Origin: Oligoflexales bacterium
Lineage (GTDB): Bacteria; Bdellovibrionota_B; Oligoflexia; Oligoflexales; JALZUQ01
NCBI GenBank assembly: GCA_023301465.1
Contig: JALZUQ010000019.1
Location: 1-48,986 of the forward strand
Length of the DNA stretch: 48,986 nt
Direction of reading: 5' to 3'
The notes beneath the pieces were generated by a model, which saw only the letters and a program-made list of their open reading frames with translations, was not told where the DNA came from and did not search any database. Shown here in pieces: positions 1-48,986 of this stretch. Position 1 is the stretch's first letter. Each line of letters opens with the position of its first letter. Position numbers and translations under genes: made by a program.

Positions 1-306
1 ACGACTGATACGACGACTGATACGACGACTGATACGACGACTGAAATAACGGCAGCAAATATAGCAGATATTCCTGCAAATATTTCAGCGACTATATTAT
101 CTACGTTAACTAGCGGAGTTGCAAATGTTGAATATTCTTCTGAATGCCCAGTAAATGCAACCATTGGATCTGAATGCCAAGTAAGAATTGGAGAGCAAGA
201 CTTTACGGTTGGACCAGCAATAAGACTAGCAATTGATAATTTATTCACAAGCCTACAAGCAACATTATCACCAAGCACCACAACAGATTCTGGAACGAGT
301 GAATAG
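1..306 (+). CDS. C-terminal end of Thr/Asp-rich protein (partial)
   Basis: An open frame runs from the first base to a TAG at 304-306 (101 residues visible); the start lies outside the window. It opens with repeats of Thr-Thr-Asp-Thr encoded by a 12-bp DNA repeat (positions 1 to about 42), followed by a mixed stretch with two cysteines in a 'SSECPVNATIGSECQVRIG' context and a Ser/Thr-rich tail. It resembles the low-complexity linkers of the secreted lipoproteins elsewhere in this window, so an extracytoplasmic protein is likely. Function is unknown. A rho-independent terminator follows directly, supporting the stop. Confidence 0.65.
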   Translation, partial: TTDTTTDTTTDTTTEITAANIADIPANISATILSTLTSGVANVEYSSECPVNATIGSECQVRIGEQDFTVGPAIRLAIDNLFTSLQATLSPSTTTDSGTSE

Positions 307-331
307 AAATAAATTCAAATAAATAAAAACG

Positions 332-363
332 AGTCCTAATGCAATAGTGTTAGGACTTTTTTT
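332..363. terminator. Bidirectional rho-independent terminator
   Basis: An 8-bp stem (AGTCCTAA / TTAGGACT) with a 10-nt loop is followed by six T on the plus strand. On the minus strand the same stem is followed by CG and five T, so it can serve both the gene ending at 306 and the convergent gene ending at 371. Confidence 0.85.
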
Positions 364-370
364 ATTCTAT

Positions 371-973
371 TTAAAAATATGAAAAAATATAAGTACCACC
401 TTTAAGCGTATCAATAACTCTTTTTGAAACCTTAGGATCTAATGCTGGACACCCCCAACTACGACCCAATCTTCCGTGTTTTTTTAAAAAAGCATCACTC
501 ACATAATCAGCACCATGCATGACAATTGCACGTTTAAAAGCATTATCATTGATCCCTTTTTGAAGACCTTGCAACCTCAAAGAATATCCATGTTTACCCG
601 TATAGGTTTCTAGAGTTTTAAAAACACCCAAACTTGATTGTTTAGAGTTTTGGGTATTAGAAAACGACTTAGCATAATTCATTCCAGTATTTTGGCCATG
701 AGTCACGTATTCATGATGAAGGATTTTTTGGGTGTGCAAATCAAGAACCCACAATCTTCGCTTGGAAGAAGGTAATTGATAGTCAATAACGGTTAATGTT
801 TTTGGGTTATGAATTTTAAGAGCTTTTAACTCTTTCATTGCCTTTTTTAGTATTTTTAGCTTTGGAGCATTATCTAACTGAGATATTTTTAGTACACGAG
901 CCATATCTTTTGACTCACTAAAGCCATATGAGCTCACAAATAAACTGAAGAATAAAAACCACTTAAAGCTCAC
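371..973 (-). CDS. Murein L,D-transpeptidase-like protein (YkuD_2 type)
   Basis: A 200-residue exported protein (hydrophobic N-terminus about residues 1-19). The second half carries a 'MHGADY' histidine (H153) and a 'GRSWGCPA' cysteine (C175). This pairing is typical of the YkuD_2 branch of L,D-transpeptidase catalytic domains, which make or edit 3-3 cross-links or lipoprotein attachments in peptidoglycan in the periplasm. The Cys is the expected nucleophile. The start is GTG with an AAAGGTG Shine-Dalgarno 4 nt upstream; no ATG is available before residue 24. It stands alone and converges on the terminator at 332-363. The substrate cannot be told from sequence. Confidence 0.8.
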   Translation of the reverse strand: MSFKWFLFFSLFVSSYGFSESKDMARVLKISQLDNAPKLKILKKAMKELKALKIHNPKTLTVIDYQLPSSKRRLWVLDLHTQKILHHEYVTHGQNTGMNYAKSFSNTQNSKQSSLGVFKTLETYTGKHGYSLRLQGLQKGINDNAFKRAIVMHGADYVSDAFLKKHGRLGRSWGCPALDPKVSKRVIDTLKGGTYIFSYF

Positions 974-1083
974 TTTTCACCTTTAAAAAAATCAAGTAAC
1001 TTACTTACTTTCTCATCTTATTTTATATAATATAAGAAATATATGATAGCTCAGAGTACTGCATCATAAAGGGAACATAAAAC

Positions 1084-1167
1084 ATGCAAAACATTTTCAT
1101 CGTAGCAGATGAACCCACCATCGTCTCTTCTCTATGCCCTAGAGAAAAAAAGACAGCCACAGCATAA
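1084..1167 (+). CDS. Candidate 27-residue small protein
   Basis: A short ORF beginning MQNIFIVADEP has an AAAGGGA Shine-Dalgarno 9 nt before the ATG and is followed within 10 nt by a clear terminator hairpin. This layout (RBS, ORF, terminator, with an AT-rich tract upstream) suggests a free-standing small mRNA. It has no hydrophobic segment or recognised motif. It could instead be a small RNA with a fortuitous ORF, or the remnant of a longer gene. Confidence 0.35.
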   Translation: MQNIFIVADEPTIVSSLCPREKKTATA

Positions 1168-1172
1168 AAAAC

Positions 1173-1209
1173 AAAAGCCCTACATGACATGCATCATGCA
1201 GGGCTTTTT
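1173..1209 (+). terminator. Rho-independent terminator
   Basis: The stem AGCCCT/AGGGCT extends past one mismatch by CATG/CATG and is followed by five T. It terminates the short transcript containing the ORF at 1084-1167, since the next gene (ending at 1222) is on the other strand. Confidence 0.75.
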
Positions 1210-1221
1210 CTATTCTTTTAA

Positions 1222-2256
1222 CTACATTCTTGAAAGTGCTTTTCTAAGTAGTTTTTTTGCTCTATTAGTCTTGCCTGCTTTCATAAAACCCAGTGCATCT
1301 TGAATAAGCTCTTCGGGGCCTCTTTTATGCGACTTCACGTCAGATGTTGAAGCTCCTTTTAAGCATTTTATTTTATCTGCAGTATACATCATACTAGAAC
1401 AGACTCTCAGCTCTGCGTCATGGTATTTCTTATTAGCAATAGTGTCTAAGCAGTTTAACTTATCTGCAACATACATTAACTCTTTACAAACCTTCACTGT
1501 TCCCGCAGAAAATGTCTTGTTTCTTACCTTAGATAAACATTTGTTTTTATCAGATGCATACATAAAACTTGAACAAACATCTAGAACTTGATCATACTCA
1601 GATCTTCCGCTTTCTGATAAACTGTTTGAGCTGCTGTTACCGTGTTTCAAACATTTCAATTTATCTGATGTAAATGTCATTTTTTTACAGATCGCAATTT
1701 CTGATACAGAGTATTTTTGATTAGCAATTGTATCTAAACATTTATTTTTATCACTTGTATAAGTTAAGTTTCTACAAATTGAGACCGCCCCCGCATCAAA
1801 TGCTTTACCACGAACTACTGTAAGACAATTTGTTTTATCACTATTTCTCAAATGAGAATCACACAAATCAAATGCTGCGTTTAAACCACCTTCATTTTTA
1901 TTTTTAATTTTACGGTGTAGTTTAATTTTTCTGTCTTTAACACGAGAAATACATCGAAGTTTTTTGGTATCTGTATTCCTTAAAGCACAATTACCAAGAG
2001 AAGCTTTGCTTTTGTATTTAAAACCTGCAACCACAGTTAAACAATCTAATATTATTTTTGGATTCACCATCGCAGAACAGGTTTTAACAGCGTCTTTATC
2101 GAAGAATTTTTGATCCACTAAGTAGTTACATTTTATTCTTTTATTGCTTTTGATCATTTTAACACTACAAAGCTGACGAGCCAAATCATTACCTTTTAAG
2201 GAGAATGCATATTGACTAAATGATAGAGAGATAAGAAGAACGATGAAATAACGCAC
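1222..2256 (-). CDS. Secreted protein with nine C-x11-C repeats
   Basis: A 344-residue protein with an N-terminal signal peptide (MRYFIVLLISLSFSQYAFS). The body has nine modules each holding a cysteine pair spaced C-x11-C (C-x12-C in the first), with consensus like CxxLxYTSDKxKCL; modules repeat every 30-40 residues and probably each form one disulfide in the periplasm or outside. The C-terminus (about 310-344) is a basic amphipathic helix. I do not recognise a named family or activity. The start is GTG at 2256 with an AAGGA Shine-Dalgarno 7 nt upstream that sits inside a hairpin (2262-2294). It lies downstream of the protease gene on the same strand, about 110 nt away, so may be partly co-transcribed. 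Confidence 0.8.
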   Translation of the reverse strand: MRYFIVLLISLSFSQYAFSLKGNDLARQLCSVKMIKSNKRIKCNYLVDQKFFDKDAVKTCSAMVNPKIILDCLTVVAGFKYKSKASLGNCALRNTDTKKLRCISRVKDRKIKLHRKIKNKNEGGLNAAFDLCDSHLRNSDKTNCLTVVRGKAFDAGAVSICRNLTYTSDKNKCLDTIANQKYSVSEIAICKKMTFTSDKLKCLKHGNSSSNSLSESGRSEYDQVLDVCSSFMYASDKNKCLSKVRNKTFSAGTVKVCKELMYVADKLNCLDTIANKKYHDAELRVCSSMMYTADKIKCLKGASTSDVKSHKRGPEELIQDALGFMKAGKTNRAKKLLRKALSRM

Positions 2257-2261
2257 AATAA

Positions 2262-2294
2262 TATCCTTGAGTAAATGAATTTAACTCAAGGATA
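2262..2294 (-). promoter_or_regulatory. Hairpin enclosing the Shine-Dalgarno of the C-x11-C repeat gene
   Basis: A 10-bp perfect stem (TATCCTTGAG / CTCAAGGATA), possibly extended by TAAAT/ATTTA, ends 5 nt before the GTG start at 2256. The 3' arm on the minus strand contains the AAGGA ribosome-binding site, so a folded leader would block initiation. It could instead be a weak attenuator or terminator behind the protease gene, but there is no real U-tract. Confidence 0.5.
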
Positions 2295-2367
2295 CCATAG
2301 AATTTTAAATTAGTATTTAAAGCCTTAAACCCATTATAGGCATAGGTTTTAAGAACAAAGTTTTATA

Positions 2368-3225
2368 TTAAAAATCGGGTGAAAGCTCTCTCGTTTTTTC
2401 TAATATTTCAATTTTTTCTTTTGCGAGGTCAATCCAATCTATAAATTTAGTAGTATCTGTATGAAACGCCCGACTAGAACAGTTTCCACGAGAAGCGACA
2501 CCAACTTGTAAAATTTCACTGACACGTCCATCAGAGTCACGCTCGATGGTAAACATTGGACCACCTGAGTCACCACTACAGATTGTTTCTCCAATTGCAT
2601 CACTCGTAATGATTTCAGCAGTGTCTTCAACTTGTAAGTAAATTTTACTATCTACATACCGAAGAATTCCTGAATCTGATTCTGTTCTTCCCGTTAATCC
2701 AAACCCAGCATAGTAAATCTCTTCACCTCTTTCAAAAGCATCGCTATCGGGTGCAAGTTCGATAACCTTTGAACCTTCGGGAATTCCACCCTCAAACTTA
2801 ACAATAGCAATATCATTGATAGGCTCTTCGAGCTTTAAGTAATCACGTAACCCTCGAAATGCTGCTTTTGGTGAAAAGAATTCTTCATGACCAAACTGAG
2901 TTGTTACTTTGCGAATTTGCTTATCTTTAATGTTAGATCGTTTTGAAAAATCTGTTCCAAAGCCAATGTATGCCACTTTGATTTTATCCACACAGTGTGC
3001 GGCAGTGAGAACATGTTGTTCAGAAATAATGGTGCCTGTACAAAAAGATCGTTTTGATGATGATAACAACGAAACAACACTTTTTTGGAACAAACCTGTT
3101 GAGCTGGCCCGTTTACCACCCACAACCTCTAAATCACTCACCTGAGTTTCAGCACCACATGAAATAAAAAGCATAGAACTGCTTATTAATAGTGCGAAAC
3201 CTCCTTTTTTCCATAAGAATCCCAT
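2368..3225 (-). CDS. Trypsin-like (S1) serine protease, lipoprotein
   Basis: A 285-residue protein with all S1 landmarks: 'TAAHC' (H77), 'NDIAIV' (D138) and 'GDSGGP' (S220), beginning its mature catalytic region with a 'VVGGK' segment. The N-terminus is a lipoprotein signal with Cys23 ('LFISCG'), so it is probably anchored to a membrane facing the periplasm or the exterior. The residue aligned with chymotrypsin 189 (six before the catalytic Ser) appears to be Thr, so trypsin-type Arg/Lys specificity is not expected. The Shine-Dalgarno is a strong G-rich stretch just before the ATG. Likely role: extracellular or periplasmic proteolysis; target unknown. Confidence 0.9.
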   Translation of the reverse strand: MGFLWKKGGFALLISSSMLFISCGAETQVSDLEVVGGKRASSTGLFQKSVVSLLSSSKRSFCTGTIISEQHVLTAAHCVDKIKVAYIGFGTDFSKRSNIKDKQIRKVTTQFGHEEFFSPKAAFRGLRDYLKLEEPINDIAIVKFEGGIPEGSKVIELAPDSDAFERGEEIYYAGFGLTGRTESDSGILRYVDSKIYLQVEDTAEIITSDAIGETICSGDSGGPMFTIERDSDGRVSEILQVGVASRGNCSSRAFHTDTTKFIDWIDLAKEKIEILEKTRELSPDF

Positions 3226-3408
3226 TGTGTTCCCCCCCTCCCCTTGAAAGTCACATTTGCTTTATAAATTTTGGCTAGTCAGCCAATTAAATGTAACTTT
3301 AGGTTTGCTTTATTACAACGAGTTAGGCTTTATGAATTTACAAAAACCTGAAATGATTGATAAAAAATATTGTTTTAGGGTCTTTTTGGCAATAGTTATA
3401 GTGAAATA

Positions 3409-3678
3409 CTACATGAATTTTGAAACCATCATAAAAAATGCTGTTAAACCACAGACCCTCATCACTACAGACGAGAAACTAACTGTAAATTTCTTTTTTA
3501 ATAGCCACCATAAGGTCGCTGTAAGAACAAATGAAATGACTAAACAAATAATAACGTAACCAAGAAAAGACCCTAATTTAAAATAAAAGTCTTGAGAGTC
3601 AAGAATTGCAGAAGAAAAAACCAAACAGGCAGCAGCAAATAAAAGACTATTAAGATCCAATCTATTGATTTTAGTCAT
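3409..3678 (-). CDS. Small two-segment membrane protein
   Basis: About 89 residues with two hydrophobic stretches (around 10-25 and 33-60) and a third weak one near the C-terminus. I chose ATG 3678 because GGAGG lies 6 nt upstream; an in-frame GTG at 3681 is only 3 nt from it. No family recognised. An opposite-strand frame (3257-3559) overlaps but lacks a ribosome-binding site and reads as non-coding. Confidence 0.55.
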   Translation of the reverse strand: MTKINRLDLNSLLFAAACLVFSSAILDSQDFYFKLGSFLGYVIICLVISFVLTATLWWLLKKKFTVSFSSVVMRVCGLTAFFMMVSKFM

Positions 3679-3793
3679 CACAAGCCTCCAAAATCTTTAC
3701 GATTGAATAGTGAATATGAATTCTATTACAATATATAAGTAAGTTTAAAGAATCTAATAATTAATTGTAAAAAATTTACATTATGGAAATTTA

Positions 3794-4291
3794 ATGTTTC
3801 AATTCAAAAATAACGCCGGACTATCACTTATCGAAGTCATGATTGTTGTTGCAATCGTTGGAATTTTATCAGCTCTAGCAATCCCTAGGTTTAGAGCTTT
3901 CAAGTCTAGGGCTTACAGAGCAGAAGCCTATACCTCTCTTTATAAAATTCACACTCTCCAAGGAACTTACCATGGAGACAATGACACCTATACCGCATTA
4001 CCTGACGTTGGCTATACAGTGAAAAACGGATCTAATAACCCCATTACGGAATGCAACGTAGGTAATGTTTTGGGCTTTAACTTAACAGACTGCACAAAAG
4101 CTAAATACCGCTACAACACCTCTGGAACACATAGTGAGTTTGCATTCCTAGCGTTTGCGGTAGCAAAACCTTTGGGCGGCGGTACTGAGAATCTTGTTTA
4201 TCCGGGCTGCAGCATGTTTGACGAAATCTCAATCAATCACGGCAGAGCTACGGAAATGATCACAGACTCCATTACACTATGTCACTCATAA
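3794..4291 (+). CDS. Type IV pilin-like protein (prepilin)
   Basis: A 165-residue protein with a short leader ending in Gly9 followed by LSLIEVMIVVAIVGILSA: a type III prepilin signal with the conserved Glu five residues after the cleavage site. The long N-terminal hydrophobic helix (about 10-35) is the pilin assembly helix; the globular part has several Cys that could form disulfides. Processing would be by PilD at the inner membrane and assembly into a pilus or pseudopilus. No other pilus gene is nearby, so it may be a minor or orphan pilin. Its stop overlaps the next start (TAATG). Confidence 0.85.
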   Translation: MFQFKNNAGLSLIEVMIVVAIVGILSALAIPRFRAFKSRAYRAEAYTSLYKIHTLQGTYHGDNDTYTALPDVGYTVKNGSNNPITECNVGNVLGFNLTDCTKAKYRYNTSGTHSEFAFLAFAVAKPLGGGTENLVYPGCSMFDEISINHGRATEMITDSITLCHS

Positions 4292-4746
4292 TGATTAAAA
4301 CTGAAACTTTACAAAAACTCATCGAAATAGCAAAACACGAACTTAAAGCTCTTGAATCAGCACTTAATAATGTAAAAGCAGGCGTAAACAGCCCTGAATC
4401 TAAGCAAGAAGGGAAATACGACACTAGAGCTCTCTTAGATTCATACCTTGCAGGTGGACAAGAAGCTAGAATTAAACAATTAAAAAGTGAAATCCAATTT
4501 GCTGAAAGGTCTATTACAAATGATAGCTTTGCTCGGATTTTTAAACTCACAGATCATCATTCTAAAAATTTAAAACTTTATCTTGTCGCACCTTGCCTAG
4601 GCGGATACACATTAAACCTAAATATTGGGAAAGTACAAACCATCACCACAAAAACCCCCTTAGCGATCACCCTAGCTGATAAAGAAGTAGACGATGCATT
4701 CGATGACGGAGCTTTAGCCGGATATGTGATTAGAGAAATACTCTAA
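4291..4746 (+). CDS. GreA/GreB-like transcription factor family protein
   Basis: About 151 residues. The N-terminal half is helical/coiled-coil with 'KYDTRALLDSYLAGGQ', a signature of GreA/GreB-like proteins. The C-terminal half ('YLVAPCLGGYTLNL ... TPLAITLADKEVDDAF') matches the FKBP-like GreA C-terminal domain that docks on RNA polymerase. I chose ATG 4291, which overlaps the pilin stop; an in-frame ATG at 4279 also exists and neither has a good Shine-Dalgarno, so translation is probably coupled to the pilin. Whether it has true transcript-cleavage activity is unclear, as the acidic tip of the coiled coil is not obvious. Confidence 0.7.
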   Translation: MIKTETLQKLIEIAKHELKALESALNNVKAGVNSPESKQEGKYDTRALLDSYLAGGQEARIKQLKSEIQFAERSITNDSFARIFKLTDHHSKNLKLYLVAPCLGGYTLNLNIGKVQTITTKTPLAITLADKEVDDAFDDGALAGYVIREIL

Positions 4747-4811
4747 AAGTTGAAAGTCAACGGCATTCATTATAAATTGCCTTTGTAAACCTATCAACAA
4801 GGCTCCATATT

Positions 4812-5465
4812 ATGCAATTTAATTCACTGATGAAACACTTAGACTCTTATGACAATATAATTTGGGACTGGAATGGCACAATTCTTAATGATGTTGATAC
4901 AACCATAATCGCTGTAAACGCTGCTTTAACCGAGTTGAAGTTAGAAAGTATTACTAAAGATACATACCTAATGCAGTTTAGGTTTCCAGTAAAAGATTTC
5001 TATCAATCCATTGGTATAGACACCAAAAAAATTACAATGGACCATGTCTCAAAAATTTTTCATGACTATTACCAAAAACACATTCATACCGCCTCTATTT
5101 TTCAAAATATTGACTCACTCTTAAAAGAACTTAAGGAACAAAATAAAAAATTATATGTCCTCTCTGCAGGTGCTCAGTGGTTACTAGATGGTTGGGTAAA
5201 AGACTACCAAGTAAAACACTTTTTTGATGCTGTGTATGGTTTAAGTGACTTAAATGCATCAAGTAAAGTTTCTAGAGGAAAAACCTTGATAGAAAAAGAA
5301 AGAATTGAGGCCTCCCATAAAACAATTATGATTGGAGACACCCTTCATGACCATGAAGTTGCGAATGAACTAGGTATAGGCTCTATACTCATCGCCGAAG
5401 GCCATCAAAGCTATGATCGTTTGCAGCACGCAGGTTGCAAGGTATTAGAAACGAAGTACGACTAG
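4812..5465 (+). CDS. HAD-family hydrolase, phosphoglycolate-phosphatase-like
   Basis: A 217-residue cytosolic protein. Motif I is 'IWDWNGTILND', motif II a Ser in 'YVLSAGA', motif III lysine in 'SKVSRGK' and motif IV 'MIGDTLHDHEVA', in the order of the Gph-like C1-cap HAD enzymes. The second motif-I carboxylate is Asn (D-W-N instead of D-x-D), a variant found in a subset of the family that may change the acid/base step. The substrate is unknown. The stop codon overlaps the stop of the convergent EEP gene. An AAGG about 9 nt upstream supports this start. Confidence 0.8.
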   Translation: MQFNSLMKHLDSYDNIIWDWNGTILNDVDTTIIAVNAALTELKLESITKDTYLMQFRFPVKDFYQSIGIDTKKITMDHVSKIFHDYYQKHIHTASIFQNIDSLLKELKEQNKKLYVLSAGAQWLLDGWVKDYQVKHFFDAVYGLSDLNASSKVSRGKTLIEKERIEASHKTIMIGDTLHDHEVANELGIGSILIAEGHQSYDRLQHAGCKVLETKYD

Positions 5466-6760
5466 CGAAGTTTAAACTTGAATCGTAATGGAAAGTGATC
5501 ACTTGCTTTCCTACTAGCCATAAAATCCTTTGCAACTCTGATGGCACAATACTCTTTGTTATTATTCGATTCAGACCGCCTCAAAACGACTTCATATAAA
5601 AAATCTGGTAACTGCTGTTTTGGAATGAGGTTATCTGCAAGCTTTTTTGATAATTCACACCCAAATTCAGAAAATTGGGCATCTGGCGAAACTATTTCAG
5701 AGCTCAAAACATGAATATTATTTGAAACCGCAGCATAGTCTAACCTCAGTTTTAAGGCCCCAACATCATGTCCACTTTTTAAGAAAGTCATTGCATTTGA
5801 TTTTTTATCACCTAAAAAATTACTGGTGGGTTTGAGGAGTTTTATATCATAACTAGCATCCATTGCCTGCAAGACTCTAGCACCGACATCATTAGAGTAG
5901 AGATCAGTATTCCAATCACCAATAGCAATAAAGTATGCATTCTTAGATAAAGGCCTCAAGGGAGTTTTGCACCGCCTCACTTTGGACTTTGATTTTGGCT
6001 CACATTTGCCTTTTAAGTACCAATCTAGAAACGTTAACTGATCATGATTTCTAATCTCATTTGCACTTTTTGGGTGCCCAAAACCATAAGCTGGCACCGT
6101 ATGAAGTGTGATAATATGAACCTTTTTACCATTTATCTTTATAACTGAGTCTACAAAATTTTTATCAAATAAAGGTATGTCATTGGATATTTTTTTATTA
6201 TTTCCTAACCTATAAGTAGAAAGTAAAATACTCGGATTCCAATCTTTCCATTTCAGTTTTCGTAAAATAACCCTTTCAACAATAGGGTAACGACTCGCTA
6301 ATCCAGTAGAGTATTGTGCCGGAAAGATTCCAAAACTCTCGTGATCTGCATAAATTGGTGTTTTTGAAGAATGTGATTTAAGGAATTCACCTTGGGGATT
6401 AATGTTTTTCGCGTATCTTCCAGTATTGGCAGGTTCAAAACTGTAAAACCACGGACTTTTAAAAGCCCCTACTCTGCCGATGAGCCTTGTCATATTATGC
6501 TGATCTTTTTTATATCCCGGCAAGCCTAATGATGGAACATTTTCTAAATCGAACTGGATTTCATTGATAGAGATTAAGTCAGATAAGTTCTTACGGATAA
6601 TATCTATTGCTGCGTTTACTTGAACATCATTTTGATCCAAAAGTTTTTCTGTTGTGAGCTCTTTGATATTAAAGTGTAATAATGAAAACTCATCATTATT
6701 GTTACTTAAGGCAGCCTGACTAACCGACGCTGTCATAAGAAGAAAAAGAAAGTACTGCAT
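5462..6760 (-). CDS. Secreted endonuclease/exonuclease/phosphatase (EEP) family protein
   Basis: A 432-residue protein with a signal peptide (cleavage near SQAALS). EEP landmarks: an early Asn-Glu ('SINEIQ') for the metal, 'IAIGDWNTD' and the closing 'SDHFPLRF' catalytic histidine motif. Members act as nucleases or as phosphodiesterases/sphingomyelinases; export favours an extracellular nuclease or phosphodiesterase. GGAGG lies 4-5 nt before the ATG. The gene is single, and a minus-strand terminator at 6850-6883 isolates it from upstream transcription. Confidence 0.8.
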   Translation of the reverse strand: MQYFLFLLMTASVSQAALSNNNDEFSLLHFNIKELTTEKLLDQNDVQVNAAIDIIRKNLSDLISINEIQFDLENVPSLGLPGYKKDQHNMTRLIGRVGAFKSPWFYSFEPANTGRYAKNINPQGEFLKSHSSKTPIYADHESFGIFPAQYSTGLASRYPIVERVILRKLKWKDWNPSILLSTYRLGNNKKISNDIPLFDKNFVDSVIKINGKKVHIITLHTVPAYGFGHPKSANEIRNHDQLTFLDWYLKGKCEPKSKSKVRRCKTPLRPLSKNAYFIAIGDWNTDLYSNDVGARVLQAMDASYDIKLLKPTSNFLGDKKSNAMTFLKSGHDVGALKLRLDYAAVSNNIHVLSSEIVSPDAQFSEFGCELSKKLADNLIPKQQLPDFLYEVVLRRSESNNNKEYCAIRVAKDFMASRKASDHFPLRFKFKLR

Positions 6761-6849
6761 TTGTCCTCCAAGTCATTGGTGGACGCTAACTCGAAAACAA
6801 GCCTAAATACTAGGCATTTTATTTCTTTTGATAATAGATACTTACAGCT

Positions 6850-6883
6850 AAAAAAATAGCCCTCTCAGAAAACCTAAGAGGAC
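6850..6883 (-). terminator. Minus-strand rho-independent terminator
   Basis: A 10-bp stem (with two G-U pairs) between 6859-6868 and 6874-6883 has a 5-nt loop and, on the minus strand, is followed by TATTTTTTT. There is no annotated gene upstream on this strand, which implies a short transcript starting near the Fur box. Confidence 0.7.
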
Positions 6884-6958
6884 CCACTTTTTGTCAAAAC
6901 TCACGTAGATTGAGCTTTGTTGATTGATGGCAAACAAAGAGGTCGCTTTATCACCGTC
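6850..6958 (-). ncRNA. Candidate Fur-controlled small RNA (about 110 nt)
   Basis: On the minus strand, TTGATA (6993-6988), a 17-nt spacer and TATGGT (6970-6965) form a plausible sigma-70 promoter whose -35 lies inside a perfect Fur box. About 110 nt later comes the strong terminator at 6850-6883. The only ORF inside is 19 codons without a Shine-Dalgarno. The arrangement resembles iron-repressed RyhB/PrrF-type regulatory RNAs in layout only; no sequence match is claimed. Confidence 0.45.
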
Positions 6959-6975
6959 ATAACTACCATAATATA

Positions 6976-6994
6976 ATTGATAATGATTATCAAT
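6976..6994. promoter_or_regulatory. Fur box (perfect 9-1-9 palindrome)
   Basis: ATTGATAATGATTATCAAT contains the classic 7-1-7 Fur core TGATAATnATTATCA. A 24-bp stretch around it recurs identically at 24319. It overlaps the -35 of the candidate minus-strand RNA and lies about 170 bp before the oxidoreductase at 7162, so either or both could be iron-repressed. Confidence 0.8.
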
Positions 6995-7161
6995 ATCATT
7001 ATTTGGTGATAACACTCTTTTCTGCTATGTATTATTTATCAATATATTTAGTCGGTTAAAAAAAGTAATAAGAAAAACAGAGATAAATTAAACATATATT
7101 TTATTTTTCTTATTCTTATGTGCTCGTTATAGTCTATTCAACTTAACGAAAGGATACCCTC

Positions 7162-8109
7162 ATGAAAGCAATCACCATCGAAAAATTTGGAACAGCAGAC
7201 ACACTAACCTATACCAATATGAATCGCCCAACCCCGGAAAACAATGAAGCACTCATAGAAGTTCACGCAACAGGAATCAACCCAGTTGATTATAAAATTA
7301 GAAACGGTGACTTGGAAGAAGTTTTTCCAACCCAGTTTCCAAAAGTTTTAGGAGGAGACATTTCAGGCGTCATCACAGAAATTGGCAGTGACGTCTCTAA
7401 ATTTAAAGTTGGAGATGAAGTTTTTCTTTCTGCTCCTCTTGACCAAAACGGTGGGTATGCAGAGTACACTGTGGTTCACGAAAAATACCTTGCTCACAAA
7501 CCAAATGAAATATCTCATATTGATGCCGCATCATTACCAGTAACTGGTTTAACAGCGGTTCAAACACTGCGTGATTTCTCAGGAATTAAAAAAGGAGACA
7601 ATGTTTTGATCCACGCTGGTGCAGGTGGGGTTGGTTCTTTTGCAATTCAGTATGCATCACACCTTGGAGCAAAGGTTTTCACAACCGGAAGTGCTAAGCG
7701 GTATGACTACCTAAAAAAACTAGGGGCAGATGTTGTCATTGATTACAATAAAGCAGACTTTGTAGAAATTGCAAAAGAACATGGTGGAATGGATATTGTA
7801 CTTGAGTCTGTTGGAGGAGATAACTACCTAAGAAGCTTAGAAGCGACAAAGGCTGGTGGTAAGGTTCCAAGTATTACTCATCCACCAGGAGAGAAAGAAG
7901 TAAAACTAGCAAAATCAAAAGGTATTAAGACAGACTTTTTCTTATTAGAAGGGATTCCATCTGACCTAGATGAAATTGCTGGACTTATTAAACAAGGGAT
8001 TGTAAAAACCAATGTTTCAAAGGTTTTTACGTTTGATCAAATTAAAGATGCTCATAATCAAATAGAATCTGGAAGAACTCAAGGGAAAATTGTTTTAAAA
8101 GTGAAGTAA
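7162..8109 (+). CDS. NADP-dependent quinone-oxidoreductase-like MDR enzyme
   Basis: A 315-residue cytosolic protein of the zinc-independent medium-chain reductase group. The N-terminal catalytic fold contains 'GINPVDYKIRNG' and 'GGDISGVI', and the nucleotide site is 'HAGAGGVGSFAIQ' (about 151-163). The zinc-ligand cysteines of alcohol dehydrogenases are absent, so quinones or enones are the likely acceptors and NADPH the donor. AAAGGA sits 7 nt before ATG. A strong terminator follows. A Fur box upstream hints at iron or oxidative-stress control, but the gene's own promoter (TATAGT near 7128) is separate. Confidence 0.85.
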   Translation: MKAITIEKFGTADTLTYTNMNRPTPENNEALIEVHATGINPVDYKIRNGDLEEVFPTQFPKVLGGDISGVITEIGSDVSKFKVGDEVFLSAPLDQNGGYAEYTVVHEKYLAHKPNEISHIDAASLPVTGLTAVQTLRDFSGIKKGDNVLIHAGAGGVGSFAIQYASHLGAKVFTTGSAKRYDYLKKLGADVVIDYNKADFVEIAKEHGGMDIVLESVGGDNYLRSLEATKAGGKVPSITHPPGEKEVKLAKSKGIKTDFFLLEGIPSDLDEIAGLIKQGIVKTNVSKVFTFDQIKDAHNQIESGRTQGKIVLKVK

Positions 8110-8125
8110 TATGGTTGTAAAAACT

Positions 8126-8159
8126 AAAAAGCCCAGCTTATATCTGCTGGGCTTTTTTT
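8126..8159. terminator. Bidirectional rho-independent terminator
   Basis: AAAAAGCCCAGC, an 8-nt loop, GCTGGGC and a run of T. The A-run on the 5' side makes it work in both directions, serving the convergent genes ending at 8109 and 8162. Confidence 0.9.
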
Positions 8160-8161
8160 AT

Positions 8162-8899
8162 TTATAAGTGTCCACCTACCGATTGAATAGGAACATGCCC
8201 ACCTTTAGTAGTGACCCACACAGCAACACTACGAGATTTTGGTTTTTTGAGTGTTTTTTGTTTTCTTAAAATAAAACTCGCTGCTCCTGATTTAATAGAA
8301 GTCTTTTGGTAATTTAAAACAACAAAATTATGCTTTAAAGTTTCTCCTGCATTTTCTCCTCCCTTTCTTCCTGTCGGTACTTTTGTTACAAAACCATTAC
8401 CAAGTATAGCAATATGAGCTTCATATCTTTTTTGGCTATGAAGCCCAGTGACTTTTAATGTTGCTTTTTGCAAATTTTGGAGATTTAACTCTAACTTCGG
8501 AACTGTTTTCTCAGGGTTTTCTAAACCTTTATCACCTAACTTTATTCTTGATTTAACACTTTTACCATTATTCACAAATGCAGGAGTATAGGTTGTATCT
8601 ACCTTCCATGCTGTTGCATAGTTTCTTTGTCTTTGAGAAAATTGACTTTGAGAGAAAGGATCTGTCCAACCTAAGTCGTTCCAGTAATCTACATGAAATG
8701 CTATTGGCACATATTTTTTCCATAAATCTGAGTTTTTGATCAAAGCATTCATTTGTTTTTCTGCAGGAGGACAACTACTACAACCCTCTGATGTAAACAA
8801 TTCAACCAAAGTCACCCTGTTTTTTTGTGAAATAAACTTCTTTGCCAAGAGAGAATTTGGCAAAACCACAAAAATCAACATAATATACAACGCTTTCAA
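8162..8899 (-). CDS. DUF1223 thioredoxin-fold secreted protein
   Basis: A 245-residue exported protein. 'VELFTSEGCSSCPPAEKQ' followed by 'AFHVDYWNDLGWTDPFS' is the hallmark of DUF1223, a periplasmic thioredoxin-like family of unknown function; the C-x-x-C pair suggests redox or metal chemistry. The start is TTG at 8899, supported by GGAGG 9 nt upstream; the first ATG (8881) would leave the signal peptide shorter but is possible. It is a single gene converging on the terminator at 8126-8159. Confidence 0.85.
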   Translation of the reverse strand: MKALYIMLIFVVLPNSLLAKKFISQKNRVTLVELFTSEGCSSCPPAEKQMNALIKNSDLWKKYVPIAFHVDYWNDLGWTDPFSQSQFSQRQRNYATAWKVDTTYTPAFVNNGKSVKSRIKLGDKGLENPEKTVPKLELNLQNLQKATLKVTGLHSQKRYEAHIAILGNGFVTKVPTGRKGGENAGETLKHNFVVLNYQKTSIKSGAASFILRKQKTLKKPKSRSVAVWVTTKGGHVPIQSVGGHL

Positions 8900-9015
8900 A
8901 ACAAAAGACCTCCATTAATTTTTTTTATAATTGACTATCATTAATTTTAACATACCATTGAGACACAAGATAATTTTGTTTTTGAGAATAACGACACAAT
9001 TGAAATGAGATAAAT

Positions 9016-10026
9016 ATGCAAAATTTTATTGAAAACCTTCCAAAAGCAGAACTACACTTACATATAGAAGGTTCTTTTGAACCGGAGCTTATGTTTGAAA
9101 TTGCAAATAGAAATAAAGTAGATATTCCTTTTAAAAATGTCGAAGAAATCAGGAAAGCATATGAATTTACAAAACTGCAAGATTTCTTAGATATTTACTA
9201 CCAAGGCATGAATGTTCTGCAAACCAGACAAGACTTTTATGACCTTACTTGGGCTTACCTATCTAAAGCCCACAAACAAAATGTTCGTCATGTTGAAATA
9301 TTCTTTGATCCTCAAGGACATACCACCAGAGGGGTTTCGTTTGAAAATGTTATTACGGGTATTCATGATGCTCTTCTTCAAGCACAAATAGAGTTCAAAA
9401 TGACCACAGGAATCATCATGTGTTTTTTAAGGCATCTCCCAGAGAAAGACGCCCTTCAAACTTTAGATCAAGCTACTTCGCACTTGGACAAAATTATTGG
9501 TGTGGGGTTAGATTCATCTGAAAAAGGCAACCCTCCAGAAAAATTCAAAACCGTCTTTGCAAAAGCAAGAGAATTAAACCTCAAAATTGTTGCACATGCT
9601 GGAGAAGAAGGCCCGCCTGAATATATTAGACAGGCAGTAGAAATTTTAAAAGTAGACCGCATAGATCATGGAAATAGAATTCTTGAATCATCAGAACTTA
9701 CCAAAAAAGTTGCAGATGCTGGAATACCACTTACGGTTTGCCCACTTTCAAATCTTAAACTATGTGTGGTTGAAAGCCTAGAAACTCACCCTCTCCGTAA
9801 AATGTTAAAGGCCGGATTAAAACCAACGATAAACTCAGACGATCCATCTTACTTTGGTGGCTACATGAATGAAAACTACTTACAAATCACAAAAGCTTTA
9901 AACCTTACAAAAAATGACATCATAGAACTTGCAAAAAACGCATTTGAAGCTGCATTTATCTCAGACACTCAACGAGAAAATTACCTAGAAGAACTGGAGC
10001 AATACGCAAGTCAAAAGCAGACCTAA
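9016..10026 (+). CDS. Adenosine/adenine deaminase family enzyme (adenine-deaminase type)
   Basis: A 336-residue cytosolic amidohydrolase. Zinc and catalytic residues are in place: H14 and H16 ('LHLHIEG'), H194 and E197 ('VAHAGEEGPP'), H218 ('RIDHGNR') and D275/D276 ('NSDDPSYF'). The segments 'EIFFDPQGHT', 'GLDSSEKGNPPEKF' and 'AGEEGPPEYI' match the Aah1-like adenine deaminase branch better than classic adenosine deaminase, so adenine to hypoxanthine in purine salvage is the more likely reaction. Full length for the family. Confidence 0.85.
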   Translation: MQNFIENLPKAELHLHIEGSFEPELMFEIANRNKVDIPFKNVEEIRKAYEFTKLQDFLDIYYQGMNVLQTRQDFYDLTWAYLSKAHKQNVRHVEIFFDPQGHTTRGVSFENVITGIHDALLQAQIEFKMTTGIIMCFLRHLPEKDALQTLDQATSHLDKIIGVGLDSSEKGNPPEKFKTVFAKARELNLKIVAHAGEEGPPEYIRQAVEILKVDRIDHGNRILESSELTKKVADAGIPLTVCPLSNLKLCVVESLETHPLRKMLKAGLKPTINSDDPSYFGGYMNENYLQITKALNLTKNDIIELAKNAFEAAFISDTQRENYLEELEQYASQKQT

Positions 10027-10063
10027 TGACCCAAAACCAGTTATCATCACGGCCACTGGGGGT

Positions 10064-10885
10064 TTATTCACCCTTTGGATTGCTTGTTTTTTTATTGAAA
10101 GATAATAATAAAGACAAAGCCCCAAAAACCACAAGAAACATGATTTGTGCTGCAGAAGTACTAATACTTTCAACTAAAAGTGACAATGCCAAACCAAATA
10201 ATGAAGCACTAAAAGCTGTGCATAACACGATAAAACTCAAAAATTTTTGATTTCTCATGCGTTTTCCAAACATCAAAGTAGGCAAAAGCAAAAAACCTAG
10301 AGTATAAAAAAAACCTAAACCATACAGGCTCGTTACAAGTATGATAGAAAACAAAAGAAATTCAAATTTACTTTCCGTTTGGATATTTAATACTGATTGA
10401 TCTAGAGTTCTCTTTGATATGAAGCTATTTGCCTTCATTGCGATATAAAGAGAAAGACTAAATACACAAAACATTGTTAAATTTTCTGTGAATGTAGATG
10501 TTACTAGATTTCCAAAAAAACCCACACTCAAATGAGAATCTAAGACGGGAAAAAAACCAATCAGTAAATACTGTAACGCAGAAAAAAAGACATATAAACC
10601 GATCATCCACTCCGAAGACTCTTTTTGATTTTTAACAAGCTTCGCTATGAAAATACTGCCAACAAGATAAAAAATGTAACTTAAAAACAGCCCTGCATAC
10701 AAAGAGTAGTGATCTGCAAAGATTAGTTTTGCTATTAAATTACCAATGAGTGCCAACTGTGATAGTGCAAAAATATCCATCACCCTACCGCGAGGCAGAT
10801 AATGAGTACCAGTCCAAGCTAATGCTGATGAAGACACAGCCGAAACTAAGAATGAAAATTTATAAAAAACAAATAAACTTATCAT
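10064..10885 (-). CDS. znuB: Metal ABC transporter permease (ABC-3/ZnuB type)
   Basis: A 273-residue polytopic inner-membrane protein with about seven or eight hydrophobic helices. Short positional signatures such as 'GFFYTLGFLLLPTLMFGK' and a C-terminal helix rich in Ser/Ala fit the ABC-3 permeases of Zn/Mn/Fe uptake systems. Its start overlaps the ATPase stop by 4 nt, and it is the last gene of the six-gene uptake operon. It is somewhat divergent, and metal choice is inferred from the histidine-rich neighbours. Confidence 0.75.
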   Translation of the reverse strand: MISLFVFYKFSFLVSAVSSSALAWTGTHYLPRGRVMDIFALSQLALIGNLIAKLIFADHYSLYAGLFLSYIFYLVGSIFIAKLVKNQKESSEWMIGLYVFFSALQYLLIGFFPVLDSHLSVGFFGNLVTSTFTENLTMFCVFSLSLYIAMKANSFISKRTLDQSVLNIQTESKFEFLLFSIILVTSLYGLGFFYTLGFLLLPTLMFGKRMRNQKFLSFIVLCTAFSASLFGLALSLLVESISTSAAQIMFLVVFGALSLLLSFNKKTSNPKGE

Positions 10886-11457
10886 AACTGAAGCTTTCGG
10901 TTGATTTTGAGCTCAGAGCCTAACGCCTGATGACTTACAATGATCATCACTAAGTCTTCATTTTTTTGTGAAATCTTTGCGAGAACCTTTAAAACGATAG
11001 ATTTATTTTGTTTGTCTAAGTGATTCAAAGGTTCATCTAATATAAGAACTCTGACATTAGTGGTTAGTTTTGTAAGGATCAAAGCTTTTTGCTTTTCACC
11101 ACCACTTGCTTCGTTCCATTTTTTTGATAAATACTCATCGCTTAGGTCATCTTCCCATAATTCATCTACACCATAAACCTTCAAAATTTCAGCGATTGTA
11201 TACGAAAAAAAATGATCTTCATGGCTAATTTGAGGCAAGTAAGAGATCTCACTTATATCTACTTGCCACTGAAAATCACCATTCATTGCCGAGACTTTGT
11301 TTAGTATGGTTTTGATAAAAGTCGACTTACCAGACCCATTAGAACCAGAAATGCTGAGGATATCCCCAGCATTTAATTCTAGATCAACAGTTGTTAGAGG
11401 TTTATGATCATATCCGATCTCTAACTGCTTGCATGAAAATATTTTATTTTTTTGCAT
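10882..11457 (-). CDS. znuC: Metal ABC transporter ATPase (ZnuC type)
   Basis: A short (191-residue) ATPase: Walker A 'GSNGSGKST' (38-46), Q-loop region 'SYLPQ', signature 'ASGGEKQKA', Walker B 'VLILDEP' and switch His 'VSH'. All motifs needed for hydrolysis are present, but the C-terminal extension of ZnuC-type ATPases (about 230-250 residues) is missing. It drives import through the adjacent permease, with overlapping reading frames on both sides indicating tight translational coupling. Confidence 0.85.
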   Translation of the reverse strand: MQKNKIFSCKQLEIGYDHKPLTTVDLELNAGDILSISGSNGSGKSTFIKTILNKVSAMNGDFQWQVDISEISYLPQISHEDHFFSYTIAEILKVYGVDELWEDDLSDEYLSKKWNEASGGEKQKALILTKLTTNVRVLILDEPLNHLDKQNKSIVLKVLAKISQKNEDLVMIIVSHQALGSELKINRKLQL

Positions 11458-12352
11458 AATTAGCTAAAGCAGAAATTTTACGAGCAATATGTAACTGATG
11501 AAGTCTATAGTTATGATACTTTTCATCTGACATGATACTCAAAGGCACTAACAATGTAGGAACTCCACTTGACTCCGTAAATTTACGAAGAACACCTTTT
11601 GGAGCGAGCGGTGTTGCAAAGGCAGCGTAAGTCTCAGACTTACCTGCTTGAATAGCAACTCTTGCAATACGTCCTGCTGATGGTGGAACACCCGGCACAC
11701 TCTCTATACTACCTTCATTTTCAAGCCCATACTCTTTCATAAAGTAACTAAACTCTTTATGGTACTCCATGAACTTTTTCTTTTTGAATGGTTTTAAAAT
11801 AGATGACACTTCCTCTTTGATTTGATTGAGCTTTTGCTTTAAAGCGACGTGATTTTTGAGGTAAAAACTTTTATGTGGTGGATCTATTTTAGTGAGTACT
11901 TTAACTACACCATTAGAAGCTTGAATCATCTTTGAAGGAGACAAATGAAAGTGTGGGTTTCCACTGGCATGAACATCCCCTCCTGAACGATCAATTTTTC
12001 CTTTTGGAATATCTATCGCTTCAATAAATGATCCAACATCACAAAAACCCGCACCACCGGGCTGTACACTTTGATTCCCTGATTTTTTTAGGATTTTAGG
12101 AGCCCAACCTAACTCAAGCTCCAAACCTACTTGGCAAAAAATATCTGCTCTGGAAACCTTACTGATAAAATGCGGCATCGCATCAATAAAGTGTGGGTCT
12201 TCACTGCCATTTAACAATGAGTCTACCTGTACTTGATTGCCCCCTAACTCACTCAGCAACCAAGCAATATCCGTTGTAGTCGTCACTACTCGAACTTTTC
12301 CGTGACACATACCTGAAAATAATAAGAACAAAACCAATAATTTAGAATTCAT
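11444..12352 (-). CDS. znuA: Periplasmic metal-binding protein of ABC importer (ZnuA/TroA-like)
   Basis: The mature part starts 'KVRVVTTTTDIAWLL', typical of the cluster A-I binding proteins, after a signal peptide MNSKLLVLFLLFSGMCHG. Candidate metal ligands are the histidines of 'SEDPHFIDAMP', 'NPHFHLSP' and 'EYHKEFSYF'; the usual C-terminal Asp is not evident ('LLVPLS' replaces the common DPL), so the fourth ligand is uncertain. I used ATG 12352: a longer frame to 12442 would overlap the barrel gene by about 100 nt and bury the signal peptide. A GGGGAG precedes the chosen start by about 11 nt. Confidence 0.8.
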   Translation of the reverse strand: MNSKLLVLFLLFSGMCHGKVRVVTTTTDIAWLLSELGGNQVQVDSLLNGSEDPHFIDAMPHFISKVSRADIFCQVGLELELGWAPKILKKSGNQSVQPGGAGFCDVGSFIEAIDIPKGKIDRSGGDVHASGNPHFHLSPSKMIQASNGVVKVLTKIDPPHKSFYLKNHVALKQKLNQIKEEVSSILKPFKKKKFMEYHKEFSYFMKEYGLENEGSIESVPGVPPSAGRIARVAIQAGKSETYAAFATPLAPKGVLRKFTESSGVPTLLVPLSIMSDEKYHNYRLHQLHIARKISALANYAKK

Positions 12353-13415
12353 GAGCTGGATGACTCCCCATAATAAAGATAAACTGTAAATCAAACCTTG
12401 AATCATCAATAGTCTGAACACCTTCTTCCATTTCCATTTCATGAGTCACGGTAGCTCTCACTTTTGTGAATTCACTGGAATGAAAAGTCCACTGACCGGT
12501 AAAACCATAATGAATCTGGTTAATACTCTTGTTGGTAATTGAATTTTCTTTGGTTAAATCTTTAAAACCATCGACTCTTAGACCAATAGAGTTTGCTTGA
12601 GATAAGCCGTATTCACCAAATAGATATAAACCTGCTTGTTGAGAAACCTCACCAAACGCATTTTTTTGTGTTCTAAACCAAGCTTCAGACTGCAACAACA
12701 AACGAATAAATTTTCCGTCTCTCCACTTTGCTGTCAAATCACTGCCGATCAATTGCATGCGATTCTTGTTGTTTTCTTTTCTTCCAAGGTAACTAAAACC
12801 AAGCTGAACACCGTTTGTAGAACTAAAAGGATAGAACCCTGCCATTCTTGCATAATGCGTGGGAGCCAATGGCCCCGCACCAGCAGTGTGTGCATGACCG
12901 AACCGAAACCCAGAAGTGATACCAACGGTTAATTCTAAAGGAAGGTCTGTTGGAAGATACAAGGTATATTCTAAACCAGAGTCAAAGACTCCTTCGTTAT
13001 CAAGTAGGTCTCTGTGCACCCTAGGTGCGTATGTAAAGTTCCAATCATGTTGATGAAAACGGTTCAACCTACCAATACCAAGAAAAAACTGACCTACTCT
13101 AAAGTTTGAATAAGGAATGATCTTTGAAGAAGCCAAATACATTTCATGGACTTCAAACATGACGTTCCCGCCCTCGTCATGAGCAGCTGCACTAATAACA
13201 CCATCAAAATTGTGGTCTGTAGGTGCAAAAAACAGCAATTCTGCACCGCGTAGAAGAACCTTATCACCAGCATCGCTCTCTTCAGACAGTGATTGTTGAT
13301 AAACCATGTCACCCGCAACTGATACTTCTAAACCCGATGCGAATACCCCTTTCATTCCACAACTAAAGAAGCACAAACAAATGATGAAATAGTTTTTAAG
13401 CATTTGAGTTTGCAT
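12342..13415 (-). CDS. Outer-membrane beta-barrel protein of the metal-uptake operon
   Basis: A 357-residue exported protein (signal ending near VFASG) with alternating amphipathic strands ending in a short aromatic-rich tail, as in outer-membrane barrels. Histidine-bearing segments such as 'RFHQHDWNF' and 'FGHAHTAGAGP' could guide metal. There is no TonB box or plug domain, so a porin-like channel is more likely than a TonB receptor. It overlaps the lipoprotein stop upstream and the binding-protein start downstream. AAAAGGA lies about 7 nt before ATG 13415; ATG 13403 is a possible alternative. Confidence 0.65.
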   Translation of the reverse strand: MQTQMLKNYFIICLCFFSCGMKGVFASGLEVSVAGDMVYQQSLSEESDAGDKVLLRGAELLFFAPTDHNFDGVISAAAHDEGGNVMFEVHEMYLASSKIIPYSNFRVGQFFLGIGRLNRFHQHDWNFTYAPRVHRDLLDNEGVFDSGLEYTLYLPTDLPLELTVGITSGFRFGHAHTAGAGPLAPTHYARMAGFYPFSSTNGVQLGFSYLGRKENNKNRMQLIGSDLTAKWRDGKFIRLLLQSEAWFRTQKNAFGEVSQQAGLYLFGEYGLSQANSIGLRVDGFKDLTKENSITNKSINQIHYGFTGQWTFHSSEFTKVRATVTHEMEMEEGVQTIDDSRFDLQFIFIMGSHPAHEF

Positions 13416-14151
13416 CCAGTGGTCCTTTTATTTGGATAATACTACCCTCTTCTGATTCTTTTATGCCCCAGTAAACACCTGAAGCTTTGCCGACGCCTAC
13501 CCAAACATCAAAGGCAAAGTCTTCAGTATTATAAAGACAACCACCGTCAAAAGTGCAACCTTCGTTATCAAAAAAATCTTTGCCTTTTTTCCAAAGCAAA
13601 ATGTGAGTGTCTGCGTGATCGTTATGAATATCTATAACGACATCCACAGAATGAGGATGGACTCCTTTTAGTGTATGTGTATGACTAAGCTTATTATGAA
13701 CAATGGTCATCTGAACACTTTCATCTACTTTTTGAAATGAAATATCAATACCACCACCCAGACGCTTACTTCCAAAGAAAGTGAAGGTTGTTTTTTTGTT
13801 GTTTTTGAGCTGAAGTTTTACCTCAAATGCGTGACCGGCATCGCCACTGTTGTTGGCAACACCATCAAGAATATACCCACCACCATTTAACGGTTTTGCA
13901 GTAACGCCACCTAAACTGAATAGTTTTGGTATTTTAGTTTCTACCGACGGTTTTTCAACTTCAACTTCAGCTTTTGGTTTTTCAGTAATAGTATTTTTAT
14001 CTTCAGGTTCGATCTTTGAATGAATCTCAACTTCAAGTTCTGGGGTTGAATCAGCGTCTACCACATTTACTTGGTCTGCTCCTGTATACTCACCTGTTAG
14101 CGAACCACAACCAACTATCAAAAACGTTACATATATAAATATTTTTTTCAT
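13396..14151 (-). CDS. Histidine-rich lipoprotein of the metal-uptake operon
   Basis: A 251-residue lipoprotein (lipobox 'LIVGC', Cys15). After an acidic, Pro/Glu/Lys-rich linker (about 25-75), a beta-rich domain contains a dense histidine patch: 'HNKLSHTHTLKGVHPHS' and 'DIHNDHADTH'. Such patches bind zinc, so the protein may capture metal at the outer-membrane surface and pass it to the barrel encoded next. The frame overlaps the barrel gene. Family not recognised; the zinc role is inferred from composition and context. Confidence 0.65.
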   Translation of the reverse strand: MKKIFIYVTFLIVGCGSLTGEYTGADQVNVVDADSTPELEVEIHSKIEPEDKNTITEKPKAEVEVEKPSVETKIPKLFSLGGVTAKPLNGGGYILDGVANNSGDAGHAFEVKLQLKNNKKTTFTFFGSKRLGGGIDISFQKVDESVQMTIVHNKLSHTHTLKGVHPHSVDVVIDIHNDHADTHILLWKKGKDFFDNEGCTFDGGCLYNTEDFAFDVWVGVGKASGVYWGIKESEEGSIIQIKGPLDANSNA

Positions 14152-14175
14152 TTTTATTTTCTTTTCTAAAGTTAA

Positions 14176-14769
14176 TTATTGAAACGATGGCTCAGAAGAA
14201 CCTTCTTTTCGGTAATGACATACGGCGTCTTTTTCACCCTTATGAATATGGCAAACTACAACACTTGTTTTTGAAACCCCTTTCACAGTATATTCAAATT
14301 TTGTCCATATATTTGTGCCATGATGATGGCTATTGTTTGCTTCTTCTATAACTTCTTCTGGCCAACAAGTTACTCTATCAATAACTTTTTCGTTCGTTTT
14401 CAATTTTTTATCTAGACTAGCAATAAACTTTATATAAGCAGCCCCAAATAATTTTGCTATAAATGGATATCTCTCTACATCCGTCACTTTTGAGCCTGAA
14501 TTAACAAAATCTTTTTCATGGCAAGTTAGTCCATAACTTCTAGCTTTACATTGATAATTAAAAAAAAGACCGTCCTTAGCTAGAACCTTAGAAGTTATTT
14601 GATCTTTTGAATCAATAAAAGCTTGCCACGCCAATGGATTAACCATTTCAGCAGCAACTTTCTTTTGTGTTTGGATCAACGAATCAAAAAGAGAATCACC
14701 CTCTAAAGCCAATGCACCATGACTAAGATTCCAAAACAAACTCAATACCAATAAAATTTTGATGATCAT
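14176..14769 (-). CDS. Secreted protein, first gene of the metal-uptake operon
   Basis: About 197 residues with a signal peptide (MIIKILLVLSLFWNLSHGALA). The C-terminal half has 'NNSHHHGTN' and four or more Cys, including 'VVCHIHKGEKDAVCHY', which could form disulfides or a metal site. I moved the start to ATG 14769 because AAGGAAA lies about 5 nt upstream, better than ATG 14787. No family recognised. It leads the operon, 24 nt before the His-rich lipoprotein, so a periplasmic metal-handling role is a reasonable guess only. Confidence 0.6.
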   Translation of the reverse strand: MIIKILLVLSLFWNLSHGALALEGDSLFDSLIQTQKKVAAEMVNPLAWQAFIDSKDQITSKVLAKDGLFFNYQCKARSYGLTCHEKDFVNSGSKVTDVERYPFIAKLFGAAYIKFIASLDKKLKTNEKVIDRVTCWPEEVIEEANNSHHHGTNIWTKFEYTVKGVSKTSVVVCHIHKGEKDAVCHYRKEGSSEPSFQ

Positions 14770-14840
14770 CTTGCTTTCCTTTTTCATTTCAATTGACGAA
14801 TAAGAATATAAGTCCCGTAATTAGCAAATAGCTGCATACT

Positions 14841-14885
14841 GATCAATATTAATCACCAATGTATATAAAGAGTGATTAAATGATC
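14841..14885. promoter_or_regulatory. Inverted-repeat operator candidate upstream of the metal-uptake operon
   Basis: TTAATCAC (14849-14856) and its exact inverse GTGATTAA (14872-14879) are 15 nt apart, and outside each lies GATCA/TGATC. It sits about 70-115 bp before the first operon gene (minus strand). A Zur-like regulator is the natural candidate, though the sequence is not the gamma-proteobacterial Zur consensus. Confidence 0.4.
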
Positions 14886-14957
14886 GTAATCAGGTTGGTT
14901 CTGTCAGATGTGTTTTATGTAAGTTGCTGTTAATAAAGAGTTTAAAAATATCTAAAC

Positions 14958-14981
14958 CTATATCAAAATATTTTTATATAG
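14958..14981. promoter_or_regulatory. 24-bp near-perfect palindrome upstream of the SahR-like gene
   Basis: The arms CTATATC-AAAATATTTT-TATATAG match except at one pair. It lies 50-73 bp before the GTG start at 15031, next to the likely -10 region (TATAAAAT), as expected for an autoregulatory ArsR-family operator. Confidence 0.5.
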
Positions 14982-15030
14982 TTTAATATAAAATCCGATA
15001 GAATAAAAGCAAGAAGAATAAAGGTACTGA

Positions 15031-16035
15031 GTGAACCAAACCCAAAACATCGCCTCTTTCCAAGAACCATCAACATCATCTGCTGAAGGCATGGCAAAGT
15101 TTTATAAAGCAGCCGGCGATAGTATTCGCTTGGATATTCTCAGAGTTTTAAAAAACGAGTCTTTTGGAGTTCAAGAGTTGGCTTATATATTCTCGGTGGC
15201 ACAACCAGCAATGAGTCACCACCTCAAAGTGCTCACAAAAAGCGAACTCGCAAAAACAAGAAGACAAGGCAATACGATTTTTTACCGCAGAGCCATGACT
15301 AGCCCTGATTCAAAAACCCAGAGAATGATGTCTAACCTCTTTCAGGAGTTGGACAAACTCCCGCTTCAAGAAGATATTCAAAAAAATATCGAAGTCATTT
15401 ATGAAAAACGTTCAAAGGTTTCTCGTGCTTTCTTCGAGAAAAACGCTCATCAATTCACAGAAAAACAAGGTGAACTCTGTGAACTCACAGAATACTTACG
15501 CCATATGATGGAACTATTGGAACTTGCCAACCTTTCCAAAAATGCGAAAGTCCTTGAAGTTGGACCAGGACATGGTGGTTTTTTAAGAGAACTTAGTGGA
15601 CGCTACTCTAACCTTGTTGCACTGGACCGTTCAGAAAAAATTCTTGGTGTCGCAAAAAAACAAATGGCAAACCGTGCCGAAAAAATAAAATTTATTTGCC
15701 AACCGTTAGAAGACTACCAACTTGAAACATCTGAGTCTCCATACGACGTTGTTATTCTAAACATGGTCTTGCACCATATACCATCACCCATGAACGCCTT
15801 TCATAAATTAAGTGAGCTTGTCGTTTCTAACGGTTTTATCATGATTGCTGATCTTACACCTCATGAGCAAGAATGGGTTAAGAACTCGTGCGGAGATCTC
15901 TGGCTGGGCCTTGAGCCACAAGAACTACAAGCTTGGGCAAATGAGGCTGGCTTTCAAAAGAAACAAAGTCTATATCTTGGACTGAAAAATGGTTTTCAGA
16001 TCCAACTTAAGTTATTTCAAAACATTAACGTTTGA
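15031..16035 (+). CDS. ArsR-family regulator fused to methyltransferase domain (SahR-like)
   Basis: A 334-residue cytosolic protein. Residues about 20-90 form a winged helix of ArsR type ('QPAMSHHLKVLTKSELAKTRRQGN'). Residues about 150-330 form a class I methyltransferase fold with SAM/SAH-site motif 'VLEVGPGHGGFL' (174-185) and 'LHHIPSPMNA'. This domain pair directly upstream of ahcY matches the SahR regulators of the methionine cycle, which sense S-adenosylhomocysteine. It lacks the metal-site cysteines of ArsR. The start is GTG with AAAGG upstream. It is probably co-transcribed with ahcY (18 nt apart) and controlled through the palindrome at 14958. Confidence 0.8.
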   Translation: MNQTQNIASFQEPSTSSAEGMAKFYKAAGDSIRLDILRVLKNESFGVQELAYIFSVAQPAMSHHLKVLTKSELAKTRRQGNTIFYRRAMTSPDSKTQRMMSNLFQELDKLPLQEDIQKNIEVIYEKRSKVSRAFFEKNAHQFTEKQGELCELTEYLRHMMELLELANLSKNAKVLEVGPGHGGFLRELSGRYSNLVALDRSEKILGVAKKQMANRAEKIKFICQPLEDYQLETSESPYDVVILNMVLHHIPSPMNAFHKLSELVVSNGFIMIADLTPHEQEWVKNSCGDLWLGLEPQELQAWANEAGFQKKQSLYLGLKNGFQIQLKLFQNINV

Positions 16036-16053
16036 TCATTAAGGAGAATGAAT

Positions 16054-17415
16054 ATGTCGAACAAAGATTACAAAGTAGCAGATATCAGCTTAGCTGATTA
16101 CGGAAACTCAGAAATCAAACTAGCAGAAAAAGAAATGCCAGCATTGATGGCTCTCAGACGAAAGTACAGCAAATCCCAACCACTCAATAACGCTCGTATT
16201 CTTGGTTGCATTCACATGACGATTCAAACGGCTGTTTTAATTCAGACCCTAGAAGAACTGGGAGCTGAAGTTCGCTGGTCTTCATGCAACATCTTTTCAA
16301 CACAAGACCATGCGGCAGCAGCTATTGCAGCAGCTGGAACTGCTGTTTATGCATGGAAAGGCCAAACCAACGAAGAAGGTTCTTGGTGTATTGAGCAAAC
16401 TATCCTTAAAGACGGCAAGCCGTGGGATGCAAACATGGTTCTGGACGATGGTGGTGATCTTACTGAAATGCTTCATCATAAATACCCACAAATGCTAGAC
16501 AAGATCCATGGTATTACCGAAGAAACCACAACAGGTGTTCACAGACTTTTAGAAATGTTAGAAAAAGGCACACTAAAAGTACCTGCTATCAATGTAAACG
16601 ATTCAGTTACAAAAGCTAAAAACGACAACAAGTACGGATGTCGCCACAGTTTAAACGATGCTATCAAACGCGGAACCGACATGCTCATGGCTGGTAAAAA
16701 AGCTCTTGTCATTGGTTATGGTGATGTTGGTAAAGGCTCGGCTCAATCACTTCGTCAAGAAGGGATGATTGTGAAGGTGAGCGAAATTGACCCAATTTGT
16801 GCGATGCAAGCATGTATGGACGGCTTTGAAGTAGTTTCTCCCTATATTGATGGAACTAATAAAGGAAGCGACGCAGGGATAAATAAGCTACTTTTAAGCA
16901 CAACTGATTTACTTGTAACAACCACTGGCAATGTAAACGTTTGTGATAAGTTTATGCTAGACAACCTAAAACCAGCTGCAGTTGTTTGTAACATCGGTCA
17001 TTTCGATAACGAAATAGATACTGCTTACTTACGTGAAGCATATAAATGGGAAGAAGTGAAACCACAGGTTCACAAAATTATTCGCAGCTCAAAAAATGAA
17101 GATGATTTTATTATTCTTCTTTCTGAAGGGCGGCTCGTAAACCTTGGAAACGCAACAGGTCACCCATCAAGAATCATGGATGGTTCATTTGCAAACCAAG
17201 TACTTGCTCAAATTCAAATGTTTGAAGATAAATGGGCAGACAAGAAAGATATTCCTTTATATGTCAAAGTTCTTCCAAAGAAATTAGACGAAGAAGTTGC
17301 ATTCGATATGGTGGAAGGTTTTGGTGGAGTCATCACAAAACTCACAGAAAACCAAGCATCATATATTAATGTTAACGTTAAAGGTCCATTCAAGACTGAC
17401 GATTACAAATACTAA
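16054..17415 (+). CDS. ahcY: Adenosylhomocysteinase (SAH hydrolase)
   Basis: A full-length enzyme of 453 residues that splits S-adenosylhomocysteine into adenosine and homocysteine, using bound NAD. Landmarks: '[12 protein letters not shown]' (52-63), '[16 protein letters not shown]', 'TTTGVHRL', '[18 protein letters not shown]' and the NAD motif 'GYGDVGKG' (221-228); it ends in the canonical 'KTDDYKY'. The start is ATG 16054 because AAGGAG is 7 nt away; the ATG at 16048 is only 1 nt from that Shine-Dalgarno. It clears SAH made by methyltransferases; adenosine would enter the purine salvage that the deaminase at 9016 serves. Confidence 0.95.
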
Positions 17416-17426
17416 ATAATCTGCAT

Positions 17427-17452
17427 AGCCGAGAACTACATGGTTCTCGGCT
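17427..17452 (+). terminator. Hairpin after ahcY (terminator without clear U-tract)
   Basis: A perfect 10-bp stem AGCCGAGAAC / GTTCTCGGCT with a 6-nt loop lies 11 nt after the ahcY stop. Only a weak pyrimidine tract follows, so it may terminate inefficiently or protect the mRNA 3' end. Confidence 0.6.
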
Positions 17453-17663
17453 TCCTACCTCAAACCAAAATTTGATAAAGACTTCAATCCTGCTTAACCT
17501 ATAAAAACGTTGATTTTCGGGTAGGTCTTTAGTGCCTTACTCACTCAAAAAGCCCACAACCTAAAACCAAAAAAAATAATATTATCAGTGTATTACAGCT
17601 ATTATTTTAAAGTCCCTACATATCTGACCCGATTGGTTTTTAGACAACTAATAGGAGTTTATC

Positions 17664-18791
17664 GTGAAGTTCTCAATATTTATTTATGCCCTGGGTTTTT
17701 TCTTCTGTGGAAGCTTATCAGGAAAAATAATCCACGTAGAAAAGCTTCCAAGTTTGTCTAAGTTACTATGTCCACTATCTGGCAAAAAAAACCCAATCAT
17801 CCCTCACATTAATCGCTACAAAGTTTTATACGAAACAAAAGACTTTTTTGACAATAACACCATCGCATCTGGGTTGATTGCGATACCCGCTTCTCGTAAT
17901 AAATATTTATCACCATTATTATATTTACACGCTACATCTTCGACAAAACAAAACGTTCCATCTATGGGTTCAATTGAATCAAAGTTTTTTGCATGCAAAA
18001 CGGTTCAAAAAAAAAGAGTCATGATTGCACCAGATTACCTTGGGATGGGCTACCACCAGGGAGATCATCCATATATGATCAGTGATATCACTGTAAAGAC
18101 CTCCCTAGATCTCCTAAACTCAGCAGTAGAACTACTACAAGAAAACAACTTTCACATAGATGAAAATCTCATTCTCGCAGGTTATTCTCAAGGTGGACAT
18201 GCTGCATTAGCAGTTCATAAGTATTTAGACTTCAACCCAAACCCAAATTACAAAATCGTAAAAAACTTTGTGATGTCAGGCCCCACAAACCTCTCTACAA
18301 ATATGCTTCAGTCCATGATTTACGATGAACCATCTGACAACACAAGTTTCTTCGGTGCACTTGTTATCGCGAACTACCAAATTTTTTACGGAGATATTTA
18401 CAGCAACCATGCTTTTAAACTTGAATACCAAGCAGTTGAGCAAGAAGCACTTAACATCAACAAAAAAGAAATCAAAAAAATTCTACCGACGAACTTCACC
18501 AGTGCATTAGATGAAGGTTTTTTAGATGAAGTAAAATTTAACTCCGAGAGCTCTTTAAAATATAGGCTTTCTCAATCTGACATTATACCTTGGCAAGCAT
18601 CTGCTCCCATCGTACTTAGCTACTCTAAAGCAGACATGAGCATACCGCCAAAAGACACTTTCCATTTTTATCAACTGATGAAATCAATGGGAAACGATGT
18701 ATCCTTGAGAAAATCTTCAAACCATATCAAACATAGAATGAATTTTATTCCTTCTGTTATTTTAATGTCTCAGGATTTAAAAAACCTATAG
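17664..18791 (+). CDS. Secreted alpha/beta hydrolase (secretory-lipase-like)
   Basis: A 375-residue exported protein (signal about 1-20). The nucleophile elbow is 'GYSQGGHA' (S175), preceded by 'MIAPDYLGMGYHQGDH' as in fungal/bacterial secretory lipases. The acid/base partners are probably the Asp of 'YSKADMSIPP' and the His of 'HIKHRMNF' near the C-terminus. Likely an extracellular esterase or lipase. The start is GTG with TAGGAG 7 nt upstream. A sigma-28-like element (TAAAGTCC, 12 nt, CCCGATTG) lies at 17608-17635. The 3' end overlaps the helicase 3' end by 6 nt. Confidence 0.75.
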   Translation: MKFSIFIYALGFFFCGSLSGKIIHVEKLPSLSKLLCPLSGKKNPIIPHINRYKVLYETKDFFDNNTIASGLIAIPASRNKYLSPLLYLHATSSTKQNVPSMGSIESKFFACKTVQKKRVMIAPDYLGMGYHQGDHPYMISDITVKTSLDLLNSAVELLQENNFHIDENLILAGYSQGGHAALAVHKYLDFNPNPNYKIVKNFVMSGPTNLSTNMLQSMIYDEPSDNTSFFGALVIANYQIFYGDIYSNHAFKLEYQAVEQEALNINKKEIKKILPTNFTSALDEGFLDEVKFNSESSLKYRLSQSDIIPWQASAPIVLSYSKADMSIPPKDTFHFYQLMKSMGNDVSLRKSSNHIKHRMNFIPSVILMSQDLKNL

Positions 18792-20147
18792 AATATCTCG
18801 GTAGTCTCTTACGCGTTTTATTTTTGAGCCAATTAATTTTTCTATCGCCAAGAGCTTCTTTTTGTCTTTCGGAGAATAAAAGGTAATAGCAACACCCGTT
18901 TGACCTGCTCGACCCGTTCGGCCTACACGGTGAATGTATTCTTCGCTATTATTTGGGACATCATAATTCACGACTAGTTCTACATTTGGAATATCAATGC
19001 CTCTGGCAGCAACATCACTTGCTAGTAGAGCACTAATCTCTCCTTCACGAAACTCAGTAATGATCTTTTCACGAGCTGACTGAACCACCTTTGAGTGAAT
19101 ACAGTCGATATCCATAATACGTTGCCGCATTAACTGACGCGTAATATTGCTGGTGTCTCGAATCGTATTAAAAAACACCATCATTTTTCCAGGGTTTTTT
19201 CTCATCAAATACTTCAAAGCGGCTTGTTTTTTGTGGCTTTCTATCTCAACCAAGACATGGTCAATCGTCACGGCTACACTTGTAGGGTCTCCAATAACGA
19301 TCTCTTCAAAGTCATCTGCTAAGCGTTTTGCCATTTTTTTGACTTCTGGAAATAAAGTAGCTGAAAATAAAATCATTTGATGTTTACCTGTTAACTCAGC
19401 ACAGATTTTATTGAGCTCATCTTCAAACCCCATATCTAGCATACGGTCTGCTTCATCAAGCACGACGTAACCAGTGTATTGCAACCAAATCAACCCTGTA
19501 TTCATCATATCTAATAAACGCCCGGGTGTTGCCACAAGTATCTTTGGGTACTCTTGTAGGTCTTTCTTTTGTTGTTTGATGTTAGTCCCACCAATAACCA
19601 ATGCCGATGTTAAAGATTCATCTTTAAATCCATTTAGCGTTTTTTGGATTTGAATAGCAATTTCTCTGGTTGGACATATGATCAAGGCTTGGCTAATTTC
19701 TTTGTTATAGAACTTGTGAAGCATAGGAACCAAAAAAGATAATGTCTTTCCTGACCCAGTCTCTGATGAGCAAAAAATATTTTTTCCTGCAATATTAGAT
19801 GCCATTGATTTTTCTTGAACTTCTGTTGCGTGGGTAAAGTTACTCTTTTTGAGCAACTCTACTAAATCAGGGTGTAGCCCCAAGTCTTTGAATTCTTTTC
19901 CTTGATATTTTTTTGGTGCAGGAGACTTTTTTGGCTTCTGTTGGCGGTAGTTATCTTTTTGATTCCGATTATTTTTTTTTAAATTCTTATGACGCTGCTG
20001 GTTTTGGTGTTCTTTTTGATGCTTACTTTTAAACTGATTTCTATCAGAAGACTGACCGATTGGAGACTTTGATTTTAAGTTGTGATCTTCTGATTGTTTT
20101 TTTGTTGGTTTTTTAAAGATGCTAATTAGTTTTTTGATTAGTGACAT
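18786..20147 (-). CDS. DEAD-box ATP-dependent RNA helicase
   Basis: A 453-residue protein with the full helicase core: Q-motif Gln ('ATEVQEKS'), motif I 'SSETGSGKT' (127-135), Ia 'PTREIAIQ', Ib 'TPGRLLDM', II 'VLDEADRMLD', III 'SATL', IV 'VFFNTI', V 'ASDVAARGID' and VI 'HRVGRTGRAG'. It belongs to the RhlE/DEAD group that unwinds RNA in ribosome assembly or decay. Residues 1-83 are a highly charged Lys/Gln/Asn-rich disordered tail; in most bacterial relatives the basic tail is at the C-terminus, so the position is unusual. Translation starts at ATG without a strong Shine-Dalgarno. Confidence 0.92.
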   Translation of the reverse strand: MSLIKKLISIFKKPTKKQSEDHNLKSKSPIGQSSDRNQFKSKHQKEHQNQQRHKNLKKNNRNQKDNYRQQKPKKSPAPKKYQGKEFKDLGLHPDLVELLKKSNFTHATEVQEKSMASNIAGKNIFCSSETGSGKTLSFLVPMLHKFYNKEISQALIICPTREIAIQIQKTLNGFKDESLTSALVIGGTNIKQQKKDLQEYPKILVATPGRLLDMMNTGLIWLQYTGYVVLDEADRMLDMGFEDELNKICAELTGKHQMILFSATLFPEVKKMAKRLADDFEEIVIGDPTSVAVTIDHVLVEIESHKKQAALKYLMRKNPGKMMVFFNTIRDTSNITRQLMRQRIMDIDCIHSKVVQSAREKIITEFREGEISALLASDVAARGIDIPNVELVVNYDVPNNSEEYIHRVGRTGRAGQTGVAITFYSPKDKKKLLAIEKLIGSKIKRVRDYRDIL

Positions 20148-20555
20148 TAAATAGTTTTACTCCGATAAAAACTCAAACTGAATGCATGAGTTATGTCTAG
20201 TAGATGTAACCAGCTACCAGATCAAACCTTACCAGAAACCAAACAATAATTCTCTTTCTTTACTTCAAAACCAAGACTGCTGTGATAGCAAAGCTTCACT
20301 ACCAGTACGCACGATAGCTGGTTCTATCGCTTCCTCTCATCATTTTTTGTGGTTACTTTTTAAACATCGTTCTTTTTTCATCACAACACGTAACCCATAC
20401 AAATATACCCATCTGAGTCTATATTTGAAAATACCTTGCCACCAAAATTTTTACTTCATTGGATCAAACTAGTCATTTATGGATAAGACGTAAAAATACA
20501 GAATACGCAGGGCACACAATTGCTGCTTGAGTGCATCGTTATAAAGAATTAAAAG
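20148..20555. other. Intergenic region, 408 bp
   Basis: Upstream of two genes read leftward and downstream of none. A plus-strand frame (20182-20472) looks non-coding by composition and has no ribosome-binding site. A TCCGATAA element at 20161-20168 resembles the motif found before several genes here but lacks a matching -35. Otherwise I see only the leader of the helicase. Confidence 0.4.
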
Positions 20556-21467
20556 CTAAGGTAAATCAGGATCAGCAGTAATACTACAACTCTTACTTGG
20601 GGAGTCTGAATCAACATCAATTTTGGTTAAAACGTTATTCCTACCTATCACATTAATATTCCAACCAGCTCCATCAGCACGTAGAATAATACTGCTAGGA
20701 TTAGGCGTAAAAGTAAATGGTGCCACATTAAACGTAAACTTTACAACTGGCTTCTTTGAAGTATCACTCGTCTCCAAAACAAAAATTTGTGACCAATTAA
20801 ACTCTGGACCATCACTAGTGGTCACTCTAATTTGTGACAACAAAGGCTGAAAGTTCGAAGTACTTAGAAAACGACAAGCACTTGAGTCACTACCGACAGT
20901 GGAGTCATTAGGAGCTAAACGAATAGAGACTTCGCAAGCCCTCTCAACACCATTAGTATCAGTATAAGTAGCTTTCACTGTTTTTTGAGTGGGGACACCT
21001 ACTTCTAACCTTGTGTTGACTCGGAAAGGATTAAAATCACTAAAAGACCAAGTATGAAAACCAGATGAAGATATGGGAATATTAAAAGACTGGTCAAAAA
21101 CGAGTTTAGGTTGACCAATAGAACCACCCGTACCATTAATTACCAAACTTCCAGAGATACTTTGATTAAATGCAAGAATGTCAGTACTCGGAGAGGTAAT
21201 GGATACTGAACAAGAACTAATATTAACAGCCTCCGTAGGTACAGGAGTTGGGTTAAGGCCATCTACTGTAGGAAGCGTCTCGCCTGTTGTGGGTAACGCT
21301 GTGGGTAATGAAGTACTGGGAACACTATCAGATGGTGTTTCTGATTCACTTTGTAATCCAGAGCCACTCGTTGTTTCTTTAAGAACAGTAAACTCAGGCC
21401 GTTCTGCCTCATTACAAGCACCTAAATAAACTAAAAAAATAAAGAGTATGGGGATCGTAGTTTTCAT
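20556..21467 (-). CDS. Lipoprotein with Ser/Pro/Thr-rich linker, unknown function
   Basis: A 303-residue lipoprotein (lipobox 'YLGAC', Cys18). Residues about 30-80 are a Ser/Thr/Pro-rich low-complexity linker; the rest is a beta-rich region with two similar halves, each with 'FxxSxSF' strands and Cys pairs ('SSCSVSI', 'RACEVSI', 'SACRF', 'KSCSI'), suggesting two immunoglobulin-like domains tethered to the outer membrane. No family name recognised. The start ATG is only 6 nt after a GCCGATAA element and has no Shine-Dalgarno, so the mRNA may be leaderless. Confidence 0.7.
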   Translation of the reverse strand: MKTTIPILFIFLVYLGACNEAERPEFTVLKETTSGSGLQSESETPSDSVPSTSLPTALPTTGETLPTVDGLNPTPVPTEAVNISSCSVSITSPSTDILAFNQSISGSLVINGTGGSIGQPKLVFDQSFNIPISSSGFHTWSFSDFNPFRVNTRLEVGVPTQKTVKATYTDTNGVERACEVSIRLAPNDSTVGSDSSACRFLSTSNFQPLLSQIRVTTSDGPEFNWSQIFVLETSDTSKKPVVKFTFNVAPFTFTPNPSSIILRADGAGWNINVIGRNNVLTKIDVDSDSPSKSCSITADPDLP

Positions 21468-21473
21468 GCATCT

Positions 21474-21481
21474 TTATCGGC
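21474..21481 (-). promoter_or_regulatory. GCCGATAA element, sigma-28-like -10
   Basis: Minus-strand GCCGATAA with TAAC 15 nt further upstream approximates the FliA promoter layout (TAAA, 15 nt, GCCGATAA). It lies 6 nt before the ATG at 21467. Confidence 0.4.
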
Positions 21482-21704
21482 TATATGGAAGCATTCGTTA
21501 ACGCAATACATAAACAACTGAAATCAATATGCTTATTAAGCTTAATTCATTATGATGTTTTAGCGACACTAAAACACAAGCAGAGCTGAGAACGACCAGC
21601 ATAAACTCAAACATTACCAAAACTTACAGAAAAAACTACATTCACCCCCCAGAAACCACGATATAGAGCTTACTAAGGCACTTTGCACAAAGAAGACTCG
21701 TTAA

Positions 21705-23429
21705 ATGACTACAATTTCAAAAATAGCCAAATACCTTATCTTAATTTTTATAGTTGCAGGATGCTCTGCTGACAATATTGCCTCACAAGGTTTTTTTATT
21801 GATAAAAATGCTGGAGATCTAAACAAAGGCTCAAATAAAAATCCCGGAACCATTCATGGAATCCCGATTGACGATATCACACTCCCCCCAAATACATATA
21901 TAGCTCCTAGAGAAGGAAAAACAGATGGGTCAAGCGGCACCACTGAAGACGACTTTGTTATTGTTCATGAGCCGCCTGTATTACCAACTGCTGTGACTGG
22001 TTCATATTTAACTGCAATATTTGTTGAGTGTGAAACTTCTTATGGTTCTTCAGATAATAAACTGTTTTCTCAGTTATCTTGTAAAGCAGGTCGTTATCTA
22101 GATACACGAAGCACTTTAAGCTTAAACCTTGCTTCACATATTAAATTTGTAGAATTAGAATTGGAAGAACTAAACCCAAAATGGTTCACTAAGTGGAACC
22201 AGAGCGAATTAAGTCAACCAAAATTAAGCACTAGTGAATGCACAGAGACTCGAGTTGAATACACTTGCAGGTTTCCTGGATATGTTAATGGCAGTCAAGT
22301 TGGAGCAGAACTCACTATCACGCCAGACTTAGATTCTGGTTTAGCTCCAATTACAATCATGGCATCATCAAACTTTACTACCCCACCCCCAACATTGAAT
22401 GATGGCACCGGTAATACTGATAATACTGATAATACTGATAATACTGATAATACTGATAATACTGATAATACTGATAATACTGATAATACTGATAATACTG
22501 ATAATACTGATAGCACCGGTAATACTGATGGTACACCACCTATAATCTCAGAGCCGTGTTTTTGTGGAGCTGGTGAAGATTTACTAATGACCATGGAAAC
22601 CCTAGGTGAATCTATTACTACAGAAGTATCTTCTGGAAAATCAGCTATCAACCGTGCATTTCCTTACCAGAGAATACTTGATCAAATTTATTTTTCTACA
22701 TCGCCTTATAATCTAAGCAACACAGGAGACTTTAATTACCAAAGAGCTTTATTAGACGTTGAACTTGATTGCAGTTCTGGTAGCCCAAAATGGAAGGCTT
22801 TCGGCACAAACCTAGGTAACAATCGCCGAAGTTTCTCTATTTCCAGTGGGTCTACGTTTCAAGCTTCACCTATCAATATTTCTGGTTCAGTTACTTATGA
22901 CGCTAACTTTTCTGGTGCACCGCCAGCAATAACAGATGCTGTTAGTTATAACGCAACTTTTTCAACCTCTTGCAGGGAATCAACAATAACGAGCCTCAAT
23001 AAAAGTAATGCATCAGAACCCATTACTCACAGACCAGAGTATATTGACGTCATATATTCAGGAGTAAAAAACCATAATTGTTCATCTTGCACAACTGAAG
23101 TAAATCGTAAACATCGAATCTACTATGGCGTTAATCACCCTACGCGATACCAAACAGATATACACACCTGCCCTTCATCAAATGGAGGCACAACTAATGT
23201 TTTAATGGACTATAATAACAATTTAGTACAAGTCGAATCAGATAATGGTTGGGGAGCTGAGGATAATAATATAGAACGTGGGTACATTTCCGACTTTATT
23301 GAAGGAGGAAATGGTTTGTTAGCAGCACAAGGTGAATCACCTGGAAACGCTGCCGATCTAGATAATTGTGACTTTAGGGATTCTGAAATCAGAGTCATTT
23401 TGGGTCCATTAGTTCCAGTAACTCCCTAG
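21705..23429 (+). CDS. Large lipoprotein with Asn-Thr-Asp repeat linker
   Basis: A 574-residue lipoprotein (lipobox 'IVAGC', Cys20). Residues about 20-225 form a first globular part with three Cys, followed by a linker of eleven perfect NTD tripeptides (about 237-269) and a C-terminal Cys-rich domain (from 'EPCFCGAG') with about a dozen cysteines, consistent with disulfide-bonded surface modules. No catalytic motif seen and no family recognised. It faces the lipoprotein gene at 20556 across a divergent 237-bp gap. The Shine-Dalgarno is weak. The repeat makes length variation between strains likely. Confidence 0.75.
   Translation: MTTISKIAKYLILIFIVAGCSADNIASQGFFIDKNAGDLNKGSNKNPGTIHGIPIDDITLPPNTYIAPREGKTDGSSGTTEDDFVIVHEPPVLPTAVTGSYLTAIFVECETSYGSSDNKLFSQLSCKAGRYLDTRSTLSLNLASHIKFVELELEELNPKWFTKWNQSELSQPKLSTSECTETRVEYTCRFPGYVNGSQVGAELTITPDLDSGLAPITIMASSNFTTPPPTLNDGTGNTDNTDNTDNTDNTDNTDNTDNTDNTDNTDNTDSTGNTDGTPPIISEPCFCGAGEDLLMTMETLGESITTEVSSGKSAINRAFPYQRILDQIYFSTSPYNLSNTGDFNYQRALLDVELDCSSGSPKWKAFGTNLGNNRRSFSISSGSTFQASPINISGSVTYDANFSGAPPAITDAVSYNATFSTSCRESTITSLNKSNASEPITHRPEYIDVIYSGVKNHNCSSCTTEVNRKHRIYYGVNHPTRYQTDIHTCPSSNGGTTNVLMDYNNNLVQVESDNGWGAEDNNIERGYISDFIEGGNGLLAAQGESPGNAADLDNCDFRDSEIRVILGPLVPVTP
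22413..22511 (+). repeat. 9-bp tandem repeat, 11 perfect copies
   Basis: The unit AATACTGAT is repeated eleven times without a mismatch inside the lipoprotein gene and encodes Asn-Thr-Asp each time. It is bordered by degenerate copies (GGTAATACTGAT). Identity of all copies suggests recent slippage expansion, in frame. Confidence 0.95.
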
Positions 23430-23501
23430 GTTGATGTGATTTTCAGTGAACAAAGGGGCCCGCTCTTATAACTTGAGGCGAAAGCACTAGCATTCATTAT
23501 C

Positions 23502-24248
23502 CTATAGAGAAATTCCACCAATACGACTGACTGAAACCTGTAAGACCTTATCTCGATATAACTTTTTCTGTATTTTCTTTTTCTTACCATACCTAGAAAT
23601 AACAACTCTCAACGTTAGTAAAAAAACAATGGATGACGCACCCACTAATGAGAATGGTGGCATACCGCCATACCACTTTTCAAAATTAAACCAACTTTTA
23701 TAACCAAAAACTGCGATATGCAAAAAAGTAATCATCAACGCAAAAATACCACCACGCTGTAAGATCTTCCATTGTTTGGGATTCATATCTTTTATAACAG
23801 CAGGAATTGAAATAAATAACAAAAAACCAAAATGCATGAGTGCCACTGTTCCAAAAAACATCGACAAACTTCCTTGCCAATTAAGTCTATTTGTTTCTAG
23901 GTTATAGAAAACTTTATAATTATACGGTGTCATAAGAAGTAGTGACATGACCCCATGAGCAGACCCTAATAAAAAACCACCTACTCCTAAATATTTTCGA
24001 TGTCCTAAATATATACGAAATCTTTTCCATGTTTTTGCAAGAGGAGCAATAACGTATGCTAAACCCATCATTATCACAGCGGTAACGCCAAGTACTTTAT
24101 TTGTTAGATAAAAAGGAAGATCATAAACCGGTTCTTGATGGTTGATTGTATACCTCGCAAAAGCATATATAAAACACGGAACAAAAATACAAAACATCGG
24201 CTTGTATAATTTATAAAACTCTATTTCTTTTCGTTGAAATTTTTCCAT
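23502..24248 (-). CDS. Ferric-reductase-like transmembrane protein
   Basis: A 248-residue inner-membrane protein with six hydrophobic helices. Conserved histidines on helices ('GSAHGVMS', 'LMHFGF', 'FLHIAV') could ligate two b haems, as in the ferric-reductase-like transmembrane domain (FRE/MsrQ-type). Functions in that family include transmembrane electron transfer for Fe3+ reduction or for methionine-sulfoxide repair. A perfect Fur box about 75 bp upstream favours the iron role. The Shine-Dalgarno is GGGGGAGAAG. No flavoprotein partner is adjacent. The last 30 residues are basic and cytosolic. Confidence 0.7.
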   Translation of the reverse strand: MEKFQRKEIEFYKLYKPMFCIFVPCFIYAFARYTINHQEPVYDLPFYLTNKVLGVTAVIMMGLAYVIAPLAKTWKRFRIYLGHRKYLGVGGFLLGSAHGVMSLLLMTPYNYKVFYNLETNRLNWQGSLSMFFGTVALMHFGFLLFISIPAVIKDMNPKQWKILQRGGIFALMITFLHIAVFGYKSWFNFEKWYGGMPPFSLVGASSIVFLLTLRVVISRYGKKKKIQKKLYRDKVLQVSVSRIGGISL

Positions 24249-24318
24249 AAGACTTCTCCCCCTCTGACTATTATTGTCATCATTATTTTAATTAGGGGGG
24301 GTATTCATAGACTATCAT

Positions 24319-24337
24319 ATTGATAATGATTATCAAT
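24319..24337. promoter_or_regulatory. Fur box (perfect 9-1-9 palindrome)
   Basis: ATTGATAATGATTATCAAT is identical to the box at 6976. On the minus strand TTGATA inside it would be the -35 of the ferric-reductase-like gene. Iron-bound Fur should repress transcription here. Confidence 0.85.
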
Positions 24338-24896
24338 ATCATAAATAACTCAGTTATTTTAGATACTTAAGCAAGACTTATGGTGTGAAGCACTGAAAAC
24401 CCCGGAGATACAGCTAGACGCTTCACGGTCACCACCCCAAAGAAGCCCTACTCCTACAAGCTCACGTTTAATGTTACAATCATGAATGCTTTCCATAAAA
24501 TATATAAGGTTAAATTTATGAAAAATTTTCAATTATCATCATGATGGAAATAAAAGCATTGGTTACTCAATCCAGATTAAGAGTTTCACAGGACACAAGG
24601 AAGACTCTCAACAAAACACTCAAGCCCAATTTGCATGTAGCTAGACTATAAGCACCAAAACTGTAGCATTGGTATATAAAGGTAAAGTAATTGGGGCGCA
24701 AATGTAATAAATTTTTATATTTTCTTGGTTTTGAATAGTGATCGCCTGAAGAAACATAATGATTTCACTAGGCTTAAAAATATGAAAGTAAAATCAAATA
24801 TGTTTTTTATATATGAAGCAGTGGCCGATAGGCACTAAATATCAGATATATTTTTGTTATTCCATTTACATACTCTTACTTAAGGAGATCGTTTCA
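24338..24896. other. Intergenic region, 559 bp, with a hairpin
   Basis: Between the Fur-controlled gene and DUF423. A 7-bp stem GTGAAGC (24385-24391) / GCTTCAC (24420-24426) with a 28-nt loop could be part of a structured RNA, but no terminator follows. A 35-codon ORF at 24544 has no Shine-Dalgarno and is not supported. A GCCGATAG element is at 24824. Confidence 0.35.
24824..24831 (+). promoter_or_regulatory. GCCGATAG element upstream of DUF423 gene
   Basis: GCCGATAGGC, shared as a 10-mer with 46048-46057, lies 66 nt before ATG 24897. No matching TAAA -35 is seen, so promoter function is uncertain. Confidence 0.3.
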
Positions 24897-25352
24897 ATGA
24901 TATTGATCAATAATAACTGGATTAAAGTTGGTGCTTTAGTTGCTGCTTTAGCCGTAGTAGTTAGTGGAGTCGATTGGATGCAGTCTTTTGGCTTAAGCAA
25001 AAATCAAAATTTAATGAATGAAGCTGAGTTTAGACAATATATTTTATTAACAGCATCTATATCTACGGCTGTTACCTTTCAATTTGTTCATGCTCTAGCA
25101 ATTATTCTAGTTGGAACACTAGCAGTAATACGCCCAGGGAGATTATGGTCTTTTACTGGCTCATGCTTTTTAATCGGAATCATCGTCTATTCTGGCAGTA
25201 TTTATTGGTCTGTATTCTGTGATTACCTTTGGCTTGAGTCTTTAAAGTTTGTAGGGGTATGTATTCTTATATTAGCATGGATTCTACTTTTAGAAGCAGC
25301 ATGTCCTGGCTGGAATACACGTTTTAAAAACACCGAACAAAAAAAATCATAA
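24897..25352 (+). CDS. DUF423 family membrane protein (YgdD-like)
   Basis: About 151 residues with four hydrophobic helices. 'FQFVHALAIILVG' and 'CFLIGIIVYSGSIYW' match the conserved core of DUF423 (YgdD/YwdK) inner-membrane proteins of unknown function. I chose ATG 24897 because AAGGAG is 9 nt upstream; an in-frame ATG at 24813 would overlap the GCCGATAG element and add residues not found in the family. The protein stands alone in a gene-poor stretch. Confidence 0.8.
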   Translation: MILINNNWIKVGALVAALAVVVSGVDWMQSFGLSKNQNLMNEAEFRQYILLTASISTAVTFQFVHALAIILVGTLAVIRPGRLWSFTGSCFLIGIIVYSGSIYWSVFCDYLWLESLKFVGVCILILAWILLLEAACPGWNTRFKNTEQKKS

Positions 25353-25730
25353 ATATTTTAATATTCGTCTCTTCTAAATCTAAGTTTTTTGTTTTCATTA
25401 TTACCCAATTTGCCGGTTAACCTGAAGTATTAGACTAGAGCAAAGACTGCACTAAATAACAAACCAATTTTTGTAGGGTTAAAAACACACGAATCCATAC
25501 TCCTCCCATCATTCCGGCATTACTTAGTTTAAATGAAAGCTTATTATTTTGATGAAACATGTTCATGCCCCTCATTAGTCTTTAAAGATAGCTCTGCATA
25601 TATTACTGACAATGAATCTCCAAGTATCTAGTGCAACCTCAATTCGACTGTAAAAAACTTCAATATGTTCAAAGGTACTTTGTGTTATATTGCAGCCTAT
25701 TTCATTCTTTCAAACTTTATTTTAAATATC
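25353..25730. other. Intergenic region, 378 bp
   Basis: No ORF with a ribosome-binding site and no convincing terminator. The regulatory region of the next operon begins at its right end. Confidence 0.5.
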
Positions 25731-25768
25731 GTTTCATACTGAAACACATGTATGTTCCAACATGAAAC
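25731..25768 (+). promoter_or_regulatory. Two tandem 15-bp palindromes, candidate enhancer (UAS)
   Basis: GTTTCA-TAC-TGAAAC (25731-25745) and GTTCCA-ACA-TGAAAC (25754-25768) share the layout GTTTCA-N3-TGAAAC with one mismatch. Their centres are 23 bp apart and about 84 and 107 bp upstream of the predicted sigma-54 start, the usual place for a bacterial enhancer-binding protein. Confidence 0.55.
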
Positions 25769-25818
25769 TTAACAAAATCACAGAAACCATAGGCTAGCGA
25801 AATTACTATGATTTCTTA

Positions 25819-25834
25819 TGGCACTAGGTTTGCA
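25819..25834 (+). promoter_or_regulatory. Sigma-54 (RpoN) promoter
   Basis: TGGCACTAGGTTTGCA matches the -24/-12 consensus TGGCAC-N5-TTGCA at every conserved base, with 10 nt between GG and GC. A start near 25845 gives a 22-nt leader to the ATG at 25867. The 15-bp palindrome CCTACTTAAAGTAGG (25843-25857) overlaps the start site. Confidence 0.8.
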
Positions 25835-25866
25835 ATACTTAACCTACTTAAAGTAGGATTGGGACC

Positions 25867-26031
25867 ATGCATTATACATTTATCACAATAATTATTCTCT
25901 CAAGCATGGTTGCTTGCGGCTCTGAAAAACAAAAAACTCCGACTGAAAAAAACATCACTAAAATCAACCAACAAATAACAGAGCCGCCCCACTTTCCGTT
26001 AGTCGATATTTTTTCAAATTTAAAGGATTAA
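25867..26031 (+). CDS. Small lipoprotein (54 residues)
   Basis: Begins MHYTFITIIILSSMVACGSEK: a lipoprotein signal with Cys17 after 'SMVA', followed by a polar Lys/Thr/Gln-rich mature part of 38 residues ending 'FSNLKD'. It is the first gene behind the sigma-54 promoter and ends 4 nt before the 1191-residue protein, whose AAGGA Shine-Dalgarno lies inside this gene's last codons, so the two are translationally linked. Unknown function; perhaps an anchor or secretion accessory of its large partner. Confidence 0.65.
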   Translation: MHYTFITIIILSSMVACGSEKQKTPTEKNITKINQQITEPPHFPLVDIFSNLKD

Positions 26032-26035
26032 AAAC

Positions 26036-29000
26036 ATGTTAAATGCTATTTTGATTTTTATCACTACAATTTCATCTTTAATGGGCTTTTTCACCAAGCA
26101 GGCTTTCGCCCAAGAACAGTGTGAAGGCGTTACTTATTTAATGAGTATTGCAGAAAAGAAAGAGCTTTATAAAGTTACTTATATTGATGGCGAAAGCAAA
26201 GCAAACCTTGAACTGATTGCTAAGCTAGATGATGGTGGTCATCTAGCCGCTCTTCCTGGTAGTCAGATGATTTATACTGTACGTGGCGATCTCCTCTCAA
26301 AATTCAACCTAGACACTAAAGAACTCACAACCGTTGGGAATATCCGAACCTCAAAAGGCACCGTTGTTAACGGCATGGTGCAAATGGGATTTGCTCCAGA
26401 CGGCACACTTTATGGCTCTTCATCAAAACTTGACCGTATATATAAAATTGACCTCTTAACTGCTGCCGCAATAGACCTGGGTCAAATCAAATCTCCAGCT
26501 GGGTCTGAATTAGAGTACCTAGATATTGCTGGTGGTGATCTTGTCTTCAAGCAAGACGGAACTCTCTTTATTTTTGGAAGAGCTGGAGGAGATAGCAGTG
26601 AACGTTCTATTTATGTTGTTAAAGAAGGTACATCTGGTCTCTACGCTGAATTCTTTTCTGGACCATTCATTAGTTCTACAGGCATGGCTATTTTAAACGG
26701 TGGACGAGGAAACTTTGTTGTTTCACTATATAAAAAAGGCCTTGCCATTGTAGACGCACAGTCTGGAAAACTATTAGAAGAGGTTGAACTCATTCTTGAT
26801 AATCAATCTTTCCTCCCAGGCTGGGGTGATATGTCTAACGCATGTGTAGAAATCAACCCTACACCTAAATACACAGGCTCCATATTCTTCAAAGAAAACG
26901 ATTGCCCTGTTATCTCTGATAGACTGGGAGATGTCACCAATGAGTTTTTATTTCAAGAAAAAAATGGGGAAGATATTCTTAAAAACGCATTAAATTCCGC
27001 AGGTGTTTCGTTTTTTAGCTCGAACGAAAAAGCACTACAAACAGGATCATCGTTTTTTGAGGTAGACGAAAATGGCAATATATACAATCAAGATACTAAC
27101 ATAGAAACATCTGATCAATTACAAATACAAAGGTTTTACACTCCTGATACCGTTGAGCTTAAAATGGAATTTTTAGGCCCAGAAAACCACAAATCAGGCA
27201 ATCAGTTTGGTGTTTACTACTATGAAAAAGGTGGGCCGACGGTTATCAACATGGGAGAGGACAGCAGAGTAAAATTCCAAAAACTAATTGCACAAAACAC
27301 AGATAAAATAAACCAGATTGTAGAGTTCAAAATACCAGCGAATCACTATTTTGGTTTCTATTTAACAAAAAACATCTACAACTTTACCAATTATTACTAT
27401 TCAGAAAATCGTTTTAATTCTGACGTTGGCTTTGTACAAAGTTTTGATCAACAACGCCCCGATTCACTCACAGATCATTTTACATTCTTTAATAGCAAGC
27501 AGGGAATGATCTTAACAGCTGAAGATTCAAGCTTAATTGAAGGAGATTATTTTCTAGGGGAACAAAACTACTCCGACCTTATGATGGGATTCTTTAGTTG
27601 TAAAGACTCACGCCTTATAGACCCCGTTAATAATATCGTAGACACTGGGACACCGAGCGATAGTGCCGATGCTGGCCTAGAATCTATTGGGCAATTAAGT
27701 CGTGGATACGCACTAAGAGATGTACTCCCACTAAATAAGGTTCAGACACACGCCCAGAAGAAGCAATCTCTTGGACTTACGCAATTAAGCTCATCCATTA
27801 CTGGTATTCAAGCTAAAACGTCTCCAACCTCAGCCTTCTATCAACACGCACTCCCAGAATTAAACTTAACTTCAAACGATGCATACTCAAATCAACTTCT
27901 TAAAGACTTACTTGCAACACTACCACCTAAGCAAAATAGTTGGTTAGGAACCGCTGAAGACCGCACACCATTTGATATTCCTTTCGTATCAAACGCACAT
28001 GCGGCTGTAGGGGTGACCTATGTAAAAAATAACATTGATCAGGCAGGTCTATTTGTTACCGCAACTGAAGACAAAGTATACAACCACTCAAAAGGGATCT
28101 GTGATCGAACCAAAAAATCATCCGTTTCAGCAATACAACAAATTTCTATTGATAAAGGATTATTTTACACATCTAAAATTGAGAAAAAAAACGAACAACT
28201 GATAGACTATGCCGTTTTATTTAGTGTCTTCATTGATCAAGACAATAATGCTCTGGTAGATTCTCAATGGTTAGCAGATGATTATACAGTTCCTAACAAC
28301 ACTACCCATATTTTTAACTATCAGGTATGGTCAAAAAACCTTACTCAAACGAGAAATATTGCTTGGAATATTATTAAAAACCTAAAGAGCCAATATAATC
28401 TACAATACCTAAATACTAAAAATCATGCACCAAATGTATTTGTAAGTCGTGCAAACTTCAAAGGGAAATCTATTGAATTAGAAATTCAAAATACTTCTTC
28501 TCACAGCATAGATGTGAATATCAAAAACCCGTACTTTCGTATTATGCAGGGCGAACAAAAATCAAGTAACCCCGTTATCATGAAGACAATCCCCGCTGGT
28601 TTATCTAAAATAGAGATTGTCTACGAAAAGCCAATATTCGATTCTTTGCTTTATATTCAGGCTGTTGAAAGTTCATGGCGTGATAGTATTTACATTCAAA
28701 ACGGATCATTTACATTTGTCCTCGATCAGCATTTAGACGGAAAAAGCTCAGCCCAACTCACTCATAAGTGTCAGATTACAAACAAAGCCCATAAACTCGA
28801 TACTATGTATCACGAGACGACATTTAATGGATGTGCGTACTTAAATGGTTCTATAGATAAAAAAGCTAGTATCTACAGAACTACAAAGAAACTTGCAATC
28901 AAAGCAAATGATGTCATGACATTTGATTTTCAATCAAATAATGATTTATCATTATGCTTACACTTTATAAATAACCAACCATCTCGCTGCTTAACTCTAC

Positions 29001-29611
29001 CCGGAAAGAAAGAACCGCAAAAATTCCGAAAAAAACTCTCAACATTCATGACAGATAAGGACTTAAATCAAAACTTACCCAGACTTAAAGCTGTAGAGAT
29101 AAGTTCAAAAGTAAAAGGAGATGCGTCATTTGGAATTGAAAACCTAAAAGTTATGAAACTAGAGAGCACCTTAGAATTATTAAATTTTTCTAAACTGGAA
29201 AGTGTTAGTTCCATTACTGATCTTGTTAAGCAAATGAATATAGGAGCCTTAAATATTTGGTCATGGGACAATGATCAATGGACCTACTGGTCAAATGACT
29301 CTAATATTGAAACCTACAGCACGCTATTTAACAACCAAAACAACACCCTTCAAAATATTGAAGCTGGAAAAGCTTATTGGGTCATGAGTTCAAAAGAGAC
29401 TATCAGAAAGCTAAAAACGTTATCTACTTCGACAACAAAAGACGTGCCTCAAACAAAAGGTTGGCACCTTGTAGGCCGACGAGACATAAAAAACGTCTCC
29501 AAAAAAACACAGAACATATGGCTATGGAGTTTCAACAGGCTTTTACAAACAGACATAACGTATCAACCTCAAATAAATAAAGAAGGGATGTGGATTCACA
29601 ATAAAGACTAA
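26036..29611 (+). CDS. Large secreted beta-rich protein (1191 residues), sigma-54 controlled
   Basis: A signal peptide (cleavage near KQAFA|QEQ) precedes three regions. About 30-285 is a beta-propeller-like domain ('GTLYGSSSKLDRIYKIDLLT', 'GTLFIFGRAGG'). About 380-545 resembles DUF4114 ('QFGVYYY ... DHFTFFNS ... LTAEDSS ... QNYSDLMMGFF'). The C-terminus (about 1065-1191) holds two copies of a Trp-rich module ('NIWSWDNDQWTYW', 'NIWLWSFNRLLQ') with 'IEAGKAYWVM'. No catalytic site is evident; adhesin, surface or cell-wall-associated function is plausible. Expression is expected to need RpoN and an enhancer-binding protein, most simply the regulator at 29663-30994. Confidence 0.75.
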   Translation: MLNAILIFITTISSLMGFFTKQAFAQEQCEGVTYLMSIAEKKELYKVTYIDGESKANLELIAKLDDGGHLAALPGSQMIYTVRGDLLSKFNLDTKELTTVGNIRTSKGTVVNGMVQMGFAPDGTLYGSSSKLDRIYKIDLLTAAAIDLGQIKSPAGSELEYLDIAGGDLVFKQDGTLFIFGRAGGDSSERSIYVVKEGTSGLYAEFFSGPFISSTGMAILNGGRGNFVVSLYKKGLAIVDAQSGKLLEEVELILDNQSFLPGWGDMSNACVEINPTPKYTGSIFFKENDCPVISDRLGDVTNEFLFQEKNGEDILKNALNSAGVSFFSSNEKALQTGSSFFEVDENGNIYNQDTNIETSDQLQIQRFYTPDTVELKMEFLGPENHKSGNQFGVYYYEKGGPTVINMGEDSRVKFQKLIAQNTDKINQIVEFKIPANHYFGFYLTKNIYNFTNYYYSENRFNSDVGFVQSFDQQRPDSLTDHFTFFNSKQGMILTAEDSSLIEGDYFLGEQNYSDLMMGFFSCKDSRLIDPVNNIVDTGTPSDSADAGLESIGQLSRGYALRDVLPLNKVQTHAQKKQSLGLTQLSSSITGIQAKTSPTSAFYQHALPELNLTSNDAYSNQLLKDLLATLPPKQNSWLGTAEDRTPFDIPFVSNAHAAVGVTYVKNNIDQAGLFVTATEDKVYNHSKGICDRTKKSSVSAIQQISIDKGLFYTSKIEKKNEQLIDYAVLFSVFIDQDNNALVDSQWLADDYTVPNNTTHIFNYQVWSKNLTQTRNIAWNIIKNLKSQYNLQYLNTKNHAPNVFVSRANFKGKSIELEIQNTSSHSIDVNIKNPYFRIMQGEQKSSNPVIMKTIPAGLSKIEIVYEKPIFDSLLYIQAVESSWRDSIYIQNGSFTFVLDQHLDGKSSAQLTHKCQITNKAHKLDTMYHETTFNGCAYLNGSIDKKASIYRTTKKLAIKANDVMTFDFQSNNDLSLCLHFINNQPSRCLTLPGKKEPQKFRKKLSTFMTDKDLNQNLPRLKAVEISSKVKGDASFGIENLKVMKLESTLELLNFSKLESVSSITDLVKQMNIGALNIWSWDNDQWTYWSNDSNIETYSTLFNNQNNTLQNIEAGKAYWVMSSKETIRKLKTLSTSTTKDVPQTKGWHLVGRRDIKNVSKKTQNIWLWSFNRLLQTDITYQPQINKEGMWIHNKD

Positions 29612-29630
29612 ATAAAGAACAAGGTTTTAT

Positions 29631-29662
29631 TTATTAGGTGTACCTCTTTTAACACCTAATAA
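29631..29662. terminator. Hairpin between convergent genes
   Basis: TTATTAGGTGT and AACACCTAATAA pair over 11 bp with a 10-nt loop between the ends of the large secreted protein and the response-regulator gene. Neither side has a good U-tract, so termination is uncertain in either direction. Confidence 0.5.
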
Positions 29663-30994
29663 CTAAAACCCGTATTTTTTCATTTTACGATACAATGTTG
29701 TCCTTCCAATATTTAATTCTTTTGCCGTTTGTGAAATATTGTATTGATTTTTTTTAAGTGCTTGCTCTATCATTTTCTTTTCTCCATCTACAAGACTATA
29801 AATAGCTTCTTTATCAAGTAGTTCTGTATTGGTCATGCTGGTTGAATCTAGATCTGTAGAAAGCAGTAAATTGTTTGGAATAGACTCTCGAAGAATGACT
29901 TCATCATCTACAAGGATTAAGATTCTATACACTATATTTTTAAGCTCGCGGATATTACCAGGCCATGAGTAATCTTTTAAATACTCCACAGCAGACGATG
30001 CAAACTTTCTTAAAGAACATTTATTCTCATGGCAAAATTGGGTTGTAAATAATTGAATTAACCTATCAAGATCTTCTATGCGTTCTTTTAAGCTTGGAAT
30101 TTTTATCTCCATTTGGGCAAGACGATAAAACAAATCACTTCTAAATCTACCTTGTTCTGATTCTTCTTTAAGATTGTAACTAGTCGCACAGAGAACACGA
30201 ATATTAAGTTCTATTTGCTTATTAGAGCCTAATGCTTCAACTTTCTTCTCTTGGAGTACTCTCAATAGCTTTGCTTGAGCATCTAGACCAAGGTCAGCAA
30301 CCTCGTCAAGAAAAAGCGTACCACCATTAGCAGATTCCATTTTTCCTATTCTATCTGTAGTGGCCCCAGTAAACGCTCCTTTTTTATACCCAAAAAGCTC
30401 TGCTTCAAAAAGATTTTTTGGAATAGCAGGACAATTAATTGCAATGAAAGGGCCGTTTGATCTCTCAGAAAGGTGGTGAATCCTTTGTGCATATATCTCT
30501 TTACCAACTCCAGTCTCACCCGTCAGGCAGACAGATACATTTTGATTTGAAACCCTTCTCACTTGAGATTCAATATCTTGCATTTTCTTTGATTTTGATT
30601 GAATAAGATAATCGCTTAATTCTGTTGCTTGCCCACCAATACTTGCAATAATAGCCGCCACATGTTTTGGCATGACTGGTTTACTTAAATAATCATAAGC
30701 TCCTATTTTCATAGCTTCTACAGCTTGAGCAATAGAAGCCGAACTCGTCATAACAATGGTTTTAATATAATAAGAGTCCCTTTTCATTTCTTTAAGTAGA
30801 GAAATACCATTGTCATCTGGCAACTGCACGTCAAGAAAAAGTAAATCATACGAGACTAACTTTAGTTGCTCTCTACAGTCCTTGACAGATGAAGTGACTA
30901 CGCATTGGTGCCCTATACTTTCAACGATACCTTTCATCGCAACCTGTACTGTCTCAGAATCATCACACACAAGTATTTTATGTATATTACTCAT
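29663..30994 (-). CDS. Sigma-54-dependent response regulator (NtrC family)
   Basis: About 443 residues. Receiver domain (5-120) with acidic 'CDDS' pocket, D55 in 'LLFLDVQLPDD' and the K of 'SKPVMP'; AAA+ domain (about 140-370) with Walker A 'GETGVGKE', the sigma-54-contact loop 'GAFTGA' and Walker B 'GGTLFLDEVADL'; Fis-type helix-turn-helix at the end ('NISQTAKELNIGRTTLYRKM'). All key residues are present. I chose ATG 30994 near GAGGGAG; a GTG at 31009 is an alternative. It converges on the operon carrying the only sigma-54 promoter I found in the window. Its kinase is not adjacent. Confidence 0.92.
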   Translation of the reverse strand: MSNIHKILVCDDSETVQVAMKGIVESIGHQCVVTSSVKDCREQLKLVSYDLLFLDVQLPDDNGISLLKEMKRDSYYIKTIVMTSSASIAQAVEAMKIGAYDYLSKPVMPKHVAAIIASIGGQATELSDYLIQSKSKKMQDIESQVRRVSNQNVSVCLTGETGVGKEIYAQRIHHLSERSNGPFIAINCPAIPKNLFEAELFGYKKGAFTGATTDRIGKMESANGGTLFLDEVADLGLDAQAKLLRVLQEKKVEALGSNKQIELNIRVLCATSYNLKEESEQGRFRSDLFYRLAQMEIKIPSLKERIEDLDRLIQLFTTQFCHENKCSLRKFASSAVEYLKDYSWPGNIRELKNIVYRILILVDDEVILRESIPNNLLLSTDLDSTSMTNTELLDKEAIYSLVDGEKKMIEQALKKNQYNISQTAKELNIGRTTLYRKMKKYGF

Positions 30995-31010
30995 TTTCTC
31001 CCTCGACACC

Positions 31011-31018
31011 CTATCGGC
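31011..31018 (-). promoter_or_regulatory. GCCGATAG element before the NtrC-type regulator
   Basis: Minus-strand GCCGATAG ends 16 nt before ATG 30994. A TAAA lies 11 nt, not 15 nt, upstream, so a sigma-28 promoter is only approximate. Confidence 0.3.
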
Positions 31019-31138
31019 ACAAGAGTGTATTTATATATAGCTATCAATCTTTTCATAAAGACCAATAAACCACGAAAAAGAATACTATCTTGAAGGCTTA
31101 CAACAGTGCTAACTCTAATAAAAGATACAAAAAGAGCC

Positions 31139-32230
31139 TCATGGAACACTATGTCTAACAAAGGGAATCCTCTTAAGGGCCTTTGTCGATAGATAGGAGC
31201 ACCACAGAACCAAGATAGATACGGTAGGAATTGCTATCCAAGCATGAGTTACTTCTCCATGTAAAACCACACCCAATCGACCACTCATAAGTTCTTCAAT
31301 GATAAGAACATGAATGAAATAAATCCCTAAACTAGTACTACTTACCCTTATGACGATACTTTTAAAAAATGGGAATGTCATAAAGATTTTTTTGTAATCA
31401 AGAGATTTAAAAAACAAAAAGATACATGTTGAAGCAATCACAATATTAAAACTCTCGCTCAATAAAAAGGAATTATCAAATACTCCTTGATTCCCTTGAA
31501 CGGTAAGAAAATAAGTCAAAAGCTGAGTAAGTAAAACCGAGATGCTCACCAGCAGCAATAAATACGGTAAGAACTGTTTTACAACGGTCACATACCGCAA
31601 AAAATACCCCAGCAAGAAAAAGCCAATAAACCCAGTCGTCACATAAATCTCTAAACCAACCTTTACCCCTAAAAAACGATCTAATAGTGGCAATAAAGAT
31701 GTAGCAATAAACCAGACCGTTAAAAAATACGCCATGTTTTCGAAACTAGCAGATTTTGTATAGAATCTTAATATAGGTGTCGCTAAATACAAACCTAGAA
31801 TCATTTGGATAAACCACAGATGGTAATAAACAGGACCTTGCACAAACATTCGCACAACTTCTTGAGAATTAAACACCTCGCCACGAACATATACACGCCA
31901 TAAAAAGTAAACAATTGACCAGATAATAAAAGGGAATAAGACTTTCACAAACCTTTTTTTAAAAAAAACTGCAATCGATTGTTCTTTATTTGGGTTAAGT
32001 AAAAGCAGACCACTTACCATTGTAAACAATGGAGATCCTAGCTTCCCCCAAATATAGATATTACTTGAAGTCCACCAATCAAAGTGAGCAATTGAATTAT
32101 GTTTATAGATAAGCGGAAAAGTTACATGCAAAGTAACAATCACCAACATAGCGATGCATCTGATGACCTGTACGTACGTAAGGTCTTCTGTTTCCTTGCT
32201 CACTTGTTCAAAAAATTTACTTTTTAACAC
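31139..32230 (-). CDS. Membrane acyltransferase (acyltransferase 3 family)
   Basis: A 363-residue polytopic protein with about ten hydrophobic helices. 'YVQVIRCIAMLVIVTLHV' (catalytic-type His in the first helix) and 'YYHLWFIQMILGLYLATPILR' match acyltransferase 3 (OafA/OatA-like) proteins, which O-acetylate or O-succinylate surface polysaccharides across the inner membrane. The start is GTG with AAAGG 6 nt upstream and overlaps the end of the upstream gene by 14 nt, so the two are coupled. It fits the polysaccharide theme of this region as a decorating enzyme. Confidence 0.85.
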   Translation of the reverse strand: MLKSKFFEQVSKETEDLTYVQVIRCIAMLVIVTLHVTFPLIYKHNSIAHFDWWTSSNIYIWGKLGSPLFTMVSGLLLLNPNKEQSIAVFFKKRFVKVLFPFIIWSIVYFLWRVYVRGEVFNSQEVVRMFVQGPVYYHLWFIQMILGLYLATPILRFYTKSASFENMAYFLTVWFIATSLLPLLDRFLGVKVGLEIYVTTGFIGFFLLGYFLRYVTVVKQFLPYLLLLVSISVLLTQLLTYFLTVQGNQGVFDNSFLLSESFNIVIASTCIFLFFKSLDYKKIFMTFPFFKSIVIRVSSTSLGIYFIHVLIIEELMSGRLGVVLHGEVTHAWIAIPTVSILVLWCSYLSTKALKRIPFVRHSVP

Positions 32231-33581
32231 CGTACACCTTTAATTTCGAAAACCTTGACTTAGAAAACATGTTCACAAAACCAAAAAACCCAGCTTTATA
32301 ATTTGACTTTATCTTGCTAGCAATAACAATATCATCTACTTTAATAGTGTAGTAATTACCATCAAACACAAGTTGTAATATGTTACTTTTAGCACTTTTC
32401 ACCAAACCCTCTTGATACCCCTCACTTATGAATTTCCCATTTTTAAAATGCCCCCAAATCACACCTCCGTCCTTTGTAAAGCGGACCATTTGTGAAAAAA
32501 GATGATTTTTAAAATTCTGAGAAGAAAATATGATGCCACCGCCACGGTTATTTAAATGTTCAATCTCTATAGAACAGCTAAATTTTTTCAAAGCAAGCCT
32601 ATGCAAAATAACTTTATCGCTTTGATCGATACTCTCTTGAACCACGGCACTCTCTCCAAATGCCCAACCTTTAGAGTCTATATTCCAGTACTTTGGCCAT
32701 GTTAACTTAGTCGGTTGACTGATAGTAACCTTATCTTTACTTAAAGAAGATCGAATAACTTTACGTGTGTTTTTCTGTACAACTTGTTTTTGATGTTTTG
32801 GCTTTTTATCAGATAAATCAGATGCTTTCACTAAAACGCCCTTAATATCTGTATTATAGCCAACCTTTATATTATCAAATTTTACTTTTGAGAACCATGT
32901 AGTCAAAGCTGGGTAGCCACCATGGTATTGCAACCTAATATTATCTTTTATTTTTTGTTCACCCAAATAAAATTCGTAAGTGTCATCTTTAATTAAAACA
33001 GTTAGCGTAGACTTACGATCAGTAGTGAGTAGTTTTACTGAACCTTGCCCCTTAAACTTCATTTCTTCATCAAAATAACCAAAAACAATATAATCTCTCT
33101 TTTTATCTCGCCCTAAACGAACTAGATGGCTTCGTCTTCTTGATTTGAAATCCTGCATATTAAATAAGACTCCAGCACCTAAAGGGCCCTGGATAACATC
33201 AAAGTCTAAACTAAAGTAATAATCAGTATAGGGAGTCAATTGAAGAGGTATAACTGCTGAAAGATCTGTCCCATCTATCTTTTTTTGAATCAACCCATTG
33301 TCTTCTAAACGCCATTCGCCACCTCGATGCTTAAACGGGTGAAAACCAAGCTCTGTAAAGCTTTCATGATAAGGGAAAGTAAGAGGTCTCATTTGAGCAC
33401 TATAAAAATAAAAATACATCAAACAATTAGTAAGAATAAAAAAGATAAAAACATAAACAGCAGGCTTTACTATAGACAGACCATACTCGGAATCATGTTT
33501 TACAAAGACATGTTTAGCAAAAAAACCTTGAAGCTCATTAAATCGCTTCAAAGTAAACTTTTTTAATGTATTTAGCAGCAT
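32217..33581 (-). CDS. Membrane-anchored two-domain LamG/DUF1080-like protein
   Basis: A 454-residue protein with one transmembrane segment (about 42-60) and a large periplasmic part. Two copies of a concanavalin-like jelly-roll are visible: about 80-245 ('GEWRLEDNGLIQKK ... GAGVLFNMQDFK ... FDNIKV') and about 295-454 ('WAFGESAVVQES ... GGGIIFSSQNFK ... FSKLKVYG'). Such folds bind carbohydrate. It overlaps the acyltransferase and is divergently arranged from the TPR-barrel gene. I prefer ATG 33581 to an upstream TTG at 33587; neither has a clear Shine-Dalgarno. Role: probably glycan binding or handling in the periplasm. Confidence 0.65.
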   Translation of the reverse strand: MLLNTLKKFTLKRFNELQGFFAKHVFVKHDSEYGLSIVKPAVYVFIFFILTNCLMYFYFYSAQMRPLTFPYHESFTELGFHPFKHRGGEWRLEDNGLIQKKIDGTDLSAVIPLQLTPYTDYYFSLDFDVIQGPLGAGVLFNMQDFKSRRRSHLVRLGRDKKRDYIVFGYFDEEMKFKGQGSVKLLTTDRKSTLTVLIKDDTYEFYLGEQKIKDNIRLQYHGGYPALTTWFSKVKFDNIKVGYNTDIKGVLVKASDLSDKKPKHQKQVVQKNTRKVIRSSLSKDKVTISQPTKLTWPKYWNIDSKGWAFGESAVVQESIDQSDKVILHRLALKKFSCSIEIEHLNNRGGGIIFSSQNFKNHLFSQMVRFTKDGGVIWGHFKNGKFISEGYQEGLVKSAKSNILQLVFDGNYYTIKVDDIVIASKIKSNYKAGFFGFVNMFSKSRFSKLKVYGVKK

Positions 33582-33677
33582 ATTCAACCGTAAAAACCAT
33601 TTTATCTGATAGAATTAACTTATGATATCATCATCACAGACAAGCTGAAAATATTAATTTTAAAATGGATTTATCCC

Positions 33678-35501
33678 ATGATTTTTAACCATTTTCACAA
33701 AAAATACTTTGCTACCATAGCTTTGGTGTTCATATGTGTACCACGCACCTTTGCGAACCCACTGGTAAAAAAAACCATGAAAGCAGCTCAAATCAAGAGG
33801 TCTACCTCTGATTACGCAGCTATGCATAAAATCTATGATCAAGCGTTAAAAGCTGATCCTAAAAATATCATTTTGATGACAGCTAAAGCTGATGTTTTCA
33901 ATATCGAAAAAAAGTATCAAGAAGCACTTAAAATCGCTATTCAAGCACATCAAGCTTCTCCTAATTATGACTGGCCATTAGTTGTTATGAAATCAGCATA
34001 CATTGGGCTTAAAAACTACACCTTAGCAGCTCAAACTATTGAACTCCTTCAAAAACTTGTACAGCCTGAAAAGTATTTATCTTTTATGGGTGGGCTTGAA
34101 CATAGTCAAAAAAAATATGCCCAAGCTGAAAAATATTTTTCAAAAGCACGTACTCTTAAATATTCTGCAGGCCTTTTTGAAATTAGTGCCTGGAATTTCA
34201 AACTTTGGGGAAAACCAAAACAAAATGACGCACTTCTAAAACATATACTTTCTCAAGATCCAAAAAACCTTCGTGCCATAAAAGCACTAGCACAGTCTCA
34301 AAAAGACCGAGGCATGGTTGGAACGTCTTTGAAAACAGTTGAAGAGGGCCTCGCTCTGTGTGGTAATACTCCCTGCACAGAACTTAGAAGTAAGGGGTTA
34401 CAAAAACATCTGTTTTCAGGCATAAACTCTGGTTTATATTTGGGAGCAGGACCTATTGGTTTTCGAGGAGAGTCAAAAGTTTTTGCTAATTTCTTATCTA
34501 CCGAAAATATTTTTCGAATTCTAGGTGCTTCCGAAAAAAACCTTAATAATGTCAATGAACTCATAAGACCAAGTAATAACTATCAAGCCAGCCAAAAAGT
34601 TGAGTTTCTAGCATACCATGACAATAACCTGCTCCAAAAATACGAATTGCAATATCAACAGTCTCTTCAAAGCAATCAACGATTCTACATGAACAAAACA
34701 ATTAACCTGAATATTTCCCTACAAAAATATATATACTCTGCATTGTTTGGAGACATGATTTTTGAACCAAAACTACACGGAAGCTATGTCAGTGCTAACG
34801 CTGGCAGTGCCACCAACTTAGACTTTAATACACCCTATTCGTATTATCTAGGTGGCCTATCTTTTACTGCAAAATCGAGTGCTAACTTTAAAATTTCTAC
34901 TCATCAACTTAAGTTGGGCGTGAAATACGGGCAAACCATCGAGTCAAAAAGCAAATTTGCCATTGCCAATATCAATTATAACTATAAAAACACATTTGGT
35001 TATTTTCTAGACAATACAAAAATGGATTATTTTTTAAACGCTTCGGCTCTTACATCAAAGAGATTTACTTCTATTTACACGGAAGCTAGGTATAGTTTAG
35101 GCTTTACCTTGAAAGCGATTCATCATAAACGCCATTCGGCTTTTCTTAAAAACCAAACGATTTTTCACCGAGACTTTATTAATGATAGAATAAGTGTGCA
35201 CTCTGACCTGAACCTAACAACTTTTGGCTATGACTACACAAAAGAATCCCTCTCTTTTCACTCCAAAATCACCTTCACCAGTGGAATTACTGCAGACGCA
35301 TACAACAACATCTTGTGGGATTTTCATTTGAAGTATAAGTGGAGAGTGGAACGTCCTAAAAGACTAGGAAGATTTAACTACAAAAATAGTGTTCCGGTAT
35401 TCATTTCTCTAGGCACCAAAAACGCTCATATGACCGATTTGGTTAAAGAACTTCGAGAAAACATGGCCAGTTTTTATGCAGGCATTAAATATTTCTTTTG
35501 A
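33678..35501 (+). CDS. TPR-repeat outer-membrane barrel, candidate polysaccharide exporter
   Basis: A 607-residue exported protein (signal ending near RTFAN). About 30-250 are helical TPR-like repeats ('YAAMHKIYDQALKADPKN', 'YAQAEKYFSKARTL'); about 260-607 are amphipathic beta strands ending in 'YAGIKYFF', with the C-terminal Phe of outer-membrane barrels. A periplasmic TPR scaffold in front of a barrel is the architecture of PgaA, BcsC and the AlgK/AlgE and PelB exporters. No sequence identity to those is claimed. The 3' end overlaps the convergent PilZ-like regulator by 28 nt. Confidence 0.7.
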   Translation: MIFNHFHKKYFATIALVFICVPRTFANPLVKKTMKAAQIKRSTSDYAAMHKIYDQALKADPKNIILMTAKADVFNIEKKYQEALKIAIQAHQASPNYDWPLVVMKSAYIGLKNYTLAAQTIELLQKLVQPEKYLSFMGGLEHSQKKYAQAEKYFSKARTLKYSAGLFEISAWNFKLWGKPKQNDALLKHILSQDPKNLRAIKALAQSQKDRGMVGTSLKTVEEGLALCGNTPCTELRSKGLQKHLFSGINSGLYLGAGPIGFRGESKVFANFLSTENIFRILGASEKNLNNVNELIRPSNNYQASQKVEFLAYHDNNLLQKYELQYQQSLQSNQRFYMNKTINLNISLQKYIYSALFGDMIFEPKLHGSYVSANAGSATNLDFNTPYSYYLGGLSFTAKSSANFKISTHQLKLGVKYGQTIESKSKFAIANINYNYKNTFGYFLDNTKMDYFLNASALTSKRFTSIYTEARYSLGFTLKAIHHKRHSAFLKNQTIFHRDFINDRISVHSDLNLTTFGYDYTKESLSFHSKITFTSGITADAYNNILWDFHLKYKWRVERPKRLGRFNYKNSVPVFISLGTKNAHMTDLVKELRENMASFYAGIKYFF

Positions 35502-36205
35502 CCTTCTTTTTCTAGATTATGTAAGTATTTTTCAATTTTTGATTGTATTGCAGCAGGCAACCCTACGAACTGAAATAGTACCATATTTTGGTTTTCATAA
35601 GGTTCTTTCTGAACGATTCTAGTTTGAAATAAAAAATCATTTTTAAGTTTAAGTACTTGATTAAGCTTAGATGAAAAAAAACTTGCTTGCGACCCAAGGT
35701 TAAAATCAATTGTAGAAACTGCTAAAAATCCATAAATTGACATTTCTTGAATATGAACTTGATGACTCACAGGCGTATTTTTTAACTCAGCCGAAAAACT
35801 GACTCGCGTTGCATATTCACTATGGGAGTGTGCATTAAGAAGATGTTGAACTTTTTGAATTAAAATTTGAGGCTGAATAGGTTTCACTAGATAGTCCACA
35901 GCACCTAACCTCAGGCCCGTAAGGACATCAGACTTTTCAGAGCTTGCAGAGATAATACATACGGGTATTGGTTTATCTAAATGAGTGTATTTTTCAAGAA
36001 AATCAAATCCACTCATTTTTGGCATATTGATATCCAATAGAATTAAATCACAATGCCTACGCCCTATTTCTTTCAAAGCTTTTAGCGGGTCATTGAATGT
36101 TGAAACCTCATAGGAAAGACTTTCTAAAATTGCCTTTACGTAAGTACAGATAAAATTAGTATCATCTATCACAAAAACAACAGGTTTTGAGGCTGGATTA
36201 TTCAT
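35474..36205 (-). CDS. Response regulator with C-terminal PilZ-like domain
   Basis: A 243-residue cytosolic protein. The receiver (8-128) has 'VIDD', phospho-acceptor D58 ('LILLDINMPKM'), 'SAS' and 'VKPIQ'. The C-terminal 100 residues resemble PilZ ('TRVSFSAELKN ... QEMSIYGF'): the 'SxxG' turn is present but the RxxxR arm is incomplete, so c-di-GMP binding is doubtful or altered. No kinase is adjacent except the hybrid kinase further right. The start codon has no Shine-Dalgarno and lies 6 nt after a GCCGATAG element. It could link c-di-GMP or phosphorylation to the neighbouring exporter. Confidence 0.7.
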   Translation of the reverse strand: MNNPASKPVVFVIDDTNFICTYVKAILESLSYEVSTFNDPLKALKEIGRRHCDLILLDINMPKMSGFDFLEKYTHLDKPIPVCIISASSEKSDVLTGLRLGAVDYLVKPIQPQILIQKVQHLLNAHSHSEYATRVSFSAELKNTPVSHQVHIQEMSIYGFLAVSTIDFNLGSQASFFSSKLNQVLKLKNDFLFQTRIVQKEPYENQNMVLFQFVGLPAAIQSKIEKYLHNLEKEGQKKYLMPA

Positions 36206-36211
36206 AACTAT

Positions 36212-36219
36212 CTATCGGC
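36212..36219 (-). promoter_or_regulatory. GCCGATAG element before the PilZ-like regulator
   Basis: Minus-strand GCCGATAG with TGAA 15 nt upstream (TGAAAGGTTT resembles TAAAGTTT), 6 nt before ATG 36205. Layout similar to the element at 21474. Confidence 0.4.
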
Positions 36220-36332
36220 TACGGCGGGAAACCTTTCAAGACCAGGCCCTACAAAGAAACCATAAGCAATTAATAATATTAAGTTATTATATTCCTCATT
36301 TAGCACTAGAGCAATCATTCCGTTATGAAGAT

Positions 36333-36956
36333 ATGACTATTAACCTTAAATCATTGAATGTATTTAACAATATCAACAATCAAGTGAACACTGATTCCCA
36401 TATTAGTTTTTCGATTATTGTACCTATTACAGCATCTCAAACAATGTTGAATAATTTCCAAGCAAATATTTTTCAATTACTCGTAAACTTCAACTACTAC
36501 AAATACGAACTACATTTTGTGGGCATAAAACTAGACCCAGCAAAGTTTAAAAAAATTGAAGAAATCGTCCATAATATAAACCAAAACAGATCTACAAATT
36601 TTCTAGGAGGATATTTCTATCAAAGAGAAACAGATTTAAATATTGGAGATGCTCTAGAGTATGGGCTATCAAATAGTTCTGGCTCTTGGATCATTGTTTT
36701 TCGTTCTTACGACATGAGTGCTCTGAGTGAGTTACATAAGGTAATCGATCAAAAAAGACAAAAAATGATCAATAAAAAAACAAAAATCTTTGAACAACAT
36801 AAAAATAACCAATCCCCTCACTCAAATAAGAATGAATTCACTCTCATGAAAAAGCTCTACAAATATAATCTCGATAATTTTGGTGATAATTTTAGAATTT
36901 ACCCCAAAGAAACTCTTATCAACTGCTTCAAAATATCAAATAAGTATCAACTCTAA
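36333..36956 (+). CDS. Degenerate GT2-like protein
   Basis: A 207-residue cytosolic protein. 'FSIIVPITASQTMLNNF' and 'NIGDALEYGLSNSSGSWIIVFRSYDMSA' follow the order of family 2 glycosyltransferases (Rossmann start, then the region holding the DxD), but the DxD is replaced by 'SYD' and the acceptor half is missing. It may be a nucleotide-sugar-binding accessory or a pseudo-enzyme. It starts the plus-strand run leading to the GT-C-like gene (55 nt later). Alternative: unrelated alpha/beta protein. Confidence 0.5.
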   Translation: MTINLKSLNVFNNINNQVNTDSHISFSIIVPITASQTMLNNFQANIFQLLVNFNYYKYELHFVGIKLDPAKFKKIEEIVHNINQNRSTNFLGGYFYQRETDLNIGDALEYGLSNSSGSWIIVFRSYDMSALSELHKVIDQKRQKMINKKTKIFEQHKNNQSPHSNKNEFTLMKKLYKYNLDNFGDNFRIYPKETLINCFKISNKYQL

Positions 36957-37011
36957 GCCATAAAACATCGAGAAACTTCTTAGAGGTTTTCTTTTATGTT
37001 AATATGAAAGA

Positions 37012-40000
37012 ATGAAAAAAAGCAGGATCAACTTACTCTTTTTTGCACTTGCAATAACCCTTGGGTTTCATGGAGCCCTGGTATCTTACACCTTTGATCG
37101 AACTTACGATATTTTTCCTCATTTATTTTTTGCTGATCATTACGCAAACCATTGGTTTGATCACTGGAGTTACCTTTGGTACACAGGTATGAAAGTGACC
37201 AGTTACCCGCCGGGCACCCATCAACTCATAGCCCTCATATCATTTGTAACTGGCCTAATCCCCGCAGTCATTATCGTCCAAATCTTAACAATGTTAATTC
37301 TTACTTATGGAATTTTCCGTTTTTCAAAAATTTGGGTCAGCAAAGAAGCAGCTGGTTGGGCAACTCTATTTAGTATCTTTCTTGGCAGCACCTGCGAAGC
37401 AATGCACGTTTTTGGGCAACTTCCTGCTTTGCTTTCTTTAGGGATTGTATTACATGCTATTCCTTTTGTTTACTACTGGGTTTGTAGAGGCAACAGAAAG
37501 CATCTCTATATTTCATTTTTACTTCTAGGAGCTGCTACTGCAGTCCACCATGTTACCCCTCTATTTGGAATGGTGTTTTTTATTACGCCACTTGGTGCTG
37601 TTGCATTATCAAATAAGCTATTTCACTTTAAACAAATTAATAAAAACCATTTTGAACTGGGCATCCGCAAAAACCTCAAAGAGACTCTTCCTATATTTCA
37701 AAGGTCTTTTATTTTTGGATTAGGCCTCATCATCATCATGATCACTGTAGTACTTCCCTATTGGATCAATTCAAAAACAGATCCCATCTCCCAAGTTCCT
37801 ATCCCGCATATTTCTAGAGATAATTTCTTTTTGAATACCAATGCACTCATCTTATTTTGTCTTATCCCTTATGGAGTACTCTTACCTGCCCTCACCTACC
37901 TCATACCAAGACTAACACTTTCAAAACTATGGCCGTTAGGGGTTTCATCTTTCGCCCTCTTTATTTTTGGACTTGGTGGCACCACTCCCTTCGCACGTCT
38001 AGCATTTGGGCAAGCCTTCGATATCTTAACTTTTGATAGGTTTACACTTTGGGCAACAATACTTCTCATGCCTGCAACTGGCCTTATGATAGTGAGCTTA
38101 AAACAATACACCCTAAAGAGAATACTAGTTCGTAATTTTGGCAAATACAGTTGGCACCTTACTATCTTTCTCTTTGCGGCTAGCCATATTGGCATAGCCC
38201 TACTTATTGTAAATATGACTAAAATCAAAAAAATGCAGCCTGATCGTGTGGAGATGACGCCTATTGTTGATTTTCTTAATAAAGACTTTCATAAAACATG
38301 GAGATATTTAGCTCTGGGTTTCGGCGATCAAATGGCTTGGCTATCTGTAAAGAGTCAAGCCCTCACCATCGATGGAAACTATCACTCTGCTAGAAAACTA
38401 CCTGAACTTACTTCAACTCCCATAGAACGACTAGACGGATCAAAGTTCAAAGGCATTCCCGGCATCGGTTCACTACAACAATTTTTAACTGTTCCAGAAA
38501 AATACAACCTCAAATATATATTTTCTGTCGATCAATTTTATGATCCTTTATTATACTTTAGTGGTTGGAATTATGTGATTCAACTGGAAAACAACGTTCA
38601 CGTCTGGGAAAAACCAGATGTTGCACCACTTCATTTTGCTCTACCCAGAGAAGAAATACCTGTTTTTTTAAGAGTCATGTGGGGGATTCTCCCCATCTCA
38701 ACCTTATTGTTTGGGTTAAGTTATATTTTTCTTCTTGCTTTCAATAGGCGTAGGCAGGTTTTTTTTCCAACTTATAAACAAGCTAAAAACAAGCAAAGTG
38801 CAAGCATCAAAGAAGTTGTCAAAAGTGACACCCAATCCTACCAAGACATTGCCTTTCAAATCATCCATGATCTGGGAATTTGGCAGAACAAAAACTATCG
38901 TTATGTTGCGACATTTACGAATTATGGATACTCCAACATTCGAAACAAAGCTAGTCGTTACATTCTCATAAAAAGTAAACGTATATTTTACGGGTTAGCA
39001 GTTTTAACGCTAGCGACTTTAGGTTACACTTTCCTTCAAGAATCTAATGAAAACAAGATACTCAACATAACAGATAATTATTTCCACTTTTTAGATGAAA
39101 GGCATTTCCTAAAGGCTTACGACTTGCTCTCTAATGAGAACAAACCAAACTACTCGCTTTTTAGATCAACCCTAGAGTCAAACTCTGGATTAACCTCGTC
39201 TTATTCTCAGATACACGATATAGAAGCACAGGTTCGTGAGAAAGATGCTAAATCTGCTAAAGTCAGAAGCAAAATCATATGGCTTACTGCTCTAAAGTAC
39301 CACACAACAACAATAGATACAGAGTTAAAGAAGACCGGCAACACTTGGAAAATTAAGTACAAGCCCACCAACCAACAAAAATCAAAATCTAAAACACTTA
39401 TTACTCACCCTGTTGTAAAATGGAATTTAACTGCAAGTAATAGGTCCCATATAAAATCATTTTTATCTATAAAAAATGATTTAGATAGACCAAGAATATC
39501 TATTAGTAGCTCCGCCATAGTAAAGTATGGCAAACAATATTCAATGATAGGAATTGCAAAAAACGATTCCAACTTTCCAGCGTTTATAACGATTCACGGC
39601 TCGGCTAAAATTTTTGACGAAAACGTACAAAGCAATACTCAGTCTCATGCCACCCACAGGCTTTTACCTAAGTCTTCAACACCTTTCAGAATCAATTTCA
39701 TCCCCTTAGCAAACGACCAAAATGAACAGTATTACCCAAAAGATTTCTTTTTTACAAAAACAATAGGAGACAAAGATAACAGCAGAACCGATGAAATTAG
39801 AAGCTATCAATTAAACCTCAAAGCCATGATATTACCTAAAAAAAGAACAACTTCTATTGGACTACAATTGATTGACCAAGCCCAGTCTTCAAACAACATT
39901 AAACTAAAAATATGGAACCATAGCACTTCAAATTTCTCTGTGGTTAAAGCTGTTGTTGGTTATTTTGACAAAAACTTAAAACTCCTATGGGTAGATCAAA

Positions 40001-40221
40001 AATTCGTAGATAAAAAAATCACACCTAAAAACCACAGAACAACAACGCTAAGGCTTCCAAATTATAATCAATTAAAACATTATGAGTTAAACCCCACTAT
40101 TACCATTAATAACAAAAGTGAAAAAAACTCACTCTTCTCTTCTAAGAACCTACTGAAAATCAACCACCCAAAAATCAAGTGGGCCATGGTCTCTTTCAGC
40201 TCATTAGAAGGAGATCACTAG
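37012..40221 (+). CDS. Polytopic GT-C/PTPS-related membrane protein with periplasmic tail
   Basis: A 1069-residue protein. About 8-400 contain around nine or ten transmembrane helices; the first outside loop has acidic D33 and 'HLFFADHY' as in GT-C glycosyltransferases, and a 'VWEKPDVAPLHF' segment recalls YfhO/PTPS_related proteins. Helices recur near 555-577 and 660-678. About 680-800 resemble an NTF2-like domain ('YFHFLDERHFLKAYDLLS'), and about 830-1069 are beta-rich. It probably transfers sugars from lipid carriers or assembles a glycan at the inner membrane. The next gene starts directly after the stop. Confidence 0.65.
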   Translation: MKKSRINLLFFALAITLGFHGALVSYTFDRTYDIFPHLFFADHYANHWFDHWSYLWYTGMKVTSYPPGTHQLIALISFVTGLIPAVIIVQILTMLILTYGIFRFSKIWVSKEAAGWATLFSIFLGSTCEAMHVFGQLPALLSLGIVLHAIPFVYYWVCRGNRKHLYISFLLLGAATAVHHVTPLFGMVFFITPLGAVALSNKLFHFKQINKNHFELGIRKNLKETLPIFQRSFIFGLGLIIIMITVVLPYWINSKTDPISQVPIPHISRDNFFLNTNALILFCLIPYGVLLPALTYLIPRLTLSKLWPLGVSSFALFIFGLGGTTPFARLAFGQAFDILTFDRFTLWATILLMPATGLMIVSLKQYTLKRILVRNFGKYSWHLTIFLFAASHIGIALLIVNMTKIKKMQPDRVEMTPIVDFLNKDFHKTWRYLALGFGDQMAWLSVKSQALTIDGNYHSARKLPELTSTPIERLDGSKFKGIPGIGSLQQFLTVPEKYNLKYIFSVDQFYDPLLYFSGWNYVIQLENNVHVWEKPDVAPLHFALPREEIPVFLRVMWGILPISTLLFGLSYIFLLAFNRRRQVFFPTYKQAKNKQSASIKEVVKSDTQSYQDIAFQIIHDLGIWQNKNYRYVATFTNYGYSNIRNKASRYILIKSKRIFYGLAVLTLATLGYTFLQESNENKILNITDNYFHFLDERHFLKAYDLLSNENKPNYSLFRSTLESNSGLTSSYSQIHDIEAQVREKDAKSAKVRSKIIWLTALKYHTTTIDTELKKTGNTWKIKYKPTNQQKSKSKTLITHPVVKWNLTASNRSHIKSFLSIKNDLDRPRISISSSAIVKYGKQYSMIGIAKNDSNFPAFITIHGSAKIFDENVQSNTQSHATHRLLPKSSTPFRINFIPLANDQNEQYYPKDFFFTKTIGDKDNSRTDEIRSYQLNLKAMILPKKRTTSIGLQLIDQAQSSNNIKLKIWNHSTSNFSVVKAVVGYFDKNLKLLWVDQKFVDKKITPKNHRTTTLRLPNYNQLKHYELNPTITINNKSEKNSLFSSKNLLKINHPKIKWAMVSFSSLEGDH

Positions 40222-41115
40222 ATGAGAAGAATCTTGTTTATGATCATCATTCTGGTTTCTTCGTCAGCTCACGCTAAGAGCACTCACGTAAAAACTATTT
40301 TTGCAGGAAATAGTATCATTATTAACTTTCCAGACTTAAGTAAAAATACTTATGCTCTTATTTGGAATGATGTTTTTCACATAAAAGTACTTGCTACTGA
40401 AGTCCCTCAAACAAGTTCTGGCAATTTTCAACTTACTGAGAGACAAACATCCCATGCAGGTTTACTTAATATTCATATCGTCAAAGAGGGAAGAATCATC
40501 GAAAAACATCAATACCTCATTGAACCAAACAATCAAAAAAGGCACGTTTTCTCTCATACAGCACAGCAAACTATCACAAACAAAGAAGACAGCAATCATT
40601 TATATATACTAGAGTACGATCAATATAAAAACTTTATTCAAAAATTTAAAAACAACACCATTAATATTTTTGGACCTCAATCATTTAAAAAAAGTATTAC
40701 TGCAAACATAAAGCACTACATGGGCGAATACCCCCTAGAGAACTTTACATCAATTGGTGATTATTTTATAAAATCTCATAATACAGAATTAGAAGAGCAA
40801 GTGGATTCCTTTACGGTTTTACCTTCCTCCACTTCTTCTCTAGATCTCATTTATGAATTCTTGCCAAGTCAATTGCCTAAAAGTAAAATTTTACGCATTC
40901 ATCTTTCAGCTATGGAAGACTCCAGTGGTAATAAATGTGTTAATGGGACTGCTGTCACTATCACAGTCCATACCGAAACAAGTCAATATCAATCGCAATC
41001 TTACTCTGACAACGGAGCACTGAGTATTAATATGCAGCTCGATGACACTGAAACAGTAAAACACATAACCGTAAGCACAGGTGATTACATAAATAAATTT
41101 CCGGTGGAGCTATGA
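40222..41115 (+). CDS. Secreted protein of the polysaccharide-like operon
   Basis: A 297-residue exported protein (signal about 1-18, SSAHA|KS) with beta-strand-rich sequence and no recognised motif. It begins right after the stop of the GT-C-like gene with AAGGAG 8 nt upstream, and its stop overlaps the glycosidase start (ATGA). The tight coupling suggests a periplasmic partner of both. Confidence 0.65.
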   Translation: MRRILFMIIILVSSSAHAKSTHVKTIFAGNSIIINFPDLSKNTYALIWNDVFHIKVLATEVPQTSSGNFQLTERQTSHAGLLNIHIVKEGRIIEKHQYLIEPNNQKRHVFSHTAQQTITNKEDSNHLYILEYDQYKNFIQKFKNNTINIFGPQSFKKSITANIKHYMGEYPLENFTSIGDYFIKSHNTELEEQVDSFTVLPSSTSSLDLIYEFLPSQLPKSKILRIHLSAMEDSSGNKCVNGTAVTITVHTETSQYQSQSYSDNGALSINMQLDDTETVKHITVSTGDYINKFPVEL

Positions 41116-42743
41116 AAATAAAACCATCTATAAAGAACATAAAGTTCTCTTTGTTGTTTATTCTGGCTACTATCATGTGCTTATTATTGATTTTTTATAC
41201 CTCAAAGAACGCTGCTCATATTCAACACTATTTTAATAGTGGTGCTGACCTATCTAAGATTTTCAAAAGATCTCACGCAGAGAACTTAGACCGATTTCTA
41301 AATACAAAGTGGGTAAAATCAAAAAACAACCAAAATAAGATACTCAAAGAAATTGCTATTAGATACTCACAAGCATGGCAACTTAAAACTAATAAAGATT
41401 TTGGTAGAAAAAAAGAGTATCTTGAAGAGTTTTTTGATAGATCTATAGTAGAAAAAATACTAAATCACACCACTGCAAAAAACAGCGTCACTGATATTAT
41501 TTATGGGCATAGCCTTGAACTAAAATCCATATCCAAAGACAATAAGCTTGTTGTTTTCATAGATAAATCGTTAAAAAATCTAAAAATAATTAACAAAAAC
41601 TCTACTTCAGCTGTATCAATACACCTTAAGTCACAAGCCCACATCATTATGGCTTTCATGAATTCAAAGTGGAAAATTATTTCTTTATCTACCAAAGAAA
41701 CTAACCCAATAGAGTTTATCAAAACAAAAGATAGTAAACCTTTGAACCTCGGAACTGGCATCAACTATTATCCTAGTAAAACTCCTTGGGAAGAGTTCTG
41801 GCCAGAATTTAATAAGAACAAAACTTCTAGCGACTTTAAAAAAATCAAGAATGCTAACTTTAAAAACATAAGAATATTTTTACCATTTACTTTCTATCAG
41901 TCTCAAAAAAATCTTGAAAGCAATCTACCAAAGCTTAACACTCTCCTAGATATCGCTGATTCTTTAGACCTAAAAGTGATGATCACTCTTTTTGATAGAG
42001 TTGATTATTCTCCAGCAAATTGGAATTGGCACTTTGAGTCTCTTAAGAATTTAATGACTGCTTTATCCTCTCACCCTGCTATTCTTGCATGGGATATCAA
42101 AAACGAGCCCGACTTAGACTTCAAAGTACATTCAAAAGCACACGGTAAGAATTATGTCATAAACTGGTTAAAACTAGTCATACAAACCATAAAAGAAATA
42201 AATCGTGAAGCACCTATTACTATAGGGTGGTCAAATTCTAAAAACGCTCTGTTACTCAAAGATCATGTGGACTTTATTAGCTTTCACTACTTTGATGCTC
42301 CCCATGATTTTATAAATAAAATAAAACCACTCATTTCAGAAACCACAAAAACTTTTGTCGTTTCTGAGTTTGGTAAACATTCCTGCAATACCTTTTGGAA
42401 CCCTTTTTCAAATACAAAGCAAGATCAAGGTGAGTATATTAGCGAAACCCTAAGAGCAATGAGTACGAGTCAGGTAAAACTTGCATTCGTATGGGGGTTT
42501 ACTGATTTCCATCGACTCCCTAAATCAATGAATTCTTTCTTACGACCTGACAAAAACTGTGCTCAAATGAATATGGGAGTTTTCGATATTCATGGAGAAG
42601 CAAAACCTGCTCTAAGAGCCCTAACACCAGGTGGCATGACTCATTCAGCCATTTTAAATATCTCGAAATTTTGGATTACGCTCGTTTTGATTTCCATAGT
42701 TTTAAGCGTTATACTATTCATAAAGATTAAGAGGAAAAAATGA
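41112..42743 (+). CDS. Membrane-anchored glycoside hydrolase (GH5-like)
   Basis: A 543-residue protein with transmembrane helices at both ends (about 12-29 and 517-538) and a periplasmic body. About 60-210 are an NTF2-like region ('YSQAWQLKTNKDFGRKKEYLEEFF'). About 215-500 form a (beta/alpha)8 hydrolase with acid/base 'WDIKNEPD' and nucleophile 'FVVSEFG', plus 'ISFHYF': the clan GH-A pattern, closest to GH5 cellulases/mannanases. It may trim or release the polymer, as BcsZ or PslG do in other systems. It overlaps the H-NOX start by 4 nt. Confidence 0.75.
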   Translation: MKIKPSIKNIKFSLLFILATIMCLLLIFYTSKNAAHIQHYFNSGADLSKIFKRSHAENLDRFLNTKWVKSKNNQNKILKEIAIRYSQAWQLKTNKDFGRKKEYLEEFFDRSIVEKILNHTTAKNSVTDIIYGHSLELKSISKDNKLVVFIDKSLKNLKIINKNSTSAVSIHLKSQAHIIMAFMNSKWKIISLSTKETNPIEFIKTKDSKPLNLGTGINYYPSKTPWEEFWPEFNKNKTSSDFKKIKNANFKNIRIFLPFTFYQSQKNLESNLPKLNTLLDIADSLDLKVMITLFDRVDYSPANWNWHFESLKNLMTALSSHPAILAWDIKNEPDLDFKVHSKAHGKNYVINWLKLVIQTIKEINREAPITIGWSNSKNALLLKDHVDFISFHYFDAPHDFINKIKPLISETTKTFVVSEFGKHSCNTFWNPFSNTKQDQGEYISETLRAMSTSQVKLAFVWGFTDFHRLPKSMNSFLRPDKNCAQMNMGVFDIHGEAKPALRALTPGGMTHSAILNISKFWITLVLISIVLSVILFIKIKRKK

Positions 42744-43279
42744 AGGGTGTTATTTTTAACATAGTAAAATCGTTTGTAGAAGATAATTTTGGCGAAAAAG
42801 CTTATGAAGAGTTAATTGAACAATCTAACTTAAAGTCAAATGGGATTTTTATTGGCCCTGCAACTTATGACGATAGTGACTTTTTTGAATTAGCGACTCA
42901 GGCCACTAACAAATTCTCTGTTTCTATGAATGACTTACAAAAAATGCTTGGCAAGTATTCCTTCCCTAAACTTGCTACAATGTGTCCACATTTTGTAGAA
43001 ATTTATGATCACCCTAAAGCATTTCTTAAAACGATTGAAGACGTTGTGCATGTTGAAGTTAAAAAACTCTACTTGAATGCTAATACTCCAACTTTTAGAT
43101 ACGAAGACAATAGTGACGACTCTTTAATGATGGAGTATATGTCTGAAAGACAGTTATGTTTTTTTCTTGATGGGTTGATAGATGGGGTCTCTGATTACTT
43201 TAAACAACCAATATCCAAAGAACATTCAACATGCACGCACCGTGGGGACCTTTCGTGCCGCTTCATGCTGTCGTTTTAA
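42740..43279 (+). CDS. H-NOX nitric-oxide sensor (haem protein)
   Basis: A 179-residue stand-alone H-NOX: starts 'MKGVIFNIVKSFVEDNFG', has proximal haem ligand H104 ('VVHVEVKKL') and the propionate-binding Y133-x-S135-x-R137. C140, H162, C165 and C173 reproduce, shifted by one, the zinc ligands described in Shewanella oneidensis H-NOX (C139, H161, C164, C172). H-NOX binds NO and inhibits or activates a partner kinase. It overlaps the glycosidase gene (ATGA), so it is co-expressed with the polysaccharide-like genes and precedes a hybrid kinase by 123 nt. Confidence 0.9.
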   Translation: MKGVIFNIVKSFVEDNFGEKAYEELIEQSNLKSNGIFIGPATYDDSDFFELATQATNKFSVSMNDLQKMLGKYSFPKLATMCPHFVEIYDHPKAFLKTIEDVVHVEVKKLYLNANTPTFRYEDNSDDSLMMEYMSERQLCFFLDGLIDGVSDYFKQPISKEHSTCTHRGDLSCRFMLSF

Positions 43280-43402
43280 CCCCTTGATTTTAATTGACTA
43301 ATTATGACTTTATGGCTTTGTAGTCGTTGCAATCTGTATTATTTTACAAAAAACCCGATCAGACTCTAAGAAGCATCACTACTACAAAACACTTGGGTTA
43401 TC

Positions 43403-45484
43403 ATGCAAAGTTCAAAAAACGAAGAGTCAAAAAACCAATCCATGCTTGATTTAGCACTTAGTATTGGCACTAGCCTTAACCTAGAAAAAAATTCTGAGTT
43501 TTTCTTCGAAAAATTATCAAAAAACCTAAAACTTCAAAAATGTGCCTTAGTACTTCCCAATAATAATACAAATCAAGCTAGTTTTATTGAAAGATACGTT
43601 TATGGCGATAGTTCTAGAAATAGCTTTGATCTTCAACATATTGAAACCGCTAAATTTATTGCTGGGATTGAAAAAAATCTAATTGTAGTCATTGATAAAA
43701 ACAGCACACAAGCTCAACAAGAGGCTTGCCAAGCTATCACCAACAATCAATGTACTACAACTTTCTACTGGCTTAAAAACCTTGGTTTTATCTACTTATC
43801 TCACAAAGAACAAAAACCAAAAAAAGTAGTACGCATCAATGAAATCATACATTTTTTTGGGTCATCTATTCAAGGGTGCTTGCTTCATGAAATGACCATG
43901 CTAGAAATAGAAAAACGAAAAGAAGCCGAAGAAAAAGCAAATCAAGCAAATCTTAGTAAGTCTCAATTTCTAGCAAATATGAGTCATGAGATTCGAACAC
44001 CACTAAATGGGATTATAGGATCTATAGACCTTGTCCTTGAAACAAATATGACTAAAGATCAGAAAAACTTGCTAGCGATTTCGCAAAAAAGCAGTGAAAT
44101 ATTATTAAGTGTGATTAACGATATCCTTGATTTCAGTAAATCACAATCTACTAATTTCAGCCTAAAAAAAGAAGAGTTCAACATTAATGACCTTATTTAT
44201 TCAGTGGTTTCAAGCATCTTACCAACAGCAAATGAGAAAAACGTTCACATCATTGTGGACGCACCACCACTAGTAGACGATGTTTATTTAGGTGATGAAA
44301 TTCGGATCAAACAAATTTTAAACAATTTAATAAATAACGCTGTGAAATTCACAGATAATGGTGAAGTGAATGTTATTTTAAAAACTAATGTAAACAAGAA
44401 TAAACATCAGTTTTGCTTTGAGATTGTGGATACGGGCATTGGTATTCATGAAAAAAACATTTCGCGTCTTTTTGAGATGTTTTATCAAGTGGACAGCAGT
44501 TCCACCAAAAAACATAAAGGAACAGGGCTAGGGCTTGCCATTTCAAAAAAACTTTGTCAACTCATGGGTGGAGATATTAGCGTCGTAAGTAAAAACGGTA
44601 CAGGAACCACATTTAAATTTGATATCATCGTAGAAAAGGCGATCTCGAACAATGAAAAACCAATTATACGTAACTCTTTTCAAGGGCGTAAAGCTACTAT
44701 TGTTGAAGACAACATCGTTAACCTTAAAATTATTGAGAGTCAACTTGCCTTCATGGGCTTCATTACCAAATCATTTCTTCACCCAAAAGAATTTATTTCT
44801 TCTCTCTCTGACTCATCTCAGTTAACCGATTTATTTCTTTTGGATATGCAGATGCCTGAACTCAACGGTTGTGATGTCGCAAGAAAAATACGTTCTAAAC
44901 CACAATTTAAAGAGACACCTATCATTTTATCCTCTTCCATAAGTAGCGTCACAGAGATCAGTGAAACCGATAATCTTATATTTAGTGACAAACTATACAA
45001 ACCAATGTCCACTACTGACCTTCACTCTGCAATTCAATCTGCGTTCGCCGAAAACAACAATAAACCCTCTTATTTGAATCAGATAAATCAATACAGCTTC
45101 TCAAAAGACAGTTGTTTAATCGTCGAGGACAATCTTATTAACCAACAAATCCTTAAGGCCATGCTAGAAAAACTGGGAATGCAACCTACTATTGCAAATC
45201 ATGGTCTAGAGGCTCTTGACTATTTAAAAGAGAACCCTACAACAGACATTGTATTTATGGACATTCAAATGCCCACCCTCAATGGAATAGAAGCACTGGC
45301 TCAGCTAAAAAAGCTAGAAATAAACACTCCATTTTACATAGCACTCACCGCTAATGCCTTAAAAGGAGATAGAGAACACTACTTAAACTGCGGATTTGAT
45401 GCTTATCTTTCAAAACCATATACTCTACACCGAATCAAACAAACCTTATCACTGAGACAGAAAACTCAAAAAAAGGCCATGTAA
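43403..45484 (+). CDS. Hybrid histidine kinase (GAF-like, HisKA, HATPase, two receivers)
   Basis: A 693-residue soluble kinase. About 10-165 looks GAF-like ('LDLALSIGTSLNLEKNSEFF'), then a coiled coil (165-185), HisKA with H195 ('MSHEIRTPLNG'), ATPase with N-box 'NNLINNAVKF', G1 'DTGIGI', G2 'GTGLGLAI', then receivers with D481 ('LLDMQMPELNG') and D620 ('FMDIQMPTLNG'). No transmembrane helices, so it suits the soluble H-NOX as partner. The Hpt protein starts at its stop codon (TAATG). The start codon is uncertain (ATG 43403, or 43442) as no good Shine-Dalgarno is visible. Confidence 0.88.
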   Translation: MQSSKNEESKNQSMLDLALSIGTSLNLEKNSEFFFEKLSKNLKLQKCALVLPNNNTNQASFIERYVYGDSSRNSFDLQHIETAKFIAGIEKNLIVVIDKNSTQAQQEACQAITNNQCTTTFYWLKNLGFIYLSHKEQKPKKVVRINEIIHFFGSSIQGCLLHEMTMLEIEKRKEAEEKANQANLSKSQFLANMSHEIRTPLNGIIGSIDLVLETNMTKDQKNLLAISQKSSEILLSVINDILDFSKSQSTNFSLKKEEFNINDLIYSVVSSILPTANEKNVHIIVDAPPLVDDVYLGDEIRIKQILNNLINNAVKFTDNGEVNVILKTNVNKNKHQFCFEIVDTGIGIHEKNISRLFEMFYQVDSSSTKKHKGTGLGLAISKKLCQLMGGDISVVSKNGTGTTFKFDIIVEKAISNNEKPIIRNSFQGRKATIVEDNIVNLKIIESQLAFMGFITKSFLHPKEFISSLSDSSQLTDLFLLDMQMPELNGCDVARKIRSKPQFKETPIILSSSISSVTEISETDNLIFSDKLYKPMSTTDLHSAIQSAFAENNNKPSYLNQINQYSFSKDSCLIVEDNLINQQILKAMLEKLGMQPTIANHGLEALDYLKENPTTDIVFMDIQMPTLNGIEALAQLKKLEINTPFYIALTANALKGDREHYLNCGFDAYLSKPYTLHRIKQTLSLRQKTQKKAM

Positions 45485-45837
45485 TGAAAAACTTCCTAGA
45501 GCTCAAACTCATAGATACTATCTACAAAACCCAGCTAGATGAAATCATGGGGGAAAATTCTGACGCATTTTACGATGATCTTTGTAAAAAATTTGAATCT
45601 TCATTTACCGAATTCATCGAAAACAAATCGAATCCAATAGAATCCACTCTCAAAGATTTACACTCTCTAAAAGGATCATCTAGCATGCTCGGGTTTGAAT
45701 GTTTGAGTCAAATTATTAGTGATTTTGAAGTCAAATTGTCAAAAGACAAAGACCTGGACACCAAGAAATACTACCAACTATTAAGCAGAGTTAAAAAAGA
45801 AACCTATCAAGAGCTGCAATCCAAATTTGTGGCATAG
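45484..45837 (+). CDS. Hpt phosphotransfer protein
   Basis: A 117-residue all-helical protein with 'DLHSLKGSSSMLGF' (H60), the histidine-phosphotransfer motif. It overlaps the kinase stop by one base and completes a hybrid phosphorelay: kinase, receivers, Hpt. Phosphate could then pass to an output regulator such as the PilZ-like (35474) or NtrC-type (29663) proteins, neither of which has another kinase in this window; this link is inferred. No output regulator is encoded further right. Confidence 0.85.
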   Translation: MKNFLELKLIDTIYKTQLDEIMGENSDAFYDDLCKKFESSFTEFIENKSNPIESTLKDLHSLKGSSSMLGFECLSQIISDFEVKLSKDKDLDTKKYYQLLSRVKKETYQELQSKFVA

Positions 45838-46047
45838 TTTTATTTACTGAAAATCAAAAGTGTATTTAATTTTATTCCGTGCAACCCACCGAGCAACCCA
45901 GCACTTAAGAACTTCTTATATTCAAAAAACGTAAAACCCTAAAGAAGCCTTCACATGCTTTGTACTCAGTAAACTCAAGAAAAACCCCGAGTATATCTAC
46001 CTGTAATCATTGGCCATTAATCTTTTACTTATCAGATTAAGCAGCTT

Positions 46048-46055
46048 GCCGATAG
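46048..46055 (+). promoter_or_regulatory. GCCGATAG element upstream of lipoprotein
   Basis: GCCGATAGGC as at 24824; 40 nt before ATG 46096. No matching -35 TAAA at 15 nt. Confidence 0.3.
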
Positions 46056-46095
46056 GCCACAGGTCAAGAAAGTTAGAATTATGAATGGAGAGAAA

Positions 46096-47091
46096 ATGAA
46101 GTTTTCAATGACGATAGTATTAATTAGTATGTTTTCAATAAGTTGCGGCTTGACCCAAAAAGAAAATCGACAGGATTTGAAAAATAACAGTTCAACTCTT
46201 GATGTTACTCATAATGAAGGAGAGATGAGTCTTGTACTTGACCTTCCAGGTGCTCAGTTGTCAACATCTCAATTTGCACTTAATTCAAGCTCTACATCAG
46301 TTGATATTTATAATGCTGCCGACGAGGATGATGGCTCTGAAAATGTCTTATTAAGTTGTGCTGTGAATAATGGAACTACAAGCAATCAGCCAGATGTAAA
46401 TGATGGAAGCACAAGTAATCAGTCAGACCTTGACGAAGAAACTGCCCCTTCAAAAGATCCACTGGAAGAGCAAAAAGTACAGTATCACTCAGTATCATCT
46501 ACTCCTTACACTCCTTCACCAATCCCCCCAAACTTTGTTGTTGCATTGCAAAAGAAAAGTAATAAAGGAAGTTATGATACAGTTTCAAAAAAACACACAC
46601 TTTGTAATACAAGGGTTAAAGTTACTTTGAACTCATTAAAAAATGAAACCTATCGGTTGATAGCTTATTACACTGCTCAAGATGTTAAGTATGAAGGTGT
46701 GAGCTCTTCTTTTTCGAAAAATGAGAACAGAGTTCAATTAGTGATGAAAAAGGTTGAAAACAACGTACCTCCAATTGTCGATGTTGTTTGGGAACGAGAT
46801 ATTACTCCTACACCCACTCCCTGTCCTGCGATTGCGAGGATGTTTTTTCTTTGCAAAGAAGGAAAAGAGGTTGATAGCATATCTTTAGGTGTTTGTGGTG
46901 ATGATGTTTTAAAGGGGAAAAATCTATTAGCAAATGGATACCAAACAAGTTCTTGTAAGATACCTGAAGATAAAGAAATTTGTACAGATGTTGCAGGTGT
47001 CCTTATCAATAAATATACTGGAGAAAAGGTTGACTACTCAAATGGATGTGAGTTGAAGATTCTTTTAGACTCTGGAAAATACAAAAACTAA
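46096..47091 (+). CDS. Lipoprotein with Asn/Asp/Ser-rich linker, unknown function
   Basis: A 331-residue lipoprotein (signal MKFSMTIVLISMFSISC, Cys17). A low-complexity stretch ('NGTTSNQPDVNDGSTSNQSD', about 95-120) and a 'TPTPTPCP' hinge separate beta-rich parts; the last 70 residues have several Cys ('FFLCKEG', 'LGVCGDD', 'SSCKIPEDKEIC'). No family recognised. I chose ATG 46096 because GGAG lies 5 nt upstream; ATG 46081 would bury that site. It ends before a very strong terminator. Confidence 0.7.
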   Translation: MKFSMTIVLISMFSISCGLTQKENRQDLKNNSSTLDVTHNEGEMSLVLDLPGAQLSTSQFALNSSSTSVDIYNAADEDDGSENVLLSCAVNNGTTSNQPDVNDGSTSNQSDLDEETAPSKDPLEEQKVQYHSVSSTPYTPSPIPPNFVVALQKKSNKGSYDTVSKKHTLCNTRVKVTLNSLKNETYRLIAYYTAQDVKYEGVSSSFSKNENRVQLVMKKVENNVPPIVDVVWERDITPTPTPCPAIARMFFLCKEGKEVDSISLGVCGDDVLKGKNLLANGYQTSSCKIPEDKEICTDVAGVLINKYTGEKVDYSNGCELKILLDSGKYKN

Positions 47092-47101
47092 TTAGTTTAT
47101 A

Positions 47102-47147
47102 AAACATAAAAGCAGCTGCATTCTTTGATGCAGCTGCTTTTATGTTT
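47102..47147. terminator. Terminator with 20-bp perfect stem
   Basis: AAACATAAAAGCAGCTGCAT and its exact reverse complement flank a 6-nt loop. The A/T outer pairs provide an A-run and U-run for both directions. Confidence 0.85.
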
Positions 47148-47501
47148 GTGTGTTTATGAGGCTTTTTCCATAAGTTTTTTTATTCATTTTTTTCGTTGCG
47201 GTATATCGGGAAAAATAAACTGAATTTATTCGAATTTTCGTACCAAAACACGCATATGGTAGGCCCAGCACTTTATTAAGAGGCAGCAAATGAAGCACAC
47301 TTACAAAATGACGGCGGGAACCGAAGGATTAATACCATCTGAAGTTTTTAATGCTAAAGATACTTCTGAAATAAATATAAAAGTAGATACTCAAAGAATG
47401 AGAGAGCACTAAATTCAGCAAAATGCTAAAGTAGCTACATGTAGCACCTGCCCTTGCTAGTTAAAGACACTACCAGACCACATTTTTGATCGAAAGAAAT
47501 A
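47148..47501. other. Gene-poor stretch with a 40-codon ORF
   Basis: A 40-residue frame (47290-47412, MKHTYKMTAGTEG...) has only a weak AGAGGC ribosome-binding site and could be a gene remnant. From about 47448 the sequence becomes the outer, less conserved part of the inverted repeat that pairs with 48610-48661. Confidence 0.3.
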
Positions 47502-47587
47502 GATAAACACTGCAAATCATTTGTGTTCTTCATTATTAAAAAACGAATATTCACTCAAATACCTGAGACTGGTTGTGATTTACCGCA
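47502..47587 (+). repeat. Left inverted repeat flanking the toxin-antitoxin pair
   Basis: This 86-bp segment aligns without gaps to the reverse complement of 48524-48609, with 77 of 86 bases identical by hand count. Weaker similarity continues outward to about 47448. It contains 'CGAATATTCACTCAAATACC' unchanged in both copies. Confidence 0.85.
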
Positions 47588-47688
47588 CAGCTAAGCCTAA
47601 ATCGGGCTGAGCCCCCGCCTCTTCCTAAAAAGGCCTATCCTATAAAAATCAGTTATTTAAACCACTTAAGCCATATTATTGAATAATC

Positions 47689-47715
47689 TAAAGTATTATT
47701 ATATATTACCGATAA
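47689..47715 (+). promoter_or_regulatory. Sigma-28 (FliA)-like promoter of the toxin-antitoxin pair
   Basis: TAAAGTAT, 11 nt, ACCGATAA matches the FliA consensus TAAAGTTT-N11-GCCGATAA with three mismatches in 16 positions and exact spacing. It ends 29 nt before ATG 47745. An AT-rich stretch nearby could also hold a normal promoter. Confidence 0.5.
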
Positions 47716-47744
47716 GCTACATAGATGTAGCAGGAGTAAGTTAA

Positions 47745-47978
47745 ATGAGTAACAGCACAAAAAAATCCGTAAACTTTGATGATGAACTTCTAGAAAAGGC
47801 TGAGGAACTTGTAGAGCAGAACTCAGGTGTTACCTTTTCTTTCATTGCTAATCAAGCCTTACGAAAATGGCTCGACAACCCTAGCTTTGAAATTGTCGTA
47901 GCAGAGAAAGACGAAGCAATGAATAAAGCAAAGAATATAATGAAAAAACACAAACACGCTTTAAAGAAACTTTCATGA
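47745..47978 (+). CDS. Antitoxin, ribbon-helix-helix-like
   Basis: A 77-residue protein. The N-terminus ('KKSVNFDDELLEKAEELVEQNSGVTFSFIANQALRKWL') fits a ribbon-helix-helix DNA-binding fold: one strand and two helices. The Lys-rich C-terminus would wrap and neutralise the toxin. AGGAG is 8 nt before ATG, and the stop overlaps the toxin start (ATGA), the normal antitoxin-first order. Doc toxins usually pair with Phd; an RHH partner is less common. Confidence 0.75.
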   Translation: MSNSTKKSVNFDDELLEKAEELVEQNSGVTFSFIANQALRKWLDNPSFEIVVAEKDEAMNKAKNIMKKHKHALKKLS

Positions 47979-48376
47979 CAATCAAAATTATTGATGCAGA
48001 GATGGTCTGCGACTTTAATAAAGTAATATGTGGTCCTGACTATCGCTGCTATGGCATTGGTAAAGTTGAGAGTGCACTTCATTCAGCATATTACCCAGGC
48101 TCTTATCCGTTTCATCATGGCTCCATAATTAGTGTTGCAGGAGCAATGGCTTTCTACTTAACTAAAGCACATGCTTTTTATGATGGAAATAAACGTGTCG
48201 CTGCAGTTTCAGCAATAACGCTAATGGAACTTAATGGGTATGAGCTTGAGTATTCGTTTAGCGAAAGAGACAACTCCAATGAGTTAGCAGACGCCATCGA
48301 ATCAACGGCTGCCGGTCAAATAAATATAGATGAACTTAAAAAATGGTTTGATATTCATAAGACACCTACAGCATAG
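47975..48376 (+). CDS. doc: Doc/Fic-family toxin (death-on-curing)
   Basis: A 133-residue protein of typical Doc length. The active-site loop 'HAFYDGNKRVAA' matches the Fic/Doc motif HxFx(D/E)GNxR; the phosphate-anchoring G-N-K-R is intact. Doc phosphorylates and inactivates EF-Tu; other Fic proteins AMPylate. The upstream loop 'PFHHGSIISVAGAMAFYL' is also typical. It is coupled to the antitoxin by a 4-nt overlap and followed by a terminator hairpin at 48472. The pair lies inside long inverted repeats. Confidence 0.85.
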   Translation: MTIKIIDAEMVCDFNKVICGPDYRCYGIGKVESALHSAYYPGSYPFHHGSIISVAGAMAFYLTKAHAFYDGNKRVAAVSAITLMELNGYELEYSFSERDNSNELADAIESTAAGQINIDELKKWFDIHKTPTA

Positions 48377-48471
48377 AACATTTTGTGAAAATAGCGTTCA
48401 AATGGCCAAACCCATAGTATGTTTTTGAGTAAATTTGCTCTAGTTCTTTGTAATAAGCTAAAAAAAAACAC

Positions 48472-48492
48472 CTCTTAAAACCTAAGAGTTTT
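48472..48492 (+). terminator. Weak terminator after the toxin gene
   Basis: CTCTTA, a 5-nt loop, TAAGAG and TTTT, preceded by a run of eight A. The 6-bp stem is AT-rich, so efficiency is uncertain. Confidence 0.5.
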
Positions 48493-48523
48493 CTGTTTGT
48501 GCTGATTCAGTAACGCATAGCAC

Positions 48524-48609
48524 TGCGGTAAATCACAATCAACCTCAGGTATTTGAGTGAATATTCGCTCTTTAAAAATGAAGAAAATAAATGATTTGCG
48601 GTGTTTATC
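48524..48609 (-). repeat. Right inverted repeat flanking the toxin-antitoxin pair
   Basis: Reverse complement matches 47502-47587 at 77 of 86 positions. Outward similarity continues to about 48661 ('TCCTTGCTA' in both arms). Confidence 0.85.
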
Positions 48610-48854
48610 ATTGCTTTCAATTAAAAATATGGCTTAGTGTATTCTTTCATTAGCAAGGACAGACGCTATGGTGCACCCAATACTAGTCGAACCCTTTCGG
48701 TATGCTTAGTTACCACACCACCCGCACCCAGACATTTTATTGACCTCAACACGAACTTTCTGATTTTTTATGGTCTTTTTCAATGCTTCTTCTTTATTAT
48801 CCGGCTTCCAACTCCCACCGATCATCTCTACAGGCACAGCACCTCCAATTGATT
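48610..48854. other. Outer part of right repeat and unassigned sequence
   Basis: 48610-48661 is the weaker outer arm of the inverted repeat. On the minus strand a 54-codon frame (48706-48870, possible GTG start, ending CGWCGN) overlaps the transposase end in another frame; it has no Shine-Dalgarno, so I do not call it a gene. Confidence 0.35.
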
Positions 48855-48986
48855 TTAAATATGCTGACACACAAAAAACGCGATGCAGCGTTTCAGTTGA
48901 TTAAAGCTTCTTGAAGGTAGATCGTTGAGGTAATTGGTTTTTAGAGATCTAAACCAGCACTCAATCATATTGTTAGAAAACCTATA
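48855..48986 (-). pseudogene. C-terminal end of DDE transposase (partial at window edge)
   Basis: The minus-strand frame entering from the window edge reads 'NNMIECWFRSLKTNYLNDLP...' and stops at 48855. This is the end of an rve-type integrase core as in IS3-like transposases: the motif holding the catalytic Glu (the E of MIE) and the following helix. About 43 residues are visible. Whether the rest is intact cannot be seen; the ending is short for the family, so it may be degenerate. Confidence 0.6.

Follow-up and report, generated by a model that had tools for sequence, protein, structure and literature searches.

A predicted NO sensor joined to an apparently undescribed glycan gene cluster in an Oligoflexales bacterium and in Flavobacteriaceae

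Introduction

Why should a heme NO sensor of the H-NOX family lie at the end of a row of glycan genes, and does such a row form a system of its own? This question is raised by a locus of an Oligoflexales bacterium (contig JALZUQ010000019.1 of assembly GCA_023301465.1). The whole stretch of DNA analyzed, 48,986 nucleotides long, is called here the window. H-NOX biology is known mainly from proteobacterial models, where the sensor acts via c-di-GMP or quorum sensing. An earlier note, made from the sequence alone, had read the locus as a surface-polysaccharide cluster linked to NO, whose parts parallel the Pga, Bcs, Pel, and Psl systems although the gene set matches none of them. We followed this reading through domain searches, structure prediction, gene neighborhoods, and phylogenetic trees.

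Organization of the locus

All ORFs named in the earlier note were present at their coordinates. The genes are listed in Table 1 and are called below by their first position in the window.

Table 1. Genes of the cluster and the regulator gene adjoining it, with the evidence for each assignment.
Product	Position	Strand	Evidence
NtrC-type sigma-54 response regulator	29663..31009	-	Pfam REC, Sigma54_activat, HTH_8
Membrane acyltransferase	31139..32230	-	PF01757, 4e-30
Membrane-anchored duplicated lectin/3-keto-disaccharide-hydrolase-like protein	32217..33587	-	homologues in Chloroflexota L011, L013
TPR protein, predicted C-terminal outer-membrane barrel	33678..35501	+	TPR in Pfam; barrel inferred
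Receiver with degenerate PilZ-like domain	35474..36205	-	REC 4e-27, PilZ E=0.016
Degenerate GT2-like protein	36333..36956	+	hhalign to GT2 profile E=7e-4; no DxD
GT-C membrane glycosyltransferase, NTF2-like and Ig-like C-terminal domains	37012..40221	+	AlphaFold2/Foldseek
Secreted Ig-like protein	40222..41115	+	profile E=1.6e-49
Membrane-anchored GH-A clan hydrolase, N-terminal NTF2-like domain	41112..42743	+	fold, profile, Glu pair
H-NOX heme NO sensor	42740..43279	+	PF07700 2e-36
Soluble hybrid histidine kinase	43403..45484	+	HisKA, HATPase, two receivers; no TM segment
Hpt phosphotransfer protein	45484..45837	+	PF01627 1e-4 (weak); His motif HSLKG (HxxKG) intact

Seven genes, 36333, 37012, 40222, 41112, 42740, 43403, and 45484, follow one another in the same direction on the plus strand. 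The start of 40222 is the base directly after the 37012 stop, 41112 and 42740 each overlap the preceding stop by 4 bases, and 45484 does so by 1. The hydrolase gene is thus followed by H-NOX, kinase, and Hpt in one tightly spaced run, and because the H-NOX gene overlaps the hydrolase stop, the two are translationally coupled. The acyltransferase and the three members of the H-NOX/hybrid kinase/Hpt relay, as proposed earlier, were all recovered in Pfam, Hpt weakly. For 37012, 40222, and 36333 neither Pfam nor NCBIfam gave a curated family above cut-off. The NtrC-type regulator 29663 adjoins the cluster as a possible candidate for its transcriptional output; its membership is uncertain.

Several features lie elsewhere in the window. 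Positions 10064-13415 hold a metal ABC transporter (permease, ATPase, and binding protein; by eye probably for zinc or manganese) and an outer-membrane-like protein, and at 15031-17415 a fusion of an ArsR-type regulator and a methyltransferase, also judged by eye, stands directly upstream of S-adenosylhomocysteinase. A run of NTD tripeptide repeats (22295-22651) occupies part of a lipoprotein-like protein (21705-23429), and a Fic/Doc-like protein (47975-48376) is close to the contig end.

The GT-C enzyme, the Ig-like protein, and the hydrolase

What are the three proteins encoded directly before H-NOX? The earlier note had called 37012 GT-C-like and proposed structure prediction for it. The AlphaFold2 model, built on an alignment of 24 sequences, is that of a GT-C glycosyltransferase, with pLDDT mostly about 70-90 in the membrane part and an overall mean of 62. 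Its best Foldseek matches, AftA, ArnT, and OST, are all GT-C enzymes, at weak E values of about 1e-4 to 1e-3. The N-terminal acidic residue expected of this fold is present in the motif TYD(33), which is invariant, together with H37, across 24-26 homologues. One orthologue weakly matched the PTPS_related family PF10131, a member of the GT-C clan (PMC7801869). Profile comparison of 37012 with PDB sequences gave no match, and no NCBIfam model reached its cut-off for the GT-C enzyme, the hydrolase, or the flippase of related clusters.

The model of 41112 (pLDDT 83) matched GH2 enzymes (glucuronidases), GH5_18, and PslG in Foldseek. By profile the protein matches GH5, GH2, and GH158, while its only Pfam match is to a broad TIM-barrel family (GH2 C-terminal, 2.5e-6). 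The catalytic Glu pair, E332 (in NEP) and E419, is invariant among homologues. With a TIM barrel and two catalytic Glu residues, 41112 is predicted to be a hydrolase of clan GH-A, and it carries a TM helix at each end, in agreement with the membrane-anchored GH5-like hydrolase suggested before. Reading of the fold points to an NTF2-like N-terminal domain. The secreted protein between these two, 40222, turned out to be Ig-like. BLAST found nothing between it and its counterpart in the genome's other copy of the cluster (contig C38, below), but profile comparison did show homology, as it did to the flavobacterial Ig-like protein, and one orthologue matches Big_1/invasin D3.

Conservation of the triad

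A scan of the collection with the GT-C alignment returned 374 relatives of 37012. Among 80 fetched loci, from Flavobacteriaceae and Chloroflexota, the triad 37012-40222-41112 was adjacent and colinear in 75; the remaining five were mostly short contigs. The triad is therefore found in two phyla other than that of the window. Scattered homologues would have spoken against the earlier reading, and this was not what we saw. The gene neighborhoods of these loci also revealed more glycan genes around the triad and a recurrent H-NOX cassette.

In Flavobacteriaceae the gene order is (receiver-)GT2, GT-C, Ig, GH, GT4, flippase, STAS, TPR-barrel; Dokdonia, Winogradskyella, and Leeuwenhoekiella are among the genera with the cluster. 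The genes additional to those of the window are thus a DPM-like GT2, a GT4, a Wzx-type flippase, and a STAS protein, along with the relatives' own TPR-barrel. The GT2 adjoining the GT-C gene has DxD in all 79 cases, and 53 of these are fused to a receiver, judged by length. For example, L038:8635-9822 encodes a receiver fused to a DPM-like GT2, in effect a response regulator whose output domain is a glycosyltransferase. Beside such an intact receiver-GT2, L038:8126-8617 and 21 other loci hold a short GT2 homologue from which DxD and the C-terminal half are missing; from its sequence, this short protein is a conserved pseudo-enzyme.

The genome of the window bacterium carries the system a second time, on contig C38, where the triad is likewise colinear and a GT4 adjoins the TPR-barrel. 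Another genome from this order, G008, contains GT2, GT-C, GT4, TPR, and GH genes. There, two membrane histidine kinases (G008:C1:390872-394734, L007/L008), CHASE2-like by eye, stand beside the glycan cluster in the place of H-NOX.

Other components of the window cluster

The acyltransferase 31139 was absent from the relatives' clusters. The protein 32217, formerly described as LamG-like, is indeed lectin-like, but is better placed as a homologue of proteins with the PF06439 (3-keto-disaccharide hydrolase) fold; its homologues in the Chloroflexota clusters (E about 1e-22) match that family. As for the TPR-barrel exporter, the TPRs of 33678 were confirmed in Pfam and the protein has no TM helix; with its putative outer-membrane barrel, 33678 is an exporter candidate. 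Its paralogue in the C38 copy shares 21% identity (E=1e-25). Compared barrel against barrel, the C-termini of the window and flavobacterial TPR proteins had no detectable homology.

Two further assignments proved weaker than first stated. In the PilZ-like regulator 35474 the receiver is clear, but the PilZ match lies below the Pfam cut-off, RxxxR is absent, and D/NxSxxG reads ExSxxG. The protein thus lacks the motifs of c-di-GMP-binding PilZ domains and is, by its receiver, a candidate output of the relay. The GT2-like protein 36333 aligns weakly, in register, with GT2 enzymes, but is short of a full GT2 domain and has no DxD, and BLAST gave no match to the GT2 of G008. It is degenerate and probably non-catalytic, and it parallels the short GT2 of Flavobacteriaceae, which is without DxD in 22 of 22 cases. 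Since the window copy has no GT4, intact GT2, or flippase, it would rely on genes elsewhere. A DPM-like GT2 candidate is encoded in the same genome at C45:4983-5807. A PF13440 flippase of this genome was rejected as partner; it sits in a separate, conventional capsule-type cluster.

H-NOX and its linkage to the glycan genes

Aligned to 2kii and 4u9b, the window H-NOX has the proximal His, YxSxR, and the Cys/His cluster as in SoH-NOX (2kii). With the H-NOX fold and these residues it is predicted to bind NO.

How constant is its association with the glycan genes? H-NOX was present in 44 of 50 genomes carrying the GT-C gene, and five Chloroflexota genomes lacked it. In a sample of 298 Flavobacteriales, 33 had H-NOX and 14 the GT-C gene, and all 14 of the latter had H-NOX (hypergeometric 2e-15, uncorrected for relatedness; the co-occurrence in Flavobacteriaceae is phylogenetically non-independent). 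The Bacteroidota sample gave H-NOX in 12 of 12 GT-C genomes against 27 of 396 overall. The two genes were on the same contig, about 8-27 kb apart, in 32 of 43 genomes, a count that leaves out L037, L063, and L069, where the same-contig position was not upheld. In G090 and G312 they co-occur unlinked. No linked H-NOX was found at the Chloroflexota copies or at the C38 copy; NO control is therefore not intrinsic to the glycan system.

The flavobacterial cassette stands beside the TPR-barrel and comprises receiver, H-NOX, kinase, NosP-type FIST protein, kinase, Hpt, and LytTR. The FIST gene lies between the two kinases (for example, L128:4628-5761 and L127:13122-14252). From domain content, H-NOX and the NosP-type FIST protein are two candidate NO sensors on one relay. 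No FIST protein was found in the window genome.

In the H-NOX tree the window sequence groups with H-NOX of its own order (100/100), outside the clade of the flavobacterial clusters (37 rows, 100/99). The other H-NOX genes of this order adjoin kinases only, without glycan clusters. In the GT-C tree the window sequence and its own paralogue (80/53, weak) are sister to a monophyletic flavobacterial clade. Because the window H-NOX belongs to the clade of its own lineage and not to the flavobacterial one, its linkage with glycan genes probably arose at least twice, which we consider likely rather than certain given that the window H-NOX and GT-C are both long branches. A glycoside hydrolase near H-NOX in G025 (L153) was considered as a third instance and rejected as an unrelated GH1-like enzyme.

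Comparison with known systems

Pel is built of the PelA hydrolase, the PelB TPR-barrel, the PelF GT4 (DUF3492), and the PelG transporter. Like the flavobacterial cluster, it combines a GT4, a multi-pass transporter, a periplasmic hydrolase, and a TPR-barrel exporter. However, the GT4 proteins of C38, G008, and the flavobacterial clusters match generic GT4 models only and not DUF3492, the flavobacterial transporter is Polysacc_synt_3, PelD, PelE, and PelC are absent, the hydrolase has no deacetylase domain, and the central enzyme is of the GT-C type. The window, having no GT4 at all, is not a Pel locus. The Pga (PNAG) system consists of the PgaC GT2 synthase, the PgaB deacetylase-hydrolase, and the PgaA porin; here there is neither a processive GT2 synthase nor a deacetylase, and the flavobacterial TPR-barrel matches PgaA through TPRs only, far below cut-off. 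Of the Bcs cellulose parts (BcsA synthase with PilZ, BcsB, and the BcsC porin domain) Pfam and NCBIfam revealed none in the region. No BcsA-, PgaC-, or PelF-type synthase is present, in agreement with the note, which saw no canonical processive synthase, and at family level its view that the gene set matches none of Pga, Bcs, Pel, and Psl stands.

The Psl hydrolase PslG shares the GH-A fold with 41112, but identity to it and to other GH-A enzymes is 15-17%, and 41112 has the NTF2-like domain and the double membrane anchor. In the same way, ArnT, AftA, and OST share the GT-C fold with 37012, which differs from them in its long C-terminal periplasmic NTF2-like and Ig-like domains and in having no curated NCBIfam model.

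The nearest functional parallel, drawn by analogy, is the syp polysaccharide of Vibrio fischeri. There, HnoX-HahK, encoded in its own hnoX-hahK operon, acts via SypF/LuxU on SypG, and NO-bound H-NOX inhibits HahK and syp polysaccharide (PMC12369376). In both cases H-NOX would act via a kinase and a phosphorelay on a biofilm polysaccharide locus, but in the window, compared with Vibrio fischeri by published accounts only, the sensor lies inside the glycan operon itself. The H-NOX and NosP networks of Shewanella and Vibrio are likewise similar in H-NOX, hybrid kinase, and Hpt, and in Flavobacteriaceae also in the NosP-type FIST protein with its kinase; they differ in that the outputs here include LytTR regulators and a receiver-fused GT2, not c-di-GMP enzymes. 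In the literature, with few subscription journals covered, no description was found of the cluster, of receiver-glycosyltransferase fusions, or of the H-NOX, FIST, and LytTR combination, nor was the glycan system described in Pfam or NCBIfam. The window cluster would belong to a kind already known, the H-NOX-regulated polysaccharide clusters; its set of genes is apparently undescribed.

Discussion

We think it likely that the locus belongs to a conserved glycan-assembly system, probably for an exported or cell-surface polysaccharide, which is under NO control by H-NOX. The gene set adjoins an NO sensor and relay in two very distant groups, suggesting a polymer switched by NO. Neighborhood and structure support the earlier interpretation of an NO-linked glycan-assembly locus; the polysaccharide product and the NO control we infer. 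A DPM-type GT2, in the window genome perhaps that of C45, would charge polyprenyl phosphate, and the GT-C enzyme would add or polymerise sugars on the periplasmic side. The product may then be trimmed by the GH-A hydrolase, decorated by the acyltransferase, and exported by the TPR-barrel. Binding of NO to H-NOX would alter kinase activity, and with it the flow of phosphate via Hpt to response regulators and finally synthesis. In the window the relay may end on 35474 and perhaps on 29663; its flavobacterial targets may be LytTR and the GT2 with the fused receiver.

Could the GT-C enzyme instead serve protein or lipid glycosylation, acting like OST, PMT, or ArnT to transfer sugar from polyprenyl phosphate to secreted proteins or lipids? 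The best Foldseek matches and the single DPM-like GT2 partner agree with this, but the linked flippase, GT4, TPR-barrel, and PslG-like hydrolase suit polymer export better, and such parts are not known from ArnT- and PMT-type systems, so that we hold this alternative to be unlikely. Slightly less probable in our estimate is that the H-NOX relay is a mere genomic neighbor controlling something else, for which the c-di-GMP or motility outputs of Shewanella and Vibrio would be examples. Kinases leading to other outputs are common partners of H-NOX (PMC8738867), and the sensor is missing from the C38 and Chloroflexota copies and unlinked in G090 and G312. Yet two phyla show the linkage, each with its own H-NOX lineage, co-occurrence is kept even where linkage is lost, and in the window the H-NOX gene overlaps the hydrolase gene by 4 bases.

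We give still less credence to the window copy being a decaying duplicate that now makes no product, with C38 as the complete system. Its lack of a GT4 and its degenerate GT2 would fit, as would the GT4 adjoining the TPR-barrel in C38; however, the triad ORFs are all intact and tightly spaced with catalytic residues kept, and since Flavobacteriaceae likewise keep a degenerate short GT2 beside the intact one, this degeneration does not mean decay of the locus.

A bolder reading may be drawn, which we offer tentatively and consider rather improbable in its full form. The GT-C-centered machinery might represent a novel class for exopolysaccharide assembly, built on the triad of GT-C polymerase, hydrolase, and Ig-like protein, with post-translational control of synthesis by NO sensors (H-NOX and NosP). 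The relay of Flavobacteriaceae would then pass phosphate directly to the receiver on the GT2 responsible for the lipid-linked sugar donor, and the conserved dead GT2 would be its partner or regulator.

A glycan system that appears to be undescribed, and of which public genomes contain more than 370 relatives, travels with H-NOX, and in Flavobacteriaceae also with NosP-type proteins. The H-NOX of marine Bacteroidota gains a concrete predicted output, and the effect of NO on surface polymers becomes directly testable in cultured, non-pathogenic flavobacteria. As the receiver-GT2 fusions suggest, a glycosyltransferase may be under the direct control of a two-component relay.
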